Virus record (IMG/VR): IMGVR_UViG_3300020421_002402
Span: 1 to 64,000 of that record
Length of the DNA: 64,000 nucleotides
DNA from: a virus
Strand: one strand, 5' to 3'
Shown: positions 1-64,000 of the stretch, in pieces
Numbering within the stretch: the first letter of the stretch is position 1
How the letters are laid out: each line of letters opens with the position of its first letter
The notes under the pieces: model-generated
Databases searched by the model: none
Told to the model about the DNA's origin: nothing
The model's input: the letters and a program-made list of their open reading frames with translations, nothing else
Made by a program: the position numbers and the translations under genes

Positions 1-3000
1 TACAAGGTAGAAGAATTTATGGACGACATGATTTCAGACTTTGTCAACGAACGTGAAGATGACGAAGACTACATCAACGAATTTATAGAAAATGAAGGAA
101 TAGAAGAAACAGATTGGGATAGTTACAGAGAAGATGTTTTAAGAACAGAATATGGTGACGATAGATTTGAAGAAGAAGGTGTTGATGAACTGTCGGAAAT
201 ATATGGATACGAAGATGAAAATTGGGCAAGAGAGTATGTTGAAGCAGAACGAGGTCAGGACCTTAGAGATTATCTAAGAGAACTTGCAGAAGAAGACGAC
301 GATATAAAACAAGCGGCATACGAAGAAGCCAGTGAGAACTATGATTATGACGACTGGATCAGTGACCAATGGTACAGTATGAGTTCTTTCTGTGATGACA
401 TGGGTATAGATTACAGTTATGGAAACAACTTAGATGAAGTTGCTAGCCTTGTATCAAAATTTGTTAGAGAGAGTAGTGCTTTTTCAAGTGATGAAGTAGA
501 AAGTGGTGACTATGGTAACACCAGTGGTAGTACAGTAAATTATGCAGTAGAGTCAGACAGCAGTATTGACGGATATGGAACAGGTGCAGAAATTATATCA
601 CCAGTGTTTAGTACTCCAAGAAGAATGTTAGCAGAAATGAAAAAGTTTTTTGAGTTCTTAAAAAGCGAAGGAGCATCAACAAACAACAGTACTGGATTAC
701 ACATCACAATGAGTTACAATCCACAAGATGGTGAAACTGTAAACCATGAAGGTGGAAAAATAAAAGCAAACAGAGTAAAAATGGCTGTGTTGCTAGGAGA
801 CCAATACTTATTAAATGAATTTTTAAGAAGCAGTAACACTTACACCAAAAGTCAATACAAAGAATTACAAGATGCAGTTGGGTCACTAAAACAAGTATCA
901 GGCACTGAAGGCATTAAAAAAGCAGAAGCATTTTTAGACAAGGCTATCAGTGATGACAAATTCCGTGCTATACATTTTAAAGGTCAAAAAGATTCTGAAA
1001 CCAACACAAACTTAATAGAGTTTAGAATAGGCGGTGGAGAAGATTACGAAACAGACTTTGACAAAGTATTCAAAGCAACAGTAAGATATGCTACCACAAT
1101 GGTTGCTGGACACACAGACCAATATGAAGGTGATTATGTAAAAGCATTGTCCAAACTATTGCGTAAAGCAACTGATGTTGCACAAGGCGATGAACAAGAA
1201 GTTGGTGAACTCAAAGGCAGATATGAAGATGTTGCCAGCGATCCTGTACTAGACACATCTAAAGCAATAATTAGTTCTAAAAAATATTTAGAATTTACAA
1301 AACTTATGCTTAGAGGAATGGAAACATTAAAACAGGCTAGACTAAAATCAGAACCAGAAGCAGATGTTAAATGGAAAAAACAATGGATGGAATATCTTGA
1401 AGGTACAGGTAGTAGTTTAGATGAGTATGATAGTTCTTTAAGAAGAGCATTAGACAAAATTAAATACTCTAAAAGAGGTGGCGTTAAAGAAGCAGAAAAA
1501 AGAGATGGGCTTAAAGCATACCTCAGACCATCTTTGAATCCACCTAGCAAAGAAGTTGATGAAATGAGACAAGAGGGTATTAAGCATGTCAGTGAAGCAC
1601 TTGGAATGTTAGCAGTTGATGTTGGTAAAGGAACTGCAAGACAACAACCAAATGCAAAAAGCATTGGTGCTTTAAGAACCTTTTTGAAAAAAGAAAACAT
1701 CTCTGACAAACAATTAGACAACAACGTAAAACTGATATTAGATGATTTGAAAATAGACTCAGGTCTCACAGTTCAAAATAGAATACAACTTGTAAGTGAT
1801 GGTATGAACAAGATGTTGCAGAGAGAAGTAGTTACTAGACCAGACTTTGTAACTGCACCACAAGTTGAATCTGCTATTAAAGGCATGTGGAATGTGATGA
1901 ACAGTAAAGAGTTTAATCCTACTGTTTTAAAAGAACTTACCACACTTGGTATAGATGTTCGTGTAGGCAAAGATTCACAAGCCAATAAAACAGAAATAAT
2001 AGAAGATTTAAAAAGATTGTTTAAAGATGCAAGTGATAAAAGACAATTCAATGATTTTTATAATCATTTAACAAGTGCTGGATACAACAGTAGACCTTTC
2101 TTTTTAACACCAGGAATGATTTACAACAAACAAGGTTTTAATGATTTTGTACAATTTGTAAAACAGTTTGATTCTTACAGTGAACCAGTAAATAGAAATC
2201 ACAATCCAAACTTATATGATGATGACGGTTATGAAGATGTTGCATTAAGCAAATACACCATGTTATTGAGAAGAAGATTTGATTTTCTTGAACAACAATT
2301 TGAAACAGACCAATCAAAAGCAATTGAAAGTATGAAAAAGATGGTTCCTTTAATTACCAATTTTGCTAATACTAACCAATCAGAAGATACAGAATGGTCA
2401 AACATATTAGGAATTGACGCAGATGAAGTAAAAGATTTACCTAACATGTCAGATGAAGAAAAAGAAAACTTTATGGATTTACTTGGTAACAGAGATGCTG
2501 AAGAATATCTTGGTCTTAGAAGATACAGATATGAAAATGTCCAAAATGTACTAGATGATATTGTAAACGGTTCAAGTGACCGTAGAACTCTAATAAATTT
2601 ACAAGATTTTGTTACTGACACAATTAGAGAAATGTTGGGTAGTTATTACAGAAACAAAGAACGTTATCCAATGTATTATAAGTTTGATGAAGTTAAAAAT
2701 GTTATCAAAAGCAGATTTAAAGGTTTAAGTGAGTTTATGAAAGGAATAGACAAAATCTTTGTTGATAACGGATTTGATAGTCAAGACAGTTCAATTAAAC
2801 GTAAGCAACAACTGACCAAAGACAGAGATAACTTTAAGAAAACAATTCGTAACAGTTCGTATGCTACTATAAACATACCTGCACATTCTTTTACATATAT
2901 GAAAAAAAGTGATTATGAAAAAGTAAATGCATTTTATGACAACGCGGATTCAGATGAACAACCTGGTCGATACTTCTTGCAAGATATGATAAATGGGGCA

Positions 3001-5814
3001 TCAAATGTAAACAAAGGTTCTAGACCTGGAATGTTCTTTGTTATACCATCAGCACATTGGGGACCACTTAATGATGCTGTAAATGGTAGTGAAATTATAC
3101 AAATTATGCAAAAAGTTGGCAATATGAGTCAAAACTGGAGATTAGTAAACTACGGTAAGTTGTTTGAAAAATTTGCTTCTCTGTATGGAATAGATTATAA
3201 AACTTTGCAAAACGATGACAAATATGTAACAATAGATGGAGAAGATAGAAGAAAAATATCAAAATTATTTAGAATTGAGTTTACTGGAAAAACAGATGGT
3301 AGAGCAGGCATGGGAGATGTTGAAGAACTTATTTCTAGTGAAGAACTTAAAAATCAATCTTCAGGTGAACCTTTAGACAGAAGTAGTGCCGCCAGTTGGA
3401 ATATACAGAACGACCAAAAACTTTCTGCGGCATATGACTGGCAAAAATACCACGGTAAAGATGCAGACAAAATTAAAAATAAAGTTAATGATTTAGTCAT
3501 AAACAAAGGTATGGGTTTTTACAAAGCAATTCAAACCGTAATGGAACAAACACCAAAAGGCATAAGAGTTATAGAAGACAAAAAAATTATAGACGCCGGT
3601 GAAGTTGAACACATGGACGGTGAAGCATCTAATACTATTCAAGACCAAGCAAATTGGACTAAGTTAGCAGACTTCTTTAAAATAGAAAAAGGTGTAGACA
3701 ATCAAGGACCAAACATATTAGAAAAAAGTGCAAGAACATTTGATGGTGACCACGAATGGAGACCAGAACCAGAACCAGATGTTGTTGGGTTGAAAAGATG
3801 GGTGGCAAGTGTAAAAGCCGCCGCAGAATATATTAAATTAAATTATACAGTAAGTGGTGGTAATTACTTTAGAAAAAATCCAGACGGCAGTCTTGGTGAT
3901 GATGTAGGTTCACTTTACGGTGATGGTGGTAGAGGCGAACCTCGTGGTGCTCAAGCAAGAATGCAAAGAGGAGAAGTTACAAGAGGTGCAGGTATTACAA
4001 GTGACGAAGTAACTGAACAAGATTACGATAGAATGCGTAGCAAATATTTTAATTTTAATGCCATGATGATGAATGGTATGCAAAACTATATAAGACAATC
4101 AGATGTAAACAAACTGGTAGATTTTCTTAAAAACCCAGACAACGATGAAGAATTTAAAGAGGCTGTTTTACAAAGCATGATGAGAGAAAGAGAATCAGGT
4201 GCTAGACCTGGATCATTCCAAGGTCATTTAGCCTTAGGTAGACAATACCTAGCTCAGAATGAAAGTGTGTTTGACAAGTTTGACCAATTACCTTTAGAAG
4301 AGCAGTTGCGTATAGTTACAGAATCAAAAGTATTAGAAAGACCTTTATCAAAAGATGAAAAGAAAGACAAAGAAAAATATGTAAAAGGCATGAAGAAGTC
4401 CAAAGGTGATTTTGAGAAACGTTATGGCAAAGATGCCAAAGCAGTTATGTATGCTACTGCAACTAAAATGGCTAAAGAAGATATAGATGAATCCACAAAT
4501 GACTTTGATAGAATAGATATTATAAACAATATTTTAGCAGACCATTTTCCTGTAAGTGACCTTAAAAAGCAAATGCTGGCTTTCCAGGCTATTCCAATGC
4601 CTGAAATGTTAAATGCATTTAGAGAACTTAGAGCTCAAGGTGGCGATGATGCATGTGCTAGAGGTATTGTAAGACATTTTGTAAATGCTTTACCAGAACA
4701 CATGAAAGAAAAAGTTAATTTACATGAGTGGAGCAAACAGCACCTTTCAAGACTGTTAAATGAATACACAGATTTAAGTGCAGAAAAAGACAATATTATT
4801 AAAACAATCAGTGGATTAGATGCTACAAACGAACAACATGCAGAATTATTAGATAGAATATTTAAGTTGTTAAACAGTGAACATATTGGTAAAACATTAG
4901 ATAAAGCATTTAGTTATCCGTTAATGGACGAACCTTTTTCAGACAAGCAAAAAGAAAAAGTAATAAGTGATGTCACAAAAATTATAGGTGCATTAGATAG
5001 CGATTATGGTACTATGAGTAGATTCATAGAAAGATTAGAAAAAACAGGAACTGTCGTTAATATAAGTGAATTGGATAAACCACTTAACACATTTGCAAAT
5101 GTGTTTGGTGACGATATAAGTACAAAAGCCTTTAGAGCATTAACGTCATATGGTGTTGGTGTAAATCAAAAAGGACCAGGTGAATACGGATTAGCATGTC
5201 TTAGTAATAAAATTAAATTGGCATCTGGCGAAGGTGATTTAGAAATTGAAGGCATAGGAAAAGTAGAACTTAAAGCGGCTACTAGTAGCACTGGTGGAAG
5301 AATAGGTTATGGTGGCGGAAGTCAAAAGGCTAAACAGGCAGTCATTGACAAATATGCAGAACAAATTCCAACAGTAGCAAGTAGTGTATCTGGCTCTGGA
5401 TATCTAGGATTTACAAAATTTATATCAGCACTAAATGAAGATTTACCAGTTACTGATATAAACAATCAAAAACTAAGAAGACAAATTGCAGAAGATTTAT
5501 TTAAAATGGATATGGAAGAGTTTGCAGGTCCTATATGTGATGTAATAGCCAAAGATGCAAATGCAGTAAATATTGAAACGGCATATTTGAGACAAAACTT
5601 TTTATGGTATAAAGACAGAGATGACTTTGATGCATTGTTATTAGTTAGCATACCTAATATGAAAACTGCAATGATTAAAAATGAAAACGATTTAATTGAA
5701 TTTAGACGTAGTGGACACTCAATGTCAACTTCTATTAGTATTGTGCCTACACAGGCTGGTGCTGGTAGAGAACAATGGGCACAATTAAGTCTTAACAAAG
5801 GCATGGTTAAATGA
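1..5814 (+). CDS. Giant amidoligase-like and nuclease-like phage protein, 5' truncated
   Basis: The frame is open from base 1, so the true start lies upstream; the first ATG inside is at 19 and gives 1931 residues. Counting from that ATG, residues about 175-235 carry the pattern of the amidoligase (ATP-grasp-like COOH-NH2 ligase) family: a GAEIISPVF strand, then a helix and GLHITMS. Near 333 a LIEFR strand fits the same fold. Near the C-terminus (about 1715-1770) there is GDLEI followed by VELKA and a GGRIGYGGG stretch, which resembles a PD-(D/E)XK nuclease core. A lysine-rich segment near 1460-1490 (KRYGKDAKAVMYATATKMAK) is of a kind common in marine T4-like phage virion proteins. The N-terminus is very acidic. 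It overlaps the next gene by ATGA. The role is unknown; a virion or injected multidomain protein is my inference. Confidence 0.7.
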   Translation, partial: YKVEEFMDDMISDFVNEREDDEDYINEFIENEGIEETDWDSYREDVLRTEYGDDRFEEEGVDELSEIYGYEDENWAREYVEAERGQDLRDYLRELAEEDDDIKQAAYEEASENYDYDDWISDQWYSMSSFCDDMGIDYSYGNNLDEVASLVSKFVRESSAFSSDEVESGDYGNTSGSTVNYAVESDSSIDGYGTGAEIISPVFSTPRRMLAEMKKFFEFLKSEGASTNNSTGLHITMSYNPQDGETVNHEGGKIKANRVKMAVLLGDQYLLNEFLRSSNTYTKSQYKELQDAVGSLKQVSGTEGIKKAEAFLDKAISDDKFRAIHFKGQKDSETNTNLIEFRIGGGEDYETDFDKVFKATVRYATTMVAGHTDQYEGDYVKALSKLLRKATDVAQGDEQEVGELKGRYEDVASDPVLDTSKAIISSKKYLEFTKLMLRGMETLKQARLKSEPEADVKWKKQWMEYLEGTGSSLDEYDSSLRRALDKIKYSKRGGVKEAEKRDGLKAYLRPSLNPPSKEVDEMRQEGIKHVSEALGMLAVDVGKGTARQQPNAKSIGALRTFLKKENISDKQLDNNVKLILDDLKIDSGLTVQNRIQLVSDGMNKMLQREVVTRPDFVTAPQVESAIKGMWNVMNSKEFNPTVLKELTTLGIDVRVGKDSQANKTEIIEDLKRLFKDASDKRQFNDFYNHLTSAGYNSRPFFLTPGMIYNKQGFNDFVQFVKQFDSYSEPVNRNHNPNLYDDDGYEDVALSKYTMLLRRRFDFLEQQFETDQSKAIESMKKMVPLITNFANTNQSEDTEWSNILGIDADEVKDLPNMSDEEKENFMDLLGNRDAEEYLGLRRYRYENVQNVLDDIVNGSSDRRTLINLQDFVTDTIREMLGSYYRNKERYPMYYKFDEVKNVIKSRFKGLSEFMKGIDKIFVDNGFDSQDSSIKRKQQLTKDRDNFKKTIRNSSYATINIPAHSFTYMKKSDYEKVNAFYDNADSDEQPGRYFLQDMINGASNVNKGSRPGMFFVIPSAHWGPLNDAVNGSEIIQIMQKVGNMSQNWRLVNYGKLFEKFASLYGIDYKTLQNDDKYVTIDGEDRRKISKLFRIEFTGKTDGRAGMGDVEELISSEELKNQSSGEPLDRSSAASWNIQNDQKLSAAYDWQKYHGKDADKIKNKVNDLVINKGMGFYKAIQTVMEQTPKGIRVIEDKKIIDAGEVEHMDGEASNTIQDQANWTKLADFFKIEKGVDNQGPNILEKSARTFDGDHEWRPEPEPDVVGLKRWVASVKAAAEYIKLNYTVSGGNYFRKNPDGSLGDDVGSLYGDGGRGEPRGAQARMQRGEVTRGAGITSDEVTEQDYDRMRSKYFNFNAMMMNGMQNYIRQSDVNKLVDFLKNPDNDEEFKEAVLQSMMRERESGARPGSFQGHLALGRQYLAQNESVFDKFDQLPLEEQLRIVTESKVLERPLSKDEKKDKEKYVKGMKKSKGDFEKRYGKDAKAVMYATATKMAKEDIDESTNDFDRIDIINNILADHFPVSDLKKQMLAFQAIPMPEMLNAFRELRAQGGDDACARGIVRHFVNALPEHMKEKVNLHEWSKQHLSRLLNEYTDLSAEKDNIIKTISGLDATNEQHAELLDRIFKLLNSEHIGKTLDKAFSYPLMDEPFSDKQKEKVISDVTKIIGALDSDYGTMSRFIERLEKTGTVVNISELDKPLNTFANVFGDDISTKAFRALTSYGVGVNQKGPGEYGLACLSNKIKLASGEGDLEIEGIGKVELKAATSSTGGRIGYGGGSQKAKQAVIDKYAEQIPTVASSVSGSGYLGFTKFISALNEDLPVTDINNQKLRRQIAEDLFKMDMEEFAGPICDVIAKDANAVNIETAYLRQNFLWYKDRDDFDALLLVSIPNMKTAMIKNENDLIEFRRSGHSMSTSISIVPTQAGAGREQWAQLSLNKGMVK

Positions 5815-7337
5815 GAGCAAATGATTTAAACAAATGCCCTAGAACAAAAGAAACACAATGTCAATGTGAATCTTTGCATACAATCAATGAAGCAGAAGAA
5901 ACTGTAAAGGCACTTGTAAAGTTTGAACATACTGAAGGTGATGTGCAAGGCATTATCAAAATGAAACAAGACCCAGGCAAGCCTACAATTATAAGAGGAC
6001 TTATAAAAGGACTAGAACCAGGAGAGCATGGATTCCACATACATGAGTTTGGCGATTTGAGTGATGGGTGTGCTAGTGCAGGCGGACATTATAATCCAGA
6101 CGGTGTTGACCATGGTGACATAGATGGTGGACATGTTGGAGACTTAGGAAATATCACAGCAAATGAAGAAGGCGAAGCAAGATTTAAAATTGTTGCTAGA
6201 CGTGTAGATTTAAGTGGTGATAGAAGTATAGTTGGCAGAGCAGTTGTTGTACATGCTGACAGAGATGACTTGGGCAAAGGCGGAGATGAGGAAAGTCTTA
6301 AAACAGGTAATGCTGGAGATAGATTAGGTTGTGGTGTAATTAGACTTAGACAAGGCATTGAAGAAGATTATCAACGACATGTAAGCGACAAACATTTTAA
6401 TAGAAATGAATTACCACAAATTAGAAAAAGAGACATTAAAGATTCACCATTTAGTTTTAAACAAGGCACTATTACATTAGACAAAATTAAACCTGTACAA
6501 AGTCAAAGAGTAGATGGATTAAGCAAAAGTGCAGAAAATATGTTTTTTGATGGAGATTATAGACCGTTTATATTGGACAAAAAAGGTTATCTTGTAAATG
6601 GTCATCACAGATTTGATGCCGCAAACATATTAGGCATAGACAAAGTTAAAGCAATTATTGTAGATGCTGACATTGAACAATTAATGAAACATTTTTCACA
6701 CAAAGTAAGTGACCAAGCAGTAATGGACAGTTTACAAAATAAACTTACAACAATGCTTACATCAGAAGATGCTAGTAATTGTAAACACGGAAAGTATTTT
6801 TGTAGCACAGACAAAGTTTGGAAATGCAGAAAGAAACCTAAAAAAACAAGAATGTCAGAAGCATTAGCAGAAGCAGAAGTTATTAACTTTCCAGGAACTT
6901 ATGTAAAAAAAGAATATGTTGATATAAATGGTGTAAAGATGCTAAAAGATGTTTGGGAATATATGAGCCAAGACAGAGAAGAAGAGCATGGGTACGATGA
7001 CAATATGAATACTGTTAAAAAAGGTATTAGTAATTTTACAGGCAACGAAGATCCCAAAATCTTAAAAAAAGCATACCAAATAGAATTGAGAAATTTTATA
7101 GATGAGTTTGAAAACCAAGATATGGACCCACAACCATTTATAGATGAACTAGAACAAATAGACGAAAACTTTGCTGACGGTAAAAAAAAGGGCAAAAGTA
7201 GACCTGGTAGAGTAAAAAAAGCAGGTGCAAGTTGCAAAGGCTCGGTTACAAGTTTAAGAAAAAAAGCAAAAAACAGCAGTGGTGAAAAGTCAAAAATGTA
7301 TCACTGGTGTGCAAATATGAAGTCCGGAAAAAAATAA
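5811..7337 (+). CDS. Cu/Zn superoxide dismutase fused to a ParB-like domain and a phage C-terminal module
   Basis: Residues about 30-180 are a Cu/Zn superoxide dismutase domain, which converts superoxide to peroxide and oxygen. Every key residue appears at expected spacing: metal ligands His76, His78, His93, His101, His108, Asp111 and His148, and the disulfide pair Cys87 and Cys174. Residues about 215-290 resemble a ParB/sulfiredoxin N-terminal domain, with GHHRFDA at 264-270 in the position of the usual nucleotide-binding motif. The last 50 residues (KSRPGRVKKAGASCKGS to the WCANMKSGKK end) form a basic module often seen at the ends of marine phage virion proteins. There is no signal peptide, although most bacterial enzymes of this family are periplasmic. 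It overlaps both neighbours by a few bases. The SOD call is strong; the fusion's role is unknown. Confidence 0.88.
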   Translation: MRANDLNKCPRTKETQCQCESLHTINEAEETVKALVKFEHTEGDVQGIIKMKQDPGKPTIIRGLIKGLEPGEHGFHIHEFGDLSDGCASAGGHYNPDGVDHGDIDGGHVGDLGNITANEEGEARFKIVARRVDLSGDRSIVGRAVVVHADRDDLGKGGDEESLKTGNAGDRLGCGVIRLRQGIEEDYQRHVSDKHFNRNELPQIRKRDIKDSPFSFKQGTITLDKIKPVQSQRVDGLSKSAENMFFDGDYRPFILDKKGYLVNGHHRFDAANILGIDKVKAIIVDADIEQLMKHFSHKVSDQAVMDSLQNKLTTMLTSEDASNCKHGKYFCSTDKVWKCRKKPKKTRMSEALAEAEVINFPGTYVKKEYVDINGVKMLKDVWEYMSQDREEEHGYDDNMNTVKKGISNFTGNEDPKILKKAYQIELRNFIDEFENQDMDPQPFIDELEQIDENFADGKKKGKSRPGRVKKAGASCKGSVTSLRKKAKNSSGEKSKMYHWCANMKSGKK

Positions 7338-8800
7338 TGCGTCTATACGAAATATTTCAACAATTAAACGAATACAGTCAGAGTGCTACACTAAACAAGT
7401 GGGGAGAACGTATTGTTCAAGCCGCCACTTTCAATGAACAGCACTTGTCCGACAATTGGTTTTACCAAGACAGTTCTATAGAAAACGAACAACAAATGGC
7501 TACAGCAGTACTAAAAGAACTGGAAAGCATAGACCCTACTGAAAACAAACAGTATGTGATGACATTGGTGCGTTGGTATACAGCAGTAGTAAAGGTACAC
7601 GAAAAAAATAAAAAATTATATGCCAAGTTAAGAAAAGCAGAACTAGAAGGTGGAACGGCAGATGATTGGGAACCAGGCTATAATGAAATCTGGCCCGAAG
7701 ATTACACAGATCTGGGCAAGGGAGATGACAATCAGGGTCCTGGTTATGTAACAGCCAGAGCAACAGAAGATTGGAACATCGATGATGCTGAGTTTGATTT
7801 GGATAAGATAGGAACGCAGAGTTCATTCAAATTAGAAGATGCTGAACAAATACGTGACGCATTAGTAAGATTTGAAAGCATTAAGCAACAACTTCCAGCC
7901 AACGAACGCGACATAGGCAGGTACAAGAATTTTTATCGTTTTGAAGACTTTGTAGATAGTGCTTACGATGAAAACTATGTTCCACCTGAAACAGACAACG
8001 AAACACTAAAACGCAAAGATGTAGAAGTTTTATACAACGGACCATTAGGCACAGTCACAGTACCTAAAAGCCATGAAGCCAGTTGTGAATTAGGCAGTGG
8101 CACTAAATGGTGTACCACAGGCAAAAACACTTACTGGTATGACAGTTACAGTAGCAGAGGTGATTTAATCATCTACAACGAAAAGCCAGGCAATGCCAAG
8201 TATCAATTACATGTCACATTGGATGGTTTAGAAGCCAGAGATTCTCGTGACAGACGCATAGACCATGCCAAAGAAGTTGAGTTTACACAAAAACATCCTG
8301 TGATAAGCAGAATCATACGGGCACAACACGACAAAATATTCTCACAAATGGCACAAGTACCATGGAGCAGTGATGCTATACCAAATGACAGTGAACTCAG
8401 ATTTGGAGTAGACAATAGTGAAGAGAACGAGATAGTGAGAAAGTTTGTAGAGTTCAATAACAAACATCAAGGTGGCGTAATGCGTTATGTAGATGAATAC
8501 TATACAAAGAATACATTGCCCTCTTTTCTAAATAGAGCAGGCACAATACCTAGTCAATCCTTTGTAGAGTTGATGCTCACATACGCACAACAACGTGGCA
8601 AGCCATGGCCAGAAATGATGGACTTTATGATAAAGATATTACACAATGCGGCTGAAGGGATGGATGTTTCCAGTAACGTAGAATTAAAAGCCATTAATCG
8701 ACTGGTTGCTCAATTAGAAACACTGGGCACAAATCCTGAACTAGAAAAGTTTAAGAAAAACGCAATAAAGAAATTAAAAGCAGGCAAGAAAAAAGGATAA
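7337..8800 (+). CDS. Conserved phage protein with a GTKWCT motif, function unknown
   Basis: The start MRLYEIFQQ at 7337 overlaps the previous stop as TAATG and gives 487 residues; an in-frame ATG at 7307 would overlap the SOD gene by 31 bases and lacks the typical MRLYEI opening. About residue 250 it has GSGTKWCTTGKNTYWYDSY followed by a beta-rich LIIYNEKPGNAKYQLHV segment. This WCT motif recurs in phage proteins of unknown function. The protein is acidic in its first half and lysine-rich at its end. MRLYEI-type openings recur in several other proteins here (8809, 42371), which suggests a shared N-terminal tag in late proteins. Confidence 0.72.
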   Translation: MRLYEIFQQLNEYSQSATLNKWGERIVQAATFNEQHLSDNWFYQDSSIENEQQMATAVLKELESIDPTENKQYVMTLVRWYTAVVKVHEKNKKLYAKLRKAELEGGTADDWEPGYNEIWPEDYTDLGKGDDNQGPGYVTARATEDWNIDDAEFDLDKIGTQSSFKLEDAEQIRDALVRFESIKQQLPANERDIGRYKNFYRFEDFVDSAYDENYVPPETDNETLKRKDVEVLYNGPLGTVTVPKSHEASCELGSGTKWCTTGKNTYWYDSYSSRGDLIIYNEKPGNAKYQLHVTLDGLEARDSRDRRIDHAKEVEFTQKHPVISRIIRAQHDKIFSQMAQVPWSSDAIPNDSELRFGVDNSEENEIVRKFVEFNNKHQGGVMRYVDEYYTKNTLPSFLNRAGTIPSQSFVELMLTYAQQRGKPWPEMMDFMIKILHNAAEGMDVSSNVELKAINRLVAQLETLGTNPELEKFKKNAIKKLKAGKKKG

Positions 8801-8803
8801 ATA
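8797..8803 (+). promoter_or_regulatory. T4-like late promoter element, 12 nt before ATG
   Basis: ATAAATA with its first A exactly 12 nt upstream of the ATG at 8809. With T4 late-promoter geometry, transcription would begin at or next to the AUG. Confidence 0.65.
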
Positions 8804-8808
8804 CTAGT

Positions 8809-9006
8809 ATGAAGATTTATGAAATTATTCAAGAAACAGCATCAGTAGGAGGCATGAGTGCAGGTGCAGTTGCCACAGTTGTAAAACCAATTGCAAATGA
8901 TGTGCAACGTGTTGTACAAAAACCTAAAAAGCCTAAGAAAACAAAACATGCACACAAAAAGCCAGGTCCTAAAAAGAAACTAAAAAGTTCTATTATAAGA
9001 CGATGA
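8809..9006 (+). CDS. Small basic phage protein, function unknown
   Basis: 65 residues. The N-terminus MKIYEIIQETASVGGMSAG is typical of small proteins in marine T4-like phages. The second half is a lysine/proline-rich tail (QKPKKPKKTKHAHKKPGPKK) ending in RR, likely nucleic-acid or polyanion binding. The ATAAATA element lies 12 nt upstream and there is no room for a Shine-Dalgarno site, so the mRNA may be leaderless. The stop overlaps the next start (ATGA). Confidence 0.65.
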   Translation: MKIYEIIQETASVGGMSAGAVATVVKPIANDVQRVVQKPKKPKKTKHAHKKPGPKKKLKSSIIRR

Positions 9007-9221
9007 AAGTTCTAAAAAATAAACATGGCTCTACCTTTGTCAGCAGTAAAGAGTTTCACTTCTTTGACAAATTGCGACACGAAAAAGGTATATATGAGTA
9101 TGAACTTTCAGAAAATGAAGTACATACAGCAAAGGAATTGAGAAAGAGAGGATTAGTTCTCAGAATAAATGATAATGGTCAACCGAAATACAAAACATAC
9201 CCGCAAAAAGAAATTATCTAA
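9003..9221 (+). CDS. Small phage protein, function unknown
   Basis: 72 residues, charged, with no motif I recognise. It begins in an ATGA overlap with the upstream gene. A central stretch ELSENEVHTAKELRKRGLV looks like a helix-turn-helix-like helical pair, which is only a guess. The following gene starts inside its 3' end. Confidence 0.55.
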   Translation: MKVLKNKHGSTFVSSKEFHFFDKLRHEKGIYEYELSENEVHTAKELRKRGLVLRINDNGQPKYKTYPQKEII

Positions 9222-9663
9222 AAAGAAACAGCAAGAACTAGCACAAAAGTTAGAGTCTAGTGTTGCTAATATTTCCAAAAAAGGTATATTTTTTAAAAGC
9301 AGAAATAAAAATGGCAGTTACAGTATTGTAGACGGTACAAAAAAAGAAGTACTTATTGAAAATATTTTACTACCAGAATCTGCAAATATAATCATACAAA
9401 CACTTAAATCAGCAAATAAACAAAAAATTACTAGAATTGTTGAAAATTTTGAATCTACATTGAGAAGATATCAACCTAACATAGAAAAGCATCTAAATGA
9501 TATTTTCTTTTACAGACATACAATGAAAACCACTAAAGATAGTATAAAATTCTTTTCTACAGAGGCAAGAATAGACATGTCTGTATCTAAATTACGTTAT
9601 GAAAGAGACTGTTTACAGGATAAACTAGGCATTAACGTATTACATGCTACCCACCTGGACTAA
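9169..9663 (+). CDS. Conserved marine phage protein, function unknown
   Basis: 164 residues. It opens with a lysine-rich stretch (KHTRKKKLSKKKQQELAQKL), then a mixed alpha/beta body and a helical C-terminus. Similar proteins appear in marine T4-like phages, but I know of no function. It overlaps the preceding gene by 53 nt. A second ATG two codons in (9175) is an alternative start. Confidence 0.6.
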   Translation: MIMVNRNTKHTRKKKLSKKKQQELAQKLESSVANISKKGIFFKSRNKNGSYSIVDGTKKEVLIENILLPESANIIIQTLKSANKQKITRIVENFESTLRRYQPNIEKHLNDIFFYRHTMKTTKDSIKFFSTEARIDMSVSKLRYERDCLQDKLGINVLHATHLD

Positions 9664-9691
9664 CAAACTTACATATTTTTTCCTATTATTG

Positions 9692-9698
9692 ATAAATA
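9692..9698 (+). promoter_or_regulatory. T4-like late promoter element with leader
   Basis: ATAAATA 40 nt upstream of the ATG at 9732. Bases 9691-9709 are identical to 13671-13689 upstream of the fibre-like gene, so both genes share promoter and leader sequence. A possible ribosome site (atcggga) precedes the start. Confidence 0.65.
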
Positions 9699-9731
9699 CA
9701 ATTAACAAATTTATTTTATCGGGAATTAAAA

Positions 9732-11012
9732 ATGAAAATTGCAAACTTTAATCAAACACCTTTGGATAGAATCAAAAAAATGAATAACTATCTTAAGGAA
9801 AATCATGGTGTTAAAGTTACTGGCTTTCATACAAAAAGCAAACTAGAAACAGTTCGTGAAAAAGCAGAAATGCATGTAGTCAGACTTAGAAACACTAACA
9901 AAAAATTTAATATTGATCCTGAATACGCAAAGTATTTAGGTGTCAGAGATGTCATAGACACAATGCTTGAAGAAGGCGTATATGCTGATAGTCCAGCATT
10001 GGAAGGCATGAGACAAGAACTTAATGCAGAAGTACAAGGCTTAATGGACAGTGGATATACTGTTGAAGAAGCATGTTCAGAATGCATGAATAGATACAGA
10101 CAAGACTCCCGATTTGCATATGATGATGAATTTGTTTTACCGATAGTGATTAAAGCCGCAAAAGCATACGAGTCAAGTTGCAATAGAGAATCTATTGAAT
10201 CTGATATTAATGAACCTGTGTTAAGAGAACTTGCAAAAGAAGTTGGCATAGATTTAGAAACTGTTGAAAACTATGATGCTATTGAAGAAAAACTTGGAAC
10301 ATTCGCAGACATAACTGGAAAAAGTAGAGATGCAGTTGTAGGTTTCTTAAATGGTTTAGAATTAGACAGCATTACTCCAGGTATCCAAATGTTTGGTGCA
10401 AAAATTGGTGAGCAAAACAAGTTCACAGGTGCTAGACAAGATGCTATTGAAAAAGGCGACAAAGAGTTTGAAGTAGATGGCAAAACTTTTAAAGTATCAG
10501 GCGATACAAAAGATGAAAAAGAACAAGCAAAAGAAAGTATGTTTGATGACATAGTAGATGACATGATTGCAGAAGAAGTTGAAGTTGAACAAGCAGAAGT
10601 TGTTATGGCAATTAGAGCATTAGCAGACGATGTACAAAATCACATTGAAAGAATTGGTCGTATGGTAAATGAAGACATTCCTGCAATAGCAGACCAAATG
10701 GTTGCTGAGTTTGGAGTTGACCAAGCATCACAAATTAAAGACCAAATGGAACAGGCTCTTCAAATACTATTAGATGCTAACAAAGTTGGTAAAGATGGTG
10801 TTGATGCAGTTGTTGGACAATTAACAGGAATGGGTTCACTAGCAGACGCAGGTGCCCCAATGGATGCTCCAGTTGATGCTGAAGTACCAGTTGATGCTCC
10901 AGTTGATAATGTACCAGCCGCGGCAGGACCTGAAGAAGAACCACTAGGTAGAGCGGAAGTAGAACCAGCAGGTGAAGTTCCAGCAGATCCAGTAGTCGAC
11001 GCAGGAGTTTAA
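9732..11012 (+). CDS. Virion-associated structural protein, likely
   Basis: 426 residues, acidic and largely helical, with no transmembrane segment. The C-terminal 75 residues are a low-complexity alanine/proline/aspartate/valine tail with repeated VDAPVDAEVPVDAPVD-type units. The section VMAIRALADDVQNHIERIGR with its conserved surroundings is of a type I associate with marine T4-like virion proteins. It is expressed from a late promoter with a leader shared with the fibre-like gene at 13706. A precise virion position cannot be assigned. Confidence 0.55.
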   Translation: MKIANFNQTPLDRIKKMNNYLKENHGVKVTGFHTKSKLETVREKAEMHVVRLRNTNKKFNIDPEYAKYLGVRDVIDTMLEEGVYADSPALEGMRQELNAEVQGLMDSGYTVEEACSECMNRYRQDSRFAYDDEFVLPIVIKAAKAYESSCNRESIESDINEPVLRELAKEVGIDLETVENYDAIEEKLGTFADITGKSRDAVVGFLNGLELDSITPGIQMFGAKIGEQNKFTGARQDAIEKGDKEFEVDGKTFKVSGDTKDEKEQAKESMFDDIVDDMIAEEVEVEQAEVVMAIRALADDVQNHIERIGRMVNEDIPAIADQMVAEFGVDQASQIKDQMEQALQILLDANKVGKDGVDAVVGQLTGMGSLADAGAPMDAPVDAEVPVDAPVDNVPAAAGPEEEPLGRAEVEPAGEVPADPVVDAGV

Positions 11013-11014
11013 AC

Positions 11015-11377
11015 ATGAAAATAGCCGAAGTATTTCTACTGGAGGCATATTTTGATGAACTTGAACTAGCAGTCAAAGATAGGTTTGCACAATTTTTAGG
11101 ATCAGACGTAAACGAAATCCCCACAGAAGAATTTAGAAAGTCTTTAGCACTTGATGGTTTTCTGTTGAGTTTTGAAGAACTAAAATCTGCATTAGAAAAA
11201 ATGGATGTAGTAAATGCTATAGACAAAGACTCTATTACACCAAAAGGTAAAATACCAAACGATATGGCAGAACCTGAGGACGCAGGTCCAGAAGGCGAAG
11301 AAGAAACAGGTACTGATGTGACCGCAATGGCACAAGACCAGGCATTAGATGCCGTAAAAGAACCTGGACTAGTATAA
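11015..11377 (+). CDS. Small phage protein following the structural gene, function unknown
   Basis: 120 residues; the first half is helical and the second is acidic and low complexity (EPEDAGPEGEEETGTD). It starts two bases after the previous stop and is therefore probably co-expressed. The opening MKIAEVFLLEAYFDELELA resembles the MKI-type openings of other late proteins here. No family recognised. Confidence 0.6.
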   Translation: MKIAEVFLLEAYFDELELAVKDRFAQFLGSDVNEIPTEEFRKSLALDGFLLSFEELKSALEKMDVVNAIDKDSITPKGKIPNDMAEPEDAGPEGEEETGTDVTAMAQDQALDAVKEPGLV

Positions 11378-11384
11378 CCCACAA

Positions 11385-11391
11385 ATAAATA
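11385..11391 (+). promoter_or_regulatory. T4-like late promoter element, 12 nt before ATG
   Basis: ATAAATA with its first A exactly 12 nt upstream of the ATG at 11397, the same geometry as at 8797, 20650, 26046, 27766, 33046 and 49434. Confidence 0.65.
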
Positions 11392-11396
11392 CTTGC

Positions 11397-12053
11397 ATGG
11401 AAATAGAATCCTTAATGGAGAATATTGTTAATCGTGCCACAGTATATGAAAGACATGTTCCACACAAAGAGTTTTTTACTGATACTTCAGGTACAGTAGA
11501 ATACACACTTAACAGTCTTTGGCACCGAGATGTTGAATTAGACAGTTTTAATAACGGTTTTAATTTAGCAGTTGGTTGCAGTCATACATTTGGACTAGGC
11601 GTAAATAATCCTTGGCCCTCTTATTTTGAAAACACATACAATGCTGGAGTACCTGGTGCTACTGTATATGATATGATAGATATAGCATTTTCAATATATG
11701 AACAAAAAAGATTTAATAGACTATTGTTCTTTGCACCTCATGGTGAAAGAATGATTATTTTTAAAAATGGCAAACAAGATGCACTTATGCCTTATAGTAA
11801 ACATTTTGAAGAATTTAAAAGTATTGACTTAGATACAAAAATGTACTATAATAGTAGGTCAGTTAATCATTTATTAGCATTTTGCAAATCTGAAAACATT
11901 GACCTGCAAATTTTTAATAATAACAGTATAGGATTTTTAAAAGAGCATAAAGATTTAATCGTAGACAAAGGCGCAGACGGCGTTCATTATGGCGAAGAAA
12001 CTCATAAAAATTTTGCAGGAATATTTGATGTTAAAAGAAAAGATACAATATAA
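11397..12053 (+). CDS. SGNH/GDSL-like hydrolase fold protein
   Basis: 218 residues. It has an AVGCSHTFGLG motif near residue 60, matching block I of SGNH esterases (nucleophile Ser), and a late DGVHYGEETHKNFA segment, matching the Asp-x-x-His block. Phages of this group often carry such proteins, possibly for esterase action on host surface glycans. Substrate unknown. It is preceded by a late promoter placed 12 nt before the ATG, with no Shine-Dalgarno site between. Confidence 0.65.
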   Translation: MEIESLMENIVNRATVYERHVPHKEFFTDTSGTVEYTLNSLWHRDVELDSFNNGFNLAVGCSHTFGLGVNNPWPSYFENTYNAGVPGATVYDMIDIAFSIYEQKRFNRLLFFAPHGERMIIFKNGKQDALMPYSKHFEEFKSIDLDTKMYYNSRSVNHLLAFCKSENIDLQIFNNNSIGFLKEHKDLIVDKGADGVHYGEETHKNFAGIFDVKRKDTI

Positions 12054-12696
12054 AAAGTTAGAAAGAGTTACGACTGCGGCAGGCAGAAAGTACGTTGGAG
12101 ATGACGGAATACCAGTTCCAAGTGTAACAACTGTATTGGATAAAACTTCTGATAAAACTGCCTTAATTGCATGGCGTAAAAGAGTTGGTGAACAAGAAGC
12201 AAATCGTGTAAGTAAAGAAAGTGCAGGACTTGGCACAAAAGTTCACAATGCAATAGAAAAATATATACTTGGAGAAGAAGTTACTTTTGGTAATAACATG
12301 GTTAGTGTTATGGCTAAAGATATGAGTGAACTCATGATTAACGAAGGCTTTACAAATATAGATGAAGTATGGGGTACAGAAGTTGGACTAATTGCACCAG
12401 GACTTTATGCAGGTACTACTGATTGTGTTGGAATGCATAATGGTGAAGAAGCAATCATAGATTTTAAAACAAGTAAAAAGATTAAAAAAGAAGAGTGGAT
12501 TGAAGATTATTATTTACAATGTTGTGCTTATGCATTAGCACATAATGAAATGTACAATACCAATATTAAAAAAGGTGTTATACTTATGGTGAGTAGAGAT
12601 GTTAAACTAAAAGAGTTTGTTATAGAAGGAGCAAGATTTGAAATGTATTGCGACCTTTGGACACAACGATTAGAAGAGTACTATGCAAGTCTATGA
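12028..12696 (+). CDS. PD-(D/E)XK exonuclease, Cas4/RecB-like
   Basis: 222 residues from the ATG at 12028, which has an AGGA ribosome site eight bases upstream; an earlier ATG at 11989 would add 13 residues and enlarge the overlap with the SGNH gene. The core is recognisable: LGTKVHNAIEKYI, then GLYAGTTDCVGMHNGEEAIIDFKTSKK with the Asp, Asp-Phe-Lys catalytic pattern, then YYLQCCAYALAH (QhxxY-type motif). This is the RecB-like nuclease family found in marine T4-like phages, probably for recombination or DNA processing. Confidence 0.8.
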   Translation: MLKEKIQYKKLERVTTAAGRKYVGDDGIPVPSVTTVLDKTSDKTALIAWRKRVGEQEANRVSKESAGLGTKVHNAIEKYILGEEVTFGNNMVSVMAKDMSELMINEGFTNIDEVWGTEVGLIAPGLYAGTTDCVGMHNGEEAIIDFKTSKKIKKEEWIEDYYLQCCAYALAHNEMYNTNIKKGVILMVSRDVKLKEFVIEGARFEMYCDLWTQRLEEYYASL

Positions 12697-13672
12697 ATCT
12701 AAGCAATGGAATCTTAAAAATTATCCTGTTGCAAAAATAGGATTAGAACATTTCGAATTGGTCACTGAAAACATTAGTGGCGGTACAATTATTAAAAACA
12801 AATTTTTAACTGTAGATCCATCTACAAAAGCATTAATGGCTCCTGGTCAACTAGTACAAAAAGGTGGACCACTTACAAGTGATGCTTTAGGTGAAGTAAT
12901 TGAAACAGATAGAGATGATTTAGATGTTGGTGACATTATTGTACACAAAGGCGGGTGGAGAGAATATCATGCATTAGGAAAAGATGAGTGGTGTTTAAAA
13001 GTTCCAGATACTTCTATTGATTTAACATATTATTTGAGTGTGTTAGGTTCAACTGCCAGAACTGCATTTGTAGGTGCTACAGAAGTTTTAAAATTAAAAG
13101 AAGGAATGAATGTAGGCATAAGTGGTGTATCAGGTGCAGTAGGATTATCTATTGCTCAAATGGCAAAACTAGAAGGCTGTAATGTATTAGGATATACTAG
13201 TTCTTTGGAAAAAGCAAATTGGATAAAAGACAACATTGGTATAGAAGTGATAGTTTCTAAAGGCTTATCTCATGCACAATTATCAGAAGAAACATTCAAA
13301 GTTTTTCCAGATGGGTTAGATGCCTATCAAGAGCATGTAGATAATACTCATTTGTTTAATGCTATTATGTGTTTAAAGCCAAACAGTACAATAGCACTAT
13401 GTGGACTTATGAGAACGTATAATGGCCCAATTGCACCAGGTCCAAATTTAACAATGTCTATATGGAAAAACATTAATATACAAGGATTTTTCATTGCAAA
13501 TTATCCTAAAGAACTAACACAAGACAAATTTTTTCAATATATGAGTCAAAAATTACCTCATTTTAAATGGAAACAAAGCACAATAGACGGTATAGAAAAC
13601 ATGGATAGTGCTTTTGTGGACATGTTTCAAAATTTTGACAAAGGTAAAATCATAATAAACTTGCAAAAGTGA
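12683..13672 (+). CDS. CurA-like NADPH-dependent oxidoreductase (zinc-independent MDR family)
   Basis: 329 residues. It follows the medium-chain dehydrogenase/reductase plan of curcumin/prostaglandin reductases: an FLTVDPSTKALM segment like the SVDPYMRGRM block, and a cofactor loop SGVSGAVGLSIAQMAK. DAYQEHVDN replaces the usual Asp-x-Tyr-x-Glu-Asn-Val-Gly block. These enzymes reduce double bonds of alpha,beta-unsaturated carbonyls, including lipid-peroxidation products. It overlaps the nuclease gene by 14 nt. Uncommon in phages; with the SOD nearby, a detoxifying role is a reasonable guess. Confidence 0.75.
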   Translation: MQVYESKQWNLKNYPVAKIGLEHFELVTENISGGTIIKNKFLTVDPSTKALMAPGQLVQKGGPLTSDALGEVIETDRDDLDVGDIIVHKGGWREYHALGKDEWCLKVPDTSIDLTYYLSVLGSTARTAFVGATEVLKLKEGMNVGISGVSGAVGLSIAQMAKLEGCNVLGYTSSLEKANWIKDNIGIEVIVSKGLSHAQLSEETFKVFPDGLDAYQEHVDNTHLFNAIMCLKPNSTIALCGLMRTYNGPIAPGPNLTMSIWKNINIQGFFIANYPKELTQDKFFQYMSQKLPHFKWKQSTIDGIENMDSAFVDMFQNFDKGKIIINLQK

Positions 13673-13678
13673 TAAATA
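13672..13678 (+). promoter_or_regulatory. T4-like late promoter element with leader
   Basis: ATAAATA 34 nt upstream of the GTG start at 13706; bases 13671-13689 repeat 9691-9709 exactly. A ribosome site atcggag lies before the start. Confidence 0.65.
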
Positions 13679-13705
13679 CAATTAACAAAGATATCGGAGT
13701 TAGTT

Positions 13706-16375
13706 GTGGCAACATCAGATGATGCAAATTTAAAAGTAATAATAAGCAGAATACAACAAAGGAGAGGACTTAAACAAGACTTACCTCAGCCTTTGCGACC
13801 TGGCGAAATCGGTTTTGCTACTGACAGTAGACAAGTTTATATTGGAGCCGATACGGCAGACACAATTAGTAAAACTTACAACAAGTCAGTGTTTTTAGAA
13901 AACACACTTGGTTCACAAGCAAGAACTTTATCTTTAGCAAACAATCAAATTATTAAATTTACAGTACCTCATATTAGATTTCCAAAAGGTTCATCTACAT
14001 TTGACGGTGTTAGTAAAAGTCAATCTTGGACTGCTAATACAAATATTACTTTAAACTCAGGAATAGTTGATGGTAATGGTAATACTATAACAAGAGGTGT
14101 ATTTGATGCTAATGTTTCAGGTAACGATTTTGTTAAACATAACCAAACAGGCGTAGCCTTTGATGCAGATGATGTTACAGTTTTAATTGATGGTGTAAAA
14201 CAGAGTGGTGACAGTAGTGGTACTGGAGCGATTGTAAATACATCTTTTGATTTTAATTTTGTATCAGGATTTAATTCTAATAGTGACCACAGCATATTTT
14301 TTAGAACTCCACCTACAAATTCACAAGACGTAGCAATTACATATTATGGTAATTCACATGTTAACCACACAATATCTAACACAGTTATTGCCAGCGGAGC
14401 CGCAGTTACAGGTTTCCATGCTAACATGTCAATACCAAGTTACAGATATCTTAATTCAGAATACATAGTGGTAAATGAACAAATTGGTACAGGATTCATT
14501 GGACTTGAAACAAAACATATTGATGTTGTTGCAGAAGGACAAGGTGTTGCCAATGTTGCAAACATTTCACTAGGAAAAGTAGTAGCAGTAAAAGACAGTC
14601 AAGATCCAAGTTTATTCTCAGTTGATGCATCTTCAGGAAATGTGTATGCTGGTATATCAGCAAACGCAACAGTGGCATCAGGAGAAATTACAGTTGATAT
14701 GGGTGCTGATTCTTTGGTACTTACAAAGTATGATACTGCAAATATTGATTACTCTGCAGGCTATAATAGTTATGTATGGTTTGAAGGTAAATCACAAGGC
14801 GGAAGTTTTTCTGTAGTAAATACTCCTCATTATTTGCATAGGAAATTATTACCTATAAAAGCAAATAGTACAGGAACAAGTTTTACAATTGATGTACCGG
14901 CAAATACTTTCCAAACTGCAAGAGCAGTTACAACAGGAATTCAATCAAGTGGTACTGTTACAGTAACAGGTAATGTTGATGGATTAAGCACAAATGATTT
15001 TGTAAAATTTATTGGCAGTAACAATACACAATTTAATGATACTGATAGCATTTATCAAGTACAATCAGTTGGAACTGGAAACTTTACAGTAACAGAACCA
15101 AGTGTTACAGTTGCTATTGCAGATAATTTAGATTACATAAACTATGGTACTGACAATACAGGTGCTAATGTACAGATATTCAGTGCTAATCATGGAATGC
15201 CTGGAACAACAAATGTTACATTTGATACAGCAGTAGGTGGTATTAGTGCAAGTACAGATACTGATATATTAGGAACACCTGCACAAAACACATTCTTTAT
15301 TCCAGTTAGTTCGGCTGTAACGGCTAACGTAACAGGTAATGCAAGTCCTGTGTTAAGTAACATTGTATTAGCAGATGGACTTACAGTAACAACAGGTTAC
15401 ATGTTAGATTTATCTGGTAAAACTACATTAAGTGGTGCAATAGGTGAAATTAATAGTAAGCAACAATGGATTAGGATGAGTCTTAAACCAGATGTAAATG
15501 ATGAAGCCTACATTTATAGTAATGACCAATCACAATATAGATTATTTGATGATCCACAAGCAGATACAAATACGTGGAATGCTATGGGTATATTACCAGG
15601 TTATTACACAAGAGCAAGTCATACAGTAAAAGCAAAATTAGAAACATGGTTCAAACGTGTACTAGCAGACGAAAAAGTTAATATCATTAGTAATGCTTTT
15701 ATTAATGATGTATATGGTACTGAAACATTTGACACTTACGGTATTTCTTTAGATACAACAAATGCTGAAATAGATTTTACAAGTAGTGATGAAGCAGGTA
15801 ACTTTGCAGAACTAGTAAATAAACTTTACTTTAAATCTTCTAATCCAGATAAAAGAGGACTTGCTACAATAAAAACAAACATTGAACTTTTAACAACAGC
15901 ATCACAAGAAGCAGGACAAAGTGTAAGTACATTTACACAACCTCAACAATTAACAATAGGTTCTAACAGTAATGTATTGCTTACAGCACTAGGCACAGAC
16001 ACCAGTGTTTACGATACAGTATTTGTAGATTATTCTCTAACAGGACAAACTTTAGACCCTAACGATTCAAATATAACATTGTTCTATAATAGAGTTGGTA
16101 CAATGAGTTACATTGGAAATCAAAATGCAGACAGGTTTGATGCTGGTAACGGTAGCATACAATCTAATGGAGCAGTTACAATACAAGACATTTCATCTGA
16201 AATCACAGACACTTCTAACATAAGTGGTAATGTTACTACTGTATCAGGAAATATACAATTTAATGCAAGTATGGCACCAGGTTCTAATACTGTAAACATA
16301 ACTGCAAATAATACTATACAACCTGCTACAAGTAATGTAGTAATGAAATACATTGTTAGAAGATGGAAATCTTAA
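13706..16375 (+). CDS. Long fibre-like virion protein
   Basis: 889 residues with a GTG start chosen for its upstream cggag ribosome site. The N-terminal region (about residues 14-55) has IQQRRGLKQDLPQPLRPGEI followed by GFATDSRQVYIG, a pattern seen at the start of many phage fibre and appendage proteins. The rest is rich in Thr, Ser, Asn, Gly and Val with short beta-strand repeats, as expected for a trimeric fibre. It probably forms part of the virion surface; the receptor is unknown. The next gene starts just downstream. Confidence 0.7.
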   Translation: MATSDDANLKVIISRIQQRRGLKQDLPQPLRPGEIGFATDSRQVYIGADTADTISKTYNKSVFLENTLGSQARTLSLANNQIIKFTVPHIRFPKGSSTFDGVSKSQSWTANTNITLNSGIVDGNGNTITRGVFDANVSGNDFVKHNQTGVAFDADDVTVLIDGVKQSGDSSGTGAIVNTSFDFNFVSGFNSNSDHSIFFRTPPTNSQDVAITYYGNSHVNHTISNTVIASGAAVTGFHANMSIPSYRYLNSEYIVVNEQIGTGFIGLETKHIDVVAEGQGVANVANISLGKVVAVKDSQDPSLFSVDASSGNVYAGISANATVASGEITVDMGADSLVLTKYDTANIDYSAGYNSYVWFEGKSQGGSFSVVNTPHYLHRKLLPIKANSTGTSFTIDVPANTFQTARAVTTGIQSSGTVTVTGNVDGLSTNDFVKFIGSNNTQFNDTDSIYQVQSVGTGNFTVTEPSVTVAIADNLDYINYGTDNTGANVQIFSANHGMPGTTNVTFDTAVGGISASTDTDILGTPAQNTFFIPVSSAVTANVTGNASPVLSNIVLADGLTVTTGYMLDLSGKTTLSGAIGEINSKQQWIRMSLKPDVNDEAYIYSNDQSQYRLFDDPQADTNTWNAMGILPGYYTRASHTVKAKLETWFKRVLADEKVNIISNAFINDVYGTETFDTYGISLDTTNAEIDFTSSDEAGNFAELVNKLYFKSSNPDKRGLATIKTNIELLTTASQEAGQSVSTFTQPQQLTIGSNSNVLLTALGTDTSVYDTVFVDYSLTGQTLDPNDSNITLFYNRVGTMSYIGNQNADRFDAGNGSIQSNGAVTIQDISSEITDTSNISGNVTTVSGNIQFNASMAPGSNTVNITANNTIQPATSNVVMKYIVRRWKS

Positions 16376-16385
16376 GAATAAAAAA

Positions 16386-16811
16386 ATGTTCGAACAACAC
16401 ACAACGGCAGAAAGCCGTATTATCCAGTGGCGAAAACTAAGACAGAATTCTAAAACAGAACAGGACGTTTTAGACCAGTTTGCCAAGATAAAAATCCTAC
16501 CTAGATACCTAGATTATTGGACTCCCAAAACCTGGCCCAATCCTTTCGTTATAGTAGAAGAAGGGTACTTTTGTGCAACAGGAATAGCCATTCTTTTGTA
16601 CCAAACTTTAGGGCATTTAAAATTCCTTAATCCAGCCGAAACTCAGTGGAAAGTGATAAGTAATCATGTTACAGGAAACGACGGTGCAGTTTTTATAACA
16701 AATGGGAGAATGTATAACTTAAATCCAGGGCACTCAGTATCTCTTACTGAAGCAAAAGATTTGCATATTACATTGATAGATTATAAAGATTTATTCCTAC
16801 CTTTAATTTAA
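16386..16811 (+). CDS. Conserved phage protein, function unknown
   Basis: 141 residues from the ATG at 16386; an in-frame ATG at 16353 would overlap the fibre gene and is less likely. It has a mixed alpha/beta composition with many aromatic residues (FVIVEEGYFCATG, YLDYWTPKTWPNP). I recognise no domain. It ends directly before the nrdA promoter, so it probably closes the preceding late unit. Confidence 0.6.
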   Translation: MFEQHTTAESRIIQWRKLRQNSKTEQDVLDQFAKIKILPRYLDYWTPKTWPNPFVIVEEGYFCATGIAILLYQTLGHLKFLNPAETQWKVISNHVTGNDGAVFITNGRMYNLNPGHSVSLTEAKDLHITLIDYKDLFLPLI

Positions 16812-16840
16812 TTGACAACTTCAATTTTCTGTTGTATAAT
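16812..16840 (+). promoter_or_regulatory. Sigma70-type promoter for nrdAB
   Basis: TTGACA at 16812-16817 and TATAAT at 16835-16840, spaced 17 nt, both matching consensus. The leader to the ATG at 16883 is about 35 nt. It would allow early expression by host polymerase. Confidence 0.85.
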
Positions 16841-16882
16841 GTCAGTTAAACTTATAACATAGATACAAATACGGATAAACAC

Positions 16883-19189
16883 ATGCAAGTACAGAAAAGA
16901 GATGGGCGACTAGAAGATATTAACATCGATAAATTACACAAAGTCGTCATGTATGCCTGTGAAGACATAACTGGAGTAAGTGCTTCACAAGTTGAAATAA
17001 ATTCACAAATTCAATTCTACGATAAAATCAGTTCAGAAGATATTCAAGAAACAATTATTAAAAGTGCGGCTGACCTTATCAGTGAAGAAACACCAAACTA
17101 TCAATATGTAGCAGGACGTCTAATCAATTATCATTTGCGTAAAATGGTATACGGAACATTCGAACCACCTTGCTTATGTGATATTGTACAAGACAATATA
17201 GATGCAGGATTTTATGATTCTGAATTTACAGACTTGTTTACTAAAGATGAAATTAACGAATTACAAAGTTTTATAGACCATAGCAGAGATGAATATTTAA
17301 CTTATGCGGCTATGGAACAATTCCGTGGAAAGTACCTAGTACAAAATAGAGCAACAGGTGAAATATTTGAAACACCACAAGTTGCATACATGATGATTGC
17401 CGCAACATTGTTTGCAAAATATCCTGCTGACAAAAGAATGAAATACATTAAAGACTACTATGATGCAATTAGTAAGTTTTTAATTAGTTTGCCTACACCT
17501 GTAATGGCAGGTGTGAGAACACCACAAAGACAATTTAGCAGTTGTGTATTAATTGAAACAGATGATAGTTTAGATAGTATCAATGCAACAAGTAGCAGTA
17601 TAGTAAAATATGTGAGCCAAAAAGCAGGTATTGGAATTGGAGCAGGCAGAATAAGAGCAATTGGTTCTAAGATTAGGAGTGGAGACGCAACTCACACAGG
17701 AGTTATTCCCTTCTATAAATTATTCCAGTCTGCTGTAAAAAGTTGTTCACAAGGTGGTGTTAGAGGCGGAGCGGCTACACTATACTATCCAATTTGGCAC
17801 TTAGAAATTGAAGATATGTTAGTGCTTAAAAATAACAAAGGAACAGAAGACAATAGAGTACGTCATATGGACTATGGTGTACAGTTTAACAAATTAATGT
17901 ATGAAAGATTATTAGCAGGTGAAAACATCACATTATTCTCCCCACATGATGTTCCTGAAGTTTATGATGCTTTCTTTTCTGACCAGGATAAGTTTAAAGA
18001 AGTTTACGAAGCGGCAGAAAGAAAAACCAGCATTAGGAAAAAATCAATACCAGCAGTAGAACTTTTCAGTAACTTTGTTCAAGAAAGAAAAGACACTGGT
18101 AGAATTTATTTAATGAATGTTGACCATGCAAACACACATGGTTCTTTTATTGAGGACGTTGCCCCAATTAAACAAAGTAATTTATGTTGTGAAATTGACT
18201 TACCAACTAAACCTTTAACAAATATAGAAGATCCTAATGGTGAAATAAGTCTATGTACTTTGAGTGCAGTCAATTGGGGTGCCATTAAAAGTTTAGAGCA
18301 AATGGAAAAAGTATGCGACTTGGCTGTTAGAGCATTAGATGAATTATTAGATTATCAAGAATATCCTATTGAAGCGGCAAGACGTAGTACAATGAATAGA
18401 CGCCCATTAGGAATTGGTATTATTAATTTTGCATATTGGATGGCAAAAAATGATAGCACATATCAAGAACCAAACTTAGATATGGTAGACACTTGGACTG
18501 AAGCATGGAGTTATTACTTAATTAAAGCAAGTGCCGATTTGGCAGTAGAGAAAGGTGCATGTCCTAAGTCCAATGAAACTAAATACAGTTTGGGTATTAC
18601 TCCTAATCAAACATACAAAAAAGATGTTGACGAATTAGTGAAACATCAAGAACGTGCAGATTGGGAAAGTTTAAGAAAACAATTAAAAGAAACAGGTATT
18701 AGAAATAGTACACTAATGGCATTGATGCCTGCTGAAACATCAGCACAGATTAGTAACAGTACAAATGGTATTGAACCGCCAAGAAGTTATGTTAGTATTA
18801 AGCAAAGCAAACATGGTGTGTTAAAGCAAGTAGTACCTGGCTTCCCAAGATTAAAAAACAAGTATGATTTACTTTGGGACCAAAAGTCACCAGAGGGTTA
18901 TTTAAAGATTATGGCAATCCTACAAAAGTACATTGACCAAGGTATTTCGGTAAATACGTCATACAATCCAGAACACTTTGAAGATGAGAAAGTGCCTATG
19001 AGTATGTTGTTACAACACCTAGTAATGTTTTATAAATATGGTGGTAAACAATTATACTATAATAACACTCACGATGGACAAGGTGAGATTGATATAAACA
19101 AAGAAGAAACTGCTCAGGTGCAGTTTATAGAATCAAGTAATGTTTCTCCATTACTTGAAGATGATGATTGCGAGAGTTGTAAAATTTAA
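16883..19189 (+). CDS. nrdA: Ribonucleoside-diphosphate reductase, class Ia large subunit
   Basis: 768 residues, full length. It reduces ribonucleoside diphosphates to deoxynucleotides, supplying phage DNA synthesis. The N-terminus (VQKRDGRLEDINIDKLHKVV) is an ATP-cone allosteric domain. Active-site cysteines are visible in QFSSCVLIE, SNLCCEIDLP and ISLCTLSAVN, and the C-terminal CESCKI holds the redox-active Cys pair that is re-reduced by thioredoxin or glutaredoxin. The stop touches the nrdB ATG (TAATG). It is transcribed from its own strong sigma70-type promoter. Confidence 0.96.
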   Translation: MQVQKRDGRLEDINIDKLHKVVMYACEDITGVSASQVEINSQIQFYDKISSEDIQETIIKSAADLISEETPNYQYVAGRLINYHLRKMVYGTFEPPCLCDIVQDNIDAGFYDSEFTDLFTKDEINELQSFIDHSRDEYLTYAAMEQFRGKYLVQNRATGEIFETPQVAYMMIAATLFAKYPADKRMKYIKDYYDAISKFLISLPTPVMAGVRTPQRQFSSCVLIETDDSLDSINATSSSIVKYVSQKAGIGIGAGRIRAIGSKIRSGDATHTGVIPFYKLFQSAVKSCSQGGVRGGAATLYYPIWHLEIEDMLVLKNNKGTEDNRVRHMDYGVQFNKLMYERLLAGENITLFSPHDVPEVYDAFFSDQDKFKEVYEAAERKTSIRKKSIPAVELFSNFVQERKDTGRIYLMNVDHANTHGSFIEDVAPIKQSNLCCEIDLPTKPLTNIEDPNGEISLCTLSAVNWGAIKSLEQMEKVCDLAVRALDELLDYQEYPIEAARRSTMNRRPLGIGIINFAYWMAKNDSTYQEPNLDMVDTWTEAWSYYLIKASADLAVEKGACPKSNETKYSLGITPNQTYKKDVDELVKHQERADWESLRKQLKETGIRNSTLMALMPAETSAQISNSTNGIEPPRSYVSIKQSKHGVLKQVVPGFPRLKNKYDLLWDQKSPEGYLKIMAILQKYIDQGISVNTSYNPEHFEDEKVPMSMLLQHLVMFYKYGGKQLYYNNTHDGQGEIDINKEETAQVQFIESSNVSPLLEDDDCESCKI

Positions 19190-20286
19190 TGTCAGTATTT
19201 AATGCAAAAAATAAAAAACATCACACTAAAGCAAAGATGTTTTTGGATCCTAACGGTGGAGTTAATGTCCAACGATTTGATGTGGTTAAATACAAACAGT
19301 TTGAAAAATTAACTGAAAAACAACTGGGTTTCTTTTGGAGACCAGAAGAAGTTGATATCCTTAAAGATGCAAAAGACTTTAAAGAACTTACAGACTTTGA
19401 ACAACATATTTTTACAAGCAATTTAAAAAGACAAATTATATTAGATAGTGTACAAGGTCGTTCACCAAATTTAGCATTGTTGCCAGTAGTAAGTGTTCCT
19501 GAATTAGAAACATGGATTGAAACTTGGGCATTCTCAGAAACAATTCACAGTAGAAGTTACACGCATATTATTAGAAATGTGTACCCAGATCCTAGTAAAG
19601 TATTTGACAATATGTTAAACATTAAAGAAATTACAGATTGTTCAGATGCTATTACAGAAAACTACGACAAACTAATAGAACAAAATCAAGCAAGAGAACG
19701 TGGCTTACAAAGTTATGATGAATATGAACATAAGAAAGCATTGTATAAATGTATAATGAGTGTGAACATATTAGAAGGTGTACGTTTTTATGTTTCGTTT
19801 GCATGTAGTTGGGCATTTGCTGAACTTAAGAAAATGGAAGGTAATGCTAAAATTATCAAACTTATTGCTAGAGATGAAAATGTACACTTAGCAAGTACAC
19901 AACAAATGCTTAAAATACTTCCTCAAGATGATAAAGACTATGTAAAAATTGCAAAAGAGTTAAAAGAAGAATGTACGCAAATGTTTTTAGATGCAGTTGA
20001 ACAAGAAAAACAATGGGCAGACTATTTGTTCAAAGATGGCAGTATTATAGGACTAAATGCTGACTTACTTAAACAGTACATTGAATTTATTGCAGGCAAA
20101 AGAATGAGAGCAGTTCAATTAGAAACTCCTTTTAACACAGGCACAAATCCTTTACCTTGGACCCAAGCATGGATTACAGGTGGTAGTGTACAAGTTGCTC
20201 CTCAAGAAACTGAAATAAGTAGTTATGTTATTGGCGGTACAAAACAAGACGTTGATAACGATACTTTTAAAGGTTTTTCTCTTTAA
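19189..20286 (+). CDS. nrdB: Ribonucleoside-diphosphate reductase, class Ia small subunit
   Basis: 365 residues. It forms the diiron-tyrosyl radical partner of NrdA. The iron ligands and radical site fit the family: ETWAFSETIHSRSYTHII contains the Glu-x-x-His pair and the radical Tyr, and IARDENVHLASTQ supplies the second Glu-x-x-His set. Translation is coupled to nrdA by a one-base overlap. Iron need links it loosely to the ferritin-like and SUF genes elsewhere in the window. Confidence 0.96.
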   Translation: MSVFNAKNKKHHTKAKMFLDPNGGVNVQRFDVVKYKQFEKLTEKQLGFFWRPEEVDILKDAKDFKELTDFEQHIFTSNLKRQIILDSVQGRSPNLALLPVVSVPELETWIETWAFSETIHSRSYTHIIRNVYPDPSKVFDNMLNIKEITDCSDAITENYDKLIEQNQARERGLQSYDEYEHKKALYKCIMSVNILEGVRFYVSFACSWAFAELKKMEGNAKIIKLIARDENVHLASTQQMLKILPQDDKDYVKIAKELKEECTQMFLDAVEQEKQWADYLFKDGSIIGLNADLLKQYIEFIAGKRMRAVQLETPFNTGTNPLPWTQAWITGGSVQVAPQETEISSYVIGGTKQDVDNDTFKGFSL

Positions 20287-20303
20287 AAAACTCCCAAACT
20301 AGC

Positions 20304-20310
20304 ATAAATA
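20304..20310 (+). promoter_or_regulatory. T4-like late promoter element before the riboswitch
   Basis: ATAAATA whose predicted +1 (12 nt downstream, about 20316) falls on the first base pairs of the first aptamer at 20317. This supports the start-site geometry used elsewhere in the window. Confidence 0.6.
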
Positions 20311-20316
20311 ATTATA

Positions 20317-20375
20317 CGTTCATTCACTCTAAATGTAGCAGTGAACGGAAGTAGTCAATAGTGACGAAGGAACGC
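20317..20375 (+). promoter_or_regulatory. Glutamine riboswitch-like aptamer 1 (glnA / Downstream-peptide RNA motif)
   Basis: The closing stem pairs CGTTC (20317-20321) with GAACG (20370-20374); a CACT/AGTG hairpin lies inside; the conserved cores ACGGAAGTAG and CGAAGGAACGC are present. This matches my recollection of the glutamine aptamer consensus, known from cyanobacteria, their phages and marine metagenomes. Confidence 0.8.
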
Positions 20376-20380
20376 ATCTT

Positions 20381-20428
20381 CGTTCATCCTTAACAGGACG
20401 GAAGTAGGTGATAATACCGAAGGAACGC
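20381..20428 (+). promoter_or_regulatory. Glutamine riboswitch-like aptamer 2 and ribosome-site hairpin
   Basis: This is the second tandem copy, 53 nt after the first: CGTTC (20381-20385) pairs with GAACG (20423-20427), TCC/GGA forms the internal hairpin, and the cores ACGGAAGTAG and CGAAGGAACGC recur. Immediately downstream CATCTC (20428-20433) can pair with GAGATG (20441-20446), partly hiding the ribosome site of the peptide at 20450. C20428 follows the P1 strand, so ligand-dependent switching of that hairpin is plausible. Confidence 0.78.
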
Positions 20429-20449
20429 ATCTCATAATAGGAGATGTAA

Positions 20450-20611
20450 ATGACTAAGTATCAAGAAGCAGTACAAATCAAACGTGCTGTAAAAAAACAA
20501 CTTAAGAAAGAGCAAGGCAAAACAACTGGGTATATTTACAGAGGAGTTCGCTACGATAAAAGTAATAGTGACCTTCCTAATTATATAACAGACAATCCTT
20601 ACTATCCTTAA
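20450..20611 (+). CDS. 53-residue riboswitch-controlled peptide, DUF4278-like
   Basis: 53 residues with a basic N-terminal helix (QIKRAVKKQLKKEQGK) followed by YIYRGVRYDKS, which resembles the LTYRGVRY-type motif of DUF4278 proteins of cyanobacteria and cyanophages. Short peptides of this kind are the usual downstream genes of the Downstream-peptide RNA. The ribosome site taggag lies just upstream, inside a possible hairpin. A terminator follows directly. It may respond to glutamine, a signal of nitrogen status; its target is unknown. Confidence 0.75.
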   Translation: MTKYQEAVQIKRAVKKQLKKEQGKTTGYIYRGVRYDKSNSDLPNYITDNPYYP

Positions 20612-20618
20612 AGTAACT

Positions 20619-20648
20619 GAAAAGGGTCGGTAACGGCCCTTTTCTTTT
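20619..20648 (+). terminator. Rho-independent terminator
   Basis: AAAAGGG pairs with CCCTTTT around a tcggtaacgg loop, followed by a T-rich run. It ends the riboswitch-peptide transcript. Confidence 0.8.
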
Positions 20649-20649
20649 G

Positions 20650-20656
20650 ATAAATA
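20650..20656 (+). promoter_or_regulatory. T4-like late promoter element, 12 nt before ATG
   Basis: ATAAATA with its first A exactly 12 nt upstream of the ATG at 20662 of the PAAR gene. Confidence 0.65.
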
Positions 20657-20661
20657 AATGT

Positions 20662-20925
20662 ATGCCAGCATTAACAAGAACATCAGCAAACCAAGCCGGA
20701 GCAGTAATAGTTGGACCAGGTTCAGCAACAGTATTTGCCGAAGGACAGAAAGTATCTCTAATAGGCGACATGGTTGCAGGACATGGTAAATCACCACATG
20801 CCGCTCCTAAAATAGTTGGAACAAGTTCTACAGTATTTGCCACAGGTAAAAGTGTTACCAGAGAAGGCGATGCCGCAAGTTGTGGGCATGCCGCCAACGG
20901 TGCTAGTACCGTATTTGCCGGTTAA
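20662..20925 (+). CDS. PAAR-domain baseplate spike-tip protein
   Basis: 87 residues. It is almost entirely a PAAR repeat domain, with Pro-Ala-Leu near the start, repeated GxxTVFAxGxxV strands and spaced histidines (GHGKSPHAAP, CGHAANG) that would hold a metal at the tip. PAAR proteins cap the central spike of contractile tails and help puncture the outer membrane. The start at 20662 is chosen for its placement 12 nt after the late promoter element. A clear virion marker. Confidence 0.9.
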   Translation: MPALTRTSANQAGAVIVGPGSATVFAEGQKVSLIGDMVAGHGKSPHAAPKIVGTSSTVFATGKSVTREGDAASCGHAANGASTVFAG

Positions 20926-20941
20926 ACCACACCTTCTACAG

Positions 20942-20948
20942 ATAAGTA
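20942..20948 (+). promoter_or_regulatory. Possible variant late promoter element
   Basis: ATAAGTA, one base off ATAAATA, with its first A 13 nt before the ATG at 20955. The spacing is like the other late sites; the sequence is weaker. Confidence 0.35.
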
Positions 20949-20954
20949 TGTATC

Positions 20955-22097
20955 ATGCTTATAATTCAATTTAATGACTATATAGACCCTGCAAATTTCC
21001 CTGTTGAAATTGTACAATCATTTAAACATAATACATTCTTAATAGATTGTGAAATAAGCGAATATGACGTCATTTCCGCAATAACCAGTACTTATTCAGT
21101 GTCAAGTATGCAATCTAATGAAGATTGTGCGTATATTGACGTCTATGAGCGTCATACAACGTCATATACAACAGTTTCTCCCGAAGATACACTTGCGCCA
21201 CTCATAGAAAAACTAGACCTTTTAGCGGTACAAGAGCCCAAGATATTGTGTTTTAGTTGGCAAATGGACCGTAATTACATAGTAGATTACCGTATAGAAC
21301 AACTAATTAAAGCAGGACATATGGTAGTTTGTGCAGGTGGAAACAAGGATTTGCCTGTAATAGATATAAGTCCAGTTGCAGTAGATGGTGTAATTAGAGT
21401 GGGTGGAAACAAGCATAATGGTTACTATCAGAACTGGATAGACATATATGATGTAATTGATCCTACTGAACCAAACAGCAATAAAGCAGTTCATAACATT
21501 TGTACTAAAATGGTACACAAGCAATTAGAACTAGATTATGAACTTGCGTATTACAGTGATAGTAGTGTTCGTAGTGCTCCTTGGCCTCTTAGACTCGCAC
21601 AGACGCCGTCTAACGAAGCAAAATACTATGAATTTAATCCTGTATCCAATTTGAGATATTGTGCAGGAGAGCATTTAATACCAGTTAGACCAGGCGACCA
21701 AGTTAGTGTTTTATATGGAGGCGTACAATTAGAAGATTATGTAGATGCAAGATATGTAGATATGGGTGTTGAAATGCCACGTGGAATAACATTTAATATT
21801 GATAGTGGTTGGTTGTATGGAACTTTTAAATTTAAAACCAACATGTTTCATAGATTCCAAGCAGACATAAATGGACAATTATTTGAATACCATATGATAA
21901 GTTGTGATGCAGATAATAAACTTACTTACGATGATGTAAAACACAAATACTTTAATAGACCATATGATGCACCTCCATTTACAATGAGAGAATATTGGGT
22001 GCCTATGGCAAGACCTGTTAAACTTTTAGAACCAGGCGACCCTTTTATTAGAACTTATAATCTAAATGATTTACATTTATACAGGGAATTCGAATGA
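20955..22097 (+). CDS. Degenerate subtilisin-like fold protein with Ig-like C-terminal domain
   Basis: 380 residues. The middle part (about 95-155) has the architecture of a peptidase S8 core: an ILCFSWQ strand, a helix ending in IKAGHMVVCAGGNKD (compare the AAGN motif), then ISPVAVDGVIRVGG (compare SPA, VDG-VI-VG). The catalytic Ser motif GTSMA is not seen, so it is probably inactive. About 245-310 (VEMPRGITFNIDSGWLYGTF) resembles putative Ig domains of surface proteins. It overlaps the next gene by ATGA and heads a seven-gene overlapping cassette. Confidence 0.5.
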   Translation: MLIIQFNDYIDPANFPVEIVQSFKHNTFLIDCEISEYDVISAITSTYSVSSMQSNEDCAYIDVYERHTTSYTTVSPEDTLAPLIEKLDLLAVQEPKILCFSWQMDRNYIVDYRIEQLIKAGHMVVCAGGNKDLPVIDISPVAVDGVIRVGGNKHNGYYQNWIDIYDVIDPTEPNSNKAVHNICTKMVHKQLELDYELAYYSDSSVRSAPWPLRLAQTPSNEAKYYEFNPVSNLRYCAGEHLIPVRPGDQVSVLYGGVQLEDYVDARYVDMGVEMPRGITFNIDSGWLYGTFKFKTNMFHRFQADINGQLFEYHMISCDADNKLTYDDVKHKYFNRPYDAPPFTMREYWVPMARPVKLLEPGDPFIRTYNLNDLHLYREFE

Positions 22098-23050
22098 GAG
22101 GTGTAACATTTAGTGAATTTGGAAATGGACAAAACGTTGATATGTTTGTTCAAGCACCAGACGTAATTCCTCGTACTCCATTTATTGAGGCAATTGAAAC
22201 AGCCAAAAAAATTAGACAAAAATTTACTAAAGATTTATATGTATGGTGCGATTATAGTGTACAACACATATATTCACAAATTGCTATGCAAGGATTTAAA
22301 ATGGCAGGTATAGATTTTGTAGCCGCTATTCCTGTGTTAAGCAATAATTTAAGTAAACGTGAAAACGATTGCAGTATTGCATATTGTGAAGCAAGAGGAA
22401 TAAAGTATGAATTATTTCCTATAGATGTTCCAGCACTTTTTGATGGAGAAGAGTTTGAATATTATGGAGAAAAATTTCCTACTACACAACCACAAATGAC
22501 AATAGCAGGAAAGTTTTTTGATTTACTTCCTGATTGTTGCATTGTTTATCCTGGATTTATGATGCATGTTAGCAATAGCGATTGGACAAGAACTAAAAAT
22601 AACGGCTTTATGCCTTTTGTACCACATCAAACACAAGAACATGCCGCCGAAGTAAGTGGCAAAGAGTACACAAATTTTCAAGAACACTATGTTGATATGT
22701 ATAGTAGTTGGATGTTTACGCAAAGTTATGGAGAAGTTCTAAAGTCTTCCACACAAGAATTTGTTGATAATGCCCCACACAGATACTATCAATATGAAGT
22801 AAGAACTATCAAACAAGCAGGTTTCGACATAAAACCTACAACACAGAAGTTAATAGGCATTGAATTGCTTAAAAGTCACTTCGGACATGATAAATACGAT
22901 AATACACTAAGACAAAGATTAGCACCATTTGGGCCTTTGACCTTAAAGTATGCTAGTCTACAATATACAGTAAAAGTAGACACTAGACTTAAGGAAATGT
23001 TAGAAAAACATCATGAAACGAACTTTGACTTCATTAACAAACTTTTTTAA
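22094..23050 (+). CDS. PP-loop ATPase-like phage protein, probably degenerate
   Basis: 318 residues. The layout resembles ATP-pyrophosphatase (asparagine-synthase-like) phage proteins: an LYVWCDYS strand-loop where SGGxDS would lie, a helix, an AIPVLSNN strand, a Cys-containing AYCEARGIKYELFPID helix-strand, then FPTTQPQMTIAGKFFDLL. The canonical Ser-Gly-Gly loop is missing, so ATP use is doubtful. It overlaps the desaturase downstream by 38 nt. A specific function cannot be named. Confidence 0.42.
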   Translation: MRGVTFSEFGNGQNVDMFVQAPDVIPRTPFIEAIETAKKIRQKFTKDLYVWCDYSVQHIYSQIAMQGFKMAGIDFVAAIPVLSNNLSKRENDCSIAYCEARGIKYELFPIDVPALFDGEEFEYYGEKFPTTQPQMTIAGKFFDLLPDCCIVYPGFMMHVSNSDWTRTKNNGFMPFVPHQTQEHAAEVSGKEYTNFQEHYVDMYSSWMFTQSYGEVLKSSTQEFVDNAPHRYYQYEVRTIKQAGFDIKPTTQKLIGIELLKSHFGHDKYDNTLRQRLAPFGPLTLKYASLQYTVKVDTRLKEMLEKHHETNFDFINKLF

Positions 23051-23837
23051 AGATAAAGCAAAAATAAATTTTTGGCTATATACTCTTCCTATACAATTAG
23101 TAGGATGGAGCATTATACCTATTATGGCATACAATGGCGACTGGAACTACTTATGGCTAGGCTTACTTACATACTTCTTATTTGGATGTGTGGGAATGGC
23201 TATCGGATTACATAGGTATTGGGGTCACAAAGCATTTGAAATGCCCAAATGGAAAGAAAGGATTATGACCACGTTTAGTGTTTTTAATGGTTATGGTAGT
23301 ATATTTCCTTGGGTTATGATACATGAAAAAGGACATCATAAAAACAGTGATAGAGAAGATGATCCGCATTCACCATTACAAGGTTTTTGGCATGCCTTTT
23401 TGACATGGCACAGAGAACAAAAATATTTTGATAAACACATAGATAGACGTACTTTGGTTACTTACATAAGAAGAGAGTTTGTAACTGATAAGTATTATAC
23501 GTTTTTAAATGACAATCATATAGCAATTAACTATGGAACATTTGCACTAGCATGGTTATTGTTTGGTTGGCAAGTTGCACTATACGGTATCTGGTTTGGT
23601 ATATGGGCAACACTAATGAATACCAGTTTGGTAACAGCACTTAGTCATTACAGTTGGTTTGGCTATAGAAATTTTGATACACCAGATAATAGTGTAAATA
23701 ATAGAGTAGGTGCTATCCTTACATTTGGTGAAATGTTACACAACAATCATCATAAACATTGGAGAGCATCAAGTAACAGTCAACACTGGAGCGAAGTAGA
23801 TATCAGTGGTTGGGTAATCAACGGACTTAAAAAATAA
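23013..23837 (+). CDS. Fatty-acid desaturase, copy 1
   Basis: 274 residues, with several hydrophobic transmembrane stretches (about 22-60 and 175-215). The three histidine boxes of membrane diiron desaturases are present: HRYWGH at 67-72, HEKGHH at 104-109 and HNNHHKH near 240. The family inserts cis double bonds into acyl-CoA or lipid-bound acyl chains using oxygen and reduced ferredoxin or cytochrome b5. Box 2 is HEKGHH rather than the commoner HRxHH. The stop touches the next desaturase start (TAATG). Confidence 0.88.
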   Translation: MKRTLTSLTNFFKDKAKINFWLYTLPIQLVGWSIIPIMAYNGDWNYLWLGLLTYFLFGCVGMAIGLHRYWGHKAFEMPKWKERIMTTFSVFNGYGSIFPWVMIHEKGHHKNSDREDDPHSPLQGFWHAFLTWHREQKYFDKHIDRRTLVTYIRREFVTDKYYTFLNDNHIAINYGTFALAWLLFGWQVALYGIWFGIWATLMNTSLVTALSHYSWFGYRNFDTPDNSVNNRVGAILTFGEMLHNNHHKHWRASSNSQHWSEVDISGWVINGLKK

Positions 23838-24610
23838 TGTTATTTTATTTAATATTTTTACCAGTAGCATTTATATCCTTAATATGGAGTATCTTCAACG
23901 GCAGTTTACAATTATATTGTGCTACTGCTTTATTTACAATTCTTTACAGTGGATACGGTATAAGTGTTGGATTTCATAGATTACACAGTCATAACAGTTT
24001 TAAAACTTGGGAACCTATAAGAAAATTACTTTTATATCTAGGTTGTCAAGGAGCACAAGGCTCTCCTATTACTTGGAGTCTTTTACACAACAGAAGTCAT
24101 CATGCACACACAGACAAAGAAGGAGATGTACACACTCCAACTAAAGGATTATTTTATGCATTCTTTGGTTGGATATTCCGCAAAGCAAATCATGAATTTG
24201 CCAGAACAGAGTTGTTTAAAATAAGAAAACAACTTGATCCGTTTGCATTATGGTGTCATAAAAATTATCACTTTTTATTAATATTAAATTTAGCACTTTT
24301 AGGTTTACTAACTTTTTGGATTCCGGGTGTTGAAGGAAGATATATACTTGCTAGTTTAAACGCAAGTTTCCTAAGTGTAATTATAAGTGGTATTGTAAAC
24401 GTATTTGGTCATACACCTATTAAAGGTTTGACATACGAAACAACACCAATGAAAAATAGAAGTACTAATAATCCTTGGTTAGCATTATTTACATGGGGTG
24501 AAAGTTTACATAACAATCATCATTATAAACCAAGAAGATTAAACTTTAATACTAAATGGTATGAAATGGATGTAGGCAGATGGATGATATCAACAATAAA
24601 GAAATCTTAA
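23837..24610 (+). CDS. Fatty-acid desaturase, copy 2
   Basis: 257 residues, hydrophobic. Histidine boxes are HRLHSH at 47-52, HNRSHH at 84-89 followed by AHTDKEGD, and HNNHHY near 230. It is closer to the classical delta-9 acyl-CoA desaturase pattern than copy 1 and shares only the box framework with it, so it may act on another position or substrate. Translation is coupled to copy 1. The tandem pair suggests deliberate remodelling of host or virion-associated lipids. Confidence 0.88.
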   Translation: MLFYLIFLPVAFISLIWSIFNGSLQLYCATALFTILYSGYGISVGFHRLHSHNSFKTWEPIRKLLLYLGCQGAQGSPITWSLLHNRSHHAHTDKEGDVHTPTKGLFYAFFGWIFRKANHEFARTELFKIRKQLDPFALWCHKNYHFLLILNLALLGLLTFWIPGVEGRYILASLNASFLSVIISGIVNVFGHTPIKGLTYETTPMKNRSTNNPWLALFTWGESLHNNHHYKPRRLNFNTKWYEMDVGRWMISTIKKS

Positions 24611-25182
24611 GAACATTTTTTGAAGGAAAAATTGGCTGTATAGAATACAGCGATAAATGGTTACCTCAACTAGAAAAGTTTTGCAGTATTGCAAAAGACT
24701 GCGGATACGAAAACAATTCGTCACCAGAAGCAATGAAAGTAGATGAGATACAATATCATTGCATGGTGCATATACCTACAAATGAAATTTATGCAGTAGC
24801 AGGTGTACAGTATATGCCTGAATACAAAGATGGCTATTACAGAATATGGACACGTCTTTGTAGAATTCCTAAAGATGATATTCCTATGACAAGAACAAGA
24901 AGATATGGTAGAGGAGAGATGCCTGAGTTTGACGGATTATTATATTTTAATTGTGAATGGGCAACTAAACAACCTAATTTTAAAGCAACATTTGGAACTA
25001 CATTAGCCAACAAAGCCTATGCAGACAATTATGTAAGAAGCAGTAATACTATTACAGATTATGTAAAGAGAAATTGGTGGCTTAAAAAAGGTATTGCAGA
25101 GCCTGAAGGTATTACAGAATTTTATTCTGTTCCACAAGTAGTGTGGAGAATGTATTTCAACAAGTTTAAAGAGTTAAGTTAA
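24580..25182 (+). CDS. Phage GNAT-like protein, function unknown
   Basis: 200 residues. The segment CGYENNSSPEAMKVDEIQYH and then EIYAVAGVQYMPEYKDGYYRIWTRLCR matches a family widespread in marine T4-like phages; its alpha/beta order recalls N-acetyltransferases, but no acetyl-CoA loop is obvious. It starts inside the desaturase 2 gene (31 nt overlap) and its stop touches the hydrolase start. Confidence 0.5.
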   Translation: MDDINNKEILRTFFEGKIGCIEYSDKWLPQLEKFCSIAKDCGYENNSSPEAMKVDEIQYHCMVHIPTNEIYAVAGVQYMPEYKDGYYRIWTRLCRIPKDDIPMTRTRRYGRGEMPEFDGLLYFNCEWATKQPNFKATFGTTLANKAYADNYVRSSNTITDYVKRNWWLKKGIAEPEGITEFYSVPQVVWRMYFNKFKELS

Positions 25183-26039
25183 TGAAAAATATAAAAAGAG
25201 TTTTATTTCAAGTCAAAAGTTCCAAAAACATTTTTTGGGACGACACACCAATTAGAATTGGATGTCAATTAGTAGTACCAGATAAATTCGCAGGTGACCA
25301 ACCATTGTGTATTATAAGTCATGGTTCAGGTGGATTAGGCAGTGATACGGATTTATTTGTAGACAGTTTAGGCAAACAAGGTATTGCAACTTTATGTGTT
25401 GATAGTTTTACAGGTAGAAGTATGGAAGCCATTGGCTGGAATGACTTCAGTGGATATGTAAGTCCTAGAATGAGAGCATTAGAAACTGTAGAAGCATATA
25501 AATTTTTATGTGAAAATCATAGAAATATGTTTGCAGGTTTAAATTTAAACAAACTTGCATTTGTAGGATTTAGTTGGGGTGCCGATACTGTTGCAAATGT
25601 AATTGCACACTATAATGAAACATTGCCTAAAGAAACATTTTTTGCACTATGTTATGGAAACTTATGGCCCTTTGAAGAAGCATTCCACAAAGCAAAAGAA
25701 TATGATGTTACTTTGTATCATGGTGCTGAAGATAATTGGACTCATCCAGAAAAAAGTAAAATATTTGCAGATGAGACAAACAGCAAGTATGTAGAATTTT
25801 TTGATTGTGTACATGGATTTTGTAAACCTGGATATGATGATGAAGTTGCAGAACAAGTAATAGTAAACTATCATGCACCTTTTCCTGTGCCAACAGAATT
25901 GAAAGAAGTTTATAGTTGGATACAAAAAGGAAAAATTTGGGAAGATACAGAATGGCAACGTGTTGATGCAAAAATGTCTTATGACCAAATGGCTACAGAA
26001 CAGATTCTAAACGACATCATTACTAAATTAACCAAGTAA
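25182..26039 (+). CDS. Dienelactone-hydrolase-like alpha/beta hydrolase
   Basis: 285 residues. It has an oxyanion-hole loop ISHGSGG at about 45-51, a nucleophile elbow GFSWGAD with Ser131, an Asp in HGAEDNW near 187 and the catalytic His in CVHGF near 211, in the order of the alpha/beta-hydrolase fold. The Ser nucleophile differs from the Cys of classical dienelactone hydrolase, so an esterase or lipase-like role is more likely. It is the last overlapping gene of the desaturase cassette. Confidence 0.78.
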   Translation: MKNIKRVLFQVKSSKNIFWDDTPIRIGCQLVVPDKFAGDQPLCIISHGSGGLGSDTDLFVDSLGKQGIATLCVDSFTGRSMEAIGWNDFSGYVSPRMRALETVEAYKFLCENHRNMFAGLNLNKLAFVGFSWGADTVANVIAHYNETLPKETFFALCYGNLWPFEEAFHKAKEYDVTLYHGAEDNWTHPEKSKIFADETNSKYVEFFDCVHGFCKPGYDDEVAEQVIVNYHAPFPVPTELKEVYSWIQKGKIWEDTEWQRVDAKMSYDQMATEQILNDIITKLTK

Positions 26040-26045
26040 ATTACG

Positions 26046-26052
26046 ATAAATA
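26046..26052 (+). promoter_or_regulatory. T4-like late promoter element, 12 nt before ATG
   Basis: ATAAATA with its first A exactly 12 nt upstream of the ATG at 26058; the intervening tattggt is repeated upstream of 49446. Confidence 0.65.
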
Positions 26053-26057
26053 TTGGT

Positions 26058-27110
26058 ATGAGCAAACTCATATCGGTTGTAGGGCCACACTTTTACGCAC
26101 CAAATAATCCAGTTAATATACAATGGAGTATGGGTAATACCTGTAATTTCTCGTGTAATTACTGCCCAACTGTATTACATGATGGAACAAATCCATGGAT
26201 GCCTAAAGAAACATATCTTAAAACAATTGAAAAGGTCTGTGACTACTATAAAGAACACACTTATATGCATAACGGCGAAGAAAAAACTCGTGCTATGCAT
26301 TGGGAACTTATAGGCGGAGAAGTTACAACAATACCTGATTTTGAAGAAATATTGCAAAAATTATATGATTATAAAGCAAATGTTACAGTTTATTCAAATG
26401 GTAGTAGAACAGTACGTTGGTGGGAAGAAGCAAGAAATTATTTACAAGGAGTTGTACTTACATATCATCCTTTAACAATGGATAAGCAACACTTTAAAGA
26501 TGTCGTAGACGTACTTAAAGGGCATGTAACGGTAGATATAAGTATTGCAGGTATAAGTGGTCAAGTAGCAGAATTGTATGACTACGGTGAAGAATTAAGA
26601 GAAATGTTTAATGATGATAATGGTAGACAAAGTATATATGATGTAAGTATTGCTGTGAAAACATTATATAAAAAATTATTAGGCGACAACAATAATTACG
26701 ATACACAAGAAACTTGGTATGAATATAGTCCATATGAAATAGAGATAATGCAACGTCCAGGAGTTAAACCAAATCCTAATCCTGCTCCAGACAATACACC
26801 TAGTCATGTTAAGGGAGATCCTAAGTATTGGTCAACTGAATTTAAGTACGATGATGGAACTGTGAAGTATGTACAAAGCCATCAAATTATAAATGAAGGA
26901 CTTAACAAGTTTGGAGGAATGAAATGCCACTTAGGTTCCGAAGGACTCAATATAGACATGCATGGCGAAATAATTAGCAGTTGGTGTGGTGCAAAAAGTT
27001 TTGGAAATATCACACAAATTAAAGAATTAGAATTACCAACAGAACATTATACTTGTTCTTTTGAATACTGTAATAACCTAAATGACATCAGCATAACCAA
27101 ATCGTTATAA
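26058..27110 (+). CDS. Radical SAM protein with extra C-terminal cysteines
   Basis: 350 residues. CNFSCNYC (Cys29, Cys33, Cys36) is the CX3CX2C motif that binds the [4Fe-4S] cluster and cleaves S-adenosylmethionine; ELIGGEVTTIPDF follows in the place of the GGE motif. The C-terminal part has further cysteines (MKCHLG, SSWCGAK, YTCSFEYC) suggesting a second cluster of SPASM or twitch type, as in peptide- and metabolite-modifying enzymes. Substrate unknown. Its clusters could be supplied by the SUF genes of this window. Confidence 0.85.
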   Translation: MSKLISVVGPHFYAPNNPVNIQWSMGNTCNFSCNYCPTVLHDGTNPWMPKETYLKTIEKVCDYYKEHTYMHNGEEKTRAMHWELIGGEVTTIPDFEEILQKLYDYKANVTVYSNGSRTVRWWEEARNYLQGVVLTYHPLTMDKQHFKDVVDVLKGHVTVDISIAGISGQVAELYDYGEELREMFNDDNGRQSIYDVSIAVKTLYKKLLGDNNNYDTQETWYEYSPYEIEIMQRPGVKPNPNPAPDNTPSHVKGDPKYWSTEFKYDDGTVKYVQSHQIINEGLNKFGGMKCHLGSEGLNIDMHGEIISSWCGAKSFGNITQIKELELPTEHYTCSFEYCNNLNDISITKSL

Positions 27111-27136
27111 AAAATATCTTTTTTATAAGTTTTTTT
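27105..27136 (+). terminator. AT-rich Rho-independent terminator
   Basis: TTATAAAAAA pairs perfectly with TTTTTTATAA around a TATC loop, then G and seven T. The radical SAM stop codon lies in the upstream arm. Confidence 0.75.
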
Positions 27137-27235
27137 ATATTATATTATAAATACCTTCTATAATAGGCAATAAGTTTTGTTTATATAATCATTCTCCCTT
27201 ATACGATGATACAAGTAAAACGTTCTATAATAATG

Positions 27236-27268
27236 TGTAGTCTCCTGTTCTCTGTGCAGGTAGGAGAT
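27236..27268 (+). repeat. Inverted repeat ahead of the micro-genes
   Basis: TCTCCTG near 27241 can pair with AGGAGA near 27263, which would hide a possible ribosome site before the ATG at 27272. The rest of 27137-27235 is AT-rich and I see nothing else in it. Confidence 0.35.
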
Positions 27269-27271
27269 TCC

Positions 27272-27355
27272 ATGGCAGGAGTTATGAGAAGTTTACGTGA
27301 TATAGAACATGCTTATTACATACACAGGAGCAACGATGGAAGATTTGAAAGATAA
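27272..27355 (+). CDS. Candidate 27-residue peptide
   Basis: An open frame of 27 codons (MAGVMRSLRDIEHAYYIHRS onward) with an AGGAGA site upstream. It overlaps the next micro-gene by 20 nt. Basic and hydrophilic; no family known. Weak support. Confidence 0.3.
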   Translation: MAGVMRSLRDIEHAYYIHRSNDGRFER

Positions 27356-27422
27356 AGCAGAATTACTTACACTAATATCAATTTTTGTTGTAAGTGTTTT
27401 TGCATTAACACCAGCATTATGA
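27336..27422 (+). CDS. 28-residue putative membrane peptide
   Basis: 28 residues: a charged start (MEDLKDKAE) followed by one hydrophobic helix (LLTLISIFVVSVFALTPAL). A strong ribosome site caggag lies seven bases upstream. The stop overlaps the next start as ATGA, which supports a coupled micro-operon. Function unknown. Confidence 0.5.
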   Translation: MEDLKDKAELLTLISIFVVSVFALTPAL

Positions 27423-27508
27423 AACAGGCAATACTTTTAGGATTAATTTTACTACCATGGGAAGTACCTGTGTTTATACTAATTGCAAGAATGATGGAAT
27501 CAATATAA
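27419..27508 (+). CDS. 29-residue putative membrane peptide
   Basis: 29 residues, with one hydrophobic helix (QAILLGLILLPWEVPVFILI) and a short polar end. ATGA overlap with the preceding micro-gene; its stop is two bases before the next ATG. Function unknown; it could be a small envelope protein. Confidence 0.5.
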   Translation: MKQAILLGLILLPWEVPVFILIARMMESI

Positions 27509-27510
27509 TT

Positions 27511-27762
27511 ATGAAAACAGATAGTTGGAAAAGACCAGTAGAACAAAAAAGAAAAACAATTCCTGAACATTCTAAACAATTAGAATTAGTTTTTAAACCT
27601 GAGGATGCAACAACGGAACATATTAATCATTGGCAAGAAACAGAACTTAATTGGTGGGCAGAGCGTCAATTAGGTTTTGTGGCAATAGCATCTTTAATCC
27701 AATTAACAGCATTAGGATTTATGATGTTATCGTTCTTTTTAATCAACATAGCATTTTCTTAA
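27511..27762 (+). CDS. Small membrane protein, function unknown
   Basis: 83 residues from the ATG at 27511; an in-frame ATG at 27457 would overlap the preceding micro-gene and is less likely. The first 60 residues are polar and charged, and the last 27 form a transmembrane helix (FVAIASLIQLTALGFMMLSF). Third in a run of tiny membrane-type genes. Confidence 0.55.
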   Translation: MKTDSWKRPVEQKRKTIPEHSKQLELVFKPEDATTEHINHWQETELNWWAERQLGFVAIASLIQLTALGFMMLSFFLINIAFS

Positions 27763-27765
27763 GCA

Positions 27766-27772
27766 ATAAATA
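27766..27772 (+). promoter_or_regulatory. T4-like late promoter element, 12 nt before ATG
   Basis: ATAAATA with its first A exactly 12 nt upstream of the ATG at 27778. Confidence 0.65.
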
Positions 27773-27777
27773 GTAGT

Positions 27778-28359
27778 ATGGTCCCATATTACTTTGACAT
27801 ACCTGAATTAGAACTACCTTTTGATGTAGATGATAAGCCATATGTTCAGCACCCTGCTGACTATATGTCACCTTCAGGGTTAGGTTTGGGTGGTAATAGT
27901 TTTCAATATAGAGTTGTACCAGAGACTTGGTATAAAGATGTAAAAGAATATTTAGAAAGCAAACTTACAATACCAGTGGGAAGTTTAACACTTTTAAATA
28001 CAATGTGCAATTCATCAAGTCCTTGGCACAGTGAAGGCCCAGGAACATTTGGTAGGAAGTGTGCTTTAAACTTTATGGTTGCTGGAGACTTTGAACGTAG
28101 TTATGTACAATGGGCAACAAGAGGACTGCAAGAAGATATTGAAAACAATGACAAAGAACCTACTTGGTGGGAAGATGAAAACTTAGAAGTTTTAGCAGAA
28201 CATAGAATGACTCCAAGTAAGGCTACAATTTATAATACTATGCATTGGCACAGAGTATTTAATTTTACAGGTTGGAATAGATTAGTTATTAGTGCCGCAA
28301 TTAGGGAAGATATTCAAGAAGTTTTTAACTTGTACGAAAGTGATAAACTTTTTAAATAA
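27778..28359 (+). CDS. Dioxygenase-like beta-helix protein, paralogue A
   Basis: 193 residues. First of three tandem paralogues. They share an N-terminal YYFDIPELELPFDV motif, a central WHSEGPGTFGRKCALNF motif and a NTMHWHRVFN then WNRLVISAAI end. The His-x-Glu, distal His and Arg layout resembles the double-stranded beta-helix of 2-oxoglutarate/Fe(II) dioxygenases or cupins, though Glu replaces the usual Asp. Function unknown. A late promoter sits 12 nt upstream. Confidence 0.55.
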   Translation: MVPYYFDIPELELPFDVDDKPYVQHPADYMSPSGLGLGGNSFQYRVVPETWYKDVKEYLESKLTIPVGSLTLLNTMCNSSSPWHSEGPGTFGRKCALNFMVAGDFERSYVQWATRGLQEDIENNDKEPTWWEDENLEVLAEHRMTPSKATIYNTMHWHRVFNFTGWNRLVISAAIREDIQEVFNLYESDKLFK

Positions 28360-28362
28360 ATA
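28356..28362 (+). promoter_or_regulatory. T4-like late promoter element, 13 nt before ATG
   Basis: ATAAATA overlapping the stop of paralogue A, with its first A 13 nt before the ATG at 28369 of paralogue B. Confidence 0.55.
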
Positions 28363-28368
28363 TTACAG

Positions 28369-29034
28369 ATGAGTTTACCTTATTATTTTGAAGTACCAGA
28401 AATAGAATTACCTTTTGATGTTATGGATTATGTAGATGCTAATGCAAATCAAGAAGCATCGAGTAAAGGGCAATATCTTTGGATGATGGGGTATGACCAT
28501 AATAGTAAAAATACAAAAGATGGTTCTGCTCTAAGTGAAGAAACAGGAATGTCAGAACAACAAAATGCAGAAATGAGTAAGTTGTTAAGGGAATGGGCAA
28601 AAGATACATTTACTATTAGAACAACAAGTGTAAGTTTTTTAAGAACATTACCAGGACAAAATGGTTGGTGGCATTGTGAAGGACCTGCTTTTCGTGGTAG
28701 AAGGTGTGCATTAAATTTTTTAGTAGAAGGCGATGTGCAAAATACTAAAGCAGAGTGGGGGTATTGTAAACTTTGGGGAGATGTACCTGCAGAGCAAGTA
28801 GAACATAAAGGTTTTATTAAACCAGAATACTTACCTGAGATGGAAGTTTATGATGATGGAACTTATCAAAGTGATGTTTTAAACAGAGGTTTCTTTTACA
28901 ATACTATGTATTTGCATAGAGGAGTAAACGAAAACAGTAAAATGCATAGGACTATATTAAGTATAGCAGTACAAGAAAATTTAGATATACAAGCAGTATA
29001 TAAAGTATATCAAGAAGGAAAACTTTTTAAATGA
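28369..29034 (+). CDS. Dioxygenase-like beta-helix protein, paralogue B
   Basis: 221 residues. It has the same plan as paralogue A: YYFEVPEIELPFDV, WHCEGPAFRGRRCALNF, NTMYLHRGVN and a KVYQEGKLFK end. The middle differs by an insertion and a longer acidic loop. It overlaps the next gene by ATGA. It may modify a phage or host protein or sugar, but nothing in the sequence fixes a substrate. Confidence 0.55.
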   Translation: MSLPYYFEVPEIELPFDVMDYVDANANQEASSKGQYLWMMGYDHNSKNTKDGSALSEETGMSEQQNAEMSKLLREWAKDTFTIRTTSVSFLRTLPGQNGWWHCEGPAFRGRRCALNFLVEGDVQNTKAEWGYCKLWGDVPAEQVEHKGFIKPEYLPEMEVYDDGTYQSDVLNRGFFYNTMYLHRGVNENSKMHRTILSIAVQENLDIQAVYKVYQEGKLFK

Positions 29035-29747
29035 ATCAAAGAATAGAATTACCGTATTATTTCGAAGTACCAGAGATGCCTGAGATACCTTTTGATGTAC
29101 AGCAATATTTTGTAAGTGAACAACAAAGACATGAAGCACAAGATGATGTTAAAACACAAGACAAAGTTGAACAAGGTGAAAGTAGAAGTTTAAGTGCAAA
29201 TTGGTATCAAAGTTTTATAAAAGTAGATGAAAATAGTACACAAGATAAACGTGATTTCAAAGAAGTAAACTTATATGAAGAAGTAAATTTTGATTTAAGT
29301 AAACGCATGAAAGAATGGCTAGGTGATGTTTTAAATTTAAAATTTACAAGTATATTAATGTTAAGGACACCTGCAAATGCTAACAGTAGGTGGCATTGTG
29401 AAGGACCAGTATTCCACACCAGACAATGTGCATTGAACTTTCCAGTTTACGGTAATGCAGATGTAATGGAAGGACAATGGGCAACCTTTCCAAGATTCAA
29501 AGATGTTGATCCTAGAGAAAATGAAAAGTATGGATTTGTTACTAAAGACGATATGAAAGATACAAACATACTTTGTCGTTGGGACAAACCTACAGTTCCA
29601 GCATTCTACAACACAATGATTTTTCACAGAGGTTACAATGAATTGAGCAACGTGGATAGAGTTGTTTTAAGTTGTGCAGTGGAAGATTTTTCAGATATAA
29701 ACGTATGTTATCGGAAGTACCAAGGAGGTACTTTATTCAAAAATTAG
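29031..29747 (+). CDS. Dioxygenase-like beta-helix protein, paralogue C
   Basis: 238 residues. It shares YYFEVPEMPEIPFDV, WHCEGPVFHTRQCALNF, NTMIFHRGYN and the C-terminal YQGGTLFKN with paralogues A and B, and is the longest and most diverged. Tandem triplication with retained motif residues suggests diversification rather than decay. Confidence 0.55.
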   Translation: MNQRIELPYYFEVPEMPEIPFDVQQYFVSEQQRHEAQDDVKTQDKVEQGESRSLSANWYQSFIKVDENSTQDKRDFKEVNLYEEVNFDLSKRMKEWLGDVLNLKFTSILMLRTPANANSRWHCEGPVFHTRQCALNFPVYGNADVMEGQWATFPRFKDVDPRENEKYGFVTKDDMKDTNILCRWDKPTVPAFYNTMIFHRGYNELSNVDRVVLSCAVEDFSDINVCYRKYQGGTLFKN

Positions 29748-29754
29748 ATAAATA
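29748..29754 (+). promoter_or_regulatory. T4-like late promoter element with leader
   Basis: ATAAATA 36 nt upstream of the TTG start at 29784, which has its own ribosome site taggaga. Confidence 0.55.
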
Positions 29755-29783
29755 ACTGTTGTAAATGTAGGAGAACAATTAAA

Positions 29784-29951
29784 TTGTCTAACAAAACACC
29801 ATATGAAATAAGATTAGAACTTATTCAAGAAGCAAGGTTGATATTACAGGCACAGGCTAACAAGCCAGACCTAATGCCATCAACTGAAGACGTAATCAAA
29901 GAAGCAGAAAAACTGAATCAATTCATTTCCAGAAAGCCCGACCAGAAATAA
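29784..29951 (+). CDS. 55-residue conserved phage protein (TTG start)
   Basis: 55 residues starting with TTG, preceded by taggaga seven bases upstream. It is helical (SNKTPYEIRLELIQEARLIL, then DVIKEAEKLNQFISRKP). Very similar short proteins occur in marine T4-like phages; function unknown. It sits between a late promoter and the glycosyltransferase promoter. Confidence 0.7.
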   Translation: MSNKTPYEIRLELIQEARLILQAQANKPDLMPSTEDVIKEAEKLNQFISRKPDQK

Positions 29952-29972
29952 ACCAGAACTTATCCTTTCTAC

Positions 29973-30000
29973 TTGACTTTTAGAGTAAATACTGTACAAT
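29973..30000 (+). promoter_or_regulatory. Sigma70-type promoter for the glycosyltransferase genes
   Basis: TTGACT at 29973-29978 and TACAAT at 29995-30000, spaced 16 nt. A GTAAATA sequence in the spacer (29985-29991) could also serve as a late element. Confidence 0.6.
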
Positions 30001-30027
30001 ACACACATAGTTTATACAGGATTACAA

Positions 30028-30969
30028 ATGGCAAAGCGAAAGAAAAGTAAAGCAAAAACATCTAATCAATCAAAATCACAAACAAATCAACCCGTTACCG
30101 ACGACAAAAAAATTAATACAGACGTAACGCCTGACCAAGGCGATGTACTACATAAGTTACTCGATGCTAAAATTGAAATTCCAATTGAAGTATTAAGGAA
30201 CAAACACATCTTTATTGCAACACCTTGTTATGGTGGACAAATTGGTGAACCTTATTTTAGAAGTATGATGAGGTTAGCAATTCTTTGTAATAAATATGAC
30301 ATTCAATTTACTGTAAGTACACTAGCAAACGAAAGTTTAATTACTAGAGGACGTAATACTTTAGTCAGTTTCTTTATGGAACATCCTGATGCAACACATT
30401 TATTCTTTATAGATGCTGACATTGAATTTGATCCAAACGACTTGTTAAGAATGGTTGCATATGATAGACCTATTACAGTAGGTGCTTATCCTAAGAAAGC
30501 AATTAATTGGCAAAGTATTATTGAAGCCGCAAGACGTAATGAAGAAGAAACAACCGAAACAATTGAAGGACATAGTTCTAACTATGTTGTAAACTTCGAA
30601 TTTTGTACAGATGAAAACGGTAACCCACAAAATCAAATACAAATAAGAGATAACTTAATCAAGTTAAAAGATGCAGGCACAGGATTTATGTGCATTCAAA
30701 AAGATGTGATTCAAAAAATGTTTGATGCACACCCAGAATTAAAATATGCAAACGATATTAATGTGGATCAAAAGTTCGAACAACACATGTACGCATTATT
30801 TGACACAATGATTGATCCAGAAAGCAGACGTTATCTATCAGAAGATTATACATTCTGTAGACGTTGGCAACAAATGGGCGGAGAAGTATTCCTAGATCCT
30901 AGGACTGGACTTAACCATGTAGGACATTATACGTTCCGTGGAAATATTAGAAAACTAATTACAGGTTAG
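30028..30969 (+). CDS. Glycosyltransferase, GT-A fold
   Basis: 313 residues. After a lysine-rich N-terminal tail of about 45 residues, the GT-A core follows: IFIATPCYGG, LITRGRNTLVSFF, and FFIDADIEFDPNDLLRM with the Asp-x-Asp metal motif. ITVGAYPKK and DAGTGFMCIQK continue the core. It likely transfers a sugar to phage DNA, a virion protein or a surface glycan. It sits two bases before a second glycosyltransferase. Confidence 0.8.
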   Translation: MAKRKKSKAKTSNQSKSQTNQPVTDDKKINTDVTPDQGDVLHKLLDAKIEIPIEVLRNKHIFIATPCYGGQIGEPYFRSMMRLAILCNKYDIQFTVSTLANESLITRGRNTLVSFFMEHPDATHLFFIDADIEFDPNDLLRMVAYDRPITVGAYPKKAINWQSIIEAARRNEEETTETIEGHSSNYVVNFEFCTDENGNPQNQIQIRDNLIKLKDAGTGFMCIQKDVIQKMFDAHPELKYANDINVDQKFEQHMYALFDTMIDPESRRYLSEDYTFCRRWQQMGGEVFLDPRTGLNHVGHYTFRGNIRKLITG

Positions 30970-30971
30970 AT

Positions 30972-31871
30972 ATGACAGATAAAAAAACAAATGAAGAAGG
31001 TAGTGTAGTAAGTATTATACTTCCTACTAGAGGTAGAGTAAAAAGTGGTGCTTTAGAAAGAAGTTTAGAAAGTCTTTTAGAAAATGCACACAATCCAGCA
31101 AAGATAGAAATTATGTTGGGAGTAGATGATGATGACCAAGAAAGCATAGATTGGGTAAACAATGGTGCAGAAAAATTTATGCAAAAATGGGGTTGTGCCT
31201 GTAAAGCCAAAGTGTTTAAACCTTTAGGATATGAACAACTTAATGTATATGTAAATCTACTTTGTCATTCTAGTACTGGTGCATGGTTATTCCTATGGAA
31301 TGATGATGCAATCATGCAAACAAAAGATTGGGAATTAGAAGTACAAAAATATGATGGACAGTTTAAATGTCTAGCACCTAAAGACAACCATGACCATCCA
31401 TTTGCTATATTCCCACTTATTCCTGCAGATTGGTTTACACTATGTGATGCTTGGAGTGTAAATGCACAAAACGATACATGGGTAAGTGTTATTGCTAGAA
31501 TGAATGGTGTCTTTGAAAGAATCAATGTTGAAGTATTACATGACCGAGCAGACCTAACTGGTGGTAATGATGACGAAACATTTGAGAATAGAAAATATAT
31601 GGAAGGTAATCCAGAAGATCCACAAGACTTTAATAACCCAAATATGGTACAAGCAAGAATGCATCATGCTAGTAAAATAGATTGGTTTTTGAAAAAAATA
31701 GGTGTACATACATCACCTAGTCCTTTTGAAGACTTTATTAGTGGTAAAGTAAATCCTTTTGATGATATTAATAAACATCAACCCAAAGGTGCTGGTCAAT
31801 TTGACAGTATAAATAAAAACAATAATCCAGGTAAACAAAAATTACCAGATGATACAAAAATAAGTCTTTAA
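30972..31871 (+). CDS. Glycosyltransferase family 2-like protein
   Basis: 299 residues. SIILPTRGRVKSGALERSLESL is the nucleotide-sugar binding start of family 2, and GAWLFLWNDDAIMQTKDWE supplies the Asp-Asp metal-binding loop. The C-terminal 60 residues are Asn/Lys-rich. The acceptor is unknown; paired with the upstream gene in one operon. Its stop touches the next start (TAATG). Confidence 0.78.
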   Translation: MTDKKTNEEGSVVSIILPTRGRVKSGALERSLESLLENAHNPAKIEIMLGVDDDDQESIDWVNNGAEKFMQKWGCACKAKVFKPLGYEQLNVYVNLLCHSSTGAWLFLWNDDAIMQTKDWELEVQKYDGQFKCLAPKDNHDHPFAIFPLIPADWFTLCDAWSVNAQNDTWVSVIARMNGVFERINVEVLHDRADLTGGNDDETFENRKYMEGNPEDPQDFNNPNMVQARMHHASKIDWFLKKIGVHTSPSPFEDFISGKVNPFDDINKHQPKGAGQFDSINKNNNPGKQKLPDDTKISL

Positions 31872-32122
31872 TGCCAAAAATTACAAGAATAGCACACCAG
31901 GAAAAGCCAGAACAAAAAGATCCTGATGTACAGGTAATTTGTAGAAAGCATAATATAGGCAGACATGATTTAATCAACATAGCAACTATCGTTGCAAGAG
32001 TAGGAGATTTCACTCCTAAAGAAGCACTCATCAAATTAGAAGAAACAGACAACATGAAAGAGTTTGTAGAACAACTAAAAATCAAACATGCTTTTGATGA
32101 TGTAGACGAAAAAAAGTCTTGA
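31871..32122 (+). CDS. Small phage protein, function unknown
   Basis: 83 residues, mostly helical, with VICRKHNIGRHDLINIATIV and a charged end. It overlaps the glycosyltransferase stop by one base. It ends inside the -35 box of the next promoter, so it closes this unit. Confidence 0.55.
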   Translation: MPKITRIAHQEKPEQKDPDVQVICRKHNIGRHDLINIATIVARVGDFTPKEALIKLEETDNMKEFVEQLKIKHAFDDVDEKKS

Positions 32123-32146
32123 CATTTAACTTATAATCAGTATAAT
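32119..32146 (+). promoter_or_regulatory. Sigma70-type promoter for the ncRNA-tRNA cluster
   Basis: TTGACA at 32119-32124 and TATAAT at 32141-32146, spaced 16 nt. The predicted start (about 32153) coincides with the first base of the closing stem of the RNA candidate. Confidence 0.8.
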
Positions 32147-32152
32147 AAACAT

Positions 32153-32278
32153 ATTAGTAAGTATCCGAGTGGTATTTCGTATATTAGGTGGGGTTGTGTG
32201 GTAAAACACACCACGATATTTAGAGTTGATAATAAGACCGTGCCCAGCAAAGTCCTTAAGTGTACTATACTTACTAAT
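32153..32278 (+). ncRNA. Structured RNA candidate upstream of the tRNAs
   Basis: A perfect 12-bp stem joins 32153-32164 (ATTAGTAAGTAT) with 32267-32278 (ATACTTACTAAT), enclosing about 100 nt with no convincing reading frame. Inside, GTGTG and CACAC form a hairpin with a gtaaaa loop. The 5' end matches the predicted transcription start and the 3' end lies four bases before tRNA-Thr. It has a CCGAGTGG stretch like a tRNA D-arm but no T-arm, so it is not a tRNA. Confidence 0.6.
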
Positions 32279-32282
32279 CCGA

Positions 32283-32358
32283 GCTCGGATAGCTCAGTTG
32301 GTAGAGCAGGGGTTTTGTAAACCTCAGGTCGGAGGTTCGAATCCTCTTCCGAGCTCCA
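32283..32358 (+). tRNA. tRNA-Thr (TGT)
   Basis: Complete cloverleaf: acceptor GCTCGGA pairs with TCCGAGC, D-arm AGCTCAGTTGGTAGAGC, anticodon loop tttgtaa giving TGT, T-arm GGAGGTTCGAATCCTC, with encoded CCA. It reads ACA-type Thr codons that are abundant in this AT-rich genome. Confidence 0.95.
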
Positions 32359-32363
32359 CTCAT

Positions 32364-32438
<75 letters not shown>

Positions 32439-32466
32439 TTTTTACCAAAAAAAGTGGAAAAAAAGG

Positions 32467-32495
32467 TTGACATTGACCTTAAAATTGCATATAAT
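32467..32495 (+). promoter_or_regulatory. Sigma70-type promoter
   Basis: TTGACA at 32467-32472 and TATAAT at 32490-32495, spaced 17 nt; a ggtaggag ribosome site precedes the ATG at 32531. Confidence 0.85.
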
Positions 32496-32530
32496 ATATG
32501 TATATTAAATAAAAAAGGTAGGAGTTTTTT

Positions 32531-33049
32531 ATGCAAACATTAGTAATTAAAACACAATACAGAGAAAACTATGGTGCCCATGATTGGGACGGCAAAGGCG
32601 AGTGTCCTCAGTATTGGAAGTTCAAAGGTGGTGACACTTATTTTGTTACTGGTTTAACTTCTAGGCAAATCAATAAGATTGCTAGTGGTGGTATTCCAAC
32701 TCTTTCTGCTCTTATTGAGTATTCAAACGACGCCAGTGAAGAGTATATTTTGGATTGGGAGATTCGTGACCTTGGTAAAAACGGCGACGGTAAAGGTCCA
32801 ATTTGCGAGCCTTGGGAAACTCCTGTAGAGTTTTACTACAAGGACGGTTGGAAATGTCGTACCCATCACACTCCTAGCCCAGAATACTCTCACTGGAATA
32901 GGGCCATCATAGGTAAGGCTCAACAGTGGACTCCATCTGCTGAAGGCAACAGAGTAGAAGGCACTTACAAGTGTCAGTATAAAACCAAAAATGGTTGGTT
33001 TGATTATAACCACCCTCAACTCAAAAAAGAGTGTGAGCAAGCCGCATAA
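32531..33049 (+). CDS. Conserved marine phage protein, function unknown
   Basis: 172 residues, rich in Trp, Tyr and Gly. The opening QTLVIKTQYRENYGAHDWDG and the WKFKGGDTYFV stretch belong to a family I have seen in marine T4-like phages without assigned function. Its own strong sigma70-type promoter suggests early expression. Confidence 0.65.
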   Translation: MQTLVIKTQYRENYGAHDWDGKGECPQYWKFKGGDTYFVTGLTSRQINKIASGGIPTLSALIEYSNDASEEYILDWEIRDLGKNGDGKGPICEPWETPVEFYYKDGWKCRTHHTPSPEYSHWNRAIIGKAQQWTPSAEGNRVEGTYKCQYKTKNGWFDYNHPQLKKECEQAA

Positions 33050-33052
33050 ATA
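33046..33052 (+). promoter_or_regulatory. T4-like late promoter element, 12 nt before ATG
   Basis: ATAAATA overlapping the previous stop, with its first A exactly 12 nt before the ATG at 33058. Confidence 0.65.
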
Positions 33053-33057
33053 ATAGT

Positions 33058-33333
33058 ATGGGTGAATTTGACCACAGAGTAGAAAGGCAAAGACTTTTGC
33101 TTGAAGCAGAGGAATGGTCAAGAACCATTTCCTCTTTGCATGTCCATAGGCTAACATCCATGTGGTACGAAACAGAAGAATCTAAAAAGGATTTAGAAAA
33201 AGGTGGTGTTACTGATATCAGGTATAATGACAGCACCGTTGAAAGACAACAAAACGGCAAAACAATTAGAATTTTTGGTAAAAAACTAAAAGGAGATGAC
33301 CTAATTGATGCCTACTGTAGAGCAGGATCATAA
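33058..33333 (+). CDS. Small phage protein, function unknown
   Basis: 91 residues; a helical charged N-terminal half (RVERQRLLLEAEEWSRTISS) and a basic beta-type second half. No domain recognised. The 12-nt late-promoter spacing leaves no room for a Shine-Dalgarno site. Confidence 0.6.
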   Translation: MGEFDHRVERQRLLLEAEEWSRTISSLHVHRLTSMWYETEESKKDLEKGGVTDIRYNDSTVERQQNGKTIRIFGKKLKGDDLIDAYCRAGS

Positions 33334-33339
33334 TAAATA
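33333..33339 (+). promoter_or_regulatory. T4-like late promoter element with leader
   Basis: ATAAATA overlapping the previous stop codon, 34 nt before the ATG at 33367. Confidence 0.55.
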
Positions 33340-33366
33340 CTTACATAATAACAGTAGGGACTTATT

Positions 33367-33585
33367 ATGTCATTCAAGAGAACTCAGTTTCATCCAGAAA
33401 CAGATCCGGGCTCAGTTAGATTTCACGATTATCAATTTAGATTAAAAAGCAACGGCACAATAGAATTTGACGATGAGATTACATCAGACCAACTCAAATG
33501 TCAAATGGGAGATTTGTATGTCGTTATTGAAGACGAAGGTGTTGTAAAATTTGTACCAACCCATTTAGTTCCTGATAAATATTAG
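33367..33585 (+). CDS. Small beta-rich phage protein, function unknown
   Basis: 72 residues with a beta-rich pattern (SVRFHDYQFRLKSNGTIEFD, then GDLYVVIEDEGVVKFVP). Homologous-looking short proteins occur in marine T4-like phages; no function is known. The next gene begins one base after its stop. Confidence 0.6.
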   Translation: MSFKRTQFHPETDPGSVRFHDYQFRLKSNGTIEFDDEITSDQLKCQMGDLYVVIEDEGVVKFVPTHLVPDKY

Positions 33586-33586
33586 C

Positions 33587-34123
33587 ATGAAAGACTTCTT
33601 CAAGAGTGCAGGAATGCTAATTGGTTGTATTGCATTAGCAAGGTTTATCTTACCAGCAAACTTTACACCATTACTTGCTATGGCAGTATTCATGCCGTTC
33701 CTAACAAATAACAAGCATTTAACAATGTTTTTGCCTGTTGGAATATTATTAGCAACAGACATTTTCCTTGGCTTATACGGCACTACAATGCTTTTTGTGT
33801 ACGGTACAATGCTCTTAATTGGTCTTTTAAGTAGGTATTTACATAAAGATAACTTACAAACAGTATTGGGTACTTCTGTGTTAAGTGTTGTTTTATGGCA
33901 TTTAATTGTAAACTTTGGGGTATATTTAAACGGTTTAGGTACTGTATCTTTACTGCAAACATACGCATTAGCAATACCTTTTGATTTTAGATTATTGACT
34001 AGTACCGTATTTTTTGCTACAATATTCTACAGTATTAAACAACTTACAACACAATCAGATTTAGCAGAAATAATACCTTTATATAACAAACAAAACAAAA
34101 AGAAACATGTCGGAAGATTTTAA
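33587..34123 (+). CDS. DUF6580-like membrane protein
   Basis: 178 residues with about five hydrophobic segments. The start (ALARFILPANFTPLLAMAVF) and ILLATDIFLGLYGTTMLFVYG fit the DUF6580 plan, whose members resemble substrate-binding parts of ECF-type transporters. It would sit in the host inner membrane. The substrate is unknown; it overlaps peptide deformylase by 17 nt. Confidence 0.65.
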   Translation: MKDFFKSAGMLIGCIALARFILPANFTPLLAMAVFMPFLTNNKHLTMFLPVGILLATDIFLGLYGTTMLFVYGTMLLIGLLSRYLHKDNLQTVLGTSVLSVVLWHLIVNFGVYLNGLGTVSLLQTYALAIPFDFRLLTSTVFFATIFYSIKQLTTQSDLAEIIPLYNKQNKKKHVGRF

Positions 34124-34658
34124 ATTAGAATTAGTTGAACCAAGAAACCCTGCACTTCACATAGTCGCAAGTGTAAATCCATTTGATGATAAAGAAGCAG
34201 ATTGGGAAAAACGCGAAGAAGAAATGATACAACTTATGAAAGATAGGTTTGGTATTGGACTTGCTTCACCGCAACTAGGTATGGGTTATAGAATGTTTGT
34301 TATGACTTTTGCAACAGGTGAAGACATTGGCGTTTACAATCCTGAAATATTAGAGTTCAGCGAAGAAACAGTAGGTATGGAAGAAGGTTGTTTAACATTT
34401 CCTCTGTTATACTTTATTGTAACTAGACCAGCAAAAGTTAAAGTAAGATTCCAAACAGCAAACCAAGAAGTAGTTGAAGATTGGTTAGAAGGAATGGATG
34501 CAAGGTGTTTCCAACATGAGTTAGACCATTTAAATGGTAAACTATATTTGGAATATGCAAGTGATATGAAACTTAAACGTGCTATGAAAAAACGTGACAA
34601 AAAGTTTAAAATATTACAAAATGACTTAGCCTTGCAACAATTAGAAAATGGCACTTAA
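34107..34658 (+). CDS. def: Peptide deformylase
   Basis: 183 residues. It removes the formyl group from new proteins. All three motifs are present: GIGLASPQLG at 49-58, EGCLTFP at 93-99 (Cys ligand) and QHELDH at 136-141 (two His ligands and the catalytic Glu). Phage versions are typically shorter at the C-terminus; this one keeps a lysine-rich tail. It fits with the other translation genes (bS21, bL33, tRNAs). It overlaps the GH6 gene by 11 nt. Confidence 0.93.
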   Translation: MSEDFKLELVEPRNPALHIVASVNPFDDKEADWEKREEEMIQLMKDRFGIGLASPQLGMGYRMFVMTFATGEDIGVYNPEILEFSEETVGMEEGCLTFPLLYFIVTRPAKVKVRFQTANQEVVEDWLEGMDARCFQHELDHLNGKLYLEYASDMKLKRAMKKRDKKFKILQNDLALQQLENGT

Positions 34659-35604
34659 TTATCCTTTCTGGGTAAACGATTTCGACAGAGTCAAAGACCA
34701 CAGAATAAATTTTCCTTTATCAAGTAAAATATTTGAACACCCAGTTGCATTCTGGTATGGTTCTAAAAAAGGAAAACCTGTAAAAAAATTAGAAAAAAGT
34801 CTTAAAAGATTTCTTAAAAGAACTGCACCAAACTTACCATACTTTGTAATATACAATTTGCCCAATAGAGATATGGGTCATTATAGCAAAGGTGGTGCCA
34901 AAGATGCTAGTGAATATTTAATGTTTATACACGAGTTCTGTGAGGGTATAAAAGGGCATAAACCTATAGTTATATACGAACCAGATGCATTACCACATAC
35001 AACGCATATGGAATCTATACAATCAGAATATAGATTAAACTTAATTAAAGAAGGATTAAAAGTACTCACCGAAGAAAGTGATGCACATGTTTATGTAGAC
35101 ATTGGGCATAGTAATTGGTTAAGTCCTAAAGAAGCGGCAAGTCTTTTAGATAATGTAAGCAATGATAAAGTAAGAGGATTTGCAGTAAATGTAAGCAACT
35201 ACAGAAGCACAGATGAATCTATGGAATGGAGTTTAAAAGTATGTGAACATAGACCTAATGATTACTTTGTTATTGATACAAGTAGAAATGGCAATGGACC
35301 ACTTGGCAACGAATGGTGTAATCCACCTGGTAGAGCATTAGGAATACCACCTACATGCAATACAGAAGTAGAACAATGTGATGCTTTTCTATGGGTAAAA
35401 ATACCAGGTGAGAGTGACGGCAAAAGAAATAAAGGTCCAAAAGCAGGAAAATTTTGGGGTACTATGGCAGAAGAATTAGTAAGTAATGCTGTTCAAAGTC
35501 CTTCATTTTGGGTACACCGTTGCGAAAAAAGAGGATATATAGTACATACACCAGTAGATAAAAAATGTATGTACTGCGGATTAAAGAATGATAGAAGTTT
35601 TTAA
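34648..35604 (+). CDS. Glycoside hydrolase family 6 (cellulase-like) enzyme
   Basis: 318 residues. Family 6 motifs run in order: FVIYNLPNRDMG (Asp75), IVIYEPDALPH (proton donor Asp113), VYVDIGHSNWL at 148-157, GFAVNVSNY, VIDTSRNGNGPLGNEWCNPP at about 208-227 and FLWVKIPGESDG with Asp257. Family 6 enzymes cleave beta-1,4-glucan by inversion. The last 30 residues add four His/Cys-rich positions (HRCEKRGYIVH, KKCMYCG) like a small zinc ribbon. No signal peptide, so it acts in the virion, after lysis, or on an internal glucan. Highly unusual for a phage. Confidence 0.9.
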   Translation: MALNYPFWVNDFDRVKDHRINFPLSSKIFEHPVAFWYGSKKGKPVKKLEKSLKRFLKRTAPNLPYFVIYNLPNRDMGHYSKGGAKDASEYLMFIHEFCEGIKGHKPIVIYEPDALPHTTHMESIQSEYRLNLIKEGLKVLTEESDAHVYVDIGHSNWLSPKEAASLLDNVSNDKVRGFAVNVSNYRSTDESMEWSLKVCEHRPNDYFVIDTSRNGNGPLGNEWCNPPGRALGIPPTCNTEVEQCDAFLWVKIPGESDGKRNKGPKAGKFWGTMAEELVSNAVQSPSFWVHRCEKRGYIVHTPVDKKCMYCGLKNDRSF

Positions 35605-36286
35605 AAAGATAAATGTAGACTTTGATTATATGAAGTTGCGTAATGATGTGAATCATGTATATCATACTATCAAAGAACAAGCAGTAGACACGCAATACGA
35701 GGCTCTAGCATACCGTAATATATGTATTACTGCATCTAATCCTAACAGTGATGATTGGACAGATGGCATAGCAGGTAAAACCTATGTAAACAAAACAGGT
35801 GCACAAGGTAAACAAGGTGTACTAACATCACAAGTAGGCGATGATTCTAATGAAATGTTAGATGAAACAAAATTTATTCATCCTATTAAACAAATACAAG
35901 GACTATATTTAGAAGAATTTATTAAAAGTTTTAAAGATGTTTACAGATGGAGAATAAGTATTTTACCTCCTAGAACAACTTTAAGCATACACAAAGACGG
36001 AAGTTTTTTAATGCAAACACTTAATACAACAGGTGCTATATTAGATTGGAGATTACATTTTCCAATAGTAACAAACAACAGATGTTTTCTTGTAAACTGG
36101 CCCGATAACTTTGGAACACCCAGTGATGAAGGAGAAACTGTGCCTTTAGAGTTAGCACACTTCAAAGCAGGTAGCAGTTACCTACTTAATACAAGTAAAA
36201 TACATTGTGCTACTAATTATAGTGATTCAGAAAGAATACACTTAATTGCCAGTCTTGGCAAAGATACTATTCAGGCTTTTCAATAA
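35588..36286 (+). CDS. 2-oxoglutarate dioxygenase-like (Asp/Pro hydroxylase-like) protein
   Basis: 232 residues. YRWRISILPPRTTLSIHKDG contains the His-x-Asp iron motif, and a later KIHCATNYSDSERIHLIASL gives the distal His and the 2-oxoglutarate Arg. This resembles aspartyl/asparaginyl beta-hydroxylase-type phage proteins. It is probably cytoplasmic and modifies a protein. It starts inside the GH6 gene (17 nt overlap) and its 3' end overlaps the convergent methyltransferase gene by 20 nt. Confidence 0.68.
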   Translation: MIEVFKKINVDFDYMKLRNDVNHVYHTIKEQAVDTQYEALAYRNICITASNPNSDDWTDGIAGKTYVNKTGAQGKQGVLTSQVGDDSNEMLDETKFIHPIKQIQGLYLEEFIKSFKDVYRWRISILPPRTTLSIHKDGSFLMQTLNTTGAILDWRLHFPIVTNNRCFLVNWPDNFGTPSDEGETVPLELAHFKAGSSYLLNTSKIHCATNYSDSERIHLIASLGKDTIQAFQ

Positions 36287-37019
36287 CTAACGGATTTTGT
36301 AGTGTCCACATAGGAGGAAGTCTTCTTGTGTGAACAGTTGCATCTGGAAATGTTGTTTTTAATTTGTTAGTTAATGCTTTATTATTCCAAAACCATGTAA
36401 AGTGTGTTGCTTCAACAACAGCATCATCACCTTCTGTAGGAACTCTATCAACATCAACTCTTACATCATCATTGTTAATTAAACAGAACACATCACTATT
36501 TTCTGTACTTTCTACTAGTGTTGGTTCTAACATACCATATTCATGTGTACGTCTAACAACAAAATAATTTAGTGCTACTTCACGCATGAATACACCAATA
36601 CAAATTACTCCGCCTGGATTAAGATGGTCATAACAGGATTGTAAATCAGCCATTAAAATTTCAGGATCTACATTAGCAGTTTTCATATATGAAAAAATTA
36701 AATCAAACATTTCACCTTCTTTGAAAGGCATAGGTTCATCAACATTACCACTAGGATGATTCATTTGATTGTGTCTATTCCACATTCTAAAATCAGCATT
36801 CGGAAAATCTTCCTTACCTTGGTCTATTGCTTCTTGGTCACTATCAAATACAGTATAGTTTTCTTCTTTAACTTTGTTGTCTGGATCATTTAAAAGTGTA
36901 CCAGCATTACCATAAAGTTCTAATACTTTTGCATTTTCATATTTTTCTGCACCAATATTTGTTGGAGTTAAAGAAGTTGAGAAATATGCATGTTTAGGTA
37001 TGTATGCTTCAATTGTCAT
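36267..37019 (-). CDS. SAM-dependent methyltransferase-like protein
   Basis: 250 residues. AKVLELYGNAGTLLN resembles the glycine-rich motif I, YTVFDSDQEAIDQ carries the acidic residue at the end of strand 2, FDLIFSYMKTAN fits motif IV, and HLNPGGVICIGVFM the strand 5 region. These fit a class I methyltransferase fold, though motif I is weak. Substrate unknown. First gene of the minus-strand block in genome order, transcribed from its own late element. Confidence 0.6.
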   Translation of the reverse strand: MTIEAYIPKHAYFSTSLTPTNIGAEKYENAKVLELYGNAGTLLNDPDNKVKEENYTVFDSDQEAIDQGKEDFPNADFRMWNRHNQMNHPSGNVDEPMPFKEGEMFDLIFSYMKTANVDPEILMADLQSCYDHLNPGGVICIGVFMREVALNYFVVRRTHEYGMLEPTLVESTENSDVFCLINNDDVRVDVDRVPTEGDDAVVEATHFTWFWNNKALTNKLKTTFPDATVHTRRLPPMWTLQNPLVIEKPE

Positions 37020-37048
37020 AAGTGTTTCCTGTTATGTAATTATAACAG

Positions 37049-37055
37049 TATTTAT
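37049..37055 (-). promoter_or_regulatory. T4-like late promoter element (minus strand)
   Basis: ATAAATA on the minus strand, 36 nt upstream of the ATG at 37019; a ribosome site caggaaa follows. Confidence 0.6.
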
Positions 37056-37065
37056 TAAGATTGGA

Positions 37066-37836
37066 TTAGACGCCTGAAGGATTTAGGTCGTCTTTGTCAT
37101 CTGGAATTGGTGATTCTTCTTCAGGTGCAAACATTTCACCTTCCAAGTAATGTTTAGCAGAACCAATGTATTCTCCTGCTTTAATTACCTTACCTTGCCA
37201 CCAATGTGGGAAATCTCCGTCAGGTAATTCACCTAACATTTTGTATAATTCTACACTATACTTTCCAATTTTGTATAGTTCTTTTCTCAACATGTCTGCT
37301 TCGTTGTCAACATGTCCTATTGCTATTTTAGTAACTGAGCCTTCTTCTTCCATCATTGGAAGTCCTGCTAGTTTTCTAATTCTGTTTAAATCTTCGTATG
37401 CTTTAGTACCACCGAAACCTGGATCTTCTCCGTCTCCGTCACATACTTTACATGCATCGCCTTTGTTGTCCATGCCTGTTCCATCACATGGTTCACAGTC
37501 GCCTTTACTCATTGGATCTTTTGTGCCTTCAAAAGCATCTGGCATTTCAATACCTTTTGCTTTTAATCTTTCTTTTTCATCATCAAATGCTGGACTAACA
37601 GAAGGAACTTCATCTGGACGTTCTTTTCTCATAGCCTTTTCTTGTCCGTATTCTCTTTCTAAACTAGGCATTTTTGCTTCTAGTTGTCCTAATGTCATTT
37701 GAGGATATTTTTCCATTGCCCAACTAAAGAAGTTTCCAATACCAAATTGCTTACCTTTGGATTGTGCTTTATCTCTTTCACCAGCACGTTTCATGCCAGC
37801 AGTTTTGAAATCAATTACGTTTTTATCTTCTGGCAT
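37066..37836 (-). CDS. Virion-associated protein with a DnaJ-like CxxCxGxG repeat
   Basis: 256 residues. The centre has CEPCDGTG and CKVCDGDG, two zinc-ribbon repeats like those of DnaJ but only one pair. The C-terminal half (KIAIGHVDNEADMLRKELYK, then FPHWWQGKVIKAGEYIGSAK) matches a helical module repeated at the ends of marine phage virion proteins. Late expression with the neighbouring minus-strand genes is likely. Exact role unknown. Confidence 0.6.
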   Translation of the reverse strand: MPEDKNVIDFKTAGMKRAGERDKAQSKGKQFGIGNFFSWAMEKYPQMTLGQLEAKMPSLEREYGQEKAMRKERPDEVPSVSPAFDDEKERLKAKGIEMPDAFEGTKDPMSKGDCEPCDGTGMDNKGDACKVCDGDGEDPGFGGTKAYEDLNRIRKLAGLPMMEEEGSVTKIAIGHVDNEADMLRKELYKIGKYSVELYKMLGELPDGDFPHWWQGKVIKAGEYIGSAKHYLEGEMFAPEEESPIPDDKDDLNPSGV

Positions 37837-37837
37837 T

Positions 37838-39406
37838 TTATAATCCTGCTAGTTTTTTCATTTCTGCCATGTCTCTGTCAAAATCCATTTCACCATGGTC
37901 TTTATAGTCTGCATTTTGAACAGTATCTTCGATATATTTTTGTACTATGTCATCTCTGTCATCGTCCATATGTAAACCAGTTTCTAAAGAAATATCAGTA
38001 AGTTCACCATCAAGTTCTTCCATGCTCATACCTAATACTTCTGCTAGGTCTTCTTCACCGTTCTCGTATGCAGTAATTAATTTATTGTACATCTCTTCTT
38101 CTTGACTTGGTTCTCCAAATGGAGCACTTTCGTATGCATCTGAAGGAACATACTCTGGATGTTCTTCGTTGTATGTTTTGTTGATTTCGTCGTAATCATA
38201 TGATCCTTTATATTCAGCATCAAATTCTTCTTTGCTCATTTCCATAGCATCGATGATTACATCTTTAAGTTTACCCTCTTCCAGTTCTTCTTCTTCAACT
38301 GTATAATCTGCTTTAATATCTGATAAGTCAATTTGTGGTAATTCTGAAGTTTCTTCTACTAAGCCTTTTGATTTTGCGAAATCTAACATATTTTCCAATC
38401 CTTCGGAGTTTTGGATTGCGTCTAAGAATTTTTCTCTAGGTGATTGTTCTTCGCCACCTCTGTTAGTAGGTAGCATGTCCATCATTTTCTTTAATGCTTT
38501 TGCTTGTGCAGGACTAACATCTACTTCTTTACCGTCGTCAGTTTTAACACTTGTTACTGGTTTGAAGTTTTTAATTTTCATGTCTTCTGCATCTTTGCCT
38601 GCTTCTTCACTGTCAATTACTTTGCCTAATTGATTAATCATGCTGTCTTGGTCATAGCCAGGCTTTGTTGCATATTCATCTTCATCGCCGTCTGTCATAC
38701 CTGTATCAACATCTAAGTCTCCGTATTGTACAGGAGCGGCTTCAGATAAACCTGCTAAGTATTTCATTATATCTATCATTTCGCTCATTTGTTCACCTAT
38801 TAATTTGTTATTGAAAAGTTTAAAAACCTTTTCATTAAAAGTACCCATATAGTTATTAAATACTTCTTTTCTCTTTTCAGCGTCTTCAACACTTGTGAAT
38901 GCTTTTCTAAAAGCACTTGCACTTGCAACTTCATCACCACCTTTTACAGTTGGTGCTATATGAATATATCCTCTTTCACTCATTGGTAAAGCAGGATGTT
39001 GCTCTAATGTATTTATCATCTGATAGTACTTTGGACGAGTTTCTCCACGCACAGTCATGTCTAATCCAGTTTTTTCATCTACATTATTCATAGGAAAACG
39101 TTCTGTATCTTTTTCACCAACAGCAAAAATAACCATAGTATTATCCATATCAAAGTTCTTTTTGTAAGAATCTACTAGGTAAGGTTGAGGTGCAAGTATA
39201 ACTTTATCAGCAGGTATGTCAAACAACTGTGTCATTATTTCTGCTTTTTCTTTAAAATTGAAAGGACTCTTAGTGCCTTCTACTTTGTCTGATGATGCAA
39301 TATATACATCTGCATCAGGAAATTCAGCCTGTAGTTTTTTGTACACTATCTCATGATGAGGTAGCATAGGTTGAAATCTTCCTGGATATATTACGACTTT
39401 TTTCAT
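37838..39406 (-). CDS. Nucleotidyltransferase domain fused to a virion-type acidic tail
   Basis: 522 residues. The first 180 residues are a nucleotidyltransferase of the NMN adenylyl/cytidylyltransferase superfamily: GRFQPMLPHHEIVYKKL replaces the usual GxFxPxHxGH and SASAFRKAF replaces ISSTxIR. The remaining 340 residues are very acidic and helical and end in the AEMKKLAGL signature of structural-type phage proteins. The fusion suggests an enzyme carried in, or acting on, the virion. It lies between two virion-type genes. Confidence 0.65.
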   Translation of the reverse strand: MKKVVIYPGRFQPMLPHHEIVYKKLQAEFPDADVYIASSDKVEGTKSPFNFKEKAEIMTQLFDIPADKVILAPQPYLVDSYKKNFDMDNTMVIFAVGEKDTERFPMNNVDEKTGLDMTVRGETRPKYYQMINTLEQHPALPMSERGYIHIAPTVKGGDEVASASAFRKAFTSVEDAEKRKEVFNNYMGTFNEKVFKLFNNKLIGEQMSEMIDIMKYLAGLSEAAPVQYGDLDVDTGMTDGDEDEYATKPGYDQDSMINQLGKVIDSEEAGKDAEDMKIKNFKPVTSVKTDDGKEVDVSPAQAKALKKMMDMLPTNRGGEEQSPREKFLDAIQNSEGLENMLDFAKSKGLVEETSELPQIDLSDIKADYTVEEEELEEGKLKDVIIDAMEMSKEEFDAEYKGSYDYDEINKTYNEEHPEYVPSDAYESAPFGEPSQEEEMYNKLITAYENGEEDLAEVLGMSMEELDGELTDISLETGLHMDDDRDDIVQKYIEDTVQNADYKDHGEMDFDRDMAEMKKLAGL

Positions 39407-39672
39407 AGTTCTACAATTCTAACCTTTAATGGTGTTGAACCTTTTATTAATCTATGATAACATCTTTTGTTTATATGTATAGTGGAACCTGGGCCTATTT
39501 CTTTTGGTAGTTCGTTATCAAATTGAAATTTCCAACCAACACCTTCTAACACTTTTACAAATCTTGTTCTTCTATCTCTATGCCAAACAAGTTCTTCGTT
39601 GTCTACTGATAAATCAAATACTCTTTCAAATGTGTTTTCAGATATGTTTGTTTGAGTGTAAGGTTCTGACAT
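39403..39672 (-). CDS. Small cupin-like phage protein
   Basis: 89 residues. VWHRDRRTRFVKVLEGVGWK and GSTIHINKRCYHRLIKG fit a minimal cupin barrel with conserved His residues; this short family is common in marine T4-like phages. It overlaps the nucleotidyltransferase start by four bases. Ligand unknown. Confidence 0.6.
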   Translation of the reverse strand: MSEPYTQTNISENTFERVFDLSVDNEELVWHRDRRTRFVKVLEGVGWKFQFDNELPKEIGPGSTIHINKRCYHRLIKGSTPLKVRIVEL

Positions 39673-39675
39673 AGC

Positions 39676-41619
39676 CTACCACCACTTACCGCCTTTGACC
39701 AGACCGTAACGTGGCAAACGACATGCCCAATAACCTGCCTTCATTTTGTCGTTTTTCTTTTCGCAATTATGTCTTGCGGCAAATGATTTTGCTCTTTTCT
39801 TGTTTCCTGATTTTGTTTTTAATCCTGCGTCACCAAAACTAATTTTTTTAACTCTGCCTGTTTTAGGATTTTTAACATAAACTTTATATTTTTTACCACC
39901 ACCTGAACTTCTTGTTGGCTTGTTGAGTTTTACTTTTTTGCCTTGATATTCTGCTTCGTTGGTAACACTTTCACCGGCATGCATAGCCGCCATGTGTTTT
40001 TTATATTTCTTTGTGCCTTTCTTGTGAGGTGATTTGCCTTCGTCAAAATCTTCCATGTCATTTAAGTTTATATGCTGTAATGCGTCTTCTATAACTTCAT
40101 TTGCACTGACAACATCTAACACTCTACCACTGGCAAAGTCTCCTATTGGTTGTCCGCCTACTTCCATTCTTGGATCAACAACATCTTCAACATGTAGTGC
40201 TTCTAGGTCTGAATACATTTTTGCTTCTAGGTCTTCTTTATTGTCTGCATACAAACCTGGTGATTCACCAAATGTATCTACTAGTTGTTGTACTACGGCA
40301 TCACGTATAATACTTCTTTCTTCACCTTCACTAATTGCGTCATTAAAAAGTTTAAAAGGATTAAATCCACCTTTCTTAGGTTCAGGAGGTCTTTCCATAG
40401 GCTTTGTTCCTCTCTTCACCCCTTTTTGCTTTAATTTTTTTCTTAGTTTATCACTAATATCTGCTGGGTGGTCTGGATTGTCTTTATCTAATGAATAGTA
40501 TCCAGGGCCTTTAAGTCCTTTGACTAAATCTTTTATACCTTCTTCTAATTGTACTTTGTAAACAATCTTAGCAATTTTGGCAATGTCATCTGCTAGTGCT
40601 GGATTTTCACTTTCTAATTCTGAAAATAATTCTTGTGGTGAATATTTTGACCAATCCTTTTTCATTAATGCTCTACCAAGTATTTTTCCTACTGCATTTT
40701 CTTCTGGTGTGTTGTATGATTTAATCATTGGTAAATCATCTAGTTCACGTGCTGATTTCCAATCCATATCCATTACACCTTCACCAAATGCCATTTTAGA
40801 TGCTTTACCTAATATTTCACTTCGTTGTCCTCTACCCATGTGTGGGAAGTCTGCCTGCATTTGTTGATATGCCATTCTAGGATCATCCATTCGTTTCATA
40901 TAACTAGCAACTTGTTTAATAACTTCTTCGTCACCTGGATATTCGTCTCTTGATTTTTTTCTTTGTGCATTACCTTCGTCATGCTTTGTTATCTCTACCC
41001 AACTAGGTTGACCATTACCATAAGTCATTTCACCTTCATCACAACCATAGTTGCCAAAGCCATCGCACTCTGAACTTTCTTCCTCTTCACCGTCATCATT
41101 GGTAAATGTTTCTTCACCGTCCATGTAACCTGAACCACCACATGCTGGACAATCGCCATCTTTGATATAGTCGTCCATGTAATTGCCTTGTAGTGCATCT
41201 TGTAAATCGTTAAATGCTTCTGTTCTTTCTTCAGCATCATAGTAATCATCAGGCTCGCCAATCATTCCTCGTTCTGCTTCGTCTTCATCTTCTATTAAGT
41301 ATGGAATATCTAGCCAAACTTTTTCACCACCTTTAAGTGTTACCTGTTCGCCTATGTCTGTGGCAAGCATTTCTTCACTTTCCCAATCAAGTTCAGGTAA
41401 AGATCCTGCTTCACGTAATTTTTTTGCTAGTTGGAATGTTTCGATGTATGCTTTACTACCATGTCTAAAAGGACTATCACATAGTGCAGTACCTTCATTT
41501 ACATGTGTTGCTAATGCTTGAAGTGATTCATTTATAGACTCTTCTTTGTTTACAGAAACACTTTCTGTGATTTGTGATGAGAGTTTATTTTTATCTGCTG
41601 TAAAATCGAATAGTTTCAT
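39676..41619 (-). CDS. Large virion-associated protein with zinc-ribbon and DUF5872-like C-terminus
   Basis: 647 residues. It has a CPACGGSGYMDGE segment with further Cys residues (DnaJ-like ribbon), a helical middle with MAYQQMQADFPHMGRGQRSE, and a basic C-terminal module of which FAARHNCEKKNDKMKAGYWA is the core; the latter resembles DUF5872-type ends. This is a mosaic of modules found in marine phage structural proteins. The initiating ATG is 13 nt after a late element, with no ribosome site between. Confidence 0.6.
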   Translation of the reverse strand: MKLFDFTADKNKLSSQITESVSVNKEESINESLQALATHVNEGTALCDSPFRHGSKAYIETFQLAKKLREAGSLPELDWESEEMLATDIGEQVTLKGGEKVWLDIPYLIEDEDEAERGMIGEPDDYYDAEERTEAFNDLQDALQGNYMDDYIKDGDCPACGGSGYMDGEETFTNDDGEEEESSECDGFGNYGCDEGEMTYGNGQPSWVEITKHDEGNAQRKKSRDEYPGDEEVIKQVASYMKRMDDPRMAYQQMQADFPHMGRGQRSEILGKASKMAFGEGVMDMDWKSARELDDLPMIKSYNTPEENAVGKILGRALMKKDWSKYSPQELFSELESENPALADDIAKIAKIVYKVQLEEGIKDLVKGLKGPGYYSLDKDNPDHPADISDKLRKKLKQKGVKRGTKPMERPPEPKKGGFNPFKLFNDAISEGEERSIIRDAVVQQLVDTFGESPGLYADNKEDLEAKMYSDLEALHVEDVVDPRMEVGGQPIGDFASGRVLDVVSANEVIEDALQHINLNDMEDFDEGKSPHKKGTKKYKKHMAAMHAGESVTNEAEYQGKKVKLNKPTRSSGGGKKYKVYVKNPKTGRVKKISFGDAGLKTKSGNKKRAKSFAARHNCEKKNDKMKAGYWACRLPRYGLVKGGKWW

Positions 41620-41625
41620 ATAAAC

Positions 41626-41632
41626 TATTTAT
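41626..41632 (-). promoter_or_regulatory. T4-like late promoter element, 13 nt before ATG (minus strand)
   Basis: ATAAATA on the minus strand, with its first A 13 nt upstream of the ATG at 41619. Confidence 0.55.
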
Positions 41633-41646
41633 CACTTTTGGCAAAT

Positions 41647-41874
41647 TTATTCGCTTTCTTGTGTTTCAGACTTAGGTGTCCACTGAATGTTAATGCCTCT
41701 ACGTTCTAACTCTTTTAAGCATTTAATTCTAGTTTTAGGTTTAGCACCTTCTTTATTGATGTATTCGAATAAAAATTCTTTTGATTTTGCTTTGATGTAA
41801 TCGTGTTCCCAATGCCATTTAGTACGGCTACCTTTAGCATATTTTTTAATTGATGGTCCAAATTTAACTGGCAT
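41647..41874 (-). CDS. Small conserved phage protein, function unknown
   Basis: 75 residues, basic, with KYAKGSRTKWHWEHDYIKAK then KTRIKCLKELERRGI. Short proteins like it are common next to structural genes in marine T4-like phages. It starts just after the basic protein's stop. Confidence 0.6.
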   Translation of the reverse strand: MPVKFGPSIKKYAKGSRTKWHWEHDYIKAKSKEFLFEYINKEGAKPKTRIKCLKELERRGINIQWTPKSETQESE

Positions 41875-41876
41875 AA

Positions 41877-42035
41877 CTATCTCCCTTGTCCTCTATACTT
41901 CTTGTGGGAACGACGTTTATGCTTGTTCATTGTTGATGTAGATATTTTAGTTCTTCTACCACGTCCACCTTTTCCTATGGAACTACATTTCCTTGTAGGC
42001 GTTATTGTCGATGTCTTTCTTGCCGCTCTAGCCAT
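41877..42035 (-). CDS. Small arginine/lysine-rich phage protein
   Basis: 52 residues from MARAARKTST; an upstream in-frame ATG at 42062 (61 residues) is possible but less likely. About one third of residues are Arg or Lys (KHKRRSHKKYRGQGR end), suggesting nucleic-acid binding or a ribosome-like role. Unknown function. Confidence 0.5.
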   Translation of the reverse strand: MARAARKTSTITPTRKCSSIGKGGRGRRTKISTSTMNKHKRRSHKKYRGQGR

Positions 42036-42112
42036 TACCCCTCGGTGTGACAACACATACATCAGTGTTGTTTTGATGTTTGTATTTAGTTAAAAACAGT
42101 TTTAATAGAACT

Positions 42113-42370
42113 TTATTTGGATTTTTTTAGTTTAGCAACTTGTTTTTCAAGGTCTACAATTCTTTTTGCAAGTAATGGATACTGTGCTAACCATTTCTCT
42201 TCTCTACTAGCAATTTCGATGTCATATCTTTTTGCTACCCACTCCATAGTGTTGTCCATTTTTACTTGGAACCATACACCTACTTTTGTGTTTTTAAACC
42301 ATTGATAGAAACTACTGCCTATAATACTCGATAGAATACTTTTTAATGTTAAAATGAATAACCAATGCAT
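42113..42370 (-). CDS. Small membrane-anchored phage protein
   Basis: 85 residues. A hydrophobic N-terminal helix (WLFILTLKSILSSIIGSSFY) is followed by a charged coiled-coil-like end (LLAKRIVDLEKQVAKLKKSK). It follows the gene at 42371 without a gap. Function unknown. Confidence 0.55.
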   Translation of the reverse strand: MHWLFILTLKSILSSIIGSSFYQWFKNTKVGVWFQVKMDNTMEWVAKRYDIEIASREEKWLAQYPLLAKRIVDLEKQVAKLKKSK

Positions 42371-43486
42371 TTACTTTCCTTTGGTGTTGCTAACGTTCTT
42401 AGCCTTACCTTTTCTATTTTTATTAGGATCTTTCCTACGTTTTTTACTAACTGCGGAACCAATGGCTTTTTTACCACCTTTGGCTCTTAGGCTTGCGGCT
42501 TTTGATTTGCTCAAACATTTAGGTTTGCCTTCACCTTTTTTGCTGTCACCACACTTACCAATTCTTTCACCTTTGGTATTGTAACGGTCCCAGCCTCCGC
42601 CTCCAGCACCACCTTTTTTGCCTTTGCCAAACCAAGCACGTAGGTTATCGTTTAATTCTTGTTTTCTGTTAGCAAGGTCTTCTTCAATGCCATTTAATAA
42701 TGCATTAAAGTCTTGTGCAAACTCTAAAGTTTCATTTACTTTCATCTTTTCAAGTTTGTTTCTTAAATCTTTTATATCTGCTTCTAAGTCATACATTCTA
42801 AACTTATTAACTTTATCCATCATACCATCAAGTTCAGGATGAAATTTCATAGTAACTACTTTAGCATCTTTCTTTACAGACTTGCCGTCTACTAATACTT
42901 CTACTTCAAACGGTACATGCTTTTCATACCAGTATGCCATATCGTAACCACCGTCATCTAATAGTGTTACTAAAAGTCCTCTATCATAATCTTCGTCTTC
43001 TGCTTTGAGAACTTTCATTTCGTCTCTTGGCAATGTAAGTGCAATATTTCTGTCACCTGATGTAACTTCTTCTTCCTCATTAAAAATTGATTCATTCTTA
43101 ACACAATTAGGTACACGTTTGCCAAACATTGTTTTCATGCCTTTCTTCTTGTAACCTTTCCAGCATTTTTCAACTATTGCTTCTACAAGGTCTGGGTCTA
43201 ATTCGATTGGAGTAAATTGTTGCATTAAATCAACTATGTCTGAATCGTGGTCTAATATTTTATGGTCCTGACTGATAATAAGTGCTTCGCTATCATCGTA
43301 TCCGTGATTTTCACCACTTAAAATATGCATGCCATTACTTAATTCAATATGGTCATCTTGATTGACCCATCTAGATATTGCACTTTCTACTTCGTCGTGT
43401 GGTATTTTCCATTCTTTTTTAAATGCACCAGGCTCTGCCAGTTGAGTGACATTGTCTTCTGCTTGATATACTTCAAATAAACGCAT
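42371..43486 (-). CDS. Virion-associated protein with glycine/lysine-rich C-terminus
   Basis: 371 residues, opening MRLFEVYQAEDNVTQLAEPG like other late proteins here. EKCWKGYKKKGMKTMFGKRV then PNCVK is a recurrent short module of phage virion proteins. A central coiled coil (about 230-285) precedes a basic C-terminus (GGAGGGGWDRYNTKGERIG, then KPKCLSKSKAASLRAKGG). It touches the neighbouring gene by one base. Position in the virion unknown. Confidence 0.55.
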   Translation of the reverse strand: MRLFEVYQAEDNVTQLAEPGAFKKEWKIPHDEVESAISRWVNQDDHIELSNGMHILSGENHGYDDSEALIISQDHKILDHDSDIVDLMQQFTPIELDPDLVEAIVEKCWKGYKKKGMKTMFGKRVPNCVKNESIFNEEEEVTSGDRNIALTLPRDEMKVLKAEDEDYDRGLLVTLLDDGGYDMAYWYEKHVPFEVEVLVDGKSVKKDAKVVTMKFHPELDGMMDKVNKFRMYDLEADIKDLRNKLEKMKVNETLEFAQDFNALLNGIEEDLANRKQELNDNLRAWFGKGKKGGAGGGGWDRYNTKGERIGKCGDSKKGEGKPKCLSKSKAASLRAKGGKKAIGSAVSKKRRKDPNKNRKGKAKNVSNTKGK

Positions 43487-44142
43487 TACTTTTTCTTCTT
43501 TTTAGAGTTGCCCCAATTAGCCGCACCTTTTTTTCTGCATTGTACTAATGCACCACTGGCGTAGGCACTGGGCCAAACTTTATATCTAGATTTTACTTTG
43601 TGATAGCAGGCATCTTTTTTACCTGCCGCTTCGTCAAATTCTTCTTCTGTCATTATTTGACGTACTTCCCAAACATTTTTCATTTCTTCCTCTAAAGGAG
43701 TTAATTGAAATCTTCCATCTGGTTTGTTATGATATCTTGGTCTAGCATCTTTCTTAACAAGTTTTGCTAAATGTTTTAACAATTTGTCATCTTCTTGTGC
43801 TTCGTCTTTTAATTTTTTTAGAATGGAATCTATTATTGCTGATTTTGATGCAACAAATTCTCCTTCATCAAAATTAAAACTTTTTAATTCTTGCTTTTGT
43901 TTTTTTCTATCGTAATCTTTTGGTGACTTGTGAGCACCAGCACCACTCATATTGCGTGAGTTCTTTGCTACTGGATTATTTAGTTTAGGCATTTTAGGTT
44001 TTTTCTTTTGCTCGCCTACTAGTTTGCCTTGAAAAGGATGTGGACTTTCATGTCCCATGTTAGGTTTAATTAACTTAGGTTTTTTGCTAGTTGCTTTAAC
44101 TTGTTTCTTTTTGCCTTCTACTATAAAGTCTGTTAGTTTCAT
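43486..44142 (-). CDS. Basic virion-associated protein with conserved cysteine C-terminal module
   Basis: 218 residues, lysine-rich. The C-terminal KKDACYHKVKSRYKVWPSAY then ASGALVQCRKKGAANWG is a strongly conserved module at the ends of many marine T4-like phage proteins. The N-terminus (MKLTDFIVEGKKKQ) resembles openings of neighbouring genes. It overlaps the gene at 44139 by four bases. Role unknown. Confidence 0.58.
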   Translation of the reverse strand: MKLTDFIVEGKKKQVKATSKKPKLIKPNMGHESPHPFQGKLVGEQKKKPKMPKLNNPVAKNSRNMSGAGAHKSPKDYDRKKQKQELKSFNFDEGEFVASKSAIIDSILKKLKDEAQEDDKLLKHLAKLVKKDARPRYHNKPDGRFQLTPLEEEMKNVWEVRQIMTEEEFDEAAGKKDACYHKVKSRYKVWPSAYASGALVQCRKKGAANWGNSKKKKK

Positions 44143-44510
44143 CGTCTTTTCTCATATTCTAAATCTTCTAAATCCATTTCAAGTTCATCAATTTTGGTTG
44201 TTACATCTCTGTACTTGTCTGCAAATACTTCTTCCATTTCATATACTGCAGACTCTAATTGATTTCTTGCATCACGTACTTTGCTTTCGTAATAGTCCAA
44301 CTCTCTTTCATCGATGCCAAGTTTTTCTGCAAGTCCATTTAAACCAATCATTATTTCACTTGTTGTGTTTTCGTACTTGATTGCTTTAGTGATATCTCTT
44401 GCTTCTTGTTGTGCAAATTCTAACTTATCAGCAATAGGCTCAAGCCTTTTCAACTCTGCTTTTATTTCTTCTTCGTTTTGCTCTTGAACTATTACTTCAT
44501 TAAGTTTCAT
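44139..44510 (-). CDS. Coiled-coil phage protein, function unknown
   Basis: 123 residues, nearly all predicted helix with heptad-like spacing of Leu and Ile (EIKAELKRLEPIADKLEFAQ, and IDELEMDLEDLEYEKRR). It overlaps lysozyme by one base and the next gene by four, so the three are co-translated. Confidence 0.55.
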   Translation of the reverse strand: MKLNEVIVQEQNEEEIKAELKRLEPIADKLEFAQQEARDITKAIKYENTTSEIMIGLNGLAEKLGIDERELDYYESKVRDARNQLESAVYEMEEVFADKYRDVTTKIDELEMDLEDLEYEKRR

Positions 44511-44956
44511 TACACTTCCTCTAATCTCTTCATTAATCTTTCTGCTCTATTAGTAACTTGTTTGTGCCAACGTGAATCTCTGCCTTCAACTGCGGCTTCT
44601 TTCCAGTTACTTTCTAATATAGCGGCATGCATTTTTTTAAATTTGCTTAATCTTGTTCTACCCATATTGAACATCATATTAACCAGGATCTGCTGGACTT
44701 CGTCAGGTAGTTCTCCAAAACGCCCTGCTTCGTATAAAAGTTCACACTCGGCGATGGCAATATCAAGGTCTCGTTCGAAACATGACCTGACACGTTCTTC
44801 GTCAACTGGAGTTCCAATTGGTTTTCCGTGTTCCGGATCACTCTCCTGGACAAGGTGACCGACTCCAAAGGTTGCGTACCCAAGATGGTCGTTATAGAGT
44901 TCATAAACTACTCCTTCATCAATTTTAAGTTGTTCAAATACTGCTTGTCTATTCAT
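44510..44956 (-). CDS. e: T4-type lysozyme (endolysin, GH24)
   Basis: 148 residues. It cleaves peptidoglycan to release progeny. The catalytic triad of T4 lysozyme is visible at T4 spacing: Glu14 in KIDEGVV, Asp23 and Thr29 in YNDHLGYATFGVGH. Later FNMGRTRLSKFKKM matches the GH24 C-terminal lobe. A late promoter lies 38 nt upstream. A second cell-wall enzyme (SleB-type) is at 47456. Confidence 0.93.
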   Translation of the reverse strand: MNRQAVFEQLKIDEGVVYELYNDHLGYATFGVGHLVQESDPEHGKPIGTPVDEERVRSCFERDLDIAIAECELLYEAGRFGELPDEVQQILVNMMFNMGRTRLSKFKKMHAAILESNWKEAAVEGRDSRWHKQVTNRAERLMKRLEEV

Positions 44957-44987
44957 ATTATTTCCAATTCCAAATAATTTATATGTG

Positions 44988-44994
44988 TATTTAT
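44988..44994 (-). promoter_or_regulatory. T4-like late promoter element for lysozyme
   Basis: ATAAATA on the minus strand, 38 nt upstream of the lysozyme ATG at 44956. Confidence 0.6.
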
Positions 44995-45012
44995 CTGATT
45001 AAGGTATTTTGC

Positions 45013-45040
45013 CAAAAAAAAGCACACCCGAAGGTGTGCT
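45013..45040 (-). terminator. Rho-independent terminator (minus strand)
   Basis: AGCACACC and GGTGTGCT form an 8-bp stem around a four-base loop, followed on the minus strand by eight T. The same stem occurs at 55746 on the plus strand. Confidence 0.85.
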
Positions 45041-45062
45041 CTTTTAAATTCATTTCTACTTA

Positions 45063-45650
45063 CTATGAAGCAACTGAGCCGTAATCTCTAGCAATATTAC
45101 TTGTAATACCTGCCGCAACAATTACGATTGCTGTAATAACTGCTGTACCACTACTGGCACTACCTGCCGTGATAGTCGCCTTTACATCTGTTGCTGAGGT
45201 GTAAATGTGTTGATGAGTACTTTGAAATTGGAATGTTTGCGTCATATCAGCATCACCGGTTCCAAAGTGTCTATCAGTATCACTATCATCTCCAACAATT
45301 ACAGTTGTTGTGTCATCAGCACTTACCCAAGGACTACCAACATCAATATTGACACTATAAATCATAGAGTCTGCTGGTGCAGTGAATAGTGTTGTAGTAC
45401 CCGTATTATATTGTACTTCTGTACTAACATATTGTGCAACTGTTTGAGTAGCACTATCAAATTGTCCTTTTGTAAAGAATGCAGTAGCCTGGGTTGCATC
45501 TGCACCCTTAACTTCAACGAGAGTAGAACCGTCATTGTCAGTGAATGTAAATTCGTTATCTGTGGTGTTTGTGAGAAGTTTTAATCCGCGTTTTCCGAAC
45601 TGCACTAAATTAGCGATGCCCTTCAAACCAAAATTGTTTACGTCTGCCAT
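45063..45650 (-). CDS. Virion structural protein, likely
   Basis: 195 residues, rich in Thr, Ala, Val and Ser, with beta-strand alternation and no charged clusters. It opens with MADVNNFGLKGIANLVQFGK. The composition fits a small capsid decoration or fibre protein. It is a single-gene unit with a late promoter and its own terminator, which suggests high expression. Confidence 0.5.
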   Translation of the reverse strand: MADVNNFGLKGIANLVQFGKRGLKLLTNTTDNEFTFTDNDGSTLVEVKGADATQATAFFTKGQFDSATQTVAQYVSTEVQYNTGTTTLFTAPADSMIYSVNIDVGSPWVSADDTTTVIVGDDSDTDRHFGTGDADMTQTFQFQSTHQHIYTSATDVKATITAGSASSGTAVITAIVIVAAGITSNIARDYGSVAS

Positions 45651-45697
45651 GTGGTTACTCCAAATTATAATCGATTATTGTAGTTTCCTACTACACA

Positions 45698-45704
45698 TAT
45701 TTAT
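45698..45704 (-). promoter_or_regulatory. T4-like late promoter element (minus strand)
   Basis: ATAAATA on the minus strand, 54 nt before the ATG at 45650; it stands back to back with the uvsE promoter. Confidence 0.55.
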
Positions 45705-45713
45705 CGAAAGTTG

Positions 45714-45742
45714 TTGACATTGACTACTTTATATCGTATAAT
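45714..45742 (+). promoter_or_regulatory. Sigma70-type promoter at start codon of uvsE
   Basis: TTGACA at 45714-45719 and TATAAT at 45737-45742, spaced 17 nt. Only six bases separate the -10 box from the ATG at 45749, so the mRNA would start at or next to AUG. Confidence 0.85.
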
Positions 45743-45748
45743 ATCAGC

Positions 45749-46801
45749 ATGTTTGATCCTAATGTAAAAAGAATTGGCTTTTGTTGTAAGTATATGGACC
45801 CTGACCAGAGTCAGAAACCTAAACTTCTCAAGGAGATACAGCAAAATTACACAGAACGCATGACAACTATTACTTGGCTTGATAGACAAGAAAAGTCTGT
45901 AGCAGAAGAACGTATGCTTGAACTTGTTACTCATAACATGCAGGCGGCATACAATCTTGTAGAATTGGTAAGCAAACTTCCAGCAGAACGTAGAATGGTT
46001 AGGCTAGGCAGTAATCAATTGCCAGGTGCTACACAAGAAGATTGGAAATACATGTGGCAAGACCCTACTAATATTAAAATGCTAGAAGAAGGCTTTGCTA
46101 AAGTGGGGAAACTTGCTAGAGATAAAGATGTTCGTATTAGTTTTCATCCTGGGCAGTTTTGTGTACTTGCTAGTGATAAGCCTGATGTAGTAGAACGTAG
46201 TTTAGACGAGTTCGAGTATCATGCTAACATGGCACGTTGGATGGGGTATGGTAAAGAGTTCATGGACATGAAACTCAATATACACATATCTGGACGTCAA
46301 GGAGCACAAGGTATTATAAATATACTACCTAAATTATCACCTGAGGCTCGTAACACTATTGCAATCGAAAATGATGAGATGTGTCACGGACTCGATGAAT
46401 CATTAAAATTGGAGAAACATTTGGCATTGGTGTTGGACATACATCACCATTGGATTAGAGATGAAGAATATATACAAGCAAATGATGACCGTGTTAAAAG
46501 GGTCATTGATAGTTGGCGCGGTGTTAGGCCTACTTTACATTACAGTTACAGCAGAAATGAATGGCTGGATCAATCAAGCAGAATTGATGAAGGAAACAGG
46601 CATGATTCCTTACATTCCATATCTGACCTTTTAGAGTCTGGTGCTAAGAAACAAAAACTTAGAGCACATTCAGATTTTTACCCTAATGAAAAAGTTAATG
46701 AATGGGCATTGAGTTTCTTTGATAATTTTGACATTCAATGCGAAGCAAAGGCTAAGAATTTAGCCAGTGAAGAATTATACCTGCAATATATAAACACATA
46801 A
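45749..46801 (+). CDS. uvsE: UV-damage endonuclease
   Basis: 350 residues, full length. It nicks DNA next to UV photoproducts, an ATP-free repair route useful to a sunlit marine virus. TIM-barrel metal ligands fit the family: RLGSNQLPG, ISFHPGQFCVLAS, NIHISGRQG, IAIENDEM, VLDIHHHW, HYSYSR and LRAHSDF occur in the expected order. The promoter leaves no leader. Two hairpins follow the stop. Confidence 0.93.
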   Translation: MFDPNVKRIGFCCKYMDPDQSQKPKLLKEIQQNYTERMTTITWLDRQEKSVAEERMLELVTHNMQAAYNLVELVSKLPAERRMVRLGSNQLPGATQEDWKYMWQDPTNIKMLEEGFAKVGKLARDKDVRISFHPGQFCVLASDKPDVVERSLDEFEYHANMARWMGYGKEFMDMKLNIHISGRQGAQGIINILPKLSPEARNTIAIENDEMCHGLDESLKLEKHLALVLDIHHHWIRDEEYIQANDDRVKRVIDSWRGVRPTLHYSYSRNEWLDQSSRIDEGNRHDSLHSISDLLESGAKKQKLRAHSDFYPNEKVNEWALSFFDNFDIQCEAKAKNLASEELYLQYINT

Positions 46802-46803
46802 AT

Positions 46804-46823
46804 TGACTCCGGAGTCTTTTTGT
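46804..46823 (+). terminator. Terminator hairpin after uvsE
   Basis: GACT and AGTC pair around CCGG, followed by five T. Confidence 0.55.
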
Positions 46824-46835
46824 GTTGACTGTTTG

Positions 46836-46860
46836 GGGAACACCGAGTTCCTTTTCTATC
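46836..46860 (+). terminator. Second terminator-like hairpin
   Basis: GGAAC and GTTCC pair around ACCGA, followed by TTTTC. Together with the previous hairpin it forms a tandem stop. Confidence 0.5.
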
Positions 46861-46872
46861 TATCACATCTTA

Positions 46873-46977
46873 ATGAGCGGTGAAATACTTAATGTTGTCA
46901 ACTGGTTCATTACCAAACAGTTGCTAATATTTAATCGTTTGCTAGAAAAGTATGTTGAAATAGTGTATTTTGAGTAA
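46873..46977 (+). CDS. Candidate 34-residue peptide
   Basis: An open frame of 34 codons (MSGEILNVVNWFITKQLLIF onward), amphipathic and hydrophobic. No clear ribosome site precedes it. Its stop overlaps the late element before the ferredoxin. Weak support. Confidence 0.3.
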   Translation: MSGEILNVVNWFITKQLLIFNRLLEKYVEIVYFE

Positions 46978-46980
46978 ATA
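46974..46980 (+). promoter_or_regulatory. Late promoter-like element before ferredoxin
   Basis: GTAAATA, one base off ATAAATA, 30 nt before the TTG start at 47004. Confidence 0.4.
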
Positions 46981-47003
46981 TTGGTGTTAAAAGGAGTTTT
47001 AAT

Positions 47004-47357
47004 TTGACTTATGTAGTAAAGGGTGAATGCGTAGATTGTAAACATACTACCTGTGTGAAAGTGTGTCCTGTTGACTGTTTCCATGAAGGTGAAAATACAG
47101 TTGTTATAGACCCAGACGTCTGTATCGATTGTGCTATCTGTGAACCTGAATGCCCAGTAAATGCTATTGTGTCAGACAGAAAACTTGAAACAGAATCAGA
47201 CCAAGAGTGGCTAAAGTTTAACACAGACATGAGTAAAGAATGGCCCGTAATAACCAAAGTAAAAGACCCCTTACCTACTTACGAAGAAGCGGCTAATTAT
47301 ACCGATGATGAAAATTGGAGTAAAGTGAGTAGAATACCAGCCAAGCAAATCGATTAA
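47004..47357 (+). CDS. fdxA: 7Fe ferredoxin, FdxA type
   Basis: 117 residues with a TTG start, supported by an aaaggag site eight bases upstream and by fit to the family's MTYVV opening. CVDCKHTTCVKVCPVDC and CIDCAICEPECPVNAI give the cysteines for one [3Fe-4S] and one [4Fe-4S] cluster, as in proteobacterial FdxA. It carries electrons; partners could be the desaturases, the radical SAM enzyme or host enzymes. Most phage ferredoxins are plant-type 2Fe, so this type is unusual. Confidence 0.9.
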   Translation: MTYVVKGECVDCKHTTCVKVCPVDCFHEGENTVVIDPDVCIDCAICEPECPVNAIVSDRKLETESDQEWLKFNTDMSKEWPVITKVKDPLPTYEEAANYTDDENWSKVSRIPAKQID

Positions 47358-47395
47358 ATAAGTTCAAATACGCCAAAAAAACAGGCACAAAATAC

Positions 47396-47424
47396 TTGAC
47401 ATATCACCTTAATGTTAGTATAAT
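47396..47424 (+). promoter_or_regulatory. Sigma70-type promoter
   Basis: TTGACA at 47396-47401 and TATAAT at 47419-47424, spaced 17 nt; a ggagaggggag ribosome site precedes the ATG at 47456. Confidence 0.85.
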
Positions 47425-47455
47425 ATATGTATATTTTAAATAAGGAGAGGGGAGT

Positions 47456-48001
47456 ATGGAAACATTATACGCAGTATTAACATCCATGATGTTAAGTTAT
47501 GCACCCTACAATGCTACAGACGTTCTTATTGATAGAGACGAAGCATTTTGTTTAGCACAAAATGTTTACCACGAAGCCAAAGGTGAAAACCTAGCAGGTA
47601 AATCAGCAGTTGCTCATGTAACTCTAAACAGAGTTGCACATGAAAAATATCCTAACACTATATGTGGTGTTACAAAACAAGCAAAGTATAGAACCAATTG
47701 GAGAGGAAATGAAACACCTATCATAGGTATGTGTCAATTCAGTTGGTACTGTGATGGCAAATCTGACGACATACAAATTGTTTATAGAAAAAGTTATCCA
47801 GGAAAACCTATTGGTCCTAATATGGAAGCCTGGAAACAAAGTGTTCAAGTTTCTTTATTGGCAATGTATGGCACAACAATAGATCCAACAAGTGGTGCAA
47901 CACATTATTATAATCATAATATCAGTCAGCCAACTTGGGGTCAGGTATATCCAGTTGTTGCAGTTCTAAGCAATCATACTTTCTTAGTTAGGAACGATTA
48001 A
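47456..48001 (+). CDS. SleB-type cell-wall hydrolase
   Basis: 181 residues. LAQNVYHEAKGENLAGKSAV is the Hydrolase_2 (SleB/CwlJ) core with the catalytic Glu, followed by VTLNRV and CQFSWYCDG and a C-terminal GATHYYNH. These are lytic peptidoglycan hydrolases. The first 20 residues (LYAVLTSMMLSYAPYNA) could be a short export signal. A sigma70-type promoter suggests expression apart from the late lysozyme, perhaps against rival infection or in cell-wall remodelling. Confidence 0.88.
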   Translation: METLYAVLTSMMLSYAPYNATDVLIDRDEAFCLAQNVYHEAKGENLAGKSAVAHVTLNRVAHEKYPNTICGVTKQAKYRTNWRGNETPIIGMCQFSWYCDGKSDDIQIVYRKSYPGKPIGPNMEAWKQSVQVSLLAMYGTTIDPTSGATHYYNHNISQPTWGQVYPVVAVLSNHTFLVRND

Positions 48002-48015
48002 AACAGTATATTAAG

Positions 48016-48022
48016 ATAAATA
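48016..48022 (+). promoter_or_regulatory. T4-like late promoter element with leader
   Basis: ATAAATA 33 nt upstream of the ATG at 48049. Confidence 0.6.
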
Positions 48023-48048
48023 CTCTTGTAGGAAACACAGGAGTAATT

Positions 48049-48507
48049 ATGTACGAGTATAGATGTAAAGTCATCAGAGTAATTGATGGCGACACGGTTG
48101 ACGTGGACATAGATTTAGGTTTTGATATTATGCTCAGAGACGAAAGAGTTCGTATCATGGGTATAGACACACCAGAAAGTAGAACCAGAGATAAAGTTGA
48201 AAAGAAATTTGGTTTGGCAAGTAAAGTTAGATTAAAAGAACTTATTGGTGGAAAGTCAGGACCAATTCTCAAAACACAGATTAATAAAAAAGGCGAAGAT
48301 ATGCGAGGTAAGTTTGGACGTATATTAGGTGACTTTGTTACTGATGATGGCAGACTTGTTACTGACATATTAGTTGAAGAAGGACATGCAGTTGCATACT
48401 TCGGAGGCAGTAAAGAAGAAATACAAGACAAGCATATGGCTAATCGTAAAAAATTAATCAGAGAAGGTCTTGTTGATGTAACTTTGGAAGAAGCCGGAAT
48501 TCAATAA
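48049..48507 (+). CDS. Staphylococcal nuclease-like (SNase) nuclease
   Basis: 152 residues. It hydrolyses DNA or RNA with Ca2+. VIRVIDGDTVDVDIDLGF is the first core strand pair with Asp ligands; RVRIMGIDTPESR holds the first catalytic Arg and Glu; GKFGRILGDF gives the second Arg. No signal peptide, so it acts in the cell or is packaged. It may help degrade host DNA. Confidence 0.9.
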   Translation: MYEYRCKVIRVIDGDTVDVDIDLGFDIMLRDERVRIMGIDTPESRTRDKVEKKFGLASKVRLKELIGGKSGPILKTQINKKGEDMRGKFGRILGDFVTDDGRLVTDILVEEGHAVAYFGGSKEEIQDKHMANRKKLIREGLVDVTLEEAGIQ

Positions 48508-48515
48508 AAAATAGG

Positions 48516-48543
48516 TTGACATTTCATAACTATTCTGTATAAT
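48516..48543 (+). promoter_or_regulatory. Sigma70-type promoter
   Basis: TTGACA at 48516-48521 and TATAAT at 48538-48543, spaced 16 nt; an aggatagaag leader precedes the ATG at 48566. Confidence 0.8.
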
Positions 48544-48565
48544 ACAAATATTACAGGATAGAAGT

Positions 48566-48862
48566 ATGCTTATTGAAGTTATTAAAGAAAACGAAGTTGT
48601 TAGTTGCAGACTTACAACAGGCGAAGAATTAGTCGCACGACTAAAAAAAGACAGACGAGATAAAGACAATCTCGTGGAATTATCACAACCCCTCATAGTT
48701 GGTAGAAGTGCAGAAGGCTTTGGACTTATGCCATATATGATGACAGTCAATCCAGAATCCACAGTAACTATTAAGATGGAACATATTTTGAGTATGGCTA
48801 AGACTAATGATGAAATAAGTAAAGGCTACACAAAACAAACAAGCAAAATAGAGACATTATAA
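48566..48862 (+). CDS. Small beta-barrel-like phage protein, function unknown
   Basis: 98 residues. VVSCRLTTGEELVARLKKD then VELSQPLIVGRS and GFGLMPYMMTV resemble an Sm-like or SH3-like barrel seen in short marine phage proteins. Its stop touches the QueD-like gene start. Function unknown. Confidence 0.55.
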   Translation: MLIEVIKENEVVSCRLTTGEELVARLKKDRRDKDNLVELSQPLIVGRSAEGFGLMPYMMTVNPESTVTIKMEHILSMAKTNDEISKGYTKQTSKIETL

Positions 48863-49332
48863 TGGTAAACAAAAGATTTTATTCAGGAAAAACTTATTCA
48901 CATGCAACTGGACATAGTTGTGCATTTAGACAATGGCGAGCAGACAGCCATTGTAATTTAATACATGGATATGCATTACAGTTTGAACTTAAATTTGGTG
49001 GCGAACTAGATGATAGGAATTGGATTGTAGACTTTGGTGGACTAAAGCCACTGAAAGAATGGTTGAAGTATATGTTCGACCACACATATCTAGTTGCAGA
49101 AGATGATCCAGAATTAGAAACAGTCAAAATGTTACAAGAGAAAAATCTTATTGACATGAGACTTTTACCAGCAGTTGGTTGCGAACGTTTTGCAGAGCAA
49201 GTATTTGACTATGCACAAAACTTAGTTGATGAATTAACTGATGGTAGATGTTGGGTACAAGAAGTTACAGTTAGAGAACATGAACACAATTCTGCGACAG
49301 TAGAACGTAATGACCATCAAAAAGTTGTTTAA
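48862..49332 (+). CDS. QueD-like 6-pyruvoyl-tetrahydropterin synthase family enzyme
   Basis: 156 residues. Family motifs: a SHATGHSC start, DSHCNLIHGYAL where CxxxHGH is usual, WIVDFGGLKPL, FDHTYLVAEDDP and VREHEHNSATV. QueD makes 6-carboxytetrahydropterin, a precursor of queuosine and related 7-deazaguanines; relatives serve folate or pterin paths. The third zinc His appears as Tyr (HGY), so zinc binding may differ. No queC or queE relative is seen in the window; it may act with host genes. Confidence 0.83.
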   Translation: MVNKRFYSGKTYSHATGHSCAFRQWRADSHCNLIHGYALQFELKFGGELDDRNWIVDFGGLKPLKEWLKYMFDHTYLVAEDDPELETVKMLQEKNLIDMRLLPAVGCERFAEQVFDYAQNLVDELTDGRCWVQEVTVREHEHNSATVERNDHQKVV

Positions 49333-49354
49333 AAAATAAATTAAAACATAATAG

Positions 49355-49378
49355 AACCCCCTGTTTTGGGGGTTTTGT
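49355..49378 (+). terminator. Rho-independent terminator
   Basis: CCCCC and GGGGG pair around TGTTTT, followed by TTTTG; ends the QueD-like unit. Confidence 0.85.
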
Positions 49379-49433
49379 ACATTAACAGGATAGTTTATGT
49401 AATCAGTATTGTTTAATTGGTTACGAAAATACG

Positions 49434-49440
49434 ATAAATA
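49434..49440 (+). promoter_or_regulatory. T4-like late promoter element, 12 nt before ATG
   Basis: ATAAATA with its first A exactly 12 nt before the ATG at 49446; the spacer tattggt is shared with 26046. Confidence 0.65.
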
Positions 49441-49445
49441 TTGGT

Positions 49446-50861
49446 ATGCTATTCGGTATATTCACATTAATAACAGCCTTAGCCATTGCCGGAGTTGCGG
49501 CATGGTTTTCCATTGAAGGACTAATGGCAATTTTCAGTGCCTCAGCACTTCCTATTGCAATAATGGCTGGAACACTTGAAGTTGGTAAGTTACTTACTGC
49601 AAGTTGGCTGTATAGATATTGGCATGAAACTTCATTGCTATTAAAAACATACTTGTCCATAGCCGTGGTTGTTTTGATGTTAATCACAAGTATGGGTATC
49701 TTTGGATATCTATCTAAAGCACACTTGGACCAAGCAGGTGAAACAGGTGATGCTTTTGCAACAGTAGAAAGAATAGATGGACAAATACAAAGAGAAGAAA
49801 ACAAAATTGCACTACTCGAAGATAGAATATTAGGAGTAGGTGGTAGTATAGATGTTTCCGAAAGTATTAAACAACAAGAAGAAATAAGAGATGGTGCTTG
49901 GGCAAGAGTTCAAGGTGATATAGATTATGCAAATGGTCAAATAGATAGATTAAGAGACCAACTAGCAGTATTAGACAAAGCAGTAAATGACCTTAGAGAG
50001 AAAGGTGTTGAAGTTGTAACACTAGATGAAGGTGGTGCTTTTAGACAAGCAGAAACTGAAAAGATTGATTATGTAGCACAGGCAAATGAATTATTTGCAC
50101 AACAAAAAGAACAACGAGACGAAATTAGAGCAGATATACAAGTTCAACAAGACAACATTGACAAGTATAGAGCACAGGCACAGAAAACAATTGATGATGC
50201 CAATGCTGAAATTAATAAATTAAGAAATCAAAACAGCAGTCAACAAGATGAAAACATCATAAAGATAGATGAATACAATACACAAATTGATAGTATATTT
50301 GATAATATTGTAATATTAAAAGATGAAAAGTTTGAAGCAGAAAGTATTGTACGAAACTTAGAAAAAGAAGTAGGTCCTATTAAGTATGTTGCACAATTAA
50401 TATATGGCGACGATACAGAAAGTTATTTGGATCAAGCAGTAAGACTGTTTATTTTAATGCTAGTGTTTGTATTCGATCCACTAGCAGTTGTATTAATCAT
50501 AGCCGCTAACCAAACATTATTACGTTATGGCATTAACTTGGAAAAAACAGGACCTGATTTAAGAGACCAATTAAAAGACGATAGTCCTCCAGATTTACCA
50601 AGACAACCTAGTCCACCAAGTGCGGTTGATGATGCGGCAGATGTTATGTCAGGTTATAAACAACCTGCACCTATAATTGTAGAAAAAGAAGTTATCAAAG
50701 AAGTACCAGTAGAAGTCATTAAGGAAGTAGAAAAAGAAGTTGTTGTTGAAAAAGAAGTTGAAGCAGAAATAGATTTGAGTACACCTCCTGCTATTAAAGA
50801 ATTGGAAAAACGACTAGCAAAGAAACTGAAAAAAGATGGCAAAAAAGAAGATAACAGTTAA
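49446..50861 (+). CDS. Membrane protein with long coiled coil and V/E/K repeats
   Basis: 471 residues. Three N-terminal hydrophobic segments (about 1-90) are followed by a coiled coil of about 220 residues, then another hydrophobic pair near 333-358 (LFILMLVFVFDPLAVVLIIA), and a C-terminal repeat region of Val/Glu/Lys (EKEVIKEVPVEVIKEVEKEV). Similar membrane coiled-coil proteins occur in marine T4-like phages. It overlaps the next repeat protein, and the two probably interact. Confidence 0.62.
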   Translation: MLFGIFTLITALAIAGVAAWFSIEGLMAIFSASALPIAIMAGTLEVGKLLTASWLYRYWHETSLLLKTYLSIAVVVLMLITSMGIFGYLSKAHLDQAGETGDAFATVERIDGQIQREENKIALLEDRILGVGGSIDVSESIKQQEEIRDGAWARVQGDIDYANGQIDRLRDQLAVLDKAVNDLREKGVEVVTLDEGGAFRQAETEKIDYVAQANELFAQQKEQRDEIRADIQVQQDNIDKYRAQAQKTIDDANAEINKLRNQNSSQQDENIIKIDEYNTQIDSIFDNIVILKDEKFEAESIVRNLEKEVGPIKYVAQLIYGDDTESYLDQAVRLFILMLVFVFDPLAVVLIIAANQTLLRYGINLEKTGPDLRDQLKDDSPPDLPRQPSPPSAVDDAADVMSGYKQPAPIIVEKEVIKEVPVEVIKEVEKEVVVEKEVEAEIDLSTPPAIKELEKRLAKKLKKDGKKEDNS

Positions 50862-51618
50862 AGAAGCATTAAATGTATTAAATACAAAGTATGCTAACAC
50901 ATTAGAAATGTTAGATGATGCTTTGGATCAAATAGAAGATTTAGAAAACGAACTGGCTAAAAAGCCTAAGGAAGTGCAAGTTGAGGTCGAAAAGGTTGTC
51001 ACAGTTGAGAAGGAGATCCTTGTCCCAGAGGAGAAGTTGGTCACTATCGAAAAGGAGGTCCCAGGACCAGAACGAGTTGTCGAAGTGCCAGGACCAGAAC
51101 GAGTCGTCGAAGTCCCCGTCGAAGTAATTAAGGAAGTAGAAGTTATAAAAGAGGTAGAAGTGCCTGTTGAAGTTCCTGTTGAAAAGATAGTGGAAAAGAT
51201 AGTTGAAAAAGAAATTAAAATAGAAGTACCTGTAGAAAAAGTTGTAGAAAAACTTATACAAGGTCCTGAAAGAGTTGTTGTAAGAACTGACAATAGAGAA
51301 ATAGACAGACTTACAGCCTTAGTAGCAGAGTTAGAAAATAGATTAGAACAGAGACCTATCAAAGAAAAAATTGTTGAAGGTCCTAGACGTGCAGTCAGAG
51401 TAGAACTACCAAACACCGGTGACCTCAGGACTGCGGCAACACTTATAGCAAATAGTGAAATGAATATAAATGATTTATCCACAGATGAAATACTCAGTAT
51501 GTTGCAAGAATTAAGTGAAGAAGATGTAAATAAACAGTTGGGAGGTTTTTGGGCAGTCCCATTACCAAACGATACAGATGACGACACAACAGACACAAAC
51601 TATGTTACGAGGAAATAA
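50836..51618 (+). CDS. Valine/glutamate/lysine-repeat protein, partner of the membrane protein
   Basis: 260 residues. Residues about 45-150 are an extended low-complexity repeat of VEK, EVP and GPERVVEVP units (EVPVEVIKEVEVIKEVEVPV), like the repeat end of the upstream gene. The flanks look globular. It starts inside the upstream gene and touches clpX. The repeat suggests an elongated or zipper-like interaction; function unknown. Confidence 0.58.
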   Translation: MAKKKITVKEALNVLNTKYANTLEMLDDALDQIEDLENELAKKPKEVQVEVEKVVTVEKEILVPEEKLVTIEKEVPGPERVVEVPGPERVVEVPVEVIKEVEVIKEVEVPVEVPVEKIVEKIVEKEIKIEVPVEKVVEKLIQGPERVVVRTDNREIDRLTALVAELENRLEQRPIKEKIVEGPRRAVRVELPNTGDLRTAATLIANSEMNINDLSTDEILSMLQELSEEDVNKQLGGFWAVPLPNDTDDDTTDTNYVTRK

Positions 51619-52886
51619 TGCCCGGTGATAAAGAACACGAACAAAATCTAAGTTGTAGTTTTTGTGGAAAAAAGCGAACTGAAGTAAAAAAGTTAATCGC
51701 TGGACCTAATTCATACATTTGTAATGAATGTATCAATATTAGTCACAAAATTATTAATGAAGAAGATTCATTAGAAGATTTAACCTTCGAAGATATACCA
51801 ACACCAGAAGAAATCAAAGCACACCTTGATGACTATGTTATTAGTCAAGAATATGCAAAAGAAATTTTGTCAGTCTGTGCATACAATCATTACAAAACAA
51901 TTTACAACGACAGTGATACTCATATAGAAAAAAGTAACATTGTTATATTAGGTAATACAGGAACAGGTAAAACACTTTTAGCAAAAACATTAGCAGAAAA
52001 ATTAAGTGTACCTTTTGCAATAGCAGATGCAACAACATTAACTGAAGCAGGATATGTTGGCGAAGATGTTGAAAGCATGTTAGAGAGATTACTTAATATG
52101 TGTGATTGGAATTTAGAATTAGCACAAAAAGGTATAGTGTTTATAGATGAGATAGATAAAAAGGCTCGTAAGGGCGAGTCTAACACCGGCACAAAGGATA
52201 TAAGTGGGCAAGGTGTACAACAAGCACTTTTAAGACTAATAGAAGGTACAGTAGTTAAAGTATCTTCAAATGGTTCAAAACGTATGGATCAATACGTTGA
52301 ATTTGATACTACTAATGTACTTTTTATATGTAGTGGTGCATTTGTGGGATTAGAAAAACAAGTAAACACAAAAGCAAACAAAAAGAATATTGGATTCAAC
52401 AAACAATTAAAAACACCAGCAAAGAAAAATACATGGCAACACAAAGTAGAGCATGACGATTTAATCACGTATGGTCTTATCCCTGAACTGGTTGGTAGAT
52501 TACCAAACATAGTTCCTTTAGAACCTTTAACACAATCTGATATGAAAACAATTTTGAAATCATCAAAAGCAAGTGTATTACCACAAGTTAAAAAACTTAT
52601 GGAGTTCGATGATATACAACTAGAATTTAATGATGAGTATATAGATGACATTGCCAAAATGGCTAGTAAAACAAAAACTGGTGCTAGGGGATTGAAATCT
52701 ATAGTAGAAAACAGTTTACATAATATAATGTTTAGGGCACCTAAACTAAAAGAAAATGGAGTTAAAACCGTACGTTTCAACAAATACCCTACAAAAGATG
52801 TTGACACTTACCCTGTTTTCATATATACTAACGGTAATGAAAAATCAGATAATGATTATAAAATAAAAATTAGAGGTAAAAGTTGA
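51618..52886 (+). CDS. clpX: ClpX-like AAA+ unfoldase
   Basis: 422 residues, full length. It has an N-terminal zinc domain (CSFC, CNEC at 13-38), Walker A GNTGTGKT at 112-119, pore loop GYVGED at 145-150, Walker B IVFIDEID at 173-180, and GARGLKSI as the sensor-2 region. The ClpP-docking IGF loop is kept (IGF at 258-260), so it could dock the host ClpP. The usual RKH substrate loop is replaced by SKRMDQ, so substrate choice should differ. clpS lies 6 kb away. Confidence 0.95.
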   Translation: MPGDKEHEQNLSCSFCGKKRTEVKKLIAGPNSYICNECINISHKIINEEDSLEDLTFEDIPTPEEIKAHLDDYVISQEYAKEILSVCAYNHYKTIYNDSDTHIEKSNIVILGNTGTGKTLLAKTLAEKLSVPFAIADATTLTEAGYVGEDVESMLERLLNMCDWNLELAQKGIVFIDEIDKKARKGESNTGTKDISGQGVQQALLRLIEGTVVKVSSNGSKRMDQYVEFDTTNVLFICSGAFVGLEKQVNTKANKKNIGFNKQLKTPAKKNTWQHKVEHDDLITYGLIPELVGRLPNIVPLEPLTQSDMKTILKSSKASVLPQVKKLMEFDDIQLEFNDEYIDDIAKMASKTKTGARGLKSIVENSLHNIMFRAPKLKENGVKTVRFNKYPTKDVDTYPVFIYTNGNEKSDNDYKIKIRGKS

Positions 52887-53311
52887 ACAACAAATCACAA
52901 GGCAGACAACAAAGTCGAAAAATGACTCAGGGTTGGAATTCTCAAAAGAGAAAAGAGCAACCTAAAAAACCACAACACTATTTAGATAAATTTAGTGGGA
53001 CCGTAGAAGTACGAAACAACGACGTAAATAAGGCATTGAGAGTTTTGAAAAAGAGATTGGAAAAAGCAGAATTTCAGAAAGAATTGGCGAAGCAACAATA
53101 TTACGAAAAGCCTAGTGCAAAAAGAAATCGTAAAAAGAAGCAAGCCAAGAAGAGATGGGACAAGTATGTTAGAGAAGCCGAAGCAAGAGGTGATTTTAAA
53201 CAATACATGCCCACTGGTTCAAAATGGATGAAGTCCAAACGTAAAACAAGGCGAGTAAGAGAATACAACGAAAGGATAGCCGCCATGCAGAGAAGTCGTG
53301 GTAACTTCTAA
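52883..53311 (+). CDS. rpsU: Ribosomal protein bS21-like with extensions
   Basis: 142 residues, TTG start overlapping clpX by four bases. Residues 40-95 (VEVRNNDVNKALRVLKKRLE, then FQKELAKQQYYEKPSAKRNR) match bS21, including the signature YEKPS before a basic helix. A basic 40-residue N-terminal and 45-residue C-terminal extension flank it. bS21 sits near the anti-Shine-Dalgarno end of 16S rRNA; phage copies may replace the host's and alter initiation. Fits with other translation genes here. Confidence 0.88.
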   Translation: MNNKSQGRQQSRKMTQGWNSQKRKEQPKKPQHYLDKFSGTVEVRNNDVNKALRVLKKRLEKAEFQKELAKQQYYEKPSAKRNRKKKQAKKRWDKYVREAEARGDFKQYMPTGSKWMKSKRKTRRVREYNERIAAMQRSRGNF

Positions 53312-54081
53312 TGAGAGTGGTAGTCGTCAGTGGTGGTTTTGATCCACTGCATTCTGGACATATAGACTACTTAGAAGGAGCAAAACAATTAGGTGATAAA
53401 CTAGTTGTAGCACTTAACAGTGATGAATGGCTCACAAGAAAAAAAGGCAGGCCCTTTATGCCTTTCGAAGAGAGGGCAAGAATTCTAGAAACAATGGACA
53501 TGGTAGATAATGTTTGGGGTTTCGATGATAAAGACGGCTCAGCAGTTGTGGCTCTGGAAAATGCCAAGAAGGCATATGAACACGCAGAAATTATCTTTTG
53601 CAACGGAGGTGATAGAACAAAAGATAACATTCCAGAAATGATTGTTGAAGGCGTTGAATTTGTGTTTGGTGTTGGAGGTTCCAACAAATCAAACAGTAGC
53701 AGTTGGATACTAAAGGAATGGCAATATCCAACTACTAGAAGAGTTTGGGGCGAATTTAGTGATTTGTTCCAAGATGAAGTAGTTAAAGTAAAGGAGTTGA
53801 TAATTGAACCAGGGAAAGGTATAAGTTATCAACGGCACTTTAAAAGAAGTGAAATTTGGTTTGTCAGTAAAGGAGAATGCGAAGTAAAGTATAGTGCTAG
53901 TAATCCAGACAACTTTACAAATATAATTCTTAAACAAGATGATAACTTTCATGTAAAAGCAAATGAATGGCATCAAATTGTTAATAGAACTGATAAGCCA
54001 TGTCACATAATTGAAATACAATATGGCGATGAGACCAGTGAAGATGACATAGAACGTCTTCAATATTACAACGGAGAATAA
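53311..54081 (+). CDS. Nucleotidyltransferase fused to a cupin domain (RfaE-like)
   Basis: 256 residues. The first 135 residues are a cytidylyltransferase-type fold: VVVSGGFDPLHSGHIDYLEG (HxGH motif), then a GGDRTKDN segment near residue 108-115. The rest is a cupin with ISYQRHFKRSEIWFVSKGEC, where His and Glu are metal ligands. It resembles RfaE-like sugar nucleotidyltransferases joined to a mannose-6-phosphate isomerase-type cupin, suggesting surface sugar or activated-sugar synthesis. Confidence 0.75.
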   Translation: MRVVVVSGGFDPLHSGHIDYLEGAKQLGDKLVVALNSDEWLTRKKGRPFMPFEERARILETMDMVDNVWGFDDKDGSAVVALENAKKAYEHAEIIFCNGGDRTKDNIPEMIVEGVEFVFGVGGSNKSNSSSWILKEWQYPTTRRVWGEFSDLFQDEVVKVKELIIEPGKGISYQRHFKRSEIWFVSKGECEVKYSASNPDNFTNIILKQDDNFHVKANEWHQIVNRTDKPCHIIEIQYGDETSEDDIERLQYYNGE

Positions 54082-54521
54082 TGGAATTGAAAGAATTAAA
54101 CCAGGGCAGAGCATGTGAGATACTTAATTCTATAGTAGAATATGAAATGGCTGGAGTTGTTAGATACGCACACAGTTCGTTAATGATTACAGGACCTTAT
54201 AGGATTCCTATTGTTACATTTTTACAAGAACAAGCAAACGAAAGTCTAGCACATGCCTTACAAGCCGGAGAACTAATTACGGGCTTAGACGGGCATCCTA
54301 GTCAAGTTATAGCACCAATTGAAGAATCACATGACCATAGTATTGTTCAAATACTTCAAGAAAGTTTAGAACATGAAACTCATGCAGTAAATTTATATAA
54401 AGAATTACTTTCTGAAGTAGAAGGTGCAAGTATATATTTAGAAGAATATGCTAGAGGGCAAATTGGACAAGAAGAACAACACGCATTAGAAATCAAAAAG
54501 ATGTTAAAGGACTTTGCATGA
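54081..54521 (+). CDS. Ferritin-like/bacterioferritin-like protein
   Basis: 146 residues, a four-helix bundle. YEMAGVVRYAH, ANESLAHALQAGE and EEQHALEIKKML give Glu and the Glu-x-x-His pairs expected for a diiron site; HETHAVNLYKELL adds another Glu/His. It may store or oxidise iron, in keeping with the Fe-S and diiron enzymes of this phage. It has no clear haem Met ligand visible. It touches neighbours on both sides. Confidence 0.75.
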   Translation: MELKELNQGRACEILNSIVEYEMAGVVRYAHSSLMITGPYRIPIVTFLQEQANESLAHALQAGELITGLDGHPSQVIAPIEESHDHSIVQILQESLEHETHAVNLYKELLSEVEGASIYLEEYARGQIGQEEQHALEIKKMLKDFA

Positions 54522-54964
54522 GACTCAGTTATAAAGATTGTGGCAAAATAGGATTTACATGTAGTACATTCGATTTGCTACATGCAGGACACATCACAAT
54601 GCTTGAAGAAGCAAAAAGACATTGTGATTTTTTGATAGTAGGATTGCAAACAGATCCTACAATAGACAGACCAGAAAATAAAAATCCGCCAGTACAAAGT
54701 TTAATAGAAAGACAAATACAGTTGGCGGCTGTAAAATATGTAGATGAAATAGTATGTTATGCAACAGAACAAGATTTAGAGGATTTACTTTTAACACTTC
54801 CTATAAATGTGAGAGTGTTAGGAGTTGAATACAAAGATAAACAATTCACTGGTAAGCAAATTTGCAAAGACAGGAATATTAAATTAGTATTCAATGGCAG
54901 AGACCATAGTTTTAGCAGTACCAGTCTCAGACAGAGAGTTGCAGAGCATGAAAAATCTACTTAG
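54518..54964 (+). CDS. Cytidylyltransferase (TagD-like)
   Basis: 148 residues. IGFTCSTFDLLHAGHITMLE is the HxGH core of glycerol-3-phosphate-type cytidylyltransferases; VGLQTDPTIDRPENKNPPVQ and SSTSLRQRV (compare ISSTxIR) follow. It would activate a polyol or choline-like phosphate with CTP. The third such transferase in the window (others at 37838 and 53311). Confidence 0.82.
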   Translation: MRLSYKDCGKIGFTCSTFDLLHAGHITMLEEAKRHCDFLIVGLQTDPTIDRPENKNPPVQSLIERQIQLAAVKYVDEIVCYATEQDLEDLLLTLPINVRVLGVEYKDKQFTGKQICKDRNIKLVFNGRDHSFSSTSLRQRVAEHEKST

Positions 54965-55373
54965 ATTATTAGAAAGGTTTGATAGAAAACGAATTATATT
55001 GGACCGAATACACCAAGAACCATATCTAACTAGGTATTATCTATTCCTAAAAGATAGAAAATGGTTTCCTTTTAACTTTTTCCTACATAATTTTCATAAA
55101 GGTGATCCAGATGACCTACATGACCACCCTTGGAGTTATTTCACAATCATACTAAAAGGTGGATATTGGGAACATACACCCAAAGGAAAATTTTGGCGTA
55201 AAGCAGGAAGTATGAGATTTGCTGGTAGTAAGTCATTACACCGTATAGAATTAGAGCCTAATGTTGATGTTTGGACATTATTCTTTGTAGGACCACGTGT
55301 TAGAGAATGGGGTTTTATCAAGAAAAACAAGTGGATACATAATGAGACGTATTTATTGTCAAAAAAAGGTTGA
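54948..55373 (+). CDS. Cupin-like phage protein
   Basis: 141 residues from the ATG at 54948; a longer frame from 54894 is possible but would overlap the transferase by 71 bases. DDLHDHPWSYFTIILKGGYW and KSLHRIELEPNVDVWTLFFV fit a cupin barrel with His ligands. It lies with the nucleotidyltransferases and may act on the same sugar or polyol. Ends just upstream of the next promoter. Confidence 0.68.
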   Translation: MKNLLRLLERFDRKRIILDRIHQEPYLTRYYLFLKDRKWFPFNFFLHNFHKGDPDDLHDHPWSYFTIILKGGYWEHTPKGKFWRKAGSMRFAGSKSLHRIELEPNVDVWTLFFVGPRVREWGFIKKNKWIHNETYLLSKKG

Positions 55374-55397
55374 CATTGATACTAAAAGAAGTATAAT
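55370..55397 (+). promoter_or_regulatory. Sigma70-type promoter
   Basis: TTGACA at 55370-55375 and TATAAT at 55392-55397, spaced 16 nt. Confidence 0.82.
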
Positions 55398-55406
55398 AGT
55401 GTATAA

Positions 55407-55426
55407 GTTAAGGAATTGTCCTTAAC
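55407..55426 (+). promoter_or_regulatory. Leader hairpin
   Basis: A perfect 8-bp stem (GTTAAGGA with TCCTTAAC, loop ATTG) begins just after the predicted transcription start. It may protect the 5' end of the mRNA or set its stability. Confidence 0.55.
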
Positions 55427-55454
55427 ACAATCGACAATGTATATAGGAGGTCAT

Positions 55455-55715
55455 ATGACTACTACATTCGTAAGCAAAGAGCAGAAAGTACTTTCAGCTC
55501 TACAAGAAGGCAGAACATTAAGTTCAGCTCAAATGAAAGCACATTTTGGTGCTGGTAACCCACAAGCAGTGATTCAATCACTTCGTTTCAAAGGTTATTC
55601 AATTTATCTTAACACAGTAACTGATACTAAAGGTAGAAGCAGAAACGTTTATCGTTTAGGTACTCCTTCAAGAGCAGTTATTGCCGCAGGATACAAAGCA
55701 CTTGCCACTTCTTAA
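55455..55715 (+). CDS. Conserved helix-turn-helix-like phage protein
   Basis: 86 residues from the ATG after taggaggtc. KVLSALQEGRTLSSAQMKAH then FGAGNPQAVIQSLRFKGYSI resembles a winged-helix DNA-binding fold, followed by the VYRLGTPSRAVIAAGYKA end. Very similar short proteins are widespread in marine T4-like phages. It is a single-gene unit with a strong promoter, a leader hairpin and terminator, so probably abundant. A regulator or nucleoid-like protein. Confidence 0.72.
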   Translation: MTTTFVSKEQKVLSALQEGRTLSSAQMKAHFGAGNPQAVIQSLRFKGYSIYLNTVTDTKGRSRNVYRLGTPSRAVIAAGYKALATS

Positions 55716-55744
55716 GTAGCAAATAACCGACCACGGTTAAGTAA

Positions 55745-55771
55745 AAGCACACCTTCGGGTGTGCTTTTTTT
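55745..55771 (+). terminator. Rho-independent terminator
   Basis: AGCACACC and GGTGTGCT form an 8-bp stem with loop TTCG, followed by seven T. The same stem as at 45021. Confidence 0.9.
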
Positions 55772-55801
55772 ATGATTGATTGAAAACACATATGGAAGAA
55801 A

Positions 55802-55834
55802 GAACACAAACAAATAATCATTAATATTGTGTTC
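55802..55834 (+). repeat. Inverted repeat in the 55774-56100 gap
   Basis: GAACACAA (55802-55809) and TTGTGTTC (55827-55834) form an 8-bp stem around an AT-rich loop. No T-run follows, so its role is not clear. Apart from this, the gap holds the weak peptide and terminator listed next and the porin promoter. Confidence 0.4.
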
Positions 55835-55873
55835 GGCGTTTATTGTTGTTTTGTTGGATTAGACGTTGAAATA

Positions 55874-55939
55874 ATGCATTCAAGTAGACGTAGAAGCAAC
55901 ACAGGCAATCTAATAGAAGAGAGTGTTGTTGATGAGTAA
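55874..55939 (+). CDS. Candidate 21-residue peptide
   Basis: Frame of 21 codons (MHSSRRRSNTGNLIEESVVD then E), with its stop within a terminator hairpin. No clear ribosome site. Weak support. Confidence 0.2.
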   Translation: MHSSRRRSNTGNLIEESVVDE

Positions 55940-55950
55940 CACTTTTTTCT
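55922..55950 (+). terminator. Rho-independent terminator
   Basis: AGTGTT (55922-55927) and AACACT (55938-55943) pair, followed by TTTTTC. It insulates the porin promoter from upstream transcription. Confidence 0.65.
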
Positions 55951-56100
55951 AATGGTATTCCTATTACCTAAACAAAATTCAAACACATTTATTAGATAAG
56001 TATAATTCTCCAATCGAAAAAGACACACTTTTTGATTCCATATAACTAGAATATTGTTAATAATCTGTGGATATCTTGTTGATATTTATTGGATAAAAGG

Positions 56101-56129
56101 TTGACATATATTCCTACTTTGTGTATAAT
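56101..56129 (+). promoter_or_regulatory. Sigma70-type promoter for the porin
   Basis: TTGACA at 56101-56106 and TATAAT at 56124-56129, spaced 17 nt. Confidence 0.85.
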
Positions 56130-56134
56130 AATAG

Positions 56135-56182
56135 ATTACTGTGACAAAACAGGCAGTTTTTCTGTCTGTGTTTATCAGTAAT
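56135..56182 (+). promoter_or_regulatory. Long leader hairpin of the porin mRNA
   Basis: ATTACTG (56135-56141) pairs with CAGTAAT (56176-56182); inside, ACAGGCAG pairs with CTGTCTGT around TTTTT. It starts at the predicted 5' end and stops before the aaggagg ribosome site, so it may stabilise the message or be a regulatory target. Confidence 0.6.
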
Positions 56183-56205
56183 ATAATAATAAGAAGGAGG
56201 ATTAA

Positions 56206-56850
56206 ATGAAAAATTTAATCAGTATTGAGAATGGATATAAGGCTTTAGTAGTTTTACTATTGTCTATTATGGCATTCGGAGCCCAAGCGGCTTCAGTGAG
56301 TGGAAATGTTGGTTACGGAAGTGATTACATTTTCAGAGGTCAATCTCAAACACAAGGCGATAGTGCATTGTCAATGGGTCTACATGTAGACGCAGGAGCA
56401 GGCGTATATGCTGGAGTTTGGGCATCGGAAGTTTCATATGCTGGCAGTAATGCTGACAGAGAAACTGACATGTATGTAGGTTGGGCAGGAGCAATCGGAA
56501 AAGACTTTGGTCTTAACGTGGCTTATATCGACTATGCATACAGTGGTGATGCTTCTTTAGACGGTTCAGAGATTTTTATCGAAGGATCATATAAAGATTT
56601 GACTATATCTCACAACATCGGAAACGATGACTTCAACGACTACACAGAAGTCTCATATAACATAATGAACGCAGTTGATGTGTCTTATGGTTCATGGGAT
56701 AATGTAGGCGACAACTGGTCAGTAAGTAGAAGTTTTGAATTACCTATGGGTATTGAAGGAACAGTTGCTTATGTAGACTTTGCCGCTGAAGACGGCTCAG
56801 GACTTGCAGACGAAGATACTTTTGTATTTTCAGTTAGCAAATCATTCTAA
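56206..56850 (+). CDS. TorF-family outer-membrane porin-like protein with signal peptide
   Basis: 214 residues. Residues 1-29 form a Sec signal peptide: a basic start, a hydrophobic core (ALVVLLLSIMAFG) and an AQA cleavage site. The mature start SGNVGYGSDYIFRGQSQTQG matches the Gcw_chp/TorF putative porin family, followed by YAGVWASEV and alternating beta strands, ending in a C-terminal Phe typical of outer-membrane barrels. It should insert into the host outer membrane. Strong ribosome site aaggagg and own promoter and terminator. Rare in phages. Confidence 0.86.
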   Translation: MKNLISIENGYKALVVLLLSIMAFGAQAASVSGNVGYGSDYIFRGQSQTQGDSALSMGLHVDAGAGVYAGVWASEVSYAGSNADRETDMYVGWAGAIGKDFGLNVAYIDYAYSGDASLDGSEIFIEGSYKDLTISHNIGNDDFNDYTEVSYNIMNAVDVSYGSWDNVGDNWSVSRSFELPMGIEGTVAYVDFAAEDGSGLADEDTFVFSVSKSF

Positions 56851-56884
56851 GTAATTAGAAGTCCTTTACGTTATTAATAACTTT

Positions 56885-56920
56885 GGATAGGGTTTTATTT
56901 TATATAGGACCCTATTCTTT
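56885..56920 (+). terminator. Rho-independent terminator after the porin
   Basis: ATAGGGT (56887-56893) and ACCCTAT (56909-56915) pair, followed by TCTTTT. It also overlaps the 3' end of the convergent DUF2061 gene. Confidence 0.7.
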
Positions 56921-57146
56921 TATAAAAGTTCATAACAAATAAATTTAATTTTGGTTTTTCCCACATTCTTTCATGCCAATAGTATAGAACCATTTTAGTT
57001 AATACTTCTATACTCGCAATACTGGCACCAATAGCCGCACTACCTGTTAATAAGAAACTGATTAAAAAAGTATCAGCAGATGCTAATACACGCCATGTAC
57101 AGGCTTTTAATGTCGAGATAATTCTATGTCGCTTTCTCGTATTCAT
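56895..57146 (-). CDS. DUF2061 membrane protein
   Basis: 83 residues. KACTWRVLASADTFLISFLL then EVLTKMVLYYWHERMWEKPK matches DUF2061, a small two-helix membrane family. Function unknown. A GGGAG ribosome site lies inside a possible hairpin (57153-57176). It converges on the porin gene. Confidence 0.8.
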   Translation of the reverse strand: MNTRKRHRIISTLKACTWRVLASADTFLISFLLTGSAAIGASIASIEVLTKMVLYYWHERMWEKPKLNLFVMNFYKRIGSYIK

Positions 57147-57152
57147 GTTACA

Positions 57153-57176
57153 CTCCCTTCAAGTATTCACAGGGAG
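57153..57176 (-). promoter_or_regulatory. Ribosome-site hairpin of the DUF2061 gene
   Basis: CTCCCT (57153-57158) and AGGGAG (57171-57176) are complementary; on the minus strand the ribosome site would be paired, which could limit translation. Confidence 0.35.
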
Positions 57177-57208
57177 GGCGAATACAAGATGTTTTTCGAT
57201 ATATGGAT

Positions 57209-57445
57209 TTATAGTACTCTAGTGTTGTCTTTGGATTCTATAAACTGTTGTAGTATGTCCGCTTTTTCGTTTTTTATAACATCTATTATTGTGTTGGTTA
57301 GATTTATTTCCTTTCTAACCATTTGCATCTTGAACATGAGTTCCTGCATTACTTTTTGATAGTATAACAGTTCTTCTTCTTTCGCTTCTTTATCCTTTAT
57401 TAAATCGGATATTAGAATTATTCTAGCAAATTTGTCCTGTTGCAT
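57209..57445 (-). CDS. Small coiled-coil phage protein
   Basis: 78 residues, helical and charged (FARIILISDLIKDKEAKEEE, then LMFKMQMVRKEINLTNTIID). Similar short proteins occur in marine T4-like phages. Probably co-transcribed with the DUF2061 gene. The opposing plus-strand frame lacks such signs. Confidence 0.6.
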   Translation of the reverse strand: MQQDKFARIILISDLIKDKEAKEEELLYYQKVMQELMFKMQMVRKEINLTNTIIDVIKNEKADILQQFIESKDNTRVL

Positions 57446-57522
57446 ACAATTACTTATACCTACTAAAAGGCCCAGTTATAATAGTGTTTTATAAAAAAAT
57501 AAAAAAAAGATTGCAAAAAAGG

Positions 57523-57552
57523 TTGATTTTTGCCAAAAAAGTACTATATAAT
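57523..57552 (+). promoter_or_regulatory. Weak sigma70-type promoter upstream of hsp20
   Basis: TTGATT at 57523-57528 and TATAAT at 57547-57552, spaced 18 nt. Confidence 0.5.
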
Positions 57553-57562
57553 GTATATAGAT

Positions 57563-57570
57563 TATAAATA
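57563..57570 (+). promoter_or_regulatory. Perfect T4 late promoter element upstream of hsp20
   Basis: TATAAATA, the full eight-base T4 late consensus, 369 nt upstream of hsp20. With the sigma70-type site it implies early and late expression through one long leader. Confidence 0.6.
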
Positions 57571-57661
57571 TCTTTGCATTTTAAGAAATAAAGGAAGTGC
57601 AAGGGCGATAGAATCGTAAGAGACTAAAGTCTACTGTACAACTGCTATAACTAAAAATGCC

Positions 57662-57892
57662 GTGTATAATCAACTAAGGAAAAATACACAAGGTTTAAGG
57701 ATCGTAAGTGAAATAGACCGAATGGCATTAGTACTAAGAAGGCTATACATGATTGGGTCCACCAACAAAGGACCGGAGATGGTAACATCAAAGGAAACCA
57801 AGAAGATGGACAAGTGTCGTGAGGAGATACAGACACATACTAACAGAAACGACCTCACAATGCGACCTTTTAATTCGCCAAATGGGTTTTGA
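57662..57892 (+). CDS. Uncertain open frame in the hsp20 leader
   Basis: 76 codons from a GTG at 57662. Basic and polar, with no motif, no ribosome site and no family resemblance. The 57446-57931 gap otherwise holds two promoters and no other gene I can support; the region may simply be a long leader. Confidence 0.22.
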   Translation: MYNQLRKNTQGLRIVSEIDRMALVLRRLYMIGSTNKGPEMVTSKETKKMDKCREEIQTHTNRNDLTMRPFNSPNGF

Positions 57893-57931
57893 AAGGATGA
57901 GAAAGAATAACTTGCTATATAGGAGATTATT

Positions 57932-58372
57932 ATGAATAAGCAAATCCGATTCACTACCGAATCACTTTCCCCACTATATAAAATGTCCGTAGGCTTTGAC
58001 AGACTTGCAGAGCAGTTTTTTAACGATCCTACGTTCACTAATAACGCAACAGGGTATCCACCCTTTAACATCAGCAAAGGCAAAGATGACATTTATGAAA
58101 TTACTTTAGCCGTTGCAGGTTTTAAGAAAGATGACATCGAAATTGAAATTGAAGATGGTACTTTGAAAATATCAGGTACATCTGCAGTATTAGATTCAGA
58201 TGAAATCGAATATCTTCACAAAGGTATTGCTGAAAGAAACTTTACTAGAACATTCAAACTAGCAGAGTTTGTAGAAGTAAAATCAGCAAAACTAGAAGAT
58301 GGTATTTTAAGAGTTTCATTATACAGGAACGTACCTGAAGCAATGAAACCACAAAAGATTAAAATATCATAA
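57932..58372 (+). CDS. hsp20: Small heat-shock protein (Hsp20/IbpA-like)
   Basis: 146 residues. An alpha-crystallin domain spans about 45-135: YPPFNISKGKDDIYEITLAV, AGFKKDDIEIEIEDGTLKIS and the LEDGILRVSL strand. It holds unfolded proteins and prevents aggregation; common in marine T4-like phages, probably aiding virion protein folding. A taggag site precedes the ATG. Terminator follows. Confidence 0.93.
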   Translation: MNKQIRFTTESLSPLYKMSVGFDRLAEQFFNDPTFTNNATGYPPFNISKGKDDIYEITLAVAGFKKDDIEIEIEDGTLKISGTSAVLDSDEIEYLHKGIAERNFTRTFKLAEFVEVKSAKLEDGILRVSLYRNVPEAMKPQKIKIS

Positions 58373-58390
58373 TCCTTGCGGTAAATATGT

Positions 58391-58420
58391 GGGTAGCAGT
58401 ATTTTCTGCTACCCTTTATT
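58391..58420 (+). terminator. Rho-independent terminator after hsp20
   Basis: GGGTAGCAG (58391-58399) and CTGCTACCC (58406-58414) form a 9-bp stem, followed by TTTATTATT. A GTAAATA element just before it (58381-58387) could restart late transcription, although the hairpin would then lie in the leader. Confidence 0.8.
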
Positions 58421-58423
58421 ATT

Positions 58424-58627
58424 ATGGCAAAGAAAGACAAAAGAAAAACATTATTGTATTTGATTCCAGAAGGTGAGACTAGAGATAGTCACACATATCA
58501 TTATACATTTGTCAAAACAAAAAACTTGACAATTGATAATAAGAAGTTAAAATTAAAGAAGTATAATCCAGTCAAAAGAAAACACGAATGGTTTATAGAG
58601 GCTAAGTTACCACCACATAGTAAATAA
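58424..58627 (+). CDS. rpmG: Ribosomal protein bL33-like
   Basis: 67 residues. TYHYTFVKTKNLTIDNKKLK then LKKYNPVKRKHEWFIEAKL align with bL33 (YxxTKN, KLxLxKYxPxxRKHxxFxEAKL), from the MAKK start to the end. bL33 lies near the E-site of the 50S subunit. It begins the clpS-suf run, one base before clpS. Phage copies are rarer than bS21; together with rpsU at 52883 this window carries one protein for each subunit. Confidence 0.8.
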   Translation: MAKKDKRKTLLYLIPEGETRDSHTYHYTFVKTKNLTIDNKKLKLKKYNPVKRKHEWFIEAKLPPHSK

Positions 58628-58628
58628 T

Positions 58629-58931
58629 ATGACAGAACAAGTTGAACAAAAGACTAGAACTAATGTAGGATTAAAATACCCACCAAGGTATGATGTTATT
58701 ATTTTTAATGACGATTTTACTCCAGTAGAGTTTGTAATAAAACTACTAGTGGAAATATTTAATAAAAATTTAAAGTCTGCAAAAGACTTAACATTAGAAG
58801 TTCATGAGTCGGGCTCAGCAGTTGCTGGAACATATTCACATGAAATTGCAGAACAAAAATGTGGAGAAGCAATCACTGTTTCCAGAGGACAAGGACATCC
58901 TTTGCAACTTAAAGTCAACAAGGTTGAGTAA
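58629..58931 (+). CDS. clpS: ClpS adaptor protein
   Basis: 100 residues. [20 protein letters not shown] is the ClpS core, with the Asn-Asp-Asp-Phe-Thr substrate-pocket motif, and [20 protein letters not shown] gives the second half. ClpS delivers N-degron proteins to ClpAP, not ClpXP, so this copy would work with host ClpA. Its stop touches sufB, linking it to the SUF operon. Confidence 0.93.
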
Positions 58932-60388
58932 TGAGCATTGATAATTTTAATGAGAAATATTACAAAGAAGGATTCGTAACAGATTTAGAAAATGAAACCT
59001 TTCCCAAAGGTTTGAATGAAGACATTATAAAAAATATTAGTCTACTTAAAGATGAACCAGAGTGGTTACTTGAATACAGATTAAAAGCATTCAAAAGATG
59101 GGAGCAAATGAGTGAACCAGATTGGAGTGAACTGGATTATGAACCAGTTGACTATCAAGAATTAAGTTATTACTCTGCACCTAAAACAAGAAACAAAGAT
59201 GAAATACCACAAGAGATATTAGACACTTTTGAAAAGTTAGGTGTACCATTACATGAACGTGATGCACTTTTGGGTTTAGACACAGAAAAACCAAAACAAG
59301 AAAATCTCATTCCAACAGTAGCCGTTGATGCTGTCTTTGATAGTGTTAGTGTTGCTACAACATTTCAAAAAGAATTAAAGAAGCATGGCATTGTATTTTG
59401 CAGTATCAGTGAAGCAGTTAAAGACCATGAAGAACTAGTTAAAGAATATTTAGGTAGTGTCATACCTTACACAGACAATTACTTTGCTACACTGAACTCT
59501 GCTGTATTCACAGACGGTACTTTTGTGTACATTCCTAAAGGTGTAAAATGTCCTATGGAACTAAACACATACTTTAGAATAAATGCAAGAAACACAGGAC
59601 AATTTGAACGTACACTTATTATTGCAGACGAAGGCAGTTATGTAAGTTACTTAGAAGGTTGTACTGCACCAGCATATGATGAGAATACATTACATGCCGC
59701 CTGTGTAGAATTAATTACTAAAGACAATGCAGAAATAAAATACTCCACAGTACAAAATTGGTATCCAGGTAATGAAGATGGAGTAGGTGGTGTTTATAAC
59801 TTTGTAACAAAACGTGCTAAGTGTGAAGGTAAAAATAGTAAAGTTAGTTGGACCCAAGTAGAAACAGGTTCAGCAGTAACTTGGAAATATCCAAGTTGCA
59901 TTTTAAAAGGTGAAGGTAGTATTGGAGAGTTCTTTAGTGTTGCAGTAACAAAAGGCAAACAACAAGCAGACACAGGAACAAAAATGATACACTTAGGTAA
60001 GAATACCAAAAGCACCATTATATCCAAAGGTATAAGTTTTGGAGACAGCACAAATACATATAGGGGTTCAGTAAAAGTTAATCCAGGAGCCAAGAATGCG
60101 TCTAACTATACAAAGTGTGATAGTTTAATGTTACAAGACAGCAGAGCATTAACTATTCCTTATGTAACTAGTCAAAATGATAGTGCTATGATAGAGCATG
60201 AAGCAAGTGCTGGAAAAATTAGTGAAGAACAAATGTATTATCTAGCAACAAGAGGATTTAGTGAAGATGATGCAATGAATTTGGTTGTAAATGGATTTTG
60301 TAAAGATGTATTCCAAAAACTACCATTAGAGTTTGCCGCAGAAGCCAATCAGTTGTTAGCAGTACAACTGGAAGGTGCAGTTGGATAA
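58931..60388 (+). CDS. sufB: Fe-S cluster scaffold protein SufB
   Basis: 485 residues, full length. SufB, with SufC and SufD, builds Fe-S clusters. [20 protein letters not shown], then the TEGCTAP-like [40 protein letters not shown] and [20 protein letters not shown] match the family. In the segment [13 protein letters not shown], aligned to E. coli Cys405, no Cys is present; other SufB subgroups may also lack it, so cluster assembly on this site may differ. Coupled to clpS. Confidence 0.95.
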
Positions 60389-60390
60389 TA

Positions 60391-60419
60391 TTGACAATAC
60401 ACACATAAGGTAGTATAAT
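60391..60419 (+). promoter_or_regulatory. Internal sigma70-type promoter at the sufC start
   Basis: TTGACA at 60391-60396 and TATAAT at 60414-60419, spaced 17 nt. Only six bases separate the -10 box from the sufC ATG at 60426, which points to a leaderless message for sufCDST. Confidence 0.82.
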
Positions 60420-60425
60420 AACGGC

Positions 60426-61121
60426 ATGTTAAAATTAAAGAATTTTTCTGTAGAACATATACTTGAAGATATCACAACGACATTTGATTTAGGCAAGACT
60501 TATGTTGTAATGGGAAGTAATGGTGTAGGTAAAAGTACACTATTGCATGGCATTATGGGAAGACCTGACCTTAATGTATCTGGTGAAATAACTTTTTTGG
60601 GTAGTGACCTAACAGAGTTAGAGACAGATGAAAAAGCAAGGTTAGGAATGTTTGTTGGATTCCAAGCACCAACAAGTGTACCTGGTTTAAGTAATTTTCA
60701 ATTTATGAAACAAGCATTAAACATATCAGGTAAAGATATTGCAGAGACATTAAGAAATTTTAAAGACATAAGTGGTAAACTTAACTTGCCTGATAATTGG
60801 GACAAAAGAAACCTTAACACAGATGCTAGTGGTGGTGAGAAAAAGAAAAATGAACTTATTCAAATGAGTATGCTTAACACCAAACTGGCAATGCTTGATG
60901 AACCAGACAGTGGATTAGACGTTGATGGTATCAAAGCATTAATAGAACAACTTAACGAATGGCGTAATAATGATAACACTTTAATTGTTGTTACACACTA
61001 TCAAAAATTAGTTGAAGGCTTGAACCCAGACAAAGTATTAGTCTTGAAAAAAGACGGAGTTCTATCAGGCGGTATTGAACTTGCAGATAAAATATTTAGT
61101 CAAGGGTTTGAAAGTGTATAA
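60426..61121 (+). CDS. sufC: Fe-S assembly ATPase SufC
   Basis: 231 residues. ABC ATPase of the SufBC2D complex: Walker A GSNGVGKST, signature SGGEKKKNELIQMSML, Walker B MLDEPDSGLDVD and switch VVTHYQKLV. LDEPDSGLD is close to the family's LDExDSGLD. It powers conformational change for cluster building. sufD starts within its end. Confidence 0.96.
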   Translation: MLKLKNFSVEHILEDITTTFDLGKTYVVMGSNGVGKSTLLHGIMGRPDLNVSGEITFLGSDLTELETDEKARLGMFVGFQAPTSVPGLSNFQFMKQALNISGKDIAETLRNFKDISGKLNLPDNWDKRNLNTDASGGEKKKNELIQMSMLNTKLAMLDEPDSGLDVDGIKALIEQLNEWRNNDNTLIVVTHYQKLVEGLNPDKVLVLKKDGVLSGGIELADKIFSQGFESV

Positions 61122-62391
61122 AAATTTATTCTATAGAGAAACATTAGAACCAACAAAATCTTATGATAGTTTCTACACTATACAAGACTTGTATGATTTT
61201 GTTACAGGCGAAAATACAAAAACCAAAGACTATCATCATTTAAAACACAAACTAAATAATTTTTACACAGGTTATAACAACAATGTAGATTATATTACAG
61301 GCACCGGTTTACCCAATCCAAAGTCTGAACAGTTTAACTTTGCAAACTTGCATAAATTTTATAACAAAGAAATACTGTGGTCAAGTTCTCCAGCAGAAAA
61401 ACAATACCTAGCAGACTTAGAACCTTTTGAAACAGTAGCATTCAAAAAGAATACATTATTGTTTAATGATGGTATGGTTTTTCCTAGCAACGATTTAGGA
61501 ATAAAGAAACCTTTTCAATTACAAATTTTAGACCAAATAAAAGTAAACAGAAACAAACAAGATGAATATGTAAAGTTAATTAGAAACACAGAAAACTTTT
61601 CTAACTTTACATACGCATTCTCGCCTTTTTTGAATACAATAATTATACCTTCTGGTGCTAATGGATCATTTATGAAAAATCCAATTAGTATTAATTATGT
61701 GAACAAAAATTCTAAAGGCATATTAGAATGCAATACAAATATTATAGATGTACAACACAAAACAAAAGTTCATTTAAAAGAGAATGTAAAATTACAATCT
61801 GGACAAATGAATAACATAATTTATGTTGTGAGAGAAAACAGTGAACTAGTCATAGATAGAGTTACAAATGATTTTGGTGGCTTCGGTATATTTGATAGCA
61901 AATTTATTTGCCACCCCAACAGTAAAATTACTATTAATTTTAAAAATACAGGATCCGACTATTATCAAGAAAACTTTTATTTTGATATGACTACAAATGT
62001 AGACTTAACACTAAATGGCAGGAATAACATTTACAAAGGACATGAATATCATCAATACGTTCATGTAGACAGTAGAAGTTCAGACAACAAAAGTACTATA
62101 GATATAAAAAATGTTGGAAATGAAAAAGTCAATACAAGTTTTATAGGAAGGTTTGATGTTAGTCCTAATAGTGTGGGTTTTGATGGTCACATGAAAAATG
62201 AAAATTTAATGTTGACTCCAAATACAAAAATGCACTCCAGACCCATACTAGATATACATACCAAAGAAATTGAGTGTACTCATGGTTGTACCATAAGTAA
62301 TATAGATAAAAGCAAATTATATTATTTGCAGAGCCGAGGCCTTCCAAAAGACATAGCCGAGGACGTATTAGTAAGTAGTTTTTTATGTTAA
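61114..62391 (+). CDS. sufD: Fe-S assembly protein SufD
   Basis: 425 residues from the GTG at 61114, which has an aaggg site upstream and overlaps sufC by eight bases; a TTG at 61075 would add 13 residues. IECTHGCTISNIDKSKLYYL then QSRGLPKDIAEDVL match SufD, with the Cys-x-His (CTHG) residues that serve in E. coli SufD. The N-terminal half is diverged. Overlaps sufS by seven bases. Confidence 0.92.
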   Translation: MYKNLFYRETLEPTKSYDSFYTIQDLYDFVTGENTKTKDYHHLKHKLNNFYTGYNNNVDYITGTGLPNPKSEQFNFANLHKFYNKEILWSSSPAEKQYLADLEPFETVAFKKNTLLFNDGMVFPSNDLGIKKPFQLQILDQIKVNRNKQDEYVKLIRNTENFSNFTYAFSPFLNTIIIPSGANGSFMKNPISINYVNKNSKGILECNTNIIDVQHKTKVHLKENVKLQSGQMNNIIYVVRENSELVIDRVTNDFGGFGIFDSKFICHPNSKITINFKNTGSDYYQENFYFDMTTNVDLTLNGRNNIYKGHEYHQYVHVDSRSSDNKSTIDIKNVGNEKVNTSFIGRFDVSPNSVGFDGHMKNENLMLTPNTKMHSRPILDIHTKEIECTHGCTISNIDKSKLYYLQSRGLPKDIAEDVLVSSFLC

Positions 62392-63599
62392 AAGTTTATA
62401 AAAAAGCAAAAGATATCAAACAGATTAGGAATTGTTTTCCTAGTTTAGCATATAGCGAATTGACATACTTGGACAATGCCGCAAGTAGTCAAACTGTTGA
62501 TAGTTCAATCAAAGCGGTAAGTGATTATCACTACAATTACAGAGCAAATGTTCATAGGGGAGACTTTAAGACTAGTACTATTGCAAGTGACAAGTATGAC
62601 GAAGCAAGAGTAGAAGTTGCAAAACTTATTAATGCTGAACCACATGAGATTGCTTTTACAAATGGTACAACTGCAAGTTTAAACATAATTGCAGATTGGA
62701 CTCCATTAGAGCCAGCAGTAATTATGACTGAGGTAGAGCATCACAGTAACATTTTACCTTGGATGCAACAAGGTAGAACAAAAGCAAACGGTCAATTAGT
62801 TATAGTACCAGGCAATGATGAAGGTAATGTAGATGTTAATGCTTGGTATGAAACAATAAAAGATAATCCAGGAAGTGTTTGCAGTTTCTTAACACAAAGT
62901 AATTTTACAGGACAAGAACTTCCTTGGCAACAAATGATAATGATTGCAAAGGAACATGACTGTGAAGTTGTAATAGATGCATGCCAAAGCATAGGACATA
63001 AACCGATAGATGTTAAAAAGAATGATATAGATTGGATGGCATTTAGTGGTCACAAGATGTATGCAAGTACAGGTACAGGAGTATTGTATCACAAAGGTGG
63101 ATTTGATGATGTTCAAACATGGTTAGGTGGAGGAACAATTACACAATGTGATTTTGATACATTCACTATGAAAAGAGGACCTGAAAGAATGGAAGCCGGT
63201 ACACCAAATGTTGCAGGTGTTCACAGTTTAGGTGCGGCGGCAAAATGGATACAAGATATCACATACAATGAAATACATGAATGTGAAACAGAATTTTTTA
63301 ATATGTTAAAAGACAAAGGTCTATTTGACATAGAACAAATGGAACTTATTGGACCTACTAAACCAAATAGTGTTTATAGTTTCAAAGTAAAAGGTACAAG
63401 TCCAAGTGACTTGGCAGGATTTTTAGACATGCAAAATGTTTGTGTGAGGACGGGCCATATGTGTGCCTATCCGGCAAGTTATAGATATACAAATAGTGAT
63501 GGGATTTTACGAGTTAGTTCAGCACCATATAATGATGAACATGATTGCGTAAAATTAGTTGAGGGATTATGGCAGGCGATAGAAAAGATGAAACTGTAG
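62385..63599 (+). CDS. sufS: Cysteine desulfurase SufS
   Basis: 404 residues, near the 406 of E. coli SufS. It frees sulfur from cysteine using PLP. TYLDNAASSQTVDSS opens the fold, TEVEHHSNILPW is conserved, FSGHKMYASTGTGVLY holds the PLP Lys, and RTGHMCAYP holds the persulfide Cys. No SufE or SufU partner is visible in the window; one may lie downstream. Overlaps sufT by 31 bases. Confidence 0.95.
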   Translation: MLKVYKKAKDIKQIRNCFPSLAYSELTYLDNAASSQTVDSSIKAVSDYHYNYRANVHRGDFKTSTIASDKYDEARVEVAKLINAEPHEIAFTNGTTASLNIIADWTPLEPAVIMTEVEHHSNILPWMQQGRTKANGQLVIVPGNDEGNVDVNAWYETIKDNPGSVCSFLTQSNFTGQELPWQQMIMIAKEHDCEVVIDACQSIGHKPIDVKKNDIDWMAFSGHKMYASTGTGVLYHKGGFDDVQTWLGGGTITQCDFDTFTMKRGPERMEAGTPNVAGVHSLGAAAKWIQDITYNEIHECETEFFNMLKDKGLFDIEQMELIGPTKPNSVYSFKVKGTSPSDLAGFLDMQNVCVRTGHMCAYPASYRYTNSDGILRVSSAPYNDEHDCVKLVEGLWQAIEKMKL

Positions 63600-63925
63600 G
63601 ACCACCTGATAATTTACAGGACCAATTAGTAGAACAAATCATAGCAAACTTGCGTAGAGTTTACGATCCTGAATTAAACTTAAATGTTTACGATTTAGGT
63701 TTGATTTATGAAGTTGCAGTGAATAAAGAATATGACGCACAAGTTATCATGACACTTACTACACCTAATTGTCCAGCCGCAGAAATAATTCCAATGGAAA
63801 TAGAGTTTGCCACTAGAGCAGTTGAGTGCATTAATAAAGTGAACATTGTTTTAACCTTTGATCCACCCTGGGACCCCCATGTGATGGTAAGTGATGAAGG
63901 TAAGTACCAATTGGGACTACTATGA
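63569..63925 (+). CDS. sufT: SufT/DUF59 (MIP18-like) Fe-S maturation protein
   Basis: 118 residues. VYDPELNLNVYDLGLIYEVA and TTPNCPAAEIIPMEIEFA match DUF59, with the conserved Cys in PNCP and the WDPH segment. SufT helps deliver clusters to target enzymes. Order sufB-C-D-S-T is that of many alphaproteobacterial SUF operons, which suggests transfer of the whole block. Overlaps the next start. Confidence 0.9.
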   Translation: MAGDRKDETVGPPDNLQDQLVEQIIANLRRVYDPELNLNVYDLGLIYEVAVNKEYDAQVIMTLTTPNCPAAEIIPMEIEFATRAVECINKVNIVLTFDPPWDPHVMVSDEGKYQLGLL

Positions 63926-64000
63926 GCATTAAGAAAGAATTTAATATACAAGAAACAACTACACCTAGTCCTGATACTGTAATCAAAACAGATAAGGGTG
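63922..64000 (+). CDS. Next gene of the SUF operon, 3' truncated by window end
   Basis: Starts with an ATGA overlap to sufT; only 26 codons are visible (MSIKKEFNIQETTTPSPDTV onward). Position suggests a SufA/IscA-type or SufE-type gene, but the visible part is too short to decide. Confidence 0.4.
   Translation, partial: MSIKKEFNIQETTTPSPDTVIKTDKG

Follow-up and report, generated by a model that had tools for sequence, protein, structure and literature searches.

Why would a bacteriophage encode, in one polypeptide, a Cu/Zn superoxide dismutase (SOD), a ParB-like domain and a basic C-terminus, and could such an enzyme travel in the virion? The question arises from a 64,000-nucleotide stretch of viral DNA (the window; positions 1 to 64,000 of IMG/VR record IMGVR_UViG_3300020421_002402). 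The source is a large uncultured marine phage. One ORF, open throughout from its ATG and overlapping the stop of the upstream ORF, encodes in order the SOD, a domain of ParB/sulfiredoxin fold and, at the C-terminus, a basic module that we call TAIL; the next ATG after it is at 7337 (Table 1). A preliminary description had proposed that SOD and ParB-like domain are joined in this ORF, and profile searches and the presence of the same fusion in other contigs confirm it. That description also suggested packaging. From the sequence evidence set out below, we lean towards the reading that the protein is an active cytosolic-type Cu/Zn SOD, probably loaded by large T4-supergroup phages as an internal, ejected, polyvalent-like head protein.

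Table 1. Features of the fusion gene and its downstream neighbours (window coordinates).
Feature	Coordinates	Strand	Basis
SOD-ParB-TAIL fusion gene, 508 aa	5811..7337	+	ORF; domain matches; recurrent in other contigs
Predicted capsid-targeting propeptide, aa 1-27 (MRANDL...CPRTK...CQC...TINE)	5811..5891	+	Conserved residues; likeness to T4 IPI/IPII/IPIII; putative cleavage
CPRTK-x(n)-CxC cysteine motif, aa 9-19	5835..5867	+	45/47 SODs; not seen in cellular SODs inspected
Predicted prohead-protease junction INE↓A, between aa 27 and 28	5889..5894	+	E27 in 47/47; gp21 motif L/I-X-E
Cu/Zn SOD domain, aa 31-180	5901..6350	+	Pfam 5.2e-45; ligands 47/47; AF2 pLDDT 80-96
ParB/sulfiredoxin-fold domain, aa 184-305; NGHHR at 6597-6611	6360..6725	+	PHROG 620; PDB profile; Foldseek
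Variable, partly disordered linker, aa 306-451	6726..7163	+	pLDDT; comparison among loci
TAIL module, 57 aa, net ~+15, three short helices predicted	7164..7334	+	99-protein alignment; pLDDT
Next gene, CTS-like start (MRLYEIFQQLNE), 487 aa	7337..8800	+	Homologue of PA5oct 130473-131921, E 3e-15
65-aa basic protein, CTS-like start	8809..9006	+	ORF; start pattern
Homologue of PA5oct structural protein 156341-157528	9732..11012	+	E 1e-16; ESI-MS/MS in PA5oct record
CTS-like protein in the place of PA5oct 157529-157843 (ESI-MS/MS)	11015..11377	+	Position and leader alone; no BLAST match
Exonuclease in PA5oct-collinear block	11989..12696	+	PHROG 298, E 1.8e-60; collinearity

Leader, predicted junction and gene neighbourhood

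A conserved stretch precedes each SOD, typically M[KR]xx[ED]F...CPRTK...CxC...[IL]xE↓A (arrow, predicted cut). Its cysteines are C9, C17 and C19; residue 25 is I in 29 SODs, L in 13, V in four and M in one, placing I or L at -2 in 42 of the 47. M[KR]xx[ED] followed by a hydrophobic residue opens 28 of the 47, and the fusion protein itself starts MRANDL. In the T4 record the leader of IPI reads MKTFKEF...STITE↓A and those of IPII and IPIII MKTYQEFIAE↓A; the gp21 cleavage motif is described as L/I-X-E, and the propeptides of the internal proteins as 10-19 residues long (PMC9026906, PMC3012670). Both ends of the leader resemble the capsid-targeting propeptide of T4 internal proteins and the gp21 cleavage site. 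Because the front end looks like a removable T4 head-loading label, the enzyme may ride inside the virus and be delivered with its DNA.

The CTS-like pattern opens 7 of 152 ORFs in the record vs 1 of 734 internal Met positions (p 2.7e-5), and 27 of 59 TAIL proteins without the Cys leader vs 73 of 791 other ORFs of the loci (p 7e-12). In the Pseudomonas jumbo phage PA5oct (Arenbergviridae), enrichment among ESI-MS/MS proteins is weak (strict form 3/87 vs 2/249, p 0.11; short form 5/87 vs 3/249, p 0.03), with no difference among proteins of at least 100 aa; the ESI-MS/MS list includes NrdA/B and other enzymes and is therefore not a clean virion list. PA5oct shares with the window a collinear gene block that runs to NrdB at 20286, includes the exonuclease and NrdAB genes, and holds structural and ESI-MS/MS homologues common to both. 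The PA5oct homologue of the gene directly downstream of the fusion is annotated as structural (ESI-MS/MS). The clamp loader is also shared (55%), whereas the SOD and TAIL searches reported no match in PA5oct. NrdA proved uninformative as a taxonomic marker.

Neither portal nor terminase was identified on the fragment bearing the fusion gene, nor were gp21, gp23 or PF03420 recognised in it. Pfam gp21 was found in 2 of 30 records and gp23 in 2 of 31, these records being fragments; records of 275 kb and 180 kb are without both. Both are present in two SOD-bearing records (G009 and G015), where the gp23 sequences contain YLAE↓A and YLSE↓Q. Across the window the T4-type late promoter TATAAATA shows no enrichment, with 5 occurrences vs 9 expected.

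The fusion might instead be made during infection and never packaged, its SOD guarding phage functions that superoxide can damage, such as Fe-S assembly and class Ia ribonucleotide reductase, while ParB and TAIL keep it on phage DNA. We consider this possible though rather unlikely. The record does carry, one after another, genes for two SufBD-core proteins, an ABC ATPase and a class-V aminotransferase, NrdA/NrdB lie ~10 kb downstream of the fusion gene, with NrdAB and the exonuclease in the same collinear block, and many SODs of the family stand alone. Such a role, however, does not account for an [IL]xE↓A junction that is invariant although it lies outside the fold, for the leader's likeness to those of T4 IPs, or for neighbours homologous to PA5oct proteins annotated as structural.

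The copper chaperone CCS hands copper to SOD in trans through a CxC motif. The leader could accordingly be pictured as serving to load metal and not to target the protein, its CxC giving the SOD copper in cis and the E-A junction being merely structural; this we regard as improbable. The Cys motif is absent from the cellular SODs inspected and is kept even where the SOD is internal, standing ahead of SODs deep within larger proteins at six loci (L015, L016, L090, L103, L156 and L161), and the Cys leader is therefore not solely an N-terminal targeting signal. Yet metal loading does not predict the N-terminal M[KR]xx[ED]F, and E27 persists in both SODs that are without the Cys motif. As an added function, metal loading by the leader is compatible with a packaged SOD.

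The SOD and ParB-fold domains

Pfam Sod_Cu (PF00080) matches aa 45-177 (E 5.2e-45; 153.6 bits vs a gathering score of 28.9), and the top PDB chains for this part are Cu,Zn-SODs (E ~1e-40 to 1e-43). Its metal ligands (H76, H78, H93, H101, H108, D111 and H148; six His and one Asp), disulfide pair C87/C174 and active-site R171 are invariant in all 47 SODs. The preliminary description had placed the seven ligands and the disulfide at human-SOD-like spacing: all are present, and against human SOD1 numbering the spacing is nearly but not fully the same, the zinc loop (H101 to H108) being two residues shorter. With dN of 0.16-0.26, dS >1 and dN/dS of ~0.1-0.2, the domain is on these figures intact and under purifying selection. 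An inactive SOD-like virion protein does occur among its structural neighbours, but that the fold is a non-enzymatic structural or decoy piece, like the inactive poxvirus SOD-like virion proteins, is very unlikely given that the loop residues too are invariant in 47/47.

The maximum 10-residue hydropathy within the first 45 aa is 0.16, and the earlier observation that the fusion lacks a signal peptide holds; the cellular SODs inspected, unlike the phage SOD, mostly carry lipoprotein-like leaders. A cellular source was sought among 398 genomes of one phylum: 107 matched, the top match was the phage-bearing MAG contig itself (65%), the best of the others are 39-53% identical, and nearly all alignments begin after the leader.

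For the second domain, the Pfam ParB match is weak and under the cut-off (E 0.061). The GHHR ParB-like domain of the preliminary description is nonetheless borne out by PHROG 620 (3.8e-8), by a PDB profile match to pNOB8-type ParB-N (1.8e-4) and by a Foldseek match to pNOB8 ParB-N (2.2e-6). Sulfiredoxin has its catalytic Cys in a GCHR motif; the motif here, of GxxR type and within NGHHR (aa 263-267), is GHHR with no catalytic Cys, which does not fit sulfiredoxin proper.

Recurrence of the fusion and the TAIL module

SOD and TAIL share one ORF in 14 of the 47 distinct SOD loci, all from other contigs, and occupy separate ORFs <=2.2 kb apart in another 14; TAIL was not found in 19, within the locus sequence covered. 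The combination, described at first as unusual, is thus not a one-off, and recurs in uncultured virus contigs. Since other contigs independently encode both parts in one ORF, an assembly join can be dismissed. SOD genes that stand alone close to a separate TAIL gene would suit an assembly or frameshift artefact, but the 14 distinct loci with one open frame, together with a whole-length match, linker included (L019/L088), make that explanation negligible. Among the papers listed by literature searches, none had a title or abstract on a virion-packaged bacteriophage SOD or a SOD-ParB-TAIL fusion, subscription literature being mostly outside their coverage.

The linker has pLDDT <50 at aa 323-369 and is mostly absent or dissimilar in L005, L012, L003 and L001, while being 83% identical in L088. 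TAIL (K15 R3 D1 E2 over its length; pLDDT ~85-95 at aa 471-508) keeps 27 invariant residues across 99 proteins. It had no match in 50,697 phage records, and at least 580 stretches in an environmental sequence scan encode a relative. Ahead of it stand SOD, deoxyribonucleotidase, ParB-like, pterin dehydratase, cytidylyltransferase, acetyltransferase and other payloads. Judged by sequence comparison, TAIL is a new, specific 57-aa module with swappable payloads in front; the "virion-type basic tail" first described is indeed basic, and its part in the virion would be a predicted one. Each of the 28 positive records (30 searched) has one copy, as does the fusion-bearing record, so TAIL is not a label shared by several proteins within a phage. 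Recent DNA exchange is not favoured as the cause of TAIL conservation, codon-position identities being 0.881/0.923/0.564 and fourfold-site identity 0.518 vs 0.342 expected (59 of 99 TAILs, those fitting the pattern used). A possible second processing site precedes TAIL: 84 of 96 proteins have hydrophobic-x-E↓N there, but the hydrophobic residue is I or L in only 31 of 96 (three of the 99 dropped out, two for want of the anchor motif and one as an empty row).

Possible packaging, known systems and significance

If the SOD is packaged, the protein would be made late, and its N-terminal propeptide would bring it into the prohead core; cleavage by the prohead protease behind E27 would yield a mature SOD beginning near the fold's first strand, and the basic TAIL, possibly with the ParB-fold domain, would hold it on packaged DNA or core proteins. 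Entering the host with the DNA, it would remove superoxide at a time when no new phage proteins have yet been made, shielding the incoming DNA and enzymes that superoxide damages; the ParB domain may act on DNA or nucleotides, a role suggested for polyvalent proteins.

The T4 internal head proteins IPI, IPII, IPIII and Alt are described as basic and ejected with DNA (PMC9026906, PMC3012670). They share with the fusion an M[KR]xx[ED]F-type leader, an L/I-x-E↓A end, varied cargo behind a conserved targeting part, and basicity; the fusion, known from sequence, differs in its SOD and ParB-fold cargo, its longer leader (27 aa) with three Cys and its conserved C-terminal TAIL. Polyvalent proteins of phages and conjugative elements are reported to join unrelated enzymatic domains, including ParB/Srx-superfamily ones, in one polypeptide, with packaging and injection predicted for them (Iyer et al. 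2017, PMC5512222). The fusion likewise has at least two unrelated domains in one polypeptide (SOD, ParB fold, TAIL); unlike them it has one fixed C-terminal module with an exchangeable payload and no Pfam metallopeptidase match, and "superoxide" occurs 0 times in the main text of that paper (PMC5512222). Chlorovirus PBCV-1, a eukaryotic algal virus, has a Cu/Zn SOD (A245R) reported as functional, late and virion-packaged, an account that describes no ParB/TAIL fusion for A245R (PMC7019647). Lambdoid prophage SodC (Gifsy-2, Fels-1) is also a phage-borne Cu/Zn SOD, but without fusion; Gifsy-2 SodC is annotated as a precursor and virulence determinant, with ~30% identity to the fusion's SOD.

We infer an active, packaged SOD from SOD invariance, dN/dS, the invariant gp21-like E27 junction, the leader resembling a T4 IP capsid-targeting propeptide, the CTS-like enrichment and gp21/gp23 in two SOD-bearing records; by analogy, the downstream PA5oct structural/ESI-MS/MS homologues and the PBCV-1 precedent also argue for it. 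Against it stand the fusion record without gp21/gp23 and the low gp21 and gp23 counts elsewhere, the Cys leader before internal SODs, the weak PA5oct enrichment, the SOD loci without TAIL and the lack of enrichment for TATAAATA. Host cytosol offers little free copper for SOD metallation, which also counts against this reading. Tentatively, and as a conjecture that we would not call likely, TAIL may define a cargo carrier with a single slot, not described before, in uncultured marine jumbo phages; its leader would be cleavable and T4-like and its payload swapped by lineage, each phage arming its capsid with one host-suited enzyme; in the SOD version the Cys leader would load copper in cis and a ready-metallated enzyme would be injected.

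If packaged, the protein would be to bacteriophages what the virion SOD is to chloroviruses, a redox enzyme on hand from the first moment of infection and not made later, and whether host superoxide limits phage infection in the ocean would become testable. TAIL would then define a new, highly conserved module that lets a single protein slot in each phage carry exchangeable enzymes and that can be recognised in hundreds of environmental contigs.

Domain composition and recurrence of the fusion protein

The fusion gene, encoding a Cu/Zn superoxide dismutase (SOD), a ParB-like domain and a basic C-terminal module (TAIL), overlaps at its start the end of an upstream ORF, and another ATG follows directly at 7337. 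Residues 45-177 match Cu/Zn superoxide dismutase in Pfam (E 5.2e-45), where the ParB match falls below threshold, while among PHROGs the matches are to a family of phage SODs (6.6e-17) and to ParB-like families (3.8e-8). An AlphaFold2 model (mean pLDDT 77.7) is confident for the SOD barrel, a ParB-type domain at approximately 184-300 and a small helical C-terminus, with a disordered linker at 323-369. The C-terminal part was also modeled separately, and this second model matched structures of a pNOB8-type ParB-N (2.2e-6), sulfiredoxin, bacterial ParB and free serine kinase. The sulfiredoxin motif carries a cysteine; the motif here is GHHR, without that cysteine, and the domain is therefore ParB-like rather than a sulfiredoxin.

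Features of the window and their matches
Feature	Position	Strand	Remarks
Upstream ORF	19-5814		1931 aa; short RYG...VMYATATKMA stretch in part matching PHROGs 727 and 12788
SOD-ParB-TAIL fusion gene	5811-7337	+	single reading frame, 508 aa
Gene directly after fusion	7337-8797		matches PA5oct 130473-131921 (E 3e-15)
Genes including PA5oct homologues	9732-20283		same order as PA5oct 156341-164076
Three tandem ORFs	27778-29744		similar starts (PYYFDIPELELPFDV type); first without Pfam match
Three proteins with other short basic C-terminal ends	39679-41619, 42374-44142	-	CTS-like or MKLFDF-type starts
Two-domain gene	53311-54078		cytidylyltransferase-like domain joined to mannose-6-phosphate isomerase-type cupin domain
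ClpS, then two SufBD-core proteins, ABC ATPase, class-V aminotransferase	58629-63599

A scan of viral contigs returned at least 600 pattern matches, at least 597 of them encoding relatives, from which the best 80 loci were taken. SOD was present in 53, and removal of six with identical SOD DNA left 47. SOD and TAIL shared a single open frame in 14 of these 47; in another 14 a separate TAIL gene lay within 2.2 kb of SOD (13 downstream, 1 upstream), and in 19 TAIL was absent from the available sequence, which extended at least 4.9 kb downstream in 12. L019/L088 matches the entire fusion protein, linker included. The joining of SOD to a ParB-like domain in one ORF, as claimed in the preliminary description, is confirmed, and the SOD-TAIL frame recurs. 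In L048/L118 and L053 the order is ParB-like, SOD, TAIL. Lysine runs of about nine or more occur within the protein shortly before the SOD module in L015, L016, L090 and L118, and a similar run occurs in an ORF at 85970-86401 of the record containing the window. One cluster of long proteins (median 1380 aa) is found repeatedly just upstream of TAIL genes, in 18/97 loci.

For residue conservation a different set was used: 47 distinct SOD proteins, among them the one from the window. The metal ligands and disulfide cysteines already recognized in the preliminary description are invariant throughout, as are the active-site Arg and loop residues K164-T165. Against five homologues, the SOD part has a dN of 0.16-0.26, with dS >1. 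Given these values and the invariance, selection has very probably maintained the domain as a working enzyme.

The TAIL module

TAIL comprises the final 57 residues of the fusion protein (net charge about +15). It begins abruptly at ENFADGK, with E and N in 96/96 aligned proteins and scarcely any conservation before them, and has 27 invariant columns among 99 distinct proteins. Its genes diverge at third codon positions, which shows that the conserved entity is the protein. Among the 99, some of them incomplete at contig ends, Pfam (E 0.01) identified NT5C nucleotidase in 17, Sod_Cu in 15, ParB_N in 6, pterin dehydratase in 3, and FMN reductase, amidoligase, cytidylyltransferase and acetyltransferase in one each; PHROG 620 (ParB-like) matched 34. 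A viral structure library yielded a cytidine/deoxycytidylate deaminase and an acetyltransferase of uncultured phages (68% identity over 69 columns and 84% over 56), short stretches that we take to be TAIL, on which the library table is silent.

TAIL occurred in 28 of 30 records, in exactly one copy per positive record, and had no match among INPHARED records. Of the species genomes only two gave a match, MAGs of Pelagibacter and of Marinimicrobia, through contigs placed in their bins (L083, L084). These may be phage contigs, since the Marinimicrobia MAG also carries two copies of the T4-type capsid gene gp23, on other contigs; the binning could be a host hint or an error.

The leader and its predicted cleavage junction

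Residues 1-27 precede the SOD domain. Glu27 is present in 47/47 SODs, as is Ala34, the counterpart of human SOD1 Ala4; E27 therefore sits just outside the fold. Two residues before E27 stands I (29), L (13), V (4) or M (1), and the following residue is mostly A (30) or S (5). C9, C17 and C19 (the Cys leader) occur in 45/47, and an N-terminus of the form M[KR]xx[ED][hydrophobic] in 28/47. In six SODs the Cys leader lies deep within longer proteins, which speaks against a pure targeting role; in the reordered L048/L118 and L053 it is missing and the E-A junction is retained.

According to a T4 review (PMC9026906), the prohead protease gp21 cuts after L/I-X-E, and the leaders of internal proteins, 10-19 residues long, direct their proteins into the core of the prohead. 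In the T4 record, IPIII and IPII start MKTYQEFIAE|A and IPI starts MKTFKEFTSTTTPVSTITE|A, the cut marks (|) being our interpretation; the IPI leader end, ITE|A, is common to many phage SODs. A strict expression resembling this capsid-targeting propeptide (CTS-like), written after examples had been seen so that its p values are optimistic, matched 7/152 ORFs of the window's record versus 1/734 internal Met positions (p 2.7e-5), 100/850 versus 47/4251 in the fetched loci, and 27/59 TAIL proteins without the Cys leader (from 68 distinct complete ones) versus 73/791 other ORFs (p 7e-12). The pattern thus goes beyond the fusion gene. The basic ends of the minus-strand proteins, such as QCRKKGAANWGNSKKKKK, whose protein matches PHROGs 38880 and 727, are perhaps TAIL-analogous.

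Proposed virion packaging and its main rival

The record is a 110-kb fragment whose clamp loader is closest to the PA5oct group of jumbo phages (55%). Several of the matched PA5oct proteins are annotated as structural and noted ESI-MS/MS, which supports a virion link without proving it, because such notes also cover NrdA/B and other enzymes and the record does not give the sample. CTS-like starts were weakly enriched in PA5oct ESI-MS/MS proteins (3/87 versus 2/249, p 0.11; shorter form 5/87 versus 3/249, p 0.03); when restricted to proteins of 100 aa or longer, the two groups did not differ (1/80 versus 1/143). Neither gp21 nor gp23 was found in the fragment or in most other record fragments. 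Both, of T4 type, are present in the SOD-bearing records G009 and G015, with YLAE|A and YLSE|Q in the leaders of their gp23; G015 also has TAIL, and its gp23 is 68-73% identical to those of jumbo phages such as Phosso, 2.275.O and PA5oct.

Packaging of the SOD in the virion, as originally suggested, is therefore strengthened by the leader, the E27 junction and the PA5oct structural homologues, and is unproven. Later in infection, SOD may plausibly benefit the phage's SUF-type Fe-S assembly and class Ia ribonucleotide reductase, and this benefit is at the same time the main rival reading; the phage encodes both, the genes following ClpS (58931-63599) being an apparent SUF set.

In function the closest precedent is PBCV-1, which packages a Cu/Zn SOD encoded by a late gene (PMC7019647). 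In architecture, T4 internal proteins and the polyvalent proteins of PMC5512222 come closest; the main text of the latter paper does not mention superoxide. The fusion protein resembles a T4 internal protein in leader and junction, a likeness known here from sequence, and we do not claim membership. We favor a head-internal, injected protein: the leader would target it to the phage head, the prohead protease would trim the leader, and injection would make superoxide dismutase available at entry. In our reading, the chief new element is TAIL as a proposed single-slot carrier.

Follow-up and report, generated by a model that had tools for sequence, protein, structure and literature searches.

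Several known systems are close to the one analysed here. In Synechocystis, the gifB leader carries a single type-1 glutamine aptamer (glnA motif, RF01739) and controls the glutamine synthetase (GS) inactivating factor IF17, whose N-terminal part is DUF4278; glutamine activates both gifB and a Prochlorococcus riboswitch, and known members of both glutamine riboswitch types are activating switches (PMC6316151). The type-2, or Downstream-peptide, riboswitch (RF01704) likewise places short ORFs under glutamine control. A glnA-type riboswitch was reported in the marine T4-like phages Melnitz (an OM43 phage) and Mosig (a Pelagibacter phage), where it was assigned to the tmRNA region with no peptide noted (PMC9004378). 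In Prochlorococcus phage P-TIM68 (KM359505 ~193960-194233; L284 1490-1765), a glutamine aptamer with a weak RF01739 match (35.4 bits) precedes a 47-aa YRG-motif peptide annotated as hypothetical, and a second, divergent copy before the first was seen by eye. Glutamine doublets have been listed as pseudo-cooperative with multiple platforms (157 doublets classified; PMC9481103), and the tandem glycine riboswitch joins two like aptamers to one expression platform.

We analysed a 64,000-nt stretch of viral DNA (the window), part of a 110-kb virus record. Its glutamine riboswitch shares the aptamer family with gifB and, like it, would place a small basic protein under translation-level control, with a DUF4278-type motif in some relatives of the window peptide (family A). 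Unlike gifB, the window has a doublet, a phage late promoter, another peptide family and non-cyanobacterial relatives (SAR86). It resembles Melnitz and Mosig as a marine T4-like phage with a glnA-type riboswitch and differs from them in that its doublet would drive a peptide from a late promoter; an ARAGORN scan of 16 loci found no tmRNA, and a tmRNA link of the viral units was rejected. P-TIM68 differs in its divergent aptamers and its peptide, and no late-promoter motif was seen there. The architecture is that of the tandem glycine riboswitch, but the ligand is different, the contact here would be linker/P3 base pairing, and cooperativity is putative.

The covariance-model search with RF01739 (gathering cut-off 35 bits) returned two abutting matches in the window, both far above the curated cut-off (Table 1). 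The initial annotation had proposed tandem aptamers of a glnA/Downstream-peptide motif; the tandem and its glnA identity were recovered, and the Downstream-peptide label was discarded, because the RNA is of the type-1 glnA class and a window search with RF01704 gave nothing at the gathering score. The ACGGAAGTAG repeats (spacing 53 nt), the two copies of CGAAGGAACGC and the CGTTC/GAACG closing stems were all confirmed as that annotation had described them. Single-sequence folding of the leader did not recover the aptamer fold and gave a competing hairpin that spans both aptamers.

Table 1. Features of the glutamine riboswitch cassette (window coordinates)
Feature	Position	Strand	Basis or score
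T4-type late promoter core CATAAATA	20303-20310	+	sequence; predicted +1 about 20316
Glutamine riboswitch aptamer 1 (RF01739)	20315-20378	+	54.8 bits, E 2.6e-9
Closing stem of aptamer 1, CGTTC/GAACG	20317-20321/20370-20374		
ACGGAAGTAG, two copies	20345 and 20398		
Tail 1 / linker CATCTT between aptamers	20375-20380	+	sequence complementarity
Glutamine riboswitch aptamer 2 (RF01739)	20379-20431	+	62.1 bits, E 2.6e-11
Closing stem of aptamer 2, CGTTC/GAACG	20381-20385/20423-20427		
P3 hairpin of aptamer 2 (GGTGATAATACC)	20407-20418	+	sequence
Shine-Dalgarno (SD)-sequestering hairpin CAUCUC/GAGAUG (expression platform)	20428-20446	+	folding energy and covariation in relatives
Shine-Dalgarno GGAG inside platform hairpin	20440-20443	+	sequence
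53-aa basic peptide ORF (family A)	20450-20611	+	53 codons
Intrinsic terminator	20619-20644	+	-18.3 kcal/mol

The cassette is flanked by nrdB (19189-20286) and a gene for a PAAR protein. Its terminator, which falls outside the interval first annotated (20304-20611), makes it monocistronic. We read it as a self-contained late-gene unit of a T4-like marine phage, in which a late promoter precedes two type-1 glutamine aptamers, followed by a single SD-sequestering hairpin, a peptide that is small and basic, and a terminator. At the sequence level, the RNA with its late-promoter, translational-control layout is well supported. Elsewhere in the window, one large phage ORF (5811-7337) has only partial PHROG matches, one of them ParB-like and, beside it, one to a superoxide dismutase-like domain; another (39676-41619) has only a partial PHROG match to a protein of unknown function.

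The promoter core is a TATAAATA-like late-promoter box of the T4 type. T4 spacing, which we assume to apply here, puts the +1 one base 5' of the aptamer 1 P1 stem, so that transcription would start at aptamer 1. TAAATA was present within 45 nt upstream in 73/73 distinct viral doublets with enough upstream sequence, compared with only 2/49 cellular doublets (background 2.3%); it lay mostly 6-7 nt from P1, or 21-25 nt away with a small 5' hairpin between. Viral single-aptamer units were mostly without it (3/35 have it). Within the window, 17 of 29 ATAAATA sites are intergenic, in the 4.3% of sequence between ORFs, usually 12-60 nt before an ORF. This enrichment, together with the T4-type clamp loader encoded by the virus record, is consistent with T4-type late transcription. 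These results agree with the late promoter first proposed at this site, with its predicted +1 at the first stem. ATAAATA boxes at window positions 11385, 26046, 27766 and 49434 lie only ~12 nt before an ATG, and late transcripts from them may be leaderless.

The hairpin that directly follows aptamer 2 covers the ribosome site, as had been noted from the sequence, and has an energy of -6.1 kcal/mol (z -3.1) when folded by itself. Immediately 3' of the final aptamer, tail/SD-region pairings such as CAUCU/AGAUG, CAAUC/GAUUG, CACCU/GGGUG, CACUU/GAGUG and CAUUU/GAAUG were found, with at least 4 pairs in 43/44 distinct platforms. C-G occupies pair 1 without exception, the hairpin begins with an invariant C (43/43), pairs 3-5 covary on both sides (U-A/C-G/A-U; C-G/U-A), and 0/5000 shuffles reached the level of pairing observed in relatives. 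A G23-C60 pair at the P1 base, which depends on the ligand, closes the glutamine aptamer (PMC11477058). From its position, the first tail C is likely this C60, the 'linchpin' C of the aptamer; if so, the ligand would compete with pair 1 of the SD hairpin, and activation is predicted. Without glutamine, the tail CAUCUC after aptamer 2 would pair with the SD and keep translation off; with glutamine bound, its first C would be pulled into the aptamer as a linchpin pair below P1, the hairpin would open and translation would start.

The linker between the aptamers measures 6 nt in the window and 6-17 nt in relatives and contains neither terminator nor SD; it is too short for either, which leaves aptamer 1 without a separate platform. 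The window thus holds two like aptamers with one expression platform, the arrangement of cooperative tandem aptamers. Both aptamers would have to act via this platform, and sharing it would give a steeper glutamine response. In 49/86 distinct arrays (~57%), tail 1 could form 5-7 bp with the P3 of aptamer 2, in its 5' arm and loop, as in CAUUAUC/GGUAAUG, with changed pairs in CAUUG/CAAUG, UAUUA/UAAUA and CAUUAC/GUAAUG. In the CATT/TATT class, this register is distinct from 1-2 nt slides and was reached by 0/5000 shuffles, the sequences there being related; over all arrays the pairing is modest (71/5000 shuffles). Since it would exclude P3, the pairing would be a switch rather than a tertiary contact. 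In the window's own class (tail CAUCUUC; 13/86 arrays), tail 1 (CATCTT plus the next C) has only a weak 4-bp match to the aptamer 2 P3 arm and a 7-bp match to the SD; the latter match occurs in 13/13 arrays, but about 70% of swapped pairs also match, and it was rejected as covariation evidence. Six doublets (L007, L023, L029, L057, L062, L119; linkers CCGAAC, CACTGAAC, TACTGAAC or CCACATT) have no tail-1/P3 pairing, and their linkers often repeat GAAC, the P1 3' strand.

These observations suggest, at the level of sequence comparison, that the two aptamers work as a single coupled switch and not independently; for the family as a whole this is a good hypothesis, for the window's own array a weaker one. 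The published view (PMC9481103) would instead have two riboswitches whose effects merely add up, and it has behind it the classification of 157 doublets and the intact cores of both window aptamers. We consider it doubtful, because a linker without terminator or ribosome site leaves aptamer 1 platform-less, which argues against multiple platforms, and because tail 1 covaries with the aptamer 2 P3 arm in the CATT/TATT class. A more elaborate form of coupling is possible, and we put it forward tentatively: the tail of unliganded aptamer 1 would pair with the aptamer 2 P3 arm and hold aptamer 2 unfolded, glutamine at aptamer 1 would free aptamer 2, and glutamine at aptamer 2 would free the ribosome site. 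This AND-type gate and its peptide would have been taken by T4-like marine phages from streamlined hosts and rewired to late transcription, and in the window's class both tails would instead compete for the SD. As to direction, glutamine could also switch the peptide off by stabilising P1 stacked directly on the SD hairpin, so that the peptide would be made in nitrogen starvation. Coaxial stacking is feasible, as the P1 3' strand adjoins the hairpin in all platforms with no spacer between GAACG and CAUCU; the invariant first hairpin C nevertheless fits a linchpin C claimed by the ligand-bound aptamer, activation is the behaviour known for both glutamine riboswitch types (PMC6316151), and an OFF switch is unlikely. 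We infer from the G23-C60 pair (PMC11477058) and from the activation of gifB and the Prochlorococcus riboswitch (PMC6316151) that glutamine likely turns translation on.

About 120 viral doublets were identified (117 stretches by exact tandem-aptamer scan of IMG/VR and 3 with a relaxed core), and bacterial genomes contained 53 doublet stretches, mostly SAR86, with others in SAR92, SAR116, Burkholderiales-type and Pelagibacterales records. The Rfam re-scan confirmed two aptamers in 7/7 doublet loci re-scanned. A downstream ORF was readable in 134 of 141 distinct viral units, single or double, and led to a 23-67 aa peptide in 134/134; the ORF search takes the first SD-supported start and leans towards short ORFs, so the argument rests on family conservation rather than on ORF length. 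The proposed control of the 53-aa peptide fits these data, its ORF lying behind the aptamers and the SD hairpin and all 134 viral units leading to ORFs of at most 67 aa. On the viral contig of one doublet (L006), a freshwater-2 RNA (RF02980, 70 bits) lies at 2004-2087 (-). A second peptide family (W..YCR, 31-50 aa) occurs behind glutamine riboswitches in viruses and Burkholderiales-type (OM43-like) genomes (L006, L034, L223, L231, L242, L252).

Family A has 45 distinct members with the pattern MTKYQ...RAVKK...LPxYITDNPxYP, the invariant residues MT...P.Y...NP.Y, a net charge of +5 to +9 and a pN/pS of 0.50; values of 0.2-0.5 among the riboswitch peptides indicate purifying selection, and family conservation rules out a chance explanation for them. 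A terminator lies within 80 nt of the stop in 36/45 members, compared with 6/300 in the control. Structure prediction gave a confident N-terminal helix (residues 3-24) and a low-confidence remainder. Searches of Pfam, PHROG, NCBIfam and PDB returned no match to family A, and tblastn found neither family A nor another peptide family in phage isolates, where low-complexity filtering may hide some. The window peptide had been called DUF4278-like; the Pfam search gave no match to PF14105 at E<=1, and the likeness is at motif level, in that YRGVRY occurs in members close to the window's version. Real matches to PF14105 (DUF4278) were obtained for YRG-repeat peptides that follow other riboswitches of this kind. 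The proposed comparison with GS inactivating peptides showed a likeness in size and basic charge, plus the DUF4278 motif that some members have, and nothing beyond that; no match in the family-database and PDB searches ties family A to IF7/IF17.

In five SAR86 loci (L203, L214, L219, L238, L251), family A follows a doublet whose linker (CATCTT) is that of the window and whose P3 is near-identical; the late motif is absent, and in loci with enough flanking sequence the neighbours are chromosomal genes. Across the SAR86 order, RF01739 scored above cut-off in 59/151 genomes and family A was rare (5/151); in the searched genomes G001-G005, no glutamine riboswitch other than the peptide doublet passed the family cut-off. 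In 10/10 carrier genomes, which may be incomplete, no GlnE was detected, while PII was found in all ten, so another restraint on glutamine synthesis is plausible. OM43-type and Pelagibacterales carriers have GS-I and SAR86 appears to have a short GSII-like synthetase, with the same caution on completeness, which means that inhibition of the GS-I type cannot hold generally. A phage tRNA gave no host assignment, as it does not discriminate between hosts. Eight other SAR86 doublets (L204, L215, L225, L229, L232, L236, L244, L247), which differ in linker type and lack the viral kind of SD hairpin, lie upstream of large TonB-dependent-receptor-looking ORFs; L205, L208 and L218 show further aptamer copies, and a SAR116 doublet (L212) lies ~90 nt upstream of an ammonium-transporter-looking ORF.

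The viral peptide would be a version of the SAR86-type peptide produced in nitrogen excess. Its likely job would be to restrain ammonium assimilation by the host at a late stage of infection, once glutamine suffices, with glutamine synthetase or PII as partner; a role in nitrogen control is a reasoned guess, and we infer the target and the host within it. Two other explanations of the cassette were weighed. One takes it for a degenerate host leader acquired by chance and functionless in the phage. In one virus (L057), the order nrdA-nrdB-riboswitch-peptide is that of the window (79% and 74% identity). In most other viruses the neighbours differ, as a passenger would allow; purifying selection, SD-hairpin covariation, the constant late promoter and the terminators all speak against it, and we regard it as very improbable. 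The other makes the peptide a structural or lysis-timing late protein, with glutamine reporting the end of protein synthesis rather than controlling nitrogen assimilation, a signal speculated on for phage Melnitz (PMC9004378). The late promoter of all viral doublets fits this proposal, but SAR86 chromosomes hold the same peptide and switch among housekeeping genes, and it seems quite unlikely. The aptamers, cassette order, late-promoter placement, covarying SD hairpin, coding family and SAR86 homologues are read from the sequences themselves. The whole explanation, a late cassette with an ON glutamine gate and a nitrogen-control peptide, is in our judgement moderately probable.

These results suggest that marine T4-like phages sample host nitrogen status with a two-aptamer RNA that would gate a late-expressed peptide also present in SAR86. 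Glutamine doublets, published as independent 'pseudo-cooperative' pairs, become testable as a coupled switch with a single platform, and dozens of viral peptides lacking annotation become candidate regulators of host nitrogen metabolism.

Follow-up and report, generated by a model that had tools for sequence, protein, structure and literature searches.

A conserved cassette of overlapping genes with two divergent membrane desaturases in phages that are probably marine giants

The window, a stretch of 64,000 nt from the IMG/VR virus record IMGVR_UViG_3300020421_002402, carries six genes (g1-g6, 20955-26039) that were described as overlapping end to end and, indeed, all five junctions overlap (4, 38, 1, 31 and 1 bp in order). 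The cassette follows a PAAR gene, which is the flank common to all relatives with the cassette, and a gap of 18 nt separates g6 from the radical SAM gene g7. The features of the locus, and a ferredoxin gene outside it, are as follows.

20649..20656, + strand: late-type element GATAAATA before the PAAR gene, 5 nt 5' of the start codon
20662..20925, + strand: PAAR-motif spike-tip-like protein (Pfam PF05488, E 3e-10; PHROG 281), 5' neighbour of the cassette
20941..20948, + strand: late-type element GATAAGTA before g1, fits [GTA]ATAA[AG]TA
20955..22097, + strand: g1, pseudo-subtilase lacking the catalytic motifs, C-terminal stretch weakly He_PIG-like
22094..23050, + strand: g2, pseudo-PP-loop protein, SGGxDS lost
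23013..23837, + strand: g3, membrane desaturase, boxes HRYWGH / HEKGHH / HNNHH
23837..24610, + strand: g4, membrane desaturase, boxes HRLHSH / HNRSHH / HNNHH
24580..25182, + strand: g5, GNAT-fold protein, putative acyltransferase (weak profile match and AF2 model)
25182..26039, + strand: g6, alpha/beta hydrolase, triad Ser131-Asp184-His211
26045..26052, + strand: late-type element GATAAATA of g7, directly 5' of the gene
26058..27110, + strand: g7, radical SAM protein (CX3CX2C; PF04055 above cut-off), separate unit
47004..47357, + strand: 7Fe-type ferredoxin (cysteine pattern; Fer4/DUF3470), candidate electron donor

The element GATAAATA is enriched in the window, with 14 sites against 5.25 expected, a number reached in none of 100 shuffles. 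Before the PAAR gene it is kept in L003 and L020 and is absent from the other relatives; a sister form, [GTA]ATAA[AG]TA, lies 5-6 nt 5' of g1 in 10/10 relatives. The radical SAM gene had been assigned a late element of its own, and such an element precedes g7 here and in 8/8 relatives. Neither GATAAATA nor the sister form was found upstream of g2 to g6. Since an element precedes g1, none precedes g2-g6 and g7 has its own, g1-g6 would form a single transcription unit, and the resemblance of the motifs suggests that it is expressed late. Furthermore, g7 adjoins PAAR also in relatives without the cassette and is a backbone gene of the locus, separate from the g1-g6 unit; its cluster-motif cysteines (C29, C33 and C36) are invariant. 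Four relatives have an extra gene between g6 and g7, which is SGNH hydrolase-like by motif only.

A search for the gene order in other viral contigs, as advised in the preliminary description, revealed it in nine further ones, with L018, L019 and L020 taken as one lineage; one lineage is present in contigs of 40, 217 and 340 kb. Order and overlaps are kept among relatives at 46-97% identity and dN/dS values of 0.03-0.33 across all seven genes (g1-g7) indicate purifying selection, which together rule out a chance overlap of unrelated ORFs. Sixteen related loci span PAAR to g12 without the cassette and hold other gene sets in that place; because none of these 16, which have the same neighbours, contains a desaturase, the cassette is accessory. 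A partial cassette inside the PAAR-g12 locus was not found among the related loci. The co-occurrence of the genes is therefore conserved in relatives, but the set is less obligate than had been implied, since g4 is found alone in other phages, without its cassette neighbours and with another gene attached at the overlap. Judged by this distribution, g4 is a portable single gene that moved alone. The carriers are uncultured giant phages, probably of marine origin, and the cassette can be described as an operon, presumably late, of an uncultured clade of T4-related jumbo phages. The clamp-loader is 55% and 46% identical to those of the jumbo phages PA5oct/Atu_ph07 and Eneladusvirus, but homologues of g1, g2, g5 and g6 were not found among 50,697 phage records.

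Two divergent desaturases had been claimed for the cassette and the profile matches agree with this. NCBIfam DesA_fam matched g3 (E 9e-20) and g4 (E 1e-14), both under the curated cut-off of the model, and Pfam PF00487 matched g4 (E 2e-17, above cut-off) whereas g3 was not matched in Pfam. SCD1 structures were found by profile with E 2e-11 for g3 and E 1e-15 for g4, and stearoyl-CoA desaturases are the nearest solved structures for both. In 23 phage copies (10 g3 and 13 g4-type) the three histidine boxes (HX3-4H, HX2-3HH, HX2-3HH) are present throughout and the metal histidines are invariant; the g3 boxes are kept in 10/10 and the g4 boxes in all copies. These sequence features place g3 and g4, as divergent members, among the membrane desaturases of the SCD/DesC type. 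By hydropathy, g4 has three hydrophobic segments and g3 two that stand out, compared with an expected four transmembrane helices. A joint g3-g4 tree was not informative on their relationship because its branches are long, and a search for a cellular source gave best matches of ~30% identity in one genome scan and no close match in 42 genomes of one bacterial order. Box 2 reads HX3HH in 23/23 copies and not HX2HH as in SCD1. HX2HH was found in the desaturase of pelagiphage Mosig, in the third G001 desaturase and in the cellular homologues fetched, of which L088 and L089 read HHRxHH and fit both spacings alike; the contrast is drawn with these sequences and SCD1. Since almost all comparison sequences have HX2HH, the geometry or the reaction of g3 and g4 could differ.

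The first two proteins had been taken for repurposed enzymes, a view confirmed by intact homologues at the same locus. Aligned by hhalign, g1 matched intact subtilases from this locus in related phages with E 2e-9 (PDB subtilisin: E 0.003; a He_PIG match in the C-terminal part was weak, with 4 members). The Asp-His-Ser triad (DSG, HGT/HGH, GTS) is absent from the g1 alignment, whereas 13 homologous ORFs at this locus have it. Likewise, g2 matched 20 intact PP-loop ORFs (E 1e-5 over 213 columns), and the place of SGGxDS, intact in these 20, reads CDYSVQ or QDYSVQ in 10/10; swapped controls were negative for both proteins. The best matches of a low-confidence g2 model (pLDDT 48) were to the PP-loop proteins TtuA, NAD synthetase and beta-lactam synthetase, and the PP-loop assignment was preferred over weak Pfam matches to Methyltransf_28 or exportin given the homology to intact copies. 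As judged from the alignments, g1 and g2 are pseudo-enzymes that have lost their catalytic motifs. The subtilase and PP-loop pair of uncultured phages of the L181, L199 and L205 types lies at the same locus after PAAR and is homologous to g1 and g2 but, unlike these, has intact motifs and comes without desaturases. The locus thus shows two enzymes decayed to conserved non-catalytic proteins, with the intact forms at the same site in related phages.

The GNAT profile match of g5 is weak (E 0.022). The order of its secondary-structure elements is that of GNAT, and its AF2 model (pLDDT 67) gave mostly GNAT proteins among the matches listed, with TM ~0.4 and one below E 0.001. An acyl-CoA pyrophosphate-binding motif was not clearly seen in the alignment. 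The model points to a GNAT-like fold and a putative acyltransferase; a relationship to the GNAT of L181 was rejected as no significant match was obtained. Pfam matches of g6 are weak and under cut-off, but its motifs GFSWGAD, GxxDxW and HGF are invariant in 9/9, so that the alpha/beta hydrolase reported for the cassette is, from its sequence, one with an intact triad.

Both the phage and its 340-kb relative encode a ketoacyl synthase (77% identical between the two), an acyl carrier protein (ACP), a class 3 lipase, a ferredoxin and SufB/C/D/S. The phage ACP carries the DSL serine motif and an ATAAATA element lies 5 nt 5' of the ketoacyl synthase start. The cysteine pattern bears out the 7Fe-type ferredoxin at 47004, which had been named as a donor to be checked and is 75% identical in G001. 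The presence of ketoacyl synthase, ACP, class 3 lipase, 7Fe ferredoxin and Suf in the same phages favours acyl-lipid chemistry; a complete fatty-acid pathway was not found in these phages. In Eneladusvirus, ACP is encoded beside spanin-like genes, and jumbo-phage ACP, encoded near spanin genes, was detected in virions (PMC7760394); therefore, a phage ACP need not serve fatty-acid synthesis. Other ketoacyl-synthase contigs, without the whole cassette region, say nothing on linkage to the cassette, and matches to ketoacyl synthase and SufB in entries named as Listeria or Staphylococcus phage probably stem from host contamination.

We propose, with moderate confidence, that g1-g6 are a late operon in which two desaturases remodel acyl chains of the infected cell together with g5 and g6, g1 and g2 being catalytically dead. 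The catalytic core would be g3 and g4, as membrane di-iron desaturases that introduce double bonds into the infected cell's acyl chains, carried by phospholipid, ACP or CoA. The 7Fe ferredoxin of the phage is the presumed electron donor, and the phage Suf set would help to assemble the clusters of this ferredoxin. A release of acyl groups by g6 and a transfer of acyl or acetyl groups by g5 are conceivable, and the phage ketoacyl synthase, ACP and lipase could provide acyl chains or return them to use. By the time of virion assembly and lysis the membrane would be more unsaturated, presumably to the benefit of the phage. Derived from a subtilase and a PP-loop enzyme, g1 and g2 would be retained as binding or structural proteins. 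The lipid remodelling suggested before, on a presumed acyl substrate, gains plausibility from ketoacyl synthase, ACP and lipase elsewhere in the same phage; host membrane fats are probably remodelled late in infection through the cassette. If so, jumbo phages keep a conserved late acyl-chemistry operon and not merely a stray desaturase gene, joined by an electron carrier, an Fe-S assembly set, an ACP and a condensing enzyme that are all phage-encoded, and the cassette makes it possible to test directly if host membranes are rebuilt by phages ahead of lysis.

A target other than bulk lipid is doubtful but has several points in its favour: g3 and g4 could act on a virion part, for instance the PAAR spike or a tail fibre, on a glycan at the surface, or on a small molecule whose synthesis involves the neighbouring GNAT, radical SAM and 2OG-type enzymes. 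The locus sits between PAAR and radical SAM/2OG-type genes, the third desaturase of the 340-kb relative is located in a radical SAM cluster, the Mosig desaturase is surrounded by aminotransferase, MoaA-like, TauD and tail-fibre genes, and box 2 is unusual. However, g4 travels without neighbours, the nearest structures are acyl-CoA desaturases, and the radical SAM gene, a unit of its own, is also present in loci that lack the cassette. Rather unlikely is a reading of the cassette as a phage-specific machine for acyl modification, in which the dead g1 and g2 serve the two HX3HH desaturases as scaffold or present the substrate to them; the acyl product, either an altered lipid or a virion part bearing an acyl group, would be foreign to the host and put to use with the PAAR spike or during lysis.

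The invariant HX3HH box, whose spacing is nearer to alkane monooxygenase than to desaturases, would also suit hydroxylases or other oxygenases of the same superfamily, and g3 has a weak profile match to AlkB structures; since the SCD1 matches are far stronger and both proteins are short, like DesC-type desaturases, we regard this as quite improbable. We give equally little credit to independent cargo from a recombination hotspot in the PAAR-g12 interval, the genes being neighbours through common late transcription and not through a joint pathway. The other gene sets in the 16 cassette-free loci and the solitary g4 with its grafted overlap would fit such cargo, but order and overlaps are kept over the whole identity range and the locus yielded no partial cassette.

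The preliminary description knew of no phage system with this make-up, which holds for the cassette itself; phage desaturases, phages with several of them, and phages with fabF and a desaturase are already published. According to PMC7300359 (and Roitman 2018 as cited there), cyanophages and sea-ice/cryopeg phages have fatty-acid desaturases, several in one phage in some cases. These are likewise phage-borne membrane proteins with three His boxes and an SCD1-like structure, but the present phages have a strongly diverged pair, arranged head to tail within a conserved overlapping cassette that also holds g1, g2, g5 and g6, and box 2 reads HX3HH. For freshwater pelagimyophages PMP-D, a different lineage, one annotation sentence reports fabF and a stearoyl-CoA-type desaturase in one phage, and no such operon is described (PMC7029224). 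Roseophage prophages with acpP-fabF-fabG (PMC8224337) share phage-located ACP and ketoacyl synthase with the phages described here; no desaturases are reported there and their fab genes form a contiguous, host-like cluster, whereas the ACP and ketoacyl synthase genes lie ~30 kb apart here.

The cassette (g1, pseudo-subtilase; g2, pseudo-PP-loop protein; g3 and g4, membrane desaturases; g5, GNAT-like protein; g6, alpha/beta hydrolase) lies in the window, taken as bases 1-64000 of a 110,193-bp IMG/VR record, downstream of both ribonucleotide reductase genes and a PAAR protein and upstream of the radical SAM gene g7, three paralogous proteins and the further conserved genes g12 and g13. The end-to-end overlap claimed in the preliminary description was borne out at all five junctions (4, 38, 1, 31 and 1 bp from g1 to g6), and g7 starts 18 nt after g6.

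Features of the window and of the same record outside it
20955-26039, + strand: cassette g1-g6, six genes, every junction overlapping
20649, 26045, 33574, 49433: GATAAATA sites
27778-29747: three tandem paralogues, WHxEGP and HR motifs
58931-63925: near-complete Suf set (SufB, 58931; SufC-like ABC ATPase, 60426; SufD-like, 61075; SufS-like, 62385; FeS_assembly_P protein, 63569)
Record 71751-72965, outside the window: ketoacyl synthase, 77% identical in the 340-kb phage
Record 84549-85340, outside the window: class 3 lipase
Record 103562-103765, outside the window: acyl carrier protein (ACP), DSLD motif

Viral contigs were scanned with g2, g3, g4 and g5 and, indeed, the same gene order was recovered as a complete cassette in nine further lineages, L018, L019 and L020 (40, 217 and 340 kb) counting as one; two cassette contigs, L009 and L010, stop within or just past it. 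Protein identity to the window was lowest for g1 of the 340-kb contig, at 46%, and reached 97% at most; pairwise dN/dS ranged from 0.03 to 0.33 across all seven genes, g2 being among the most constrained. Among 50,697 phage records, no match to g1, g2, g5 or g6 was found. Most of the 110-kb record is collinear with the 340-kb contig. Its clamp loader has its nearest counterparts in PA5oct-like jumbo phages of Pseudomonas (55%) and in Atu_ph07, a phage of Agrobacterium (46%). The phage is probably marine, as also assumed before.

The element GATAAATA, similar to the T4 late promoter and probably a late promoter itself, occurs 14 times in the window (5.25 expected). A form close to it was found 5-6 nt ahead of g1 in 10/10 copies, and an element precedes g7 in 8/8, but upstream of g2-g6 none was present in the cassette copies. 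Because of this placement we infer that g1-g6 form one operon with g7 separate, in agreement with the arrangement drawn earlier. The four listed sites were examined for spacing to ATG together with the rest of G000 and the 340-kb relative G001: the commonest distance was exactly 5 nt, seen at 5 sites in G000 and at 12 in G001, and a further, broader group fell at ~17-33 nt. Since T4-type geometry would, at 5 nt, put the transcript start on the A of ATG, leaderless late mRNAs are suggested.

The desaturases share only about 27% identity. Both matched stearoyl-CoA desaturase structures and NCBIfam DesA_fam, the latter under the model's cut-off; g4 passed the Pfam cut-off. The first and third histidine boxes follow the canonical pattern. 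The second reads HX3HH in 23/23 phage copies, which falls inside the published general range for this box but departs from the close comparators: HX2HH is found in pelagiphage Mosig, in the third desaturase that the 340-kb phage encodes, and in cellular homologues, two of which have an additional leading His. That third, canonical desaturase (8492-9262 in L060:2742-14249) lies among consecutive radical SAM-like genes, together with one gene resembling a 2OG oxygenase and one resembling an aminotransferase. In the tree, g3 and g4 each form a supported clade. Because copies from three other phage contigs (L034, L036, L042) nest within the cassette g4 clade, g4 was probably transferred alone, taking the overlapping g5 start along. 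At L042:10001-11712, a g4-type desaturase is followed by a glycosyltransferase-like gene with a start similar to that of g5, an arrangement that looks like the grafting of another gene onto the overlap of 31 bp.

Of the comparison loci retrieved via ribonucleotide reductase, 16 run from PAAR to g12 without the cassette; profile searches of these found no desaturase, g5 or g6. In many of them the place is taken by two intact proteins, a subtilase with DSG, HGT/HGH and GTS and a PP-loop protein with SGGxDS.

PAAR-linked intact subtilase and PP-loop protein, codirectional or divergent
L181:12223-15572
L199:13590-16236
L205:13115-15856

Such PAAR-linked pairs occur in many related phage contigs. 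Profile comparison linked g1 to the intact subtilases of the locus (E 2e-9) and g2 to their PP-loop neighbours (E 1e-5, in an alignment of 213 columns that takes in the PQ and C-terminal regions common to both); swapped controls gave E 0.15 and 0.59. The catalytic motifs are missing in 10/10 copies. Together, profiles and motif loss identify g1 and g2 as predicted non-catalytic, still selected descendants of both enzymes, as the guess of repurposed enzymes had anticipated; a low-confidence fold prediction for g2 agrees with PP-loop descent.

The g5 model was of moderate confidence, and its listed structure matches were mostly GNAT proteins, only one under E 0.001. The Ser-Asp-His triad of g6 is invariant. 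Four relatives carry an additional gene between g6 and g7, similar to SGNH hydrolases by motif only, for which a Pfam search gave no match.

Most likely, the operon would serve to desaturate acyl chains of the host at a late stage of infection, the phage ferredoxin acting as electron donor; the record does encode the ferredoxin pointed out before, which is of the 7Fe type, and the Suf region is collinear in the 340-kb relative. The ketoacyl synthase has an ATAAATA element 5 nt upstream of its start; further viral contigs encode versions 76-86% identical. The ACP is not taken as proof of fatty-acid synthesis, since in Eneladusvirus jumbo phages ACP is encoded near spanin genes and found in virions (PMC7760394) and, similarly, the gene here comes after a lipoprotein-like gene. 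The main rival target, a virion part or small molecule, is considered because PAAR, radical SAM and 2OG-type genes adjoin here and around other phage desaturases; the three tandem paralogues, whose number differs between relatives, may be 2OG oxygenases similar to Asp/Arg hydroxylases. Both substrates are putative, host acyl chains being favoured.

The earlier statement that no such phage system had been described holds for the six-gene cassette but not for phage desaturases as such: earlier work describes phage desaturases structurally similar to SCD1, phages that carry five copies of the gene, and a proposed role in membrane fluidity (PMC7300359). Freshwater pelagimyophages with fabF and a desaturase are mentioned in one sentence (PMC7029224), and acpP-fabF-fabG prophages are on record (PMC8224337). 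Among open papers, no jumbo phage with a desaturase was found. New here are a cassette of six genes kept across relatives, its two HX3HH desaturases, and their decayed partners descended from a subtilase and a PP-loop protein. The same phage also carries IMP dehydrogenase and NAD synthase genes (13629-14687 and 17719-18678 of L053, a part of the record outside the window).
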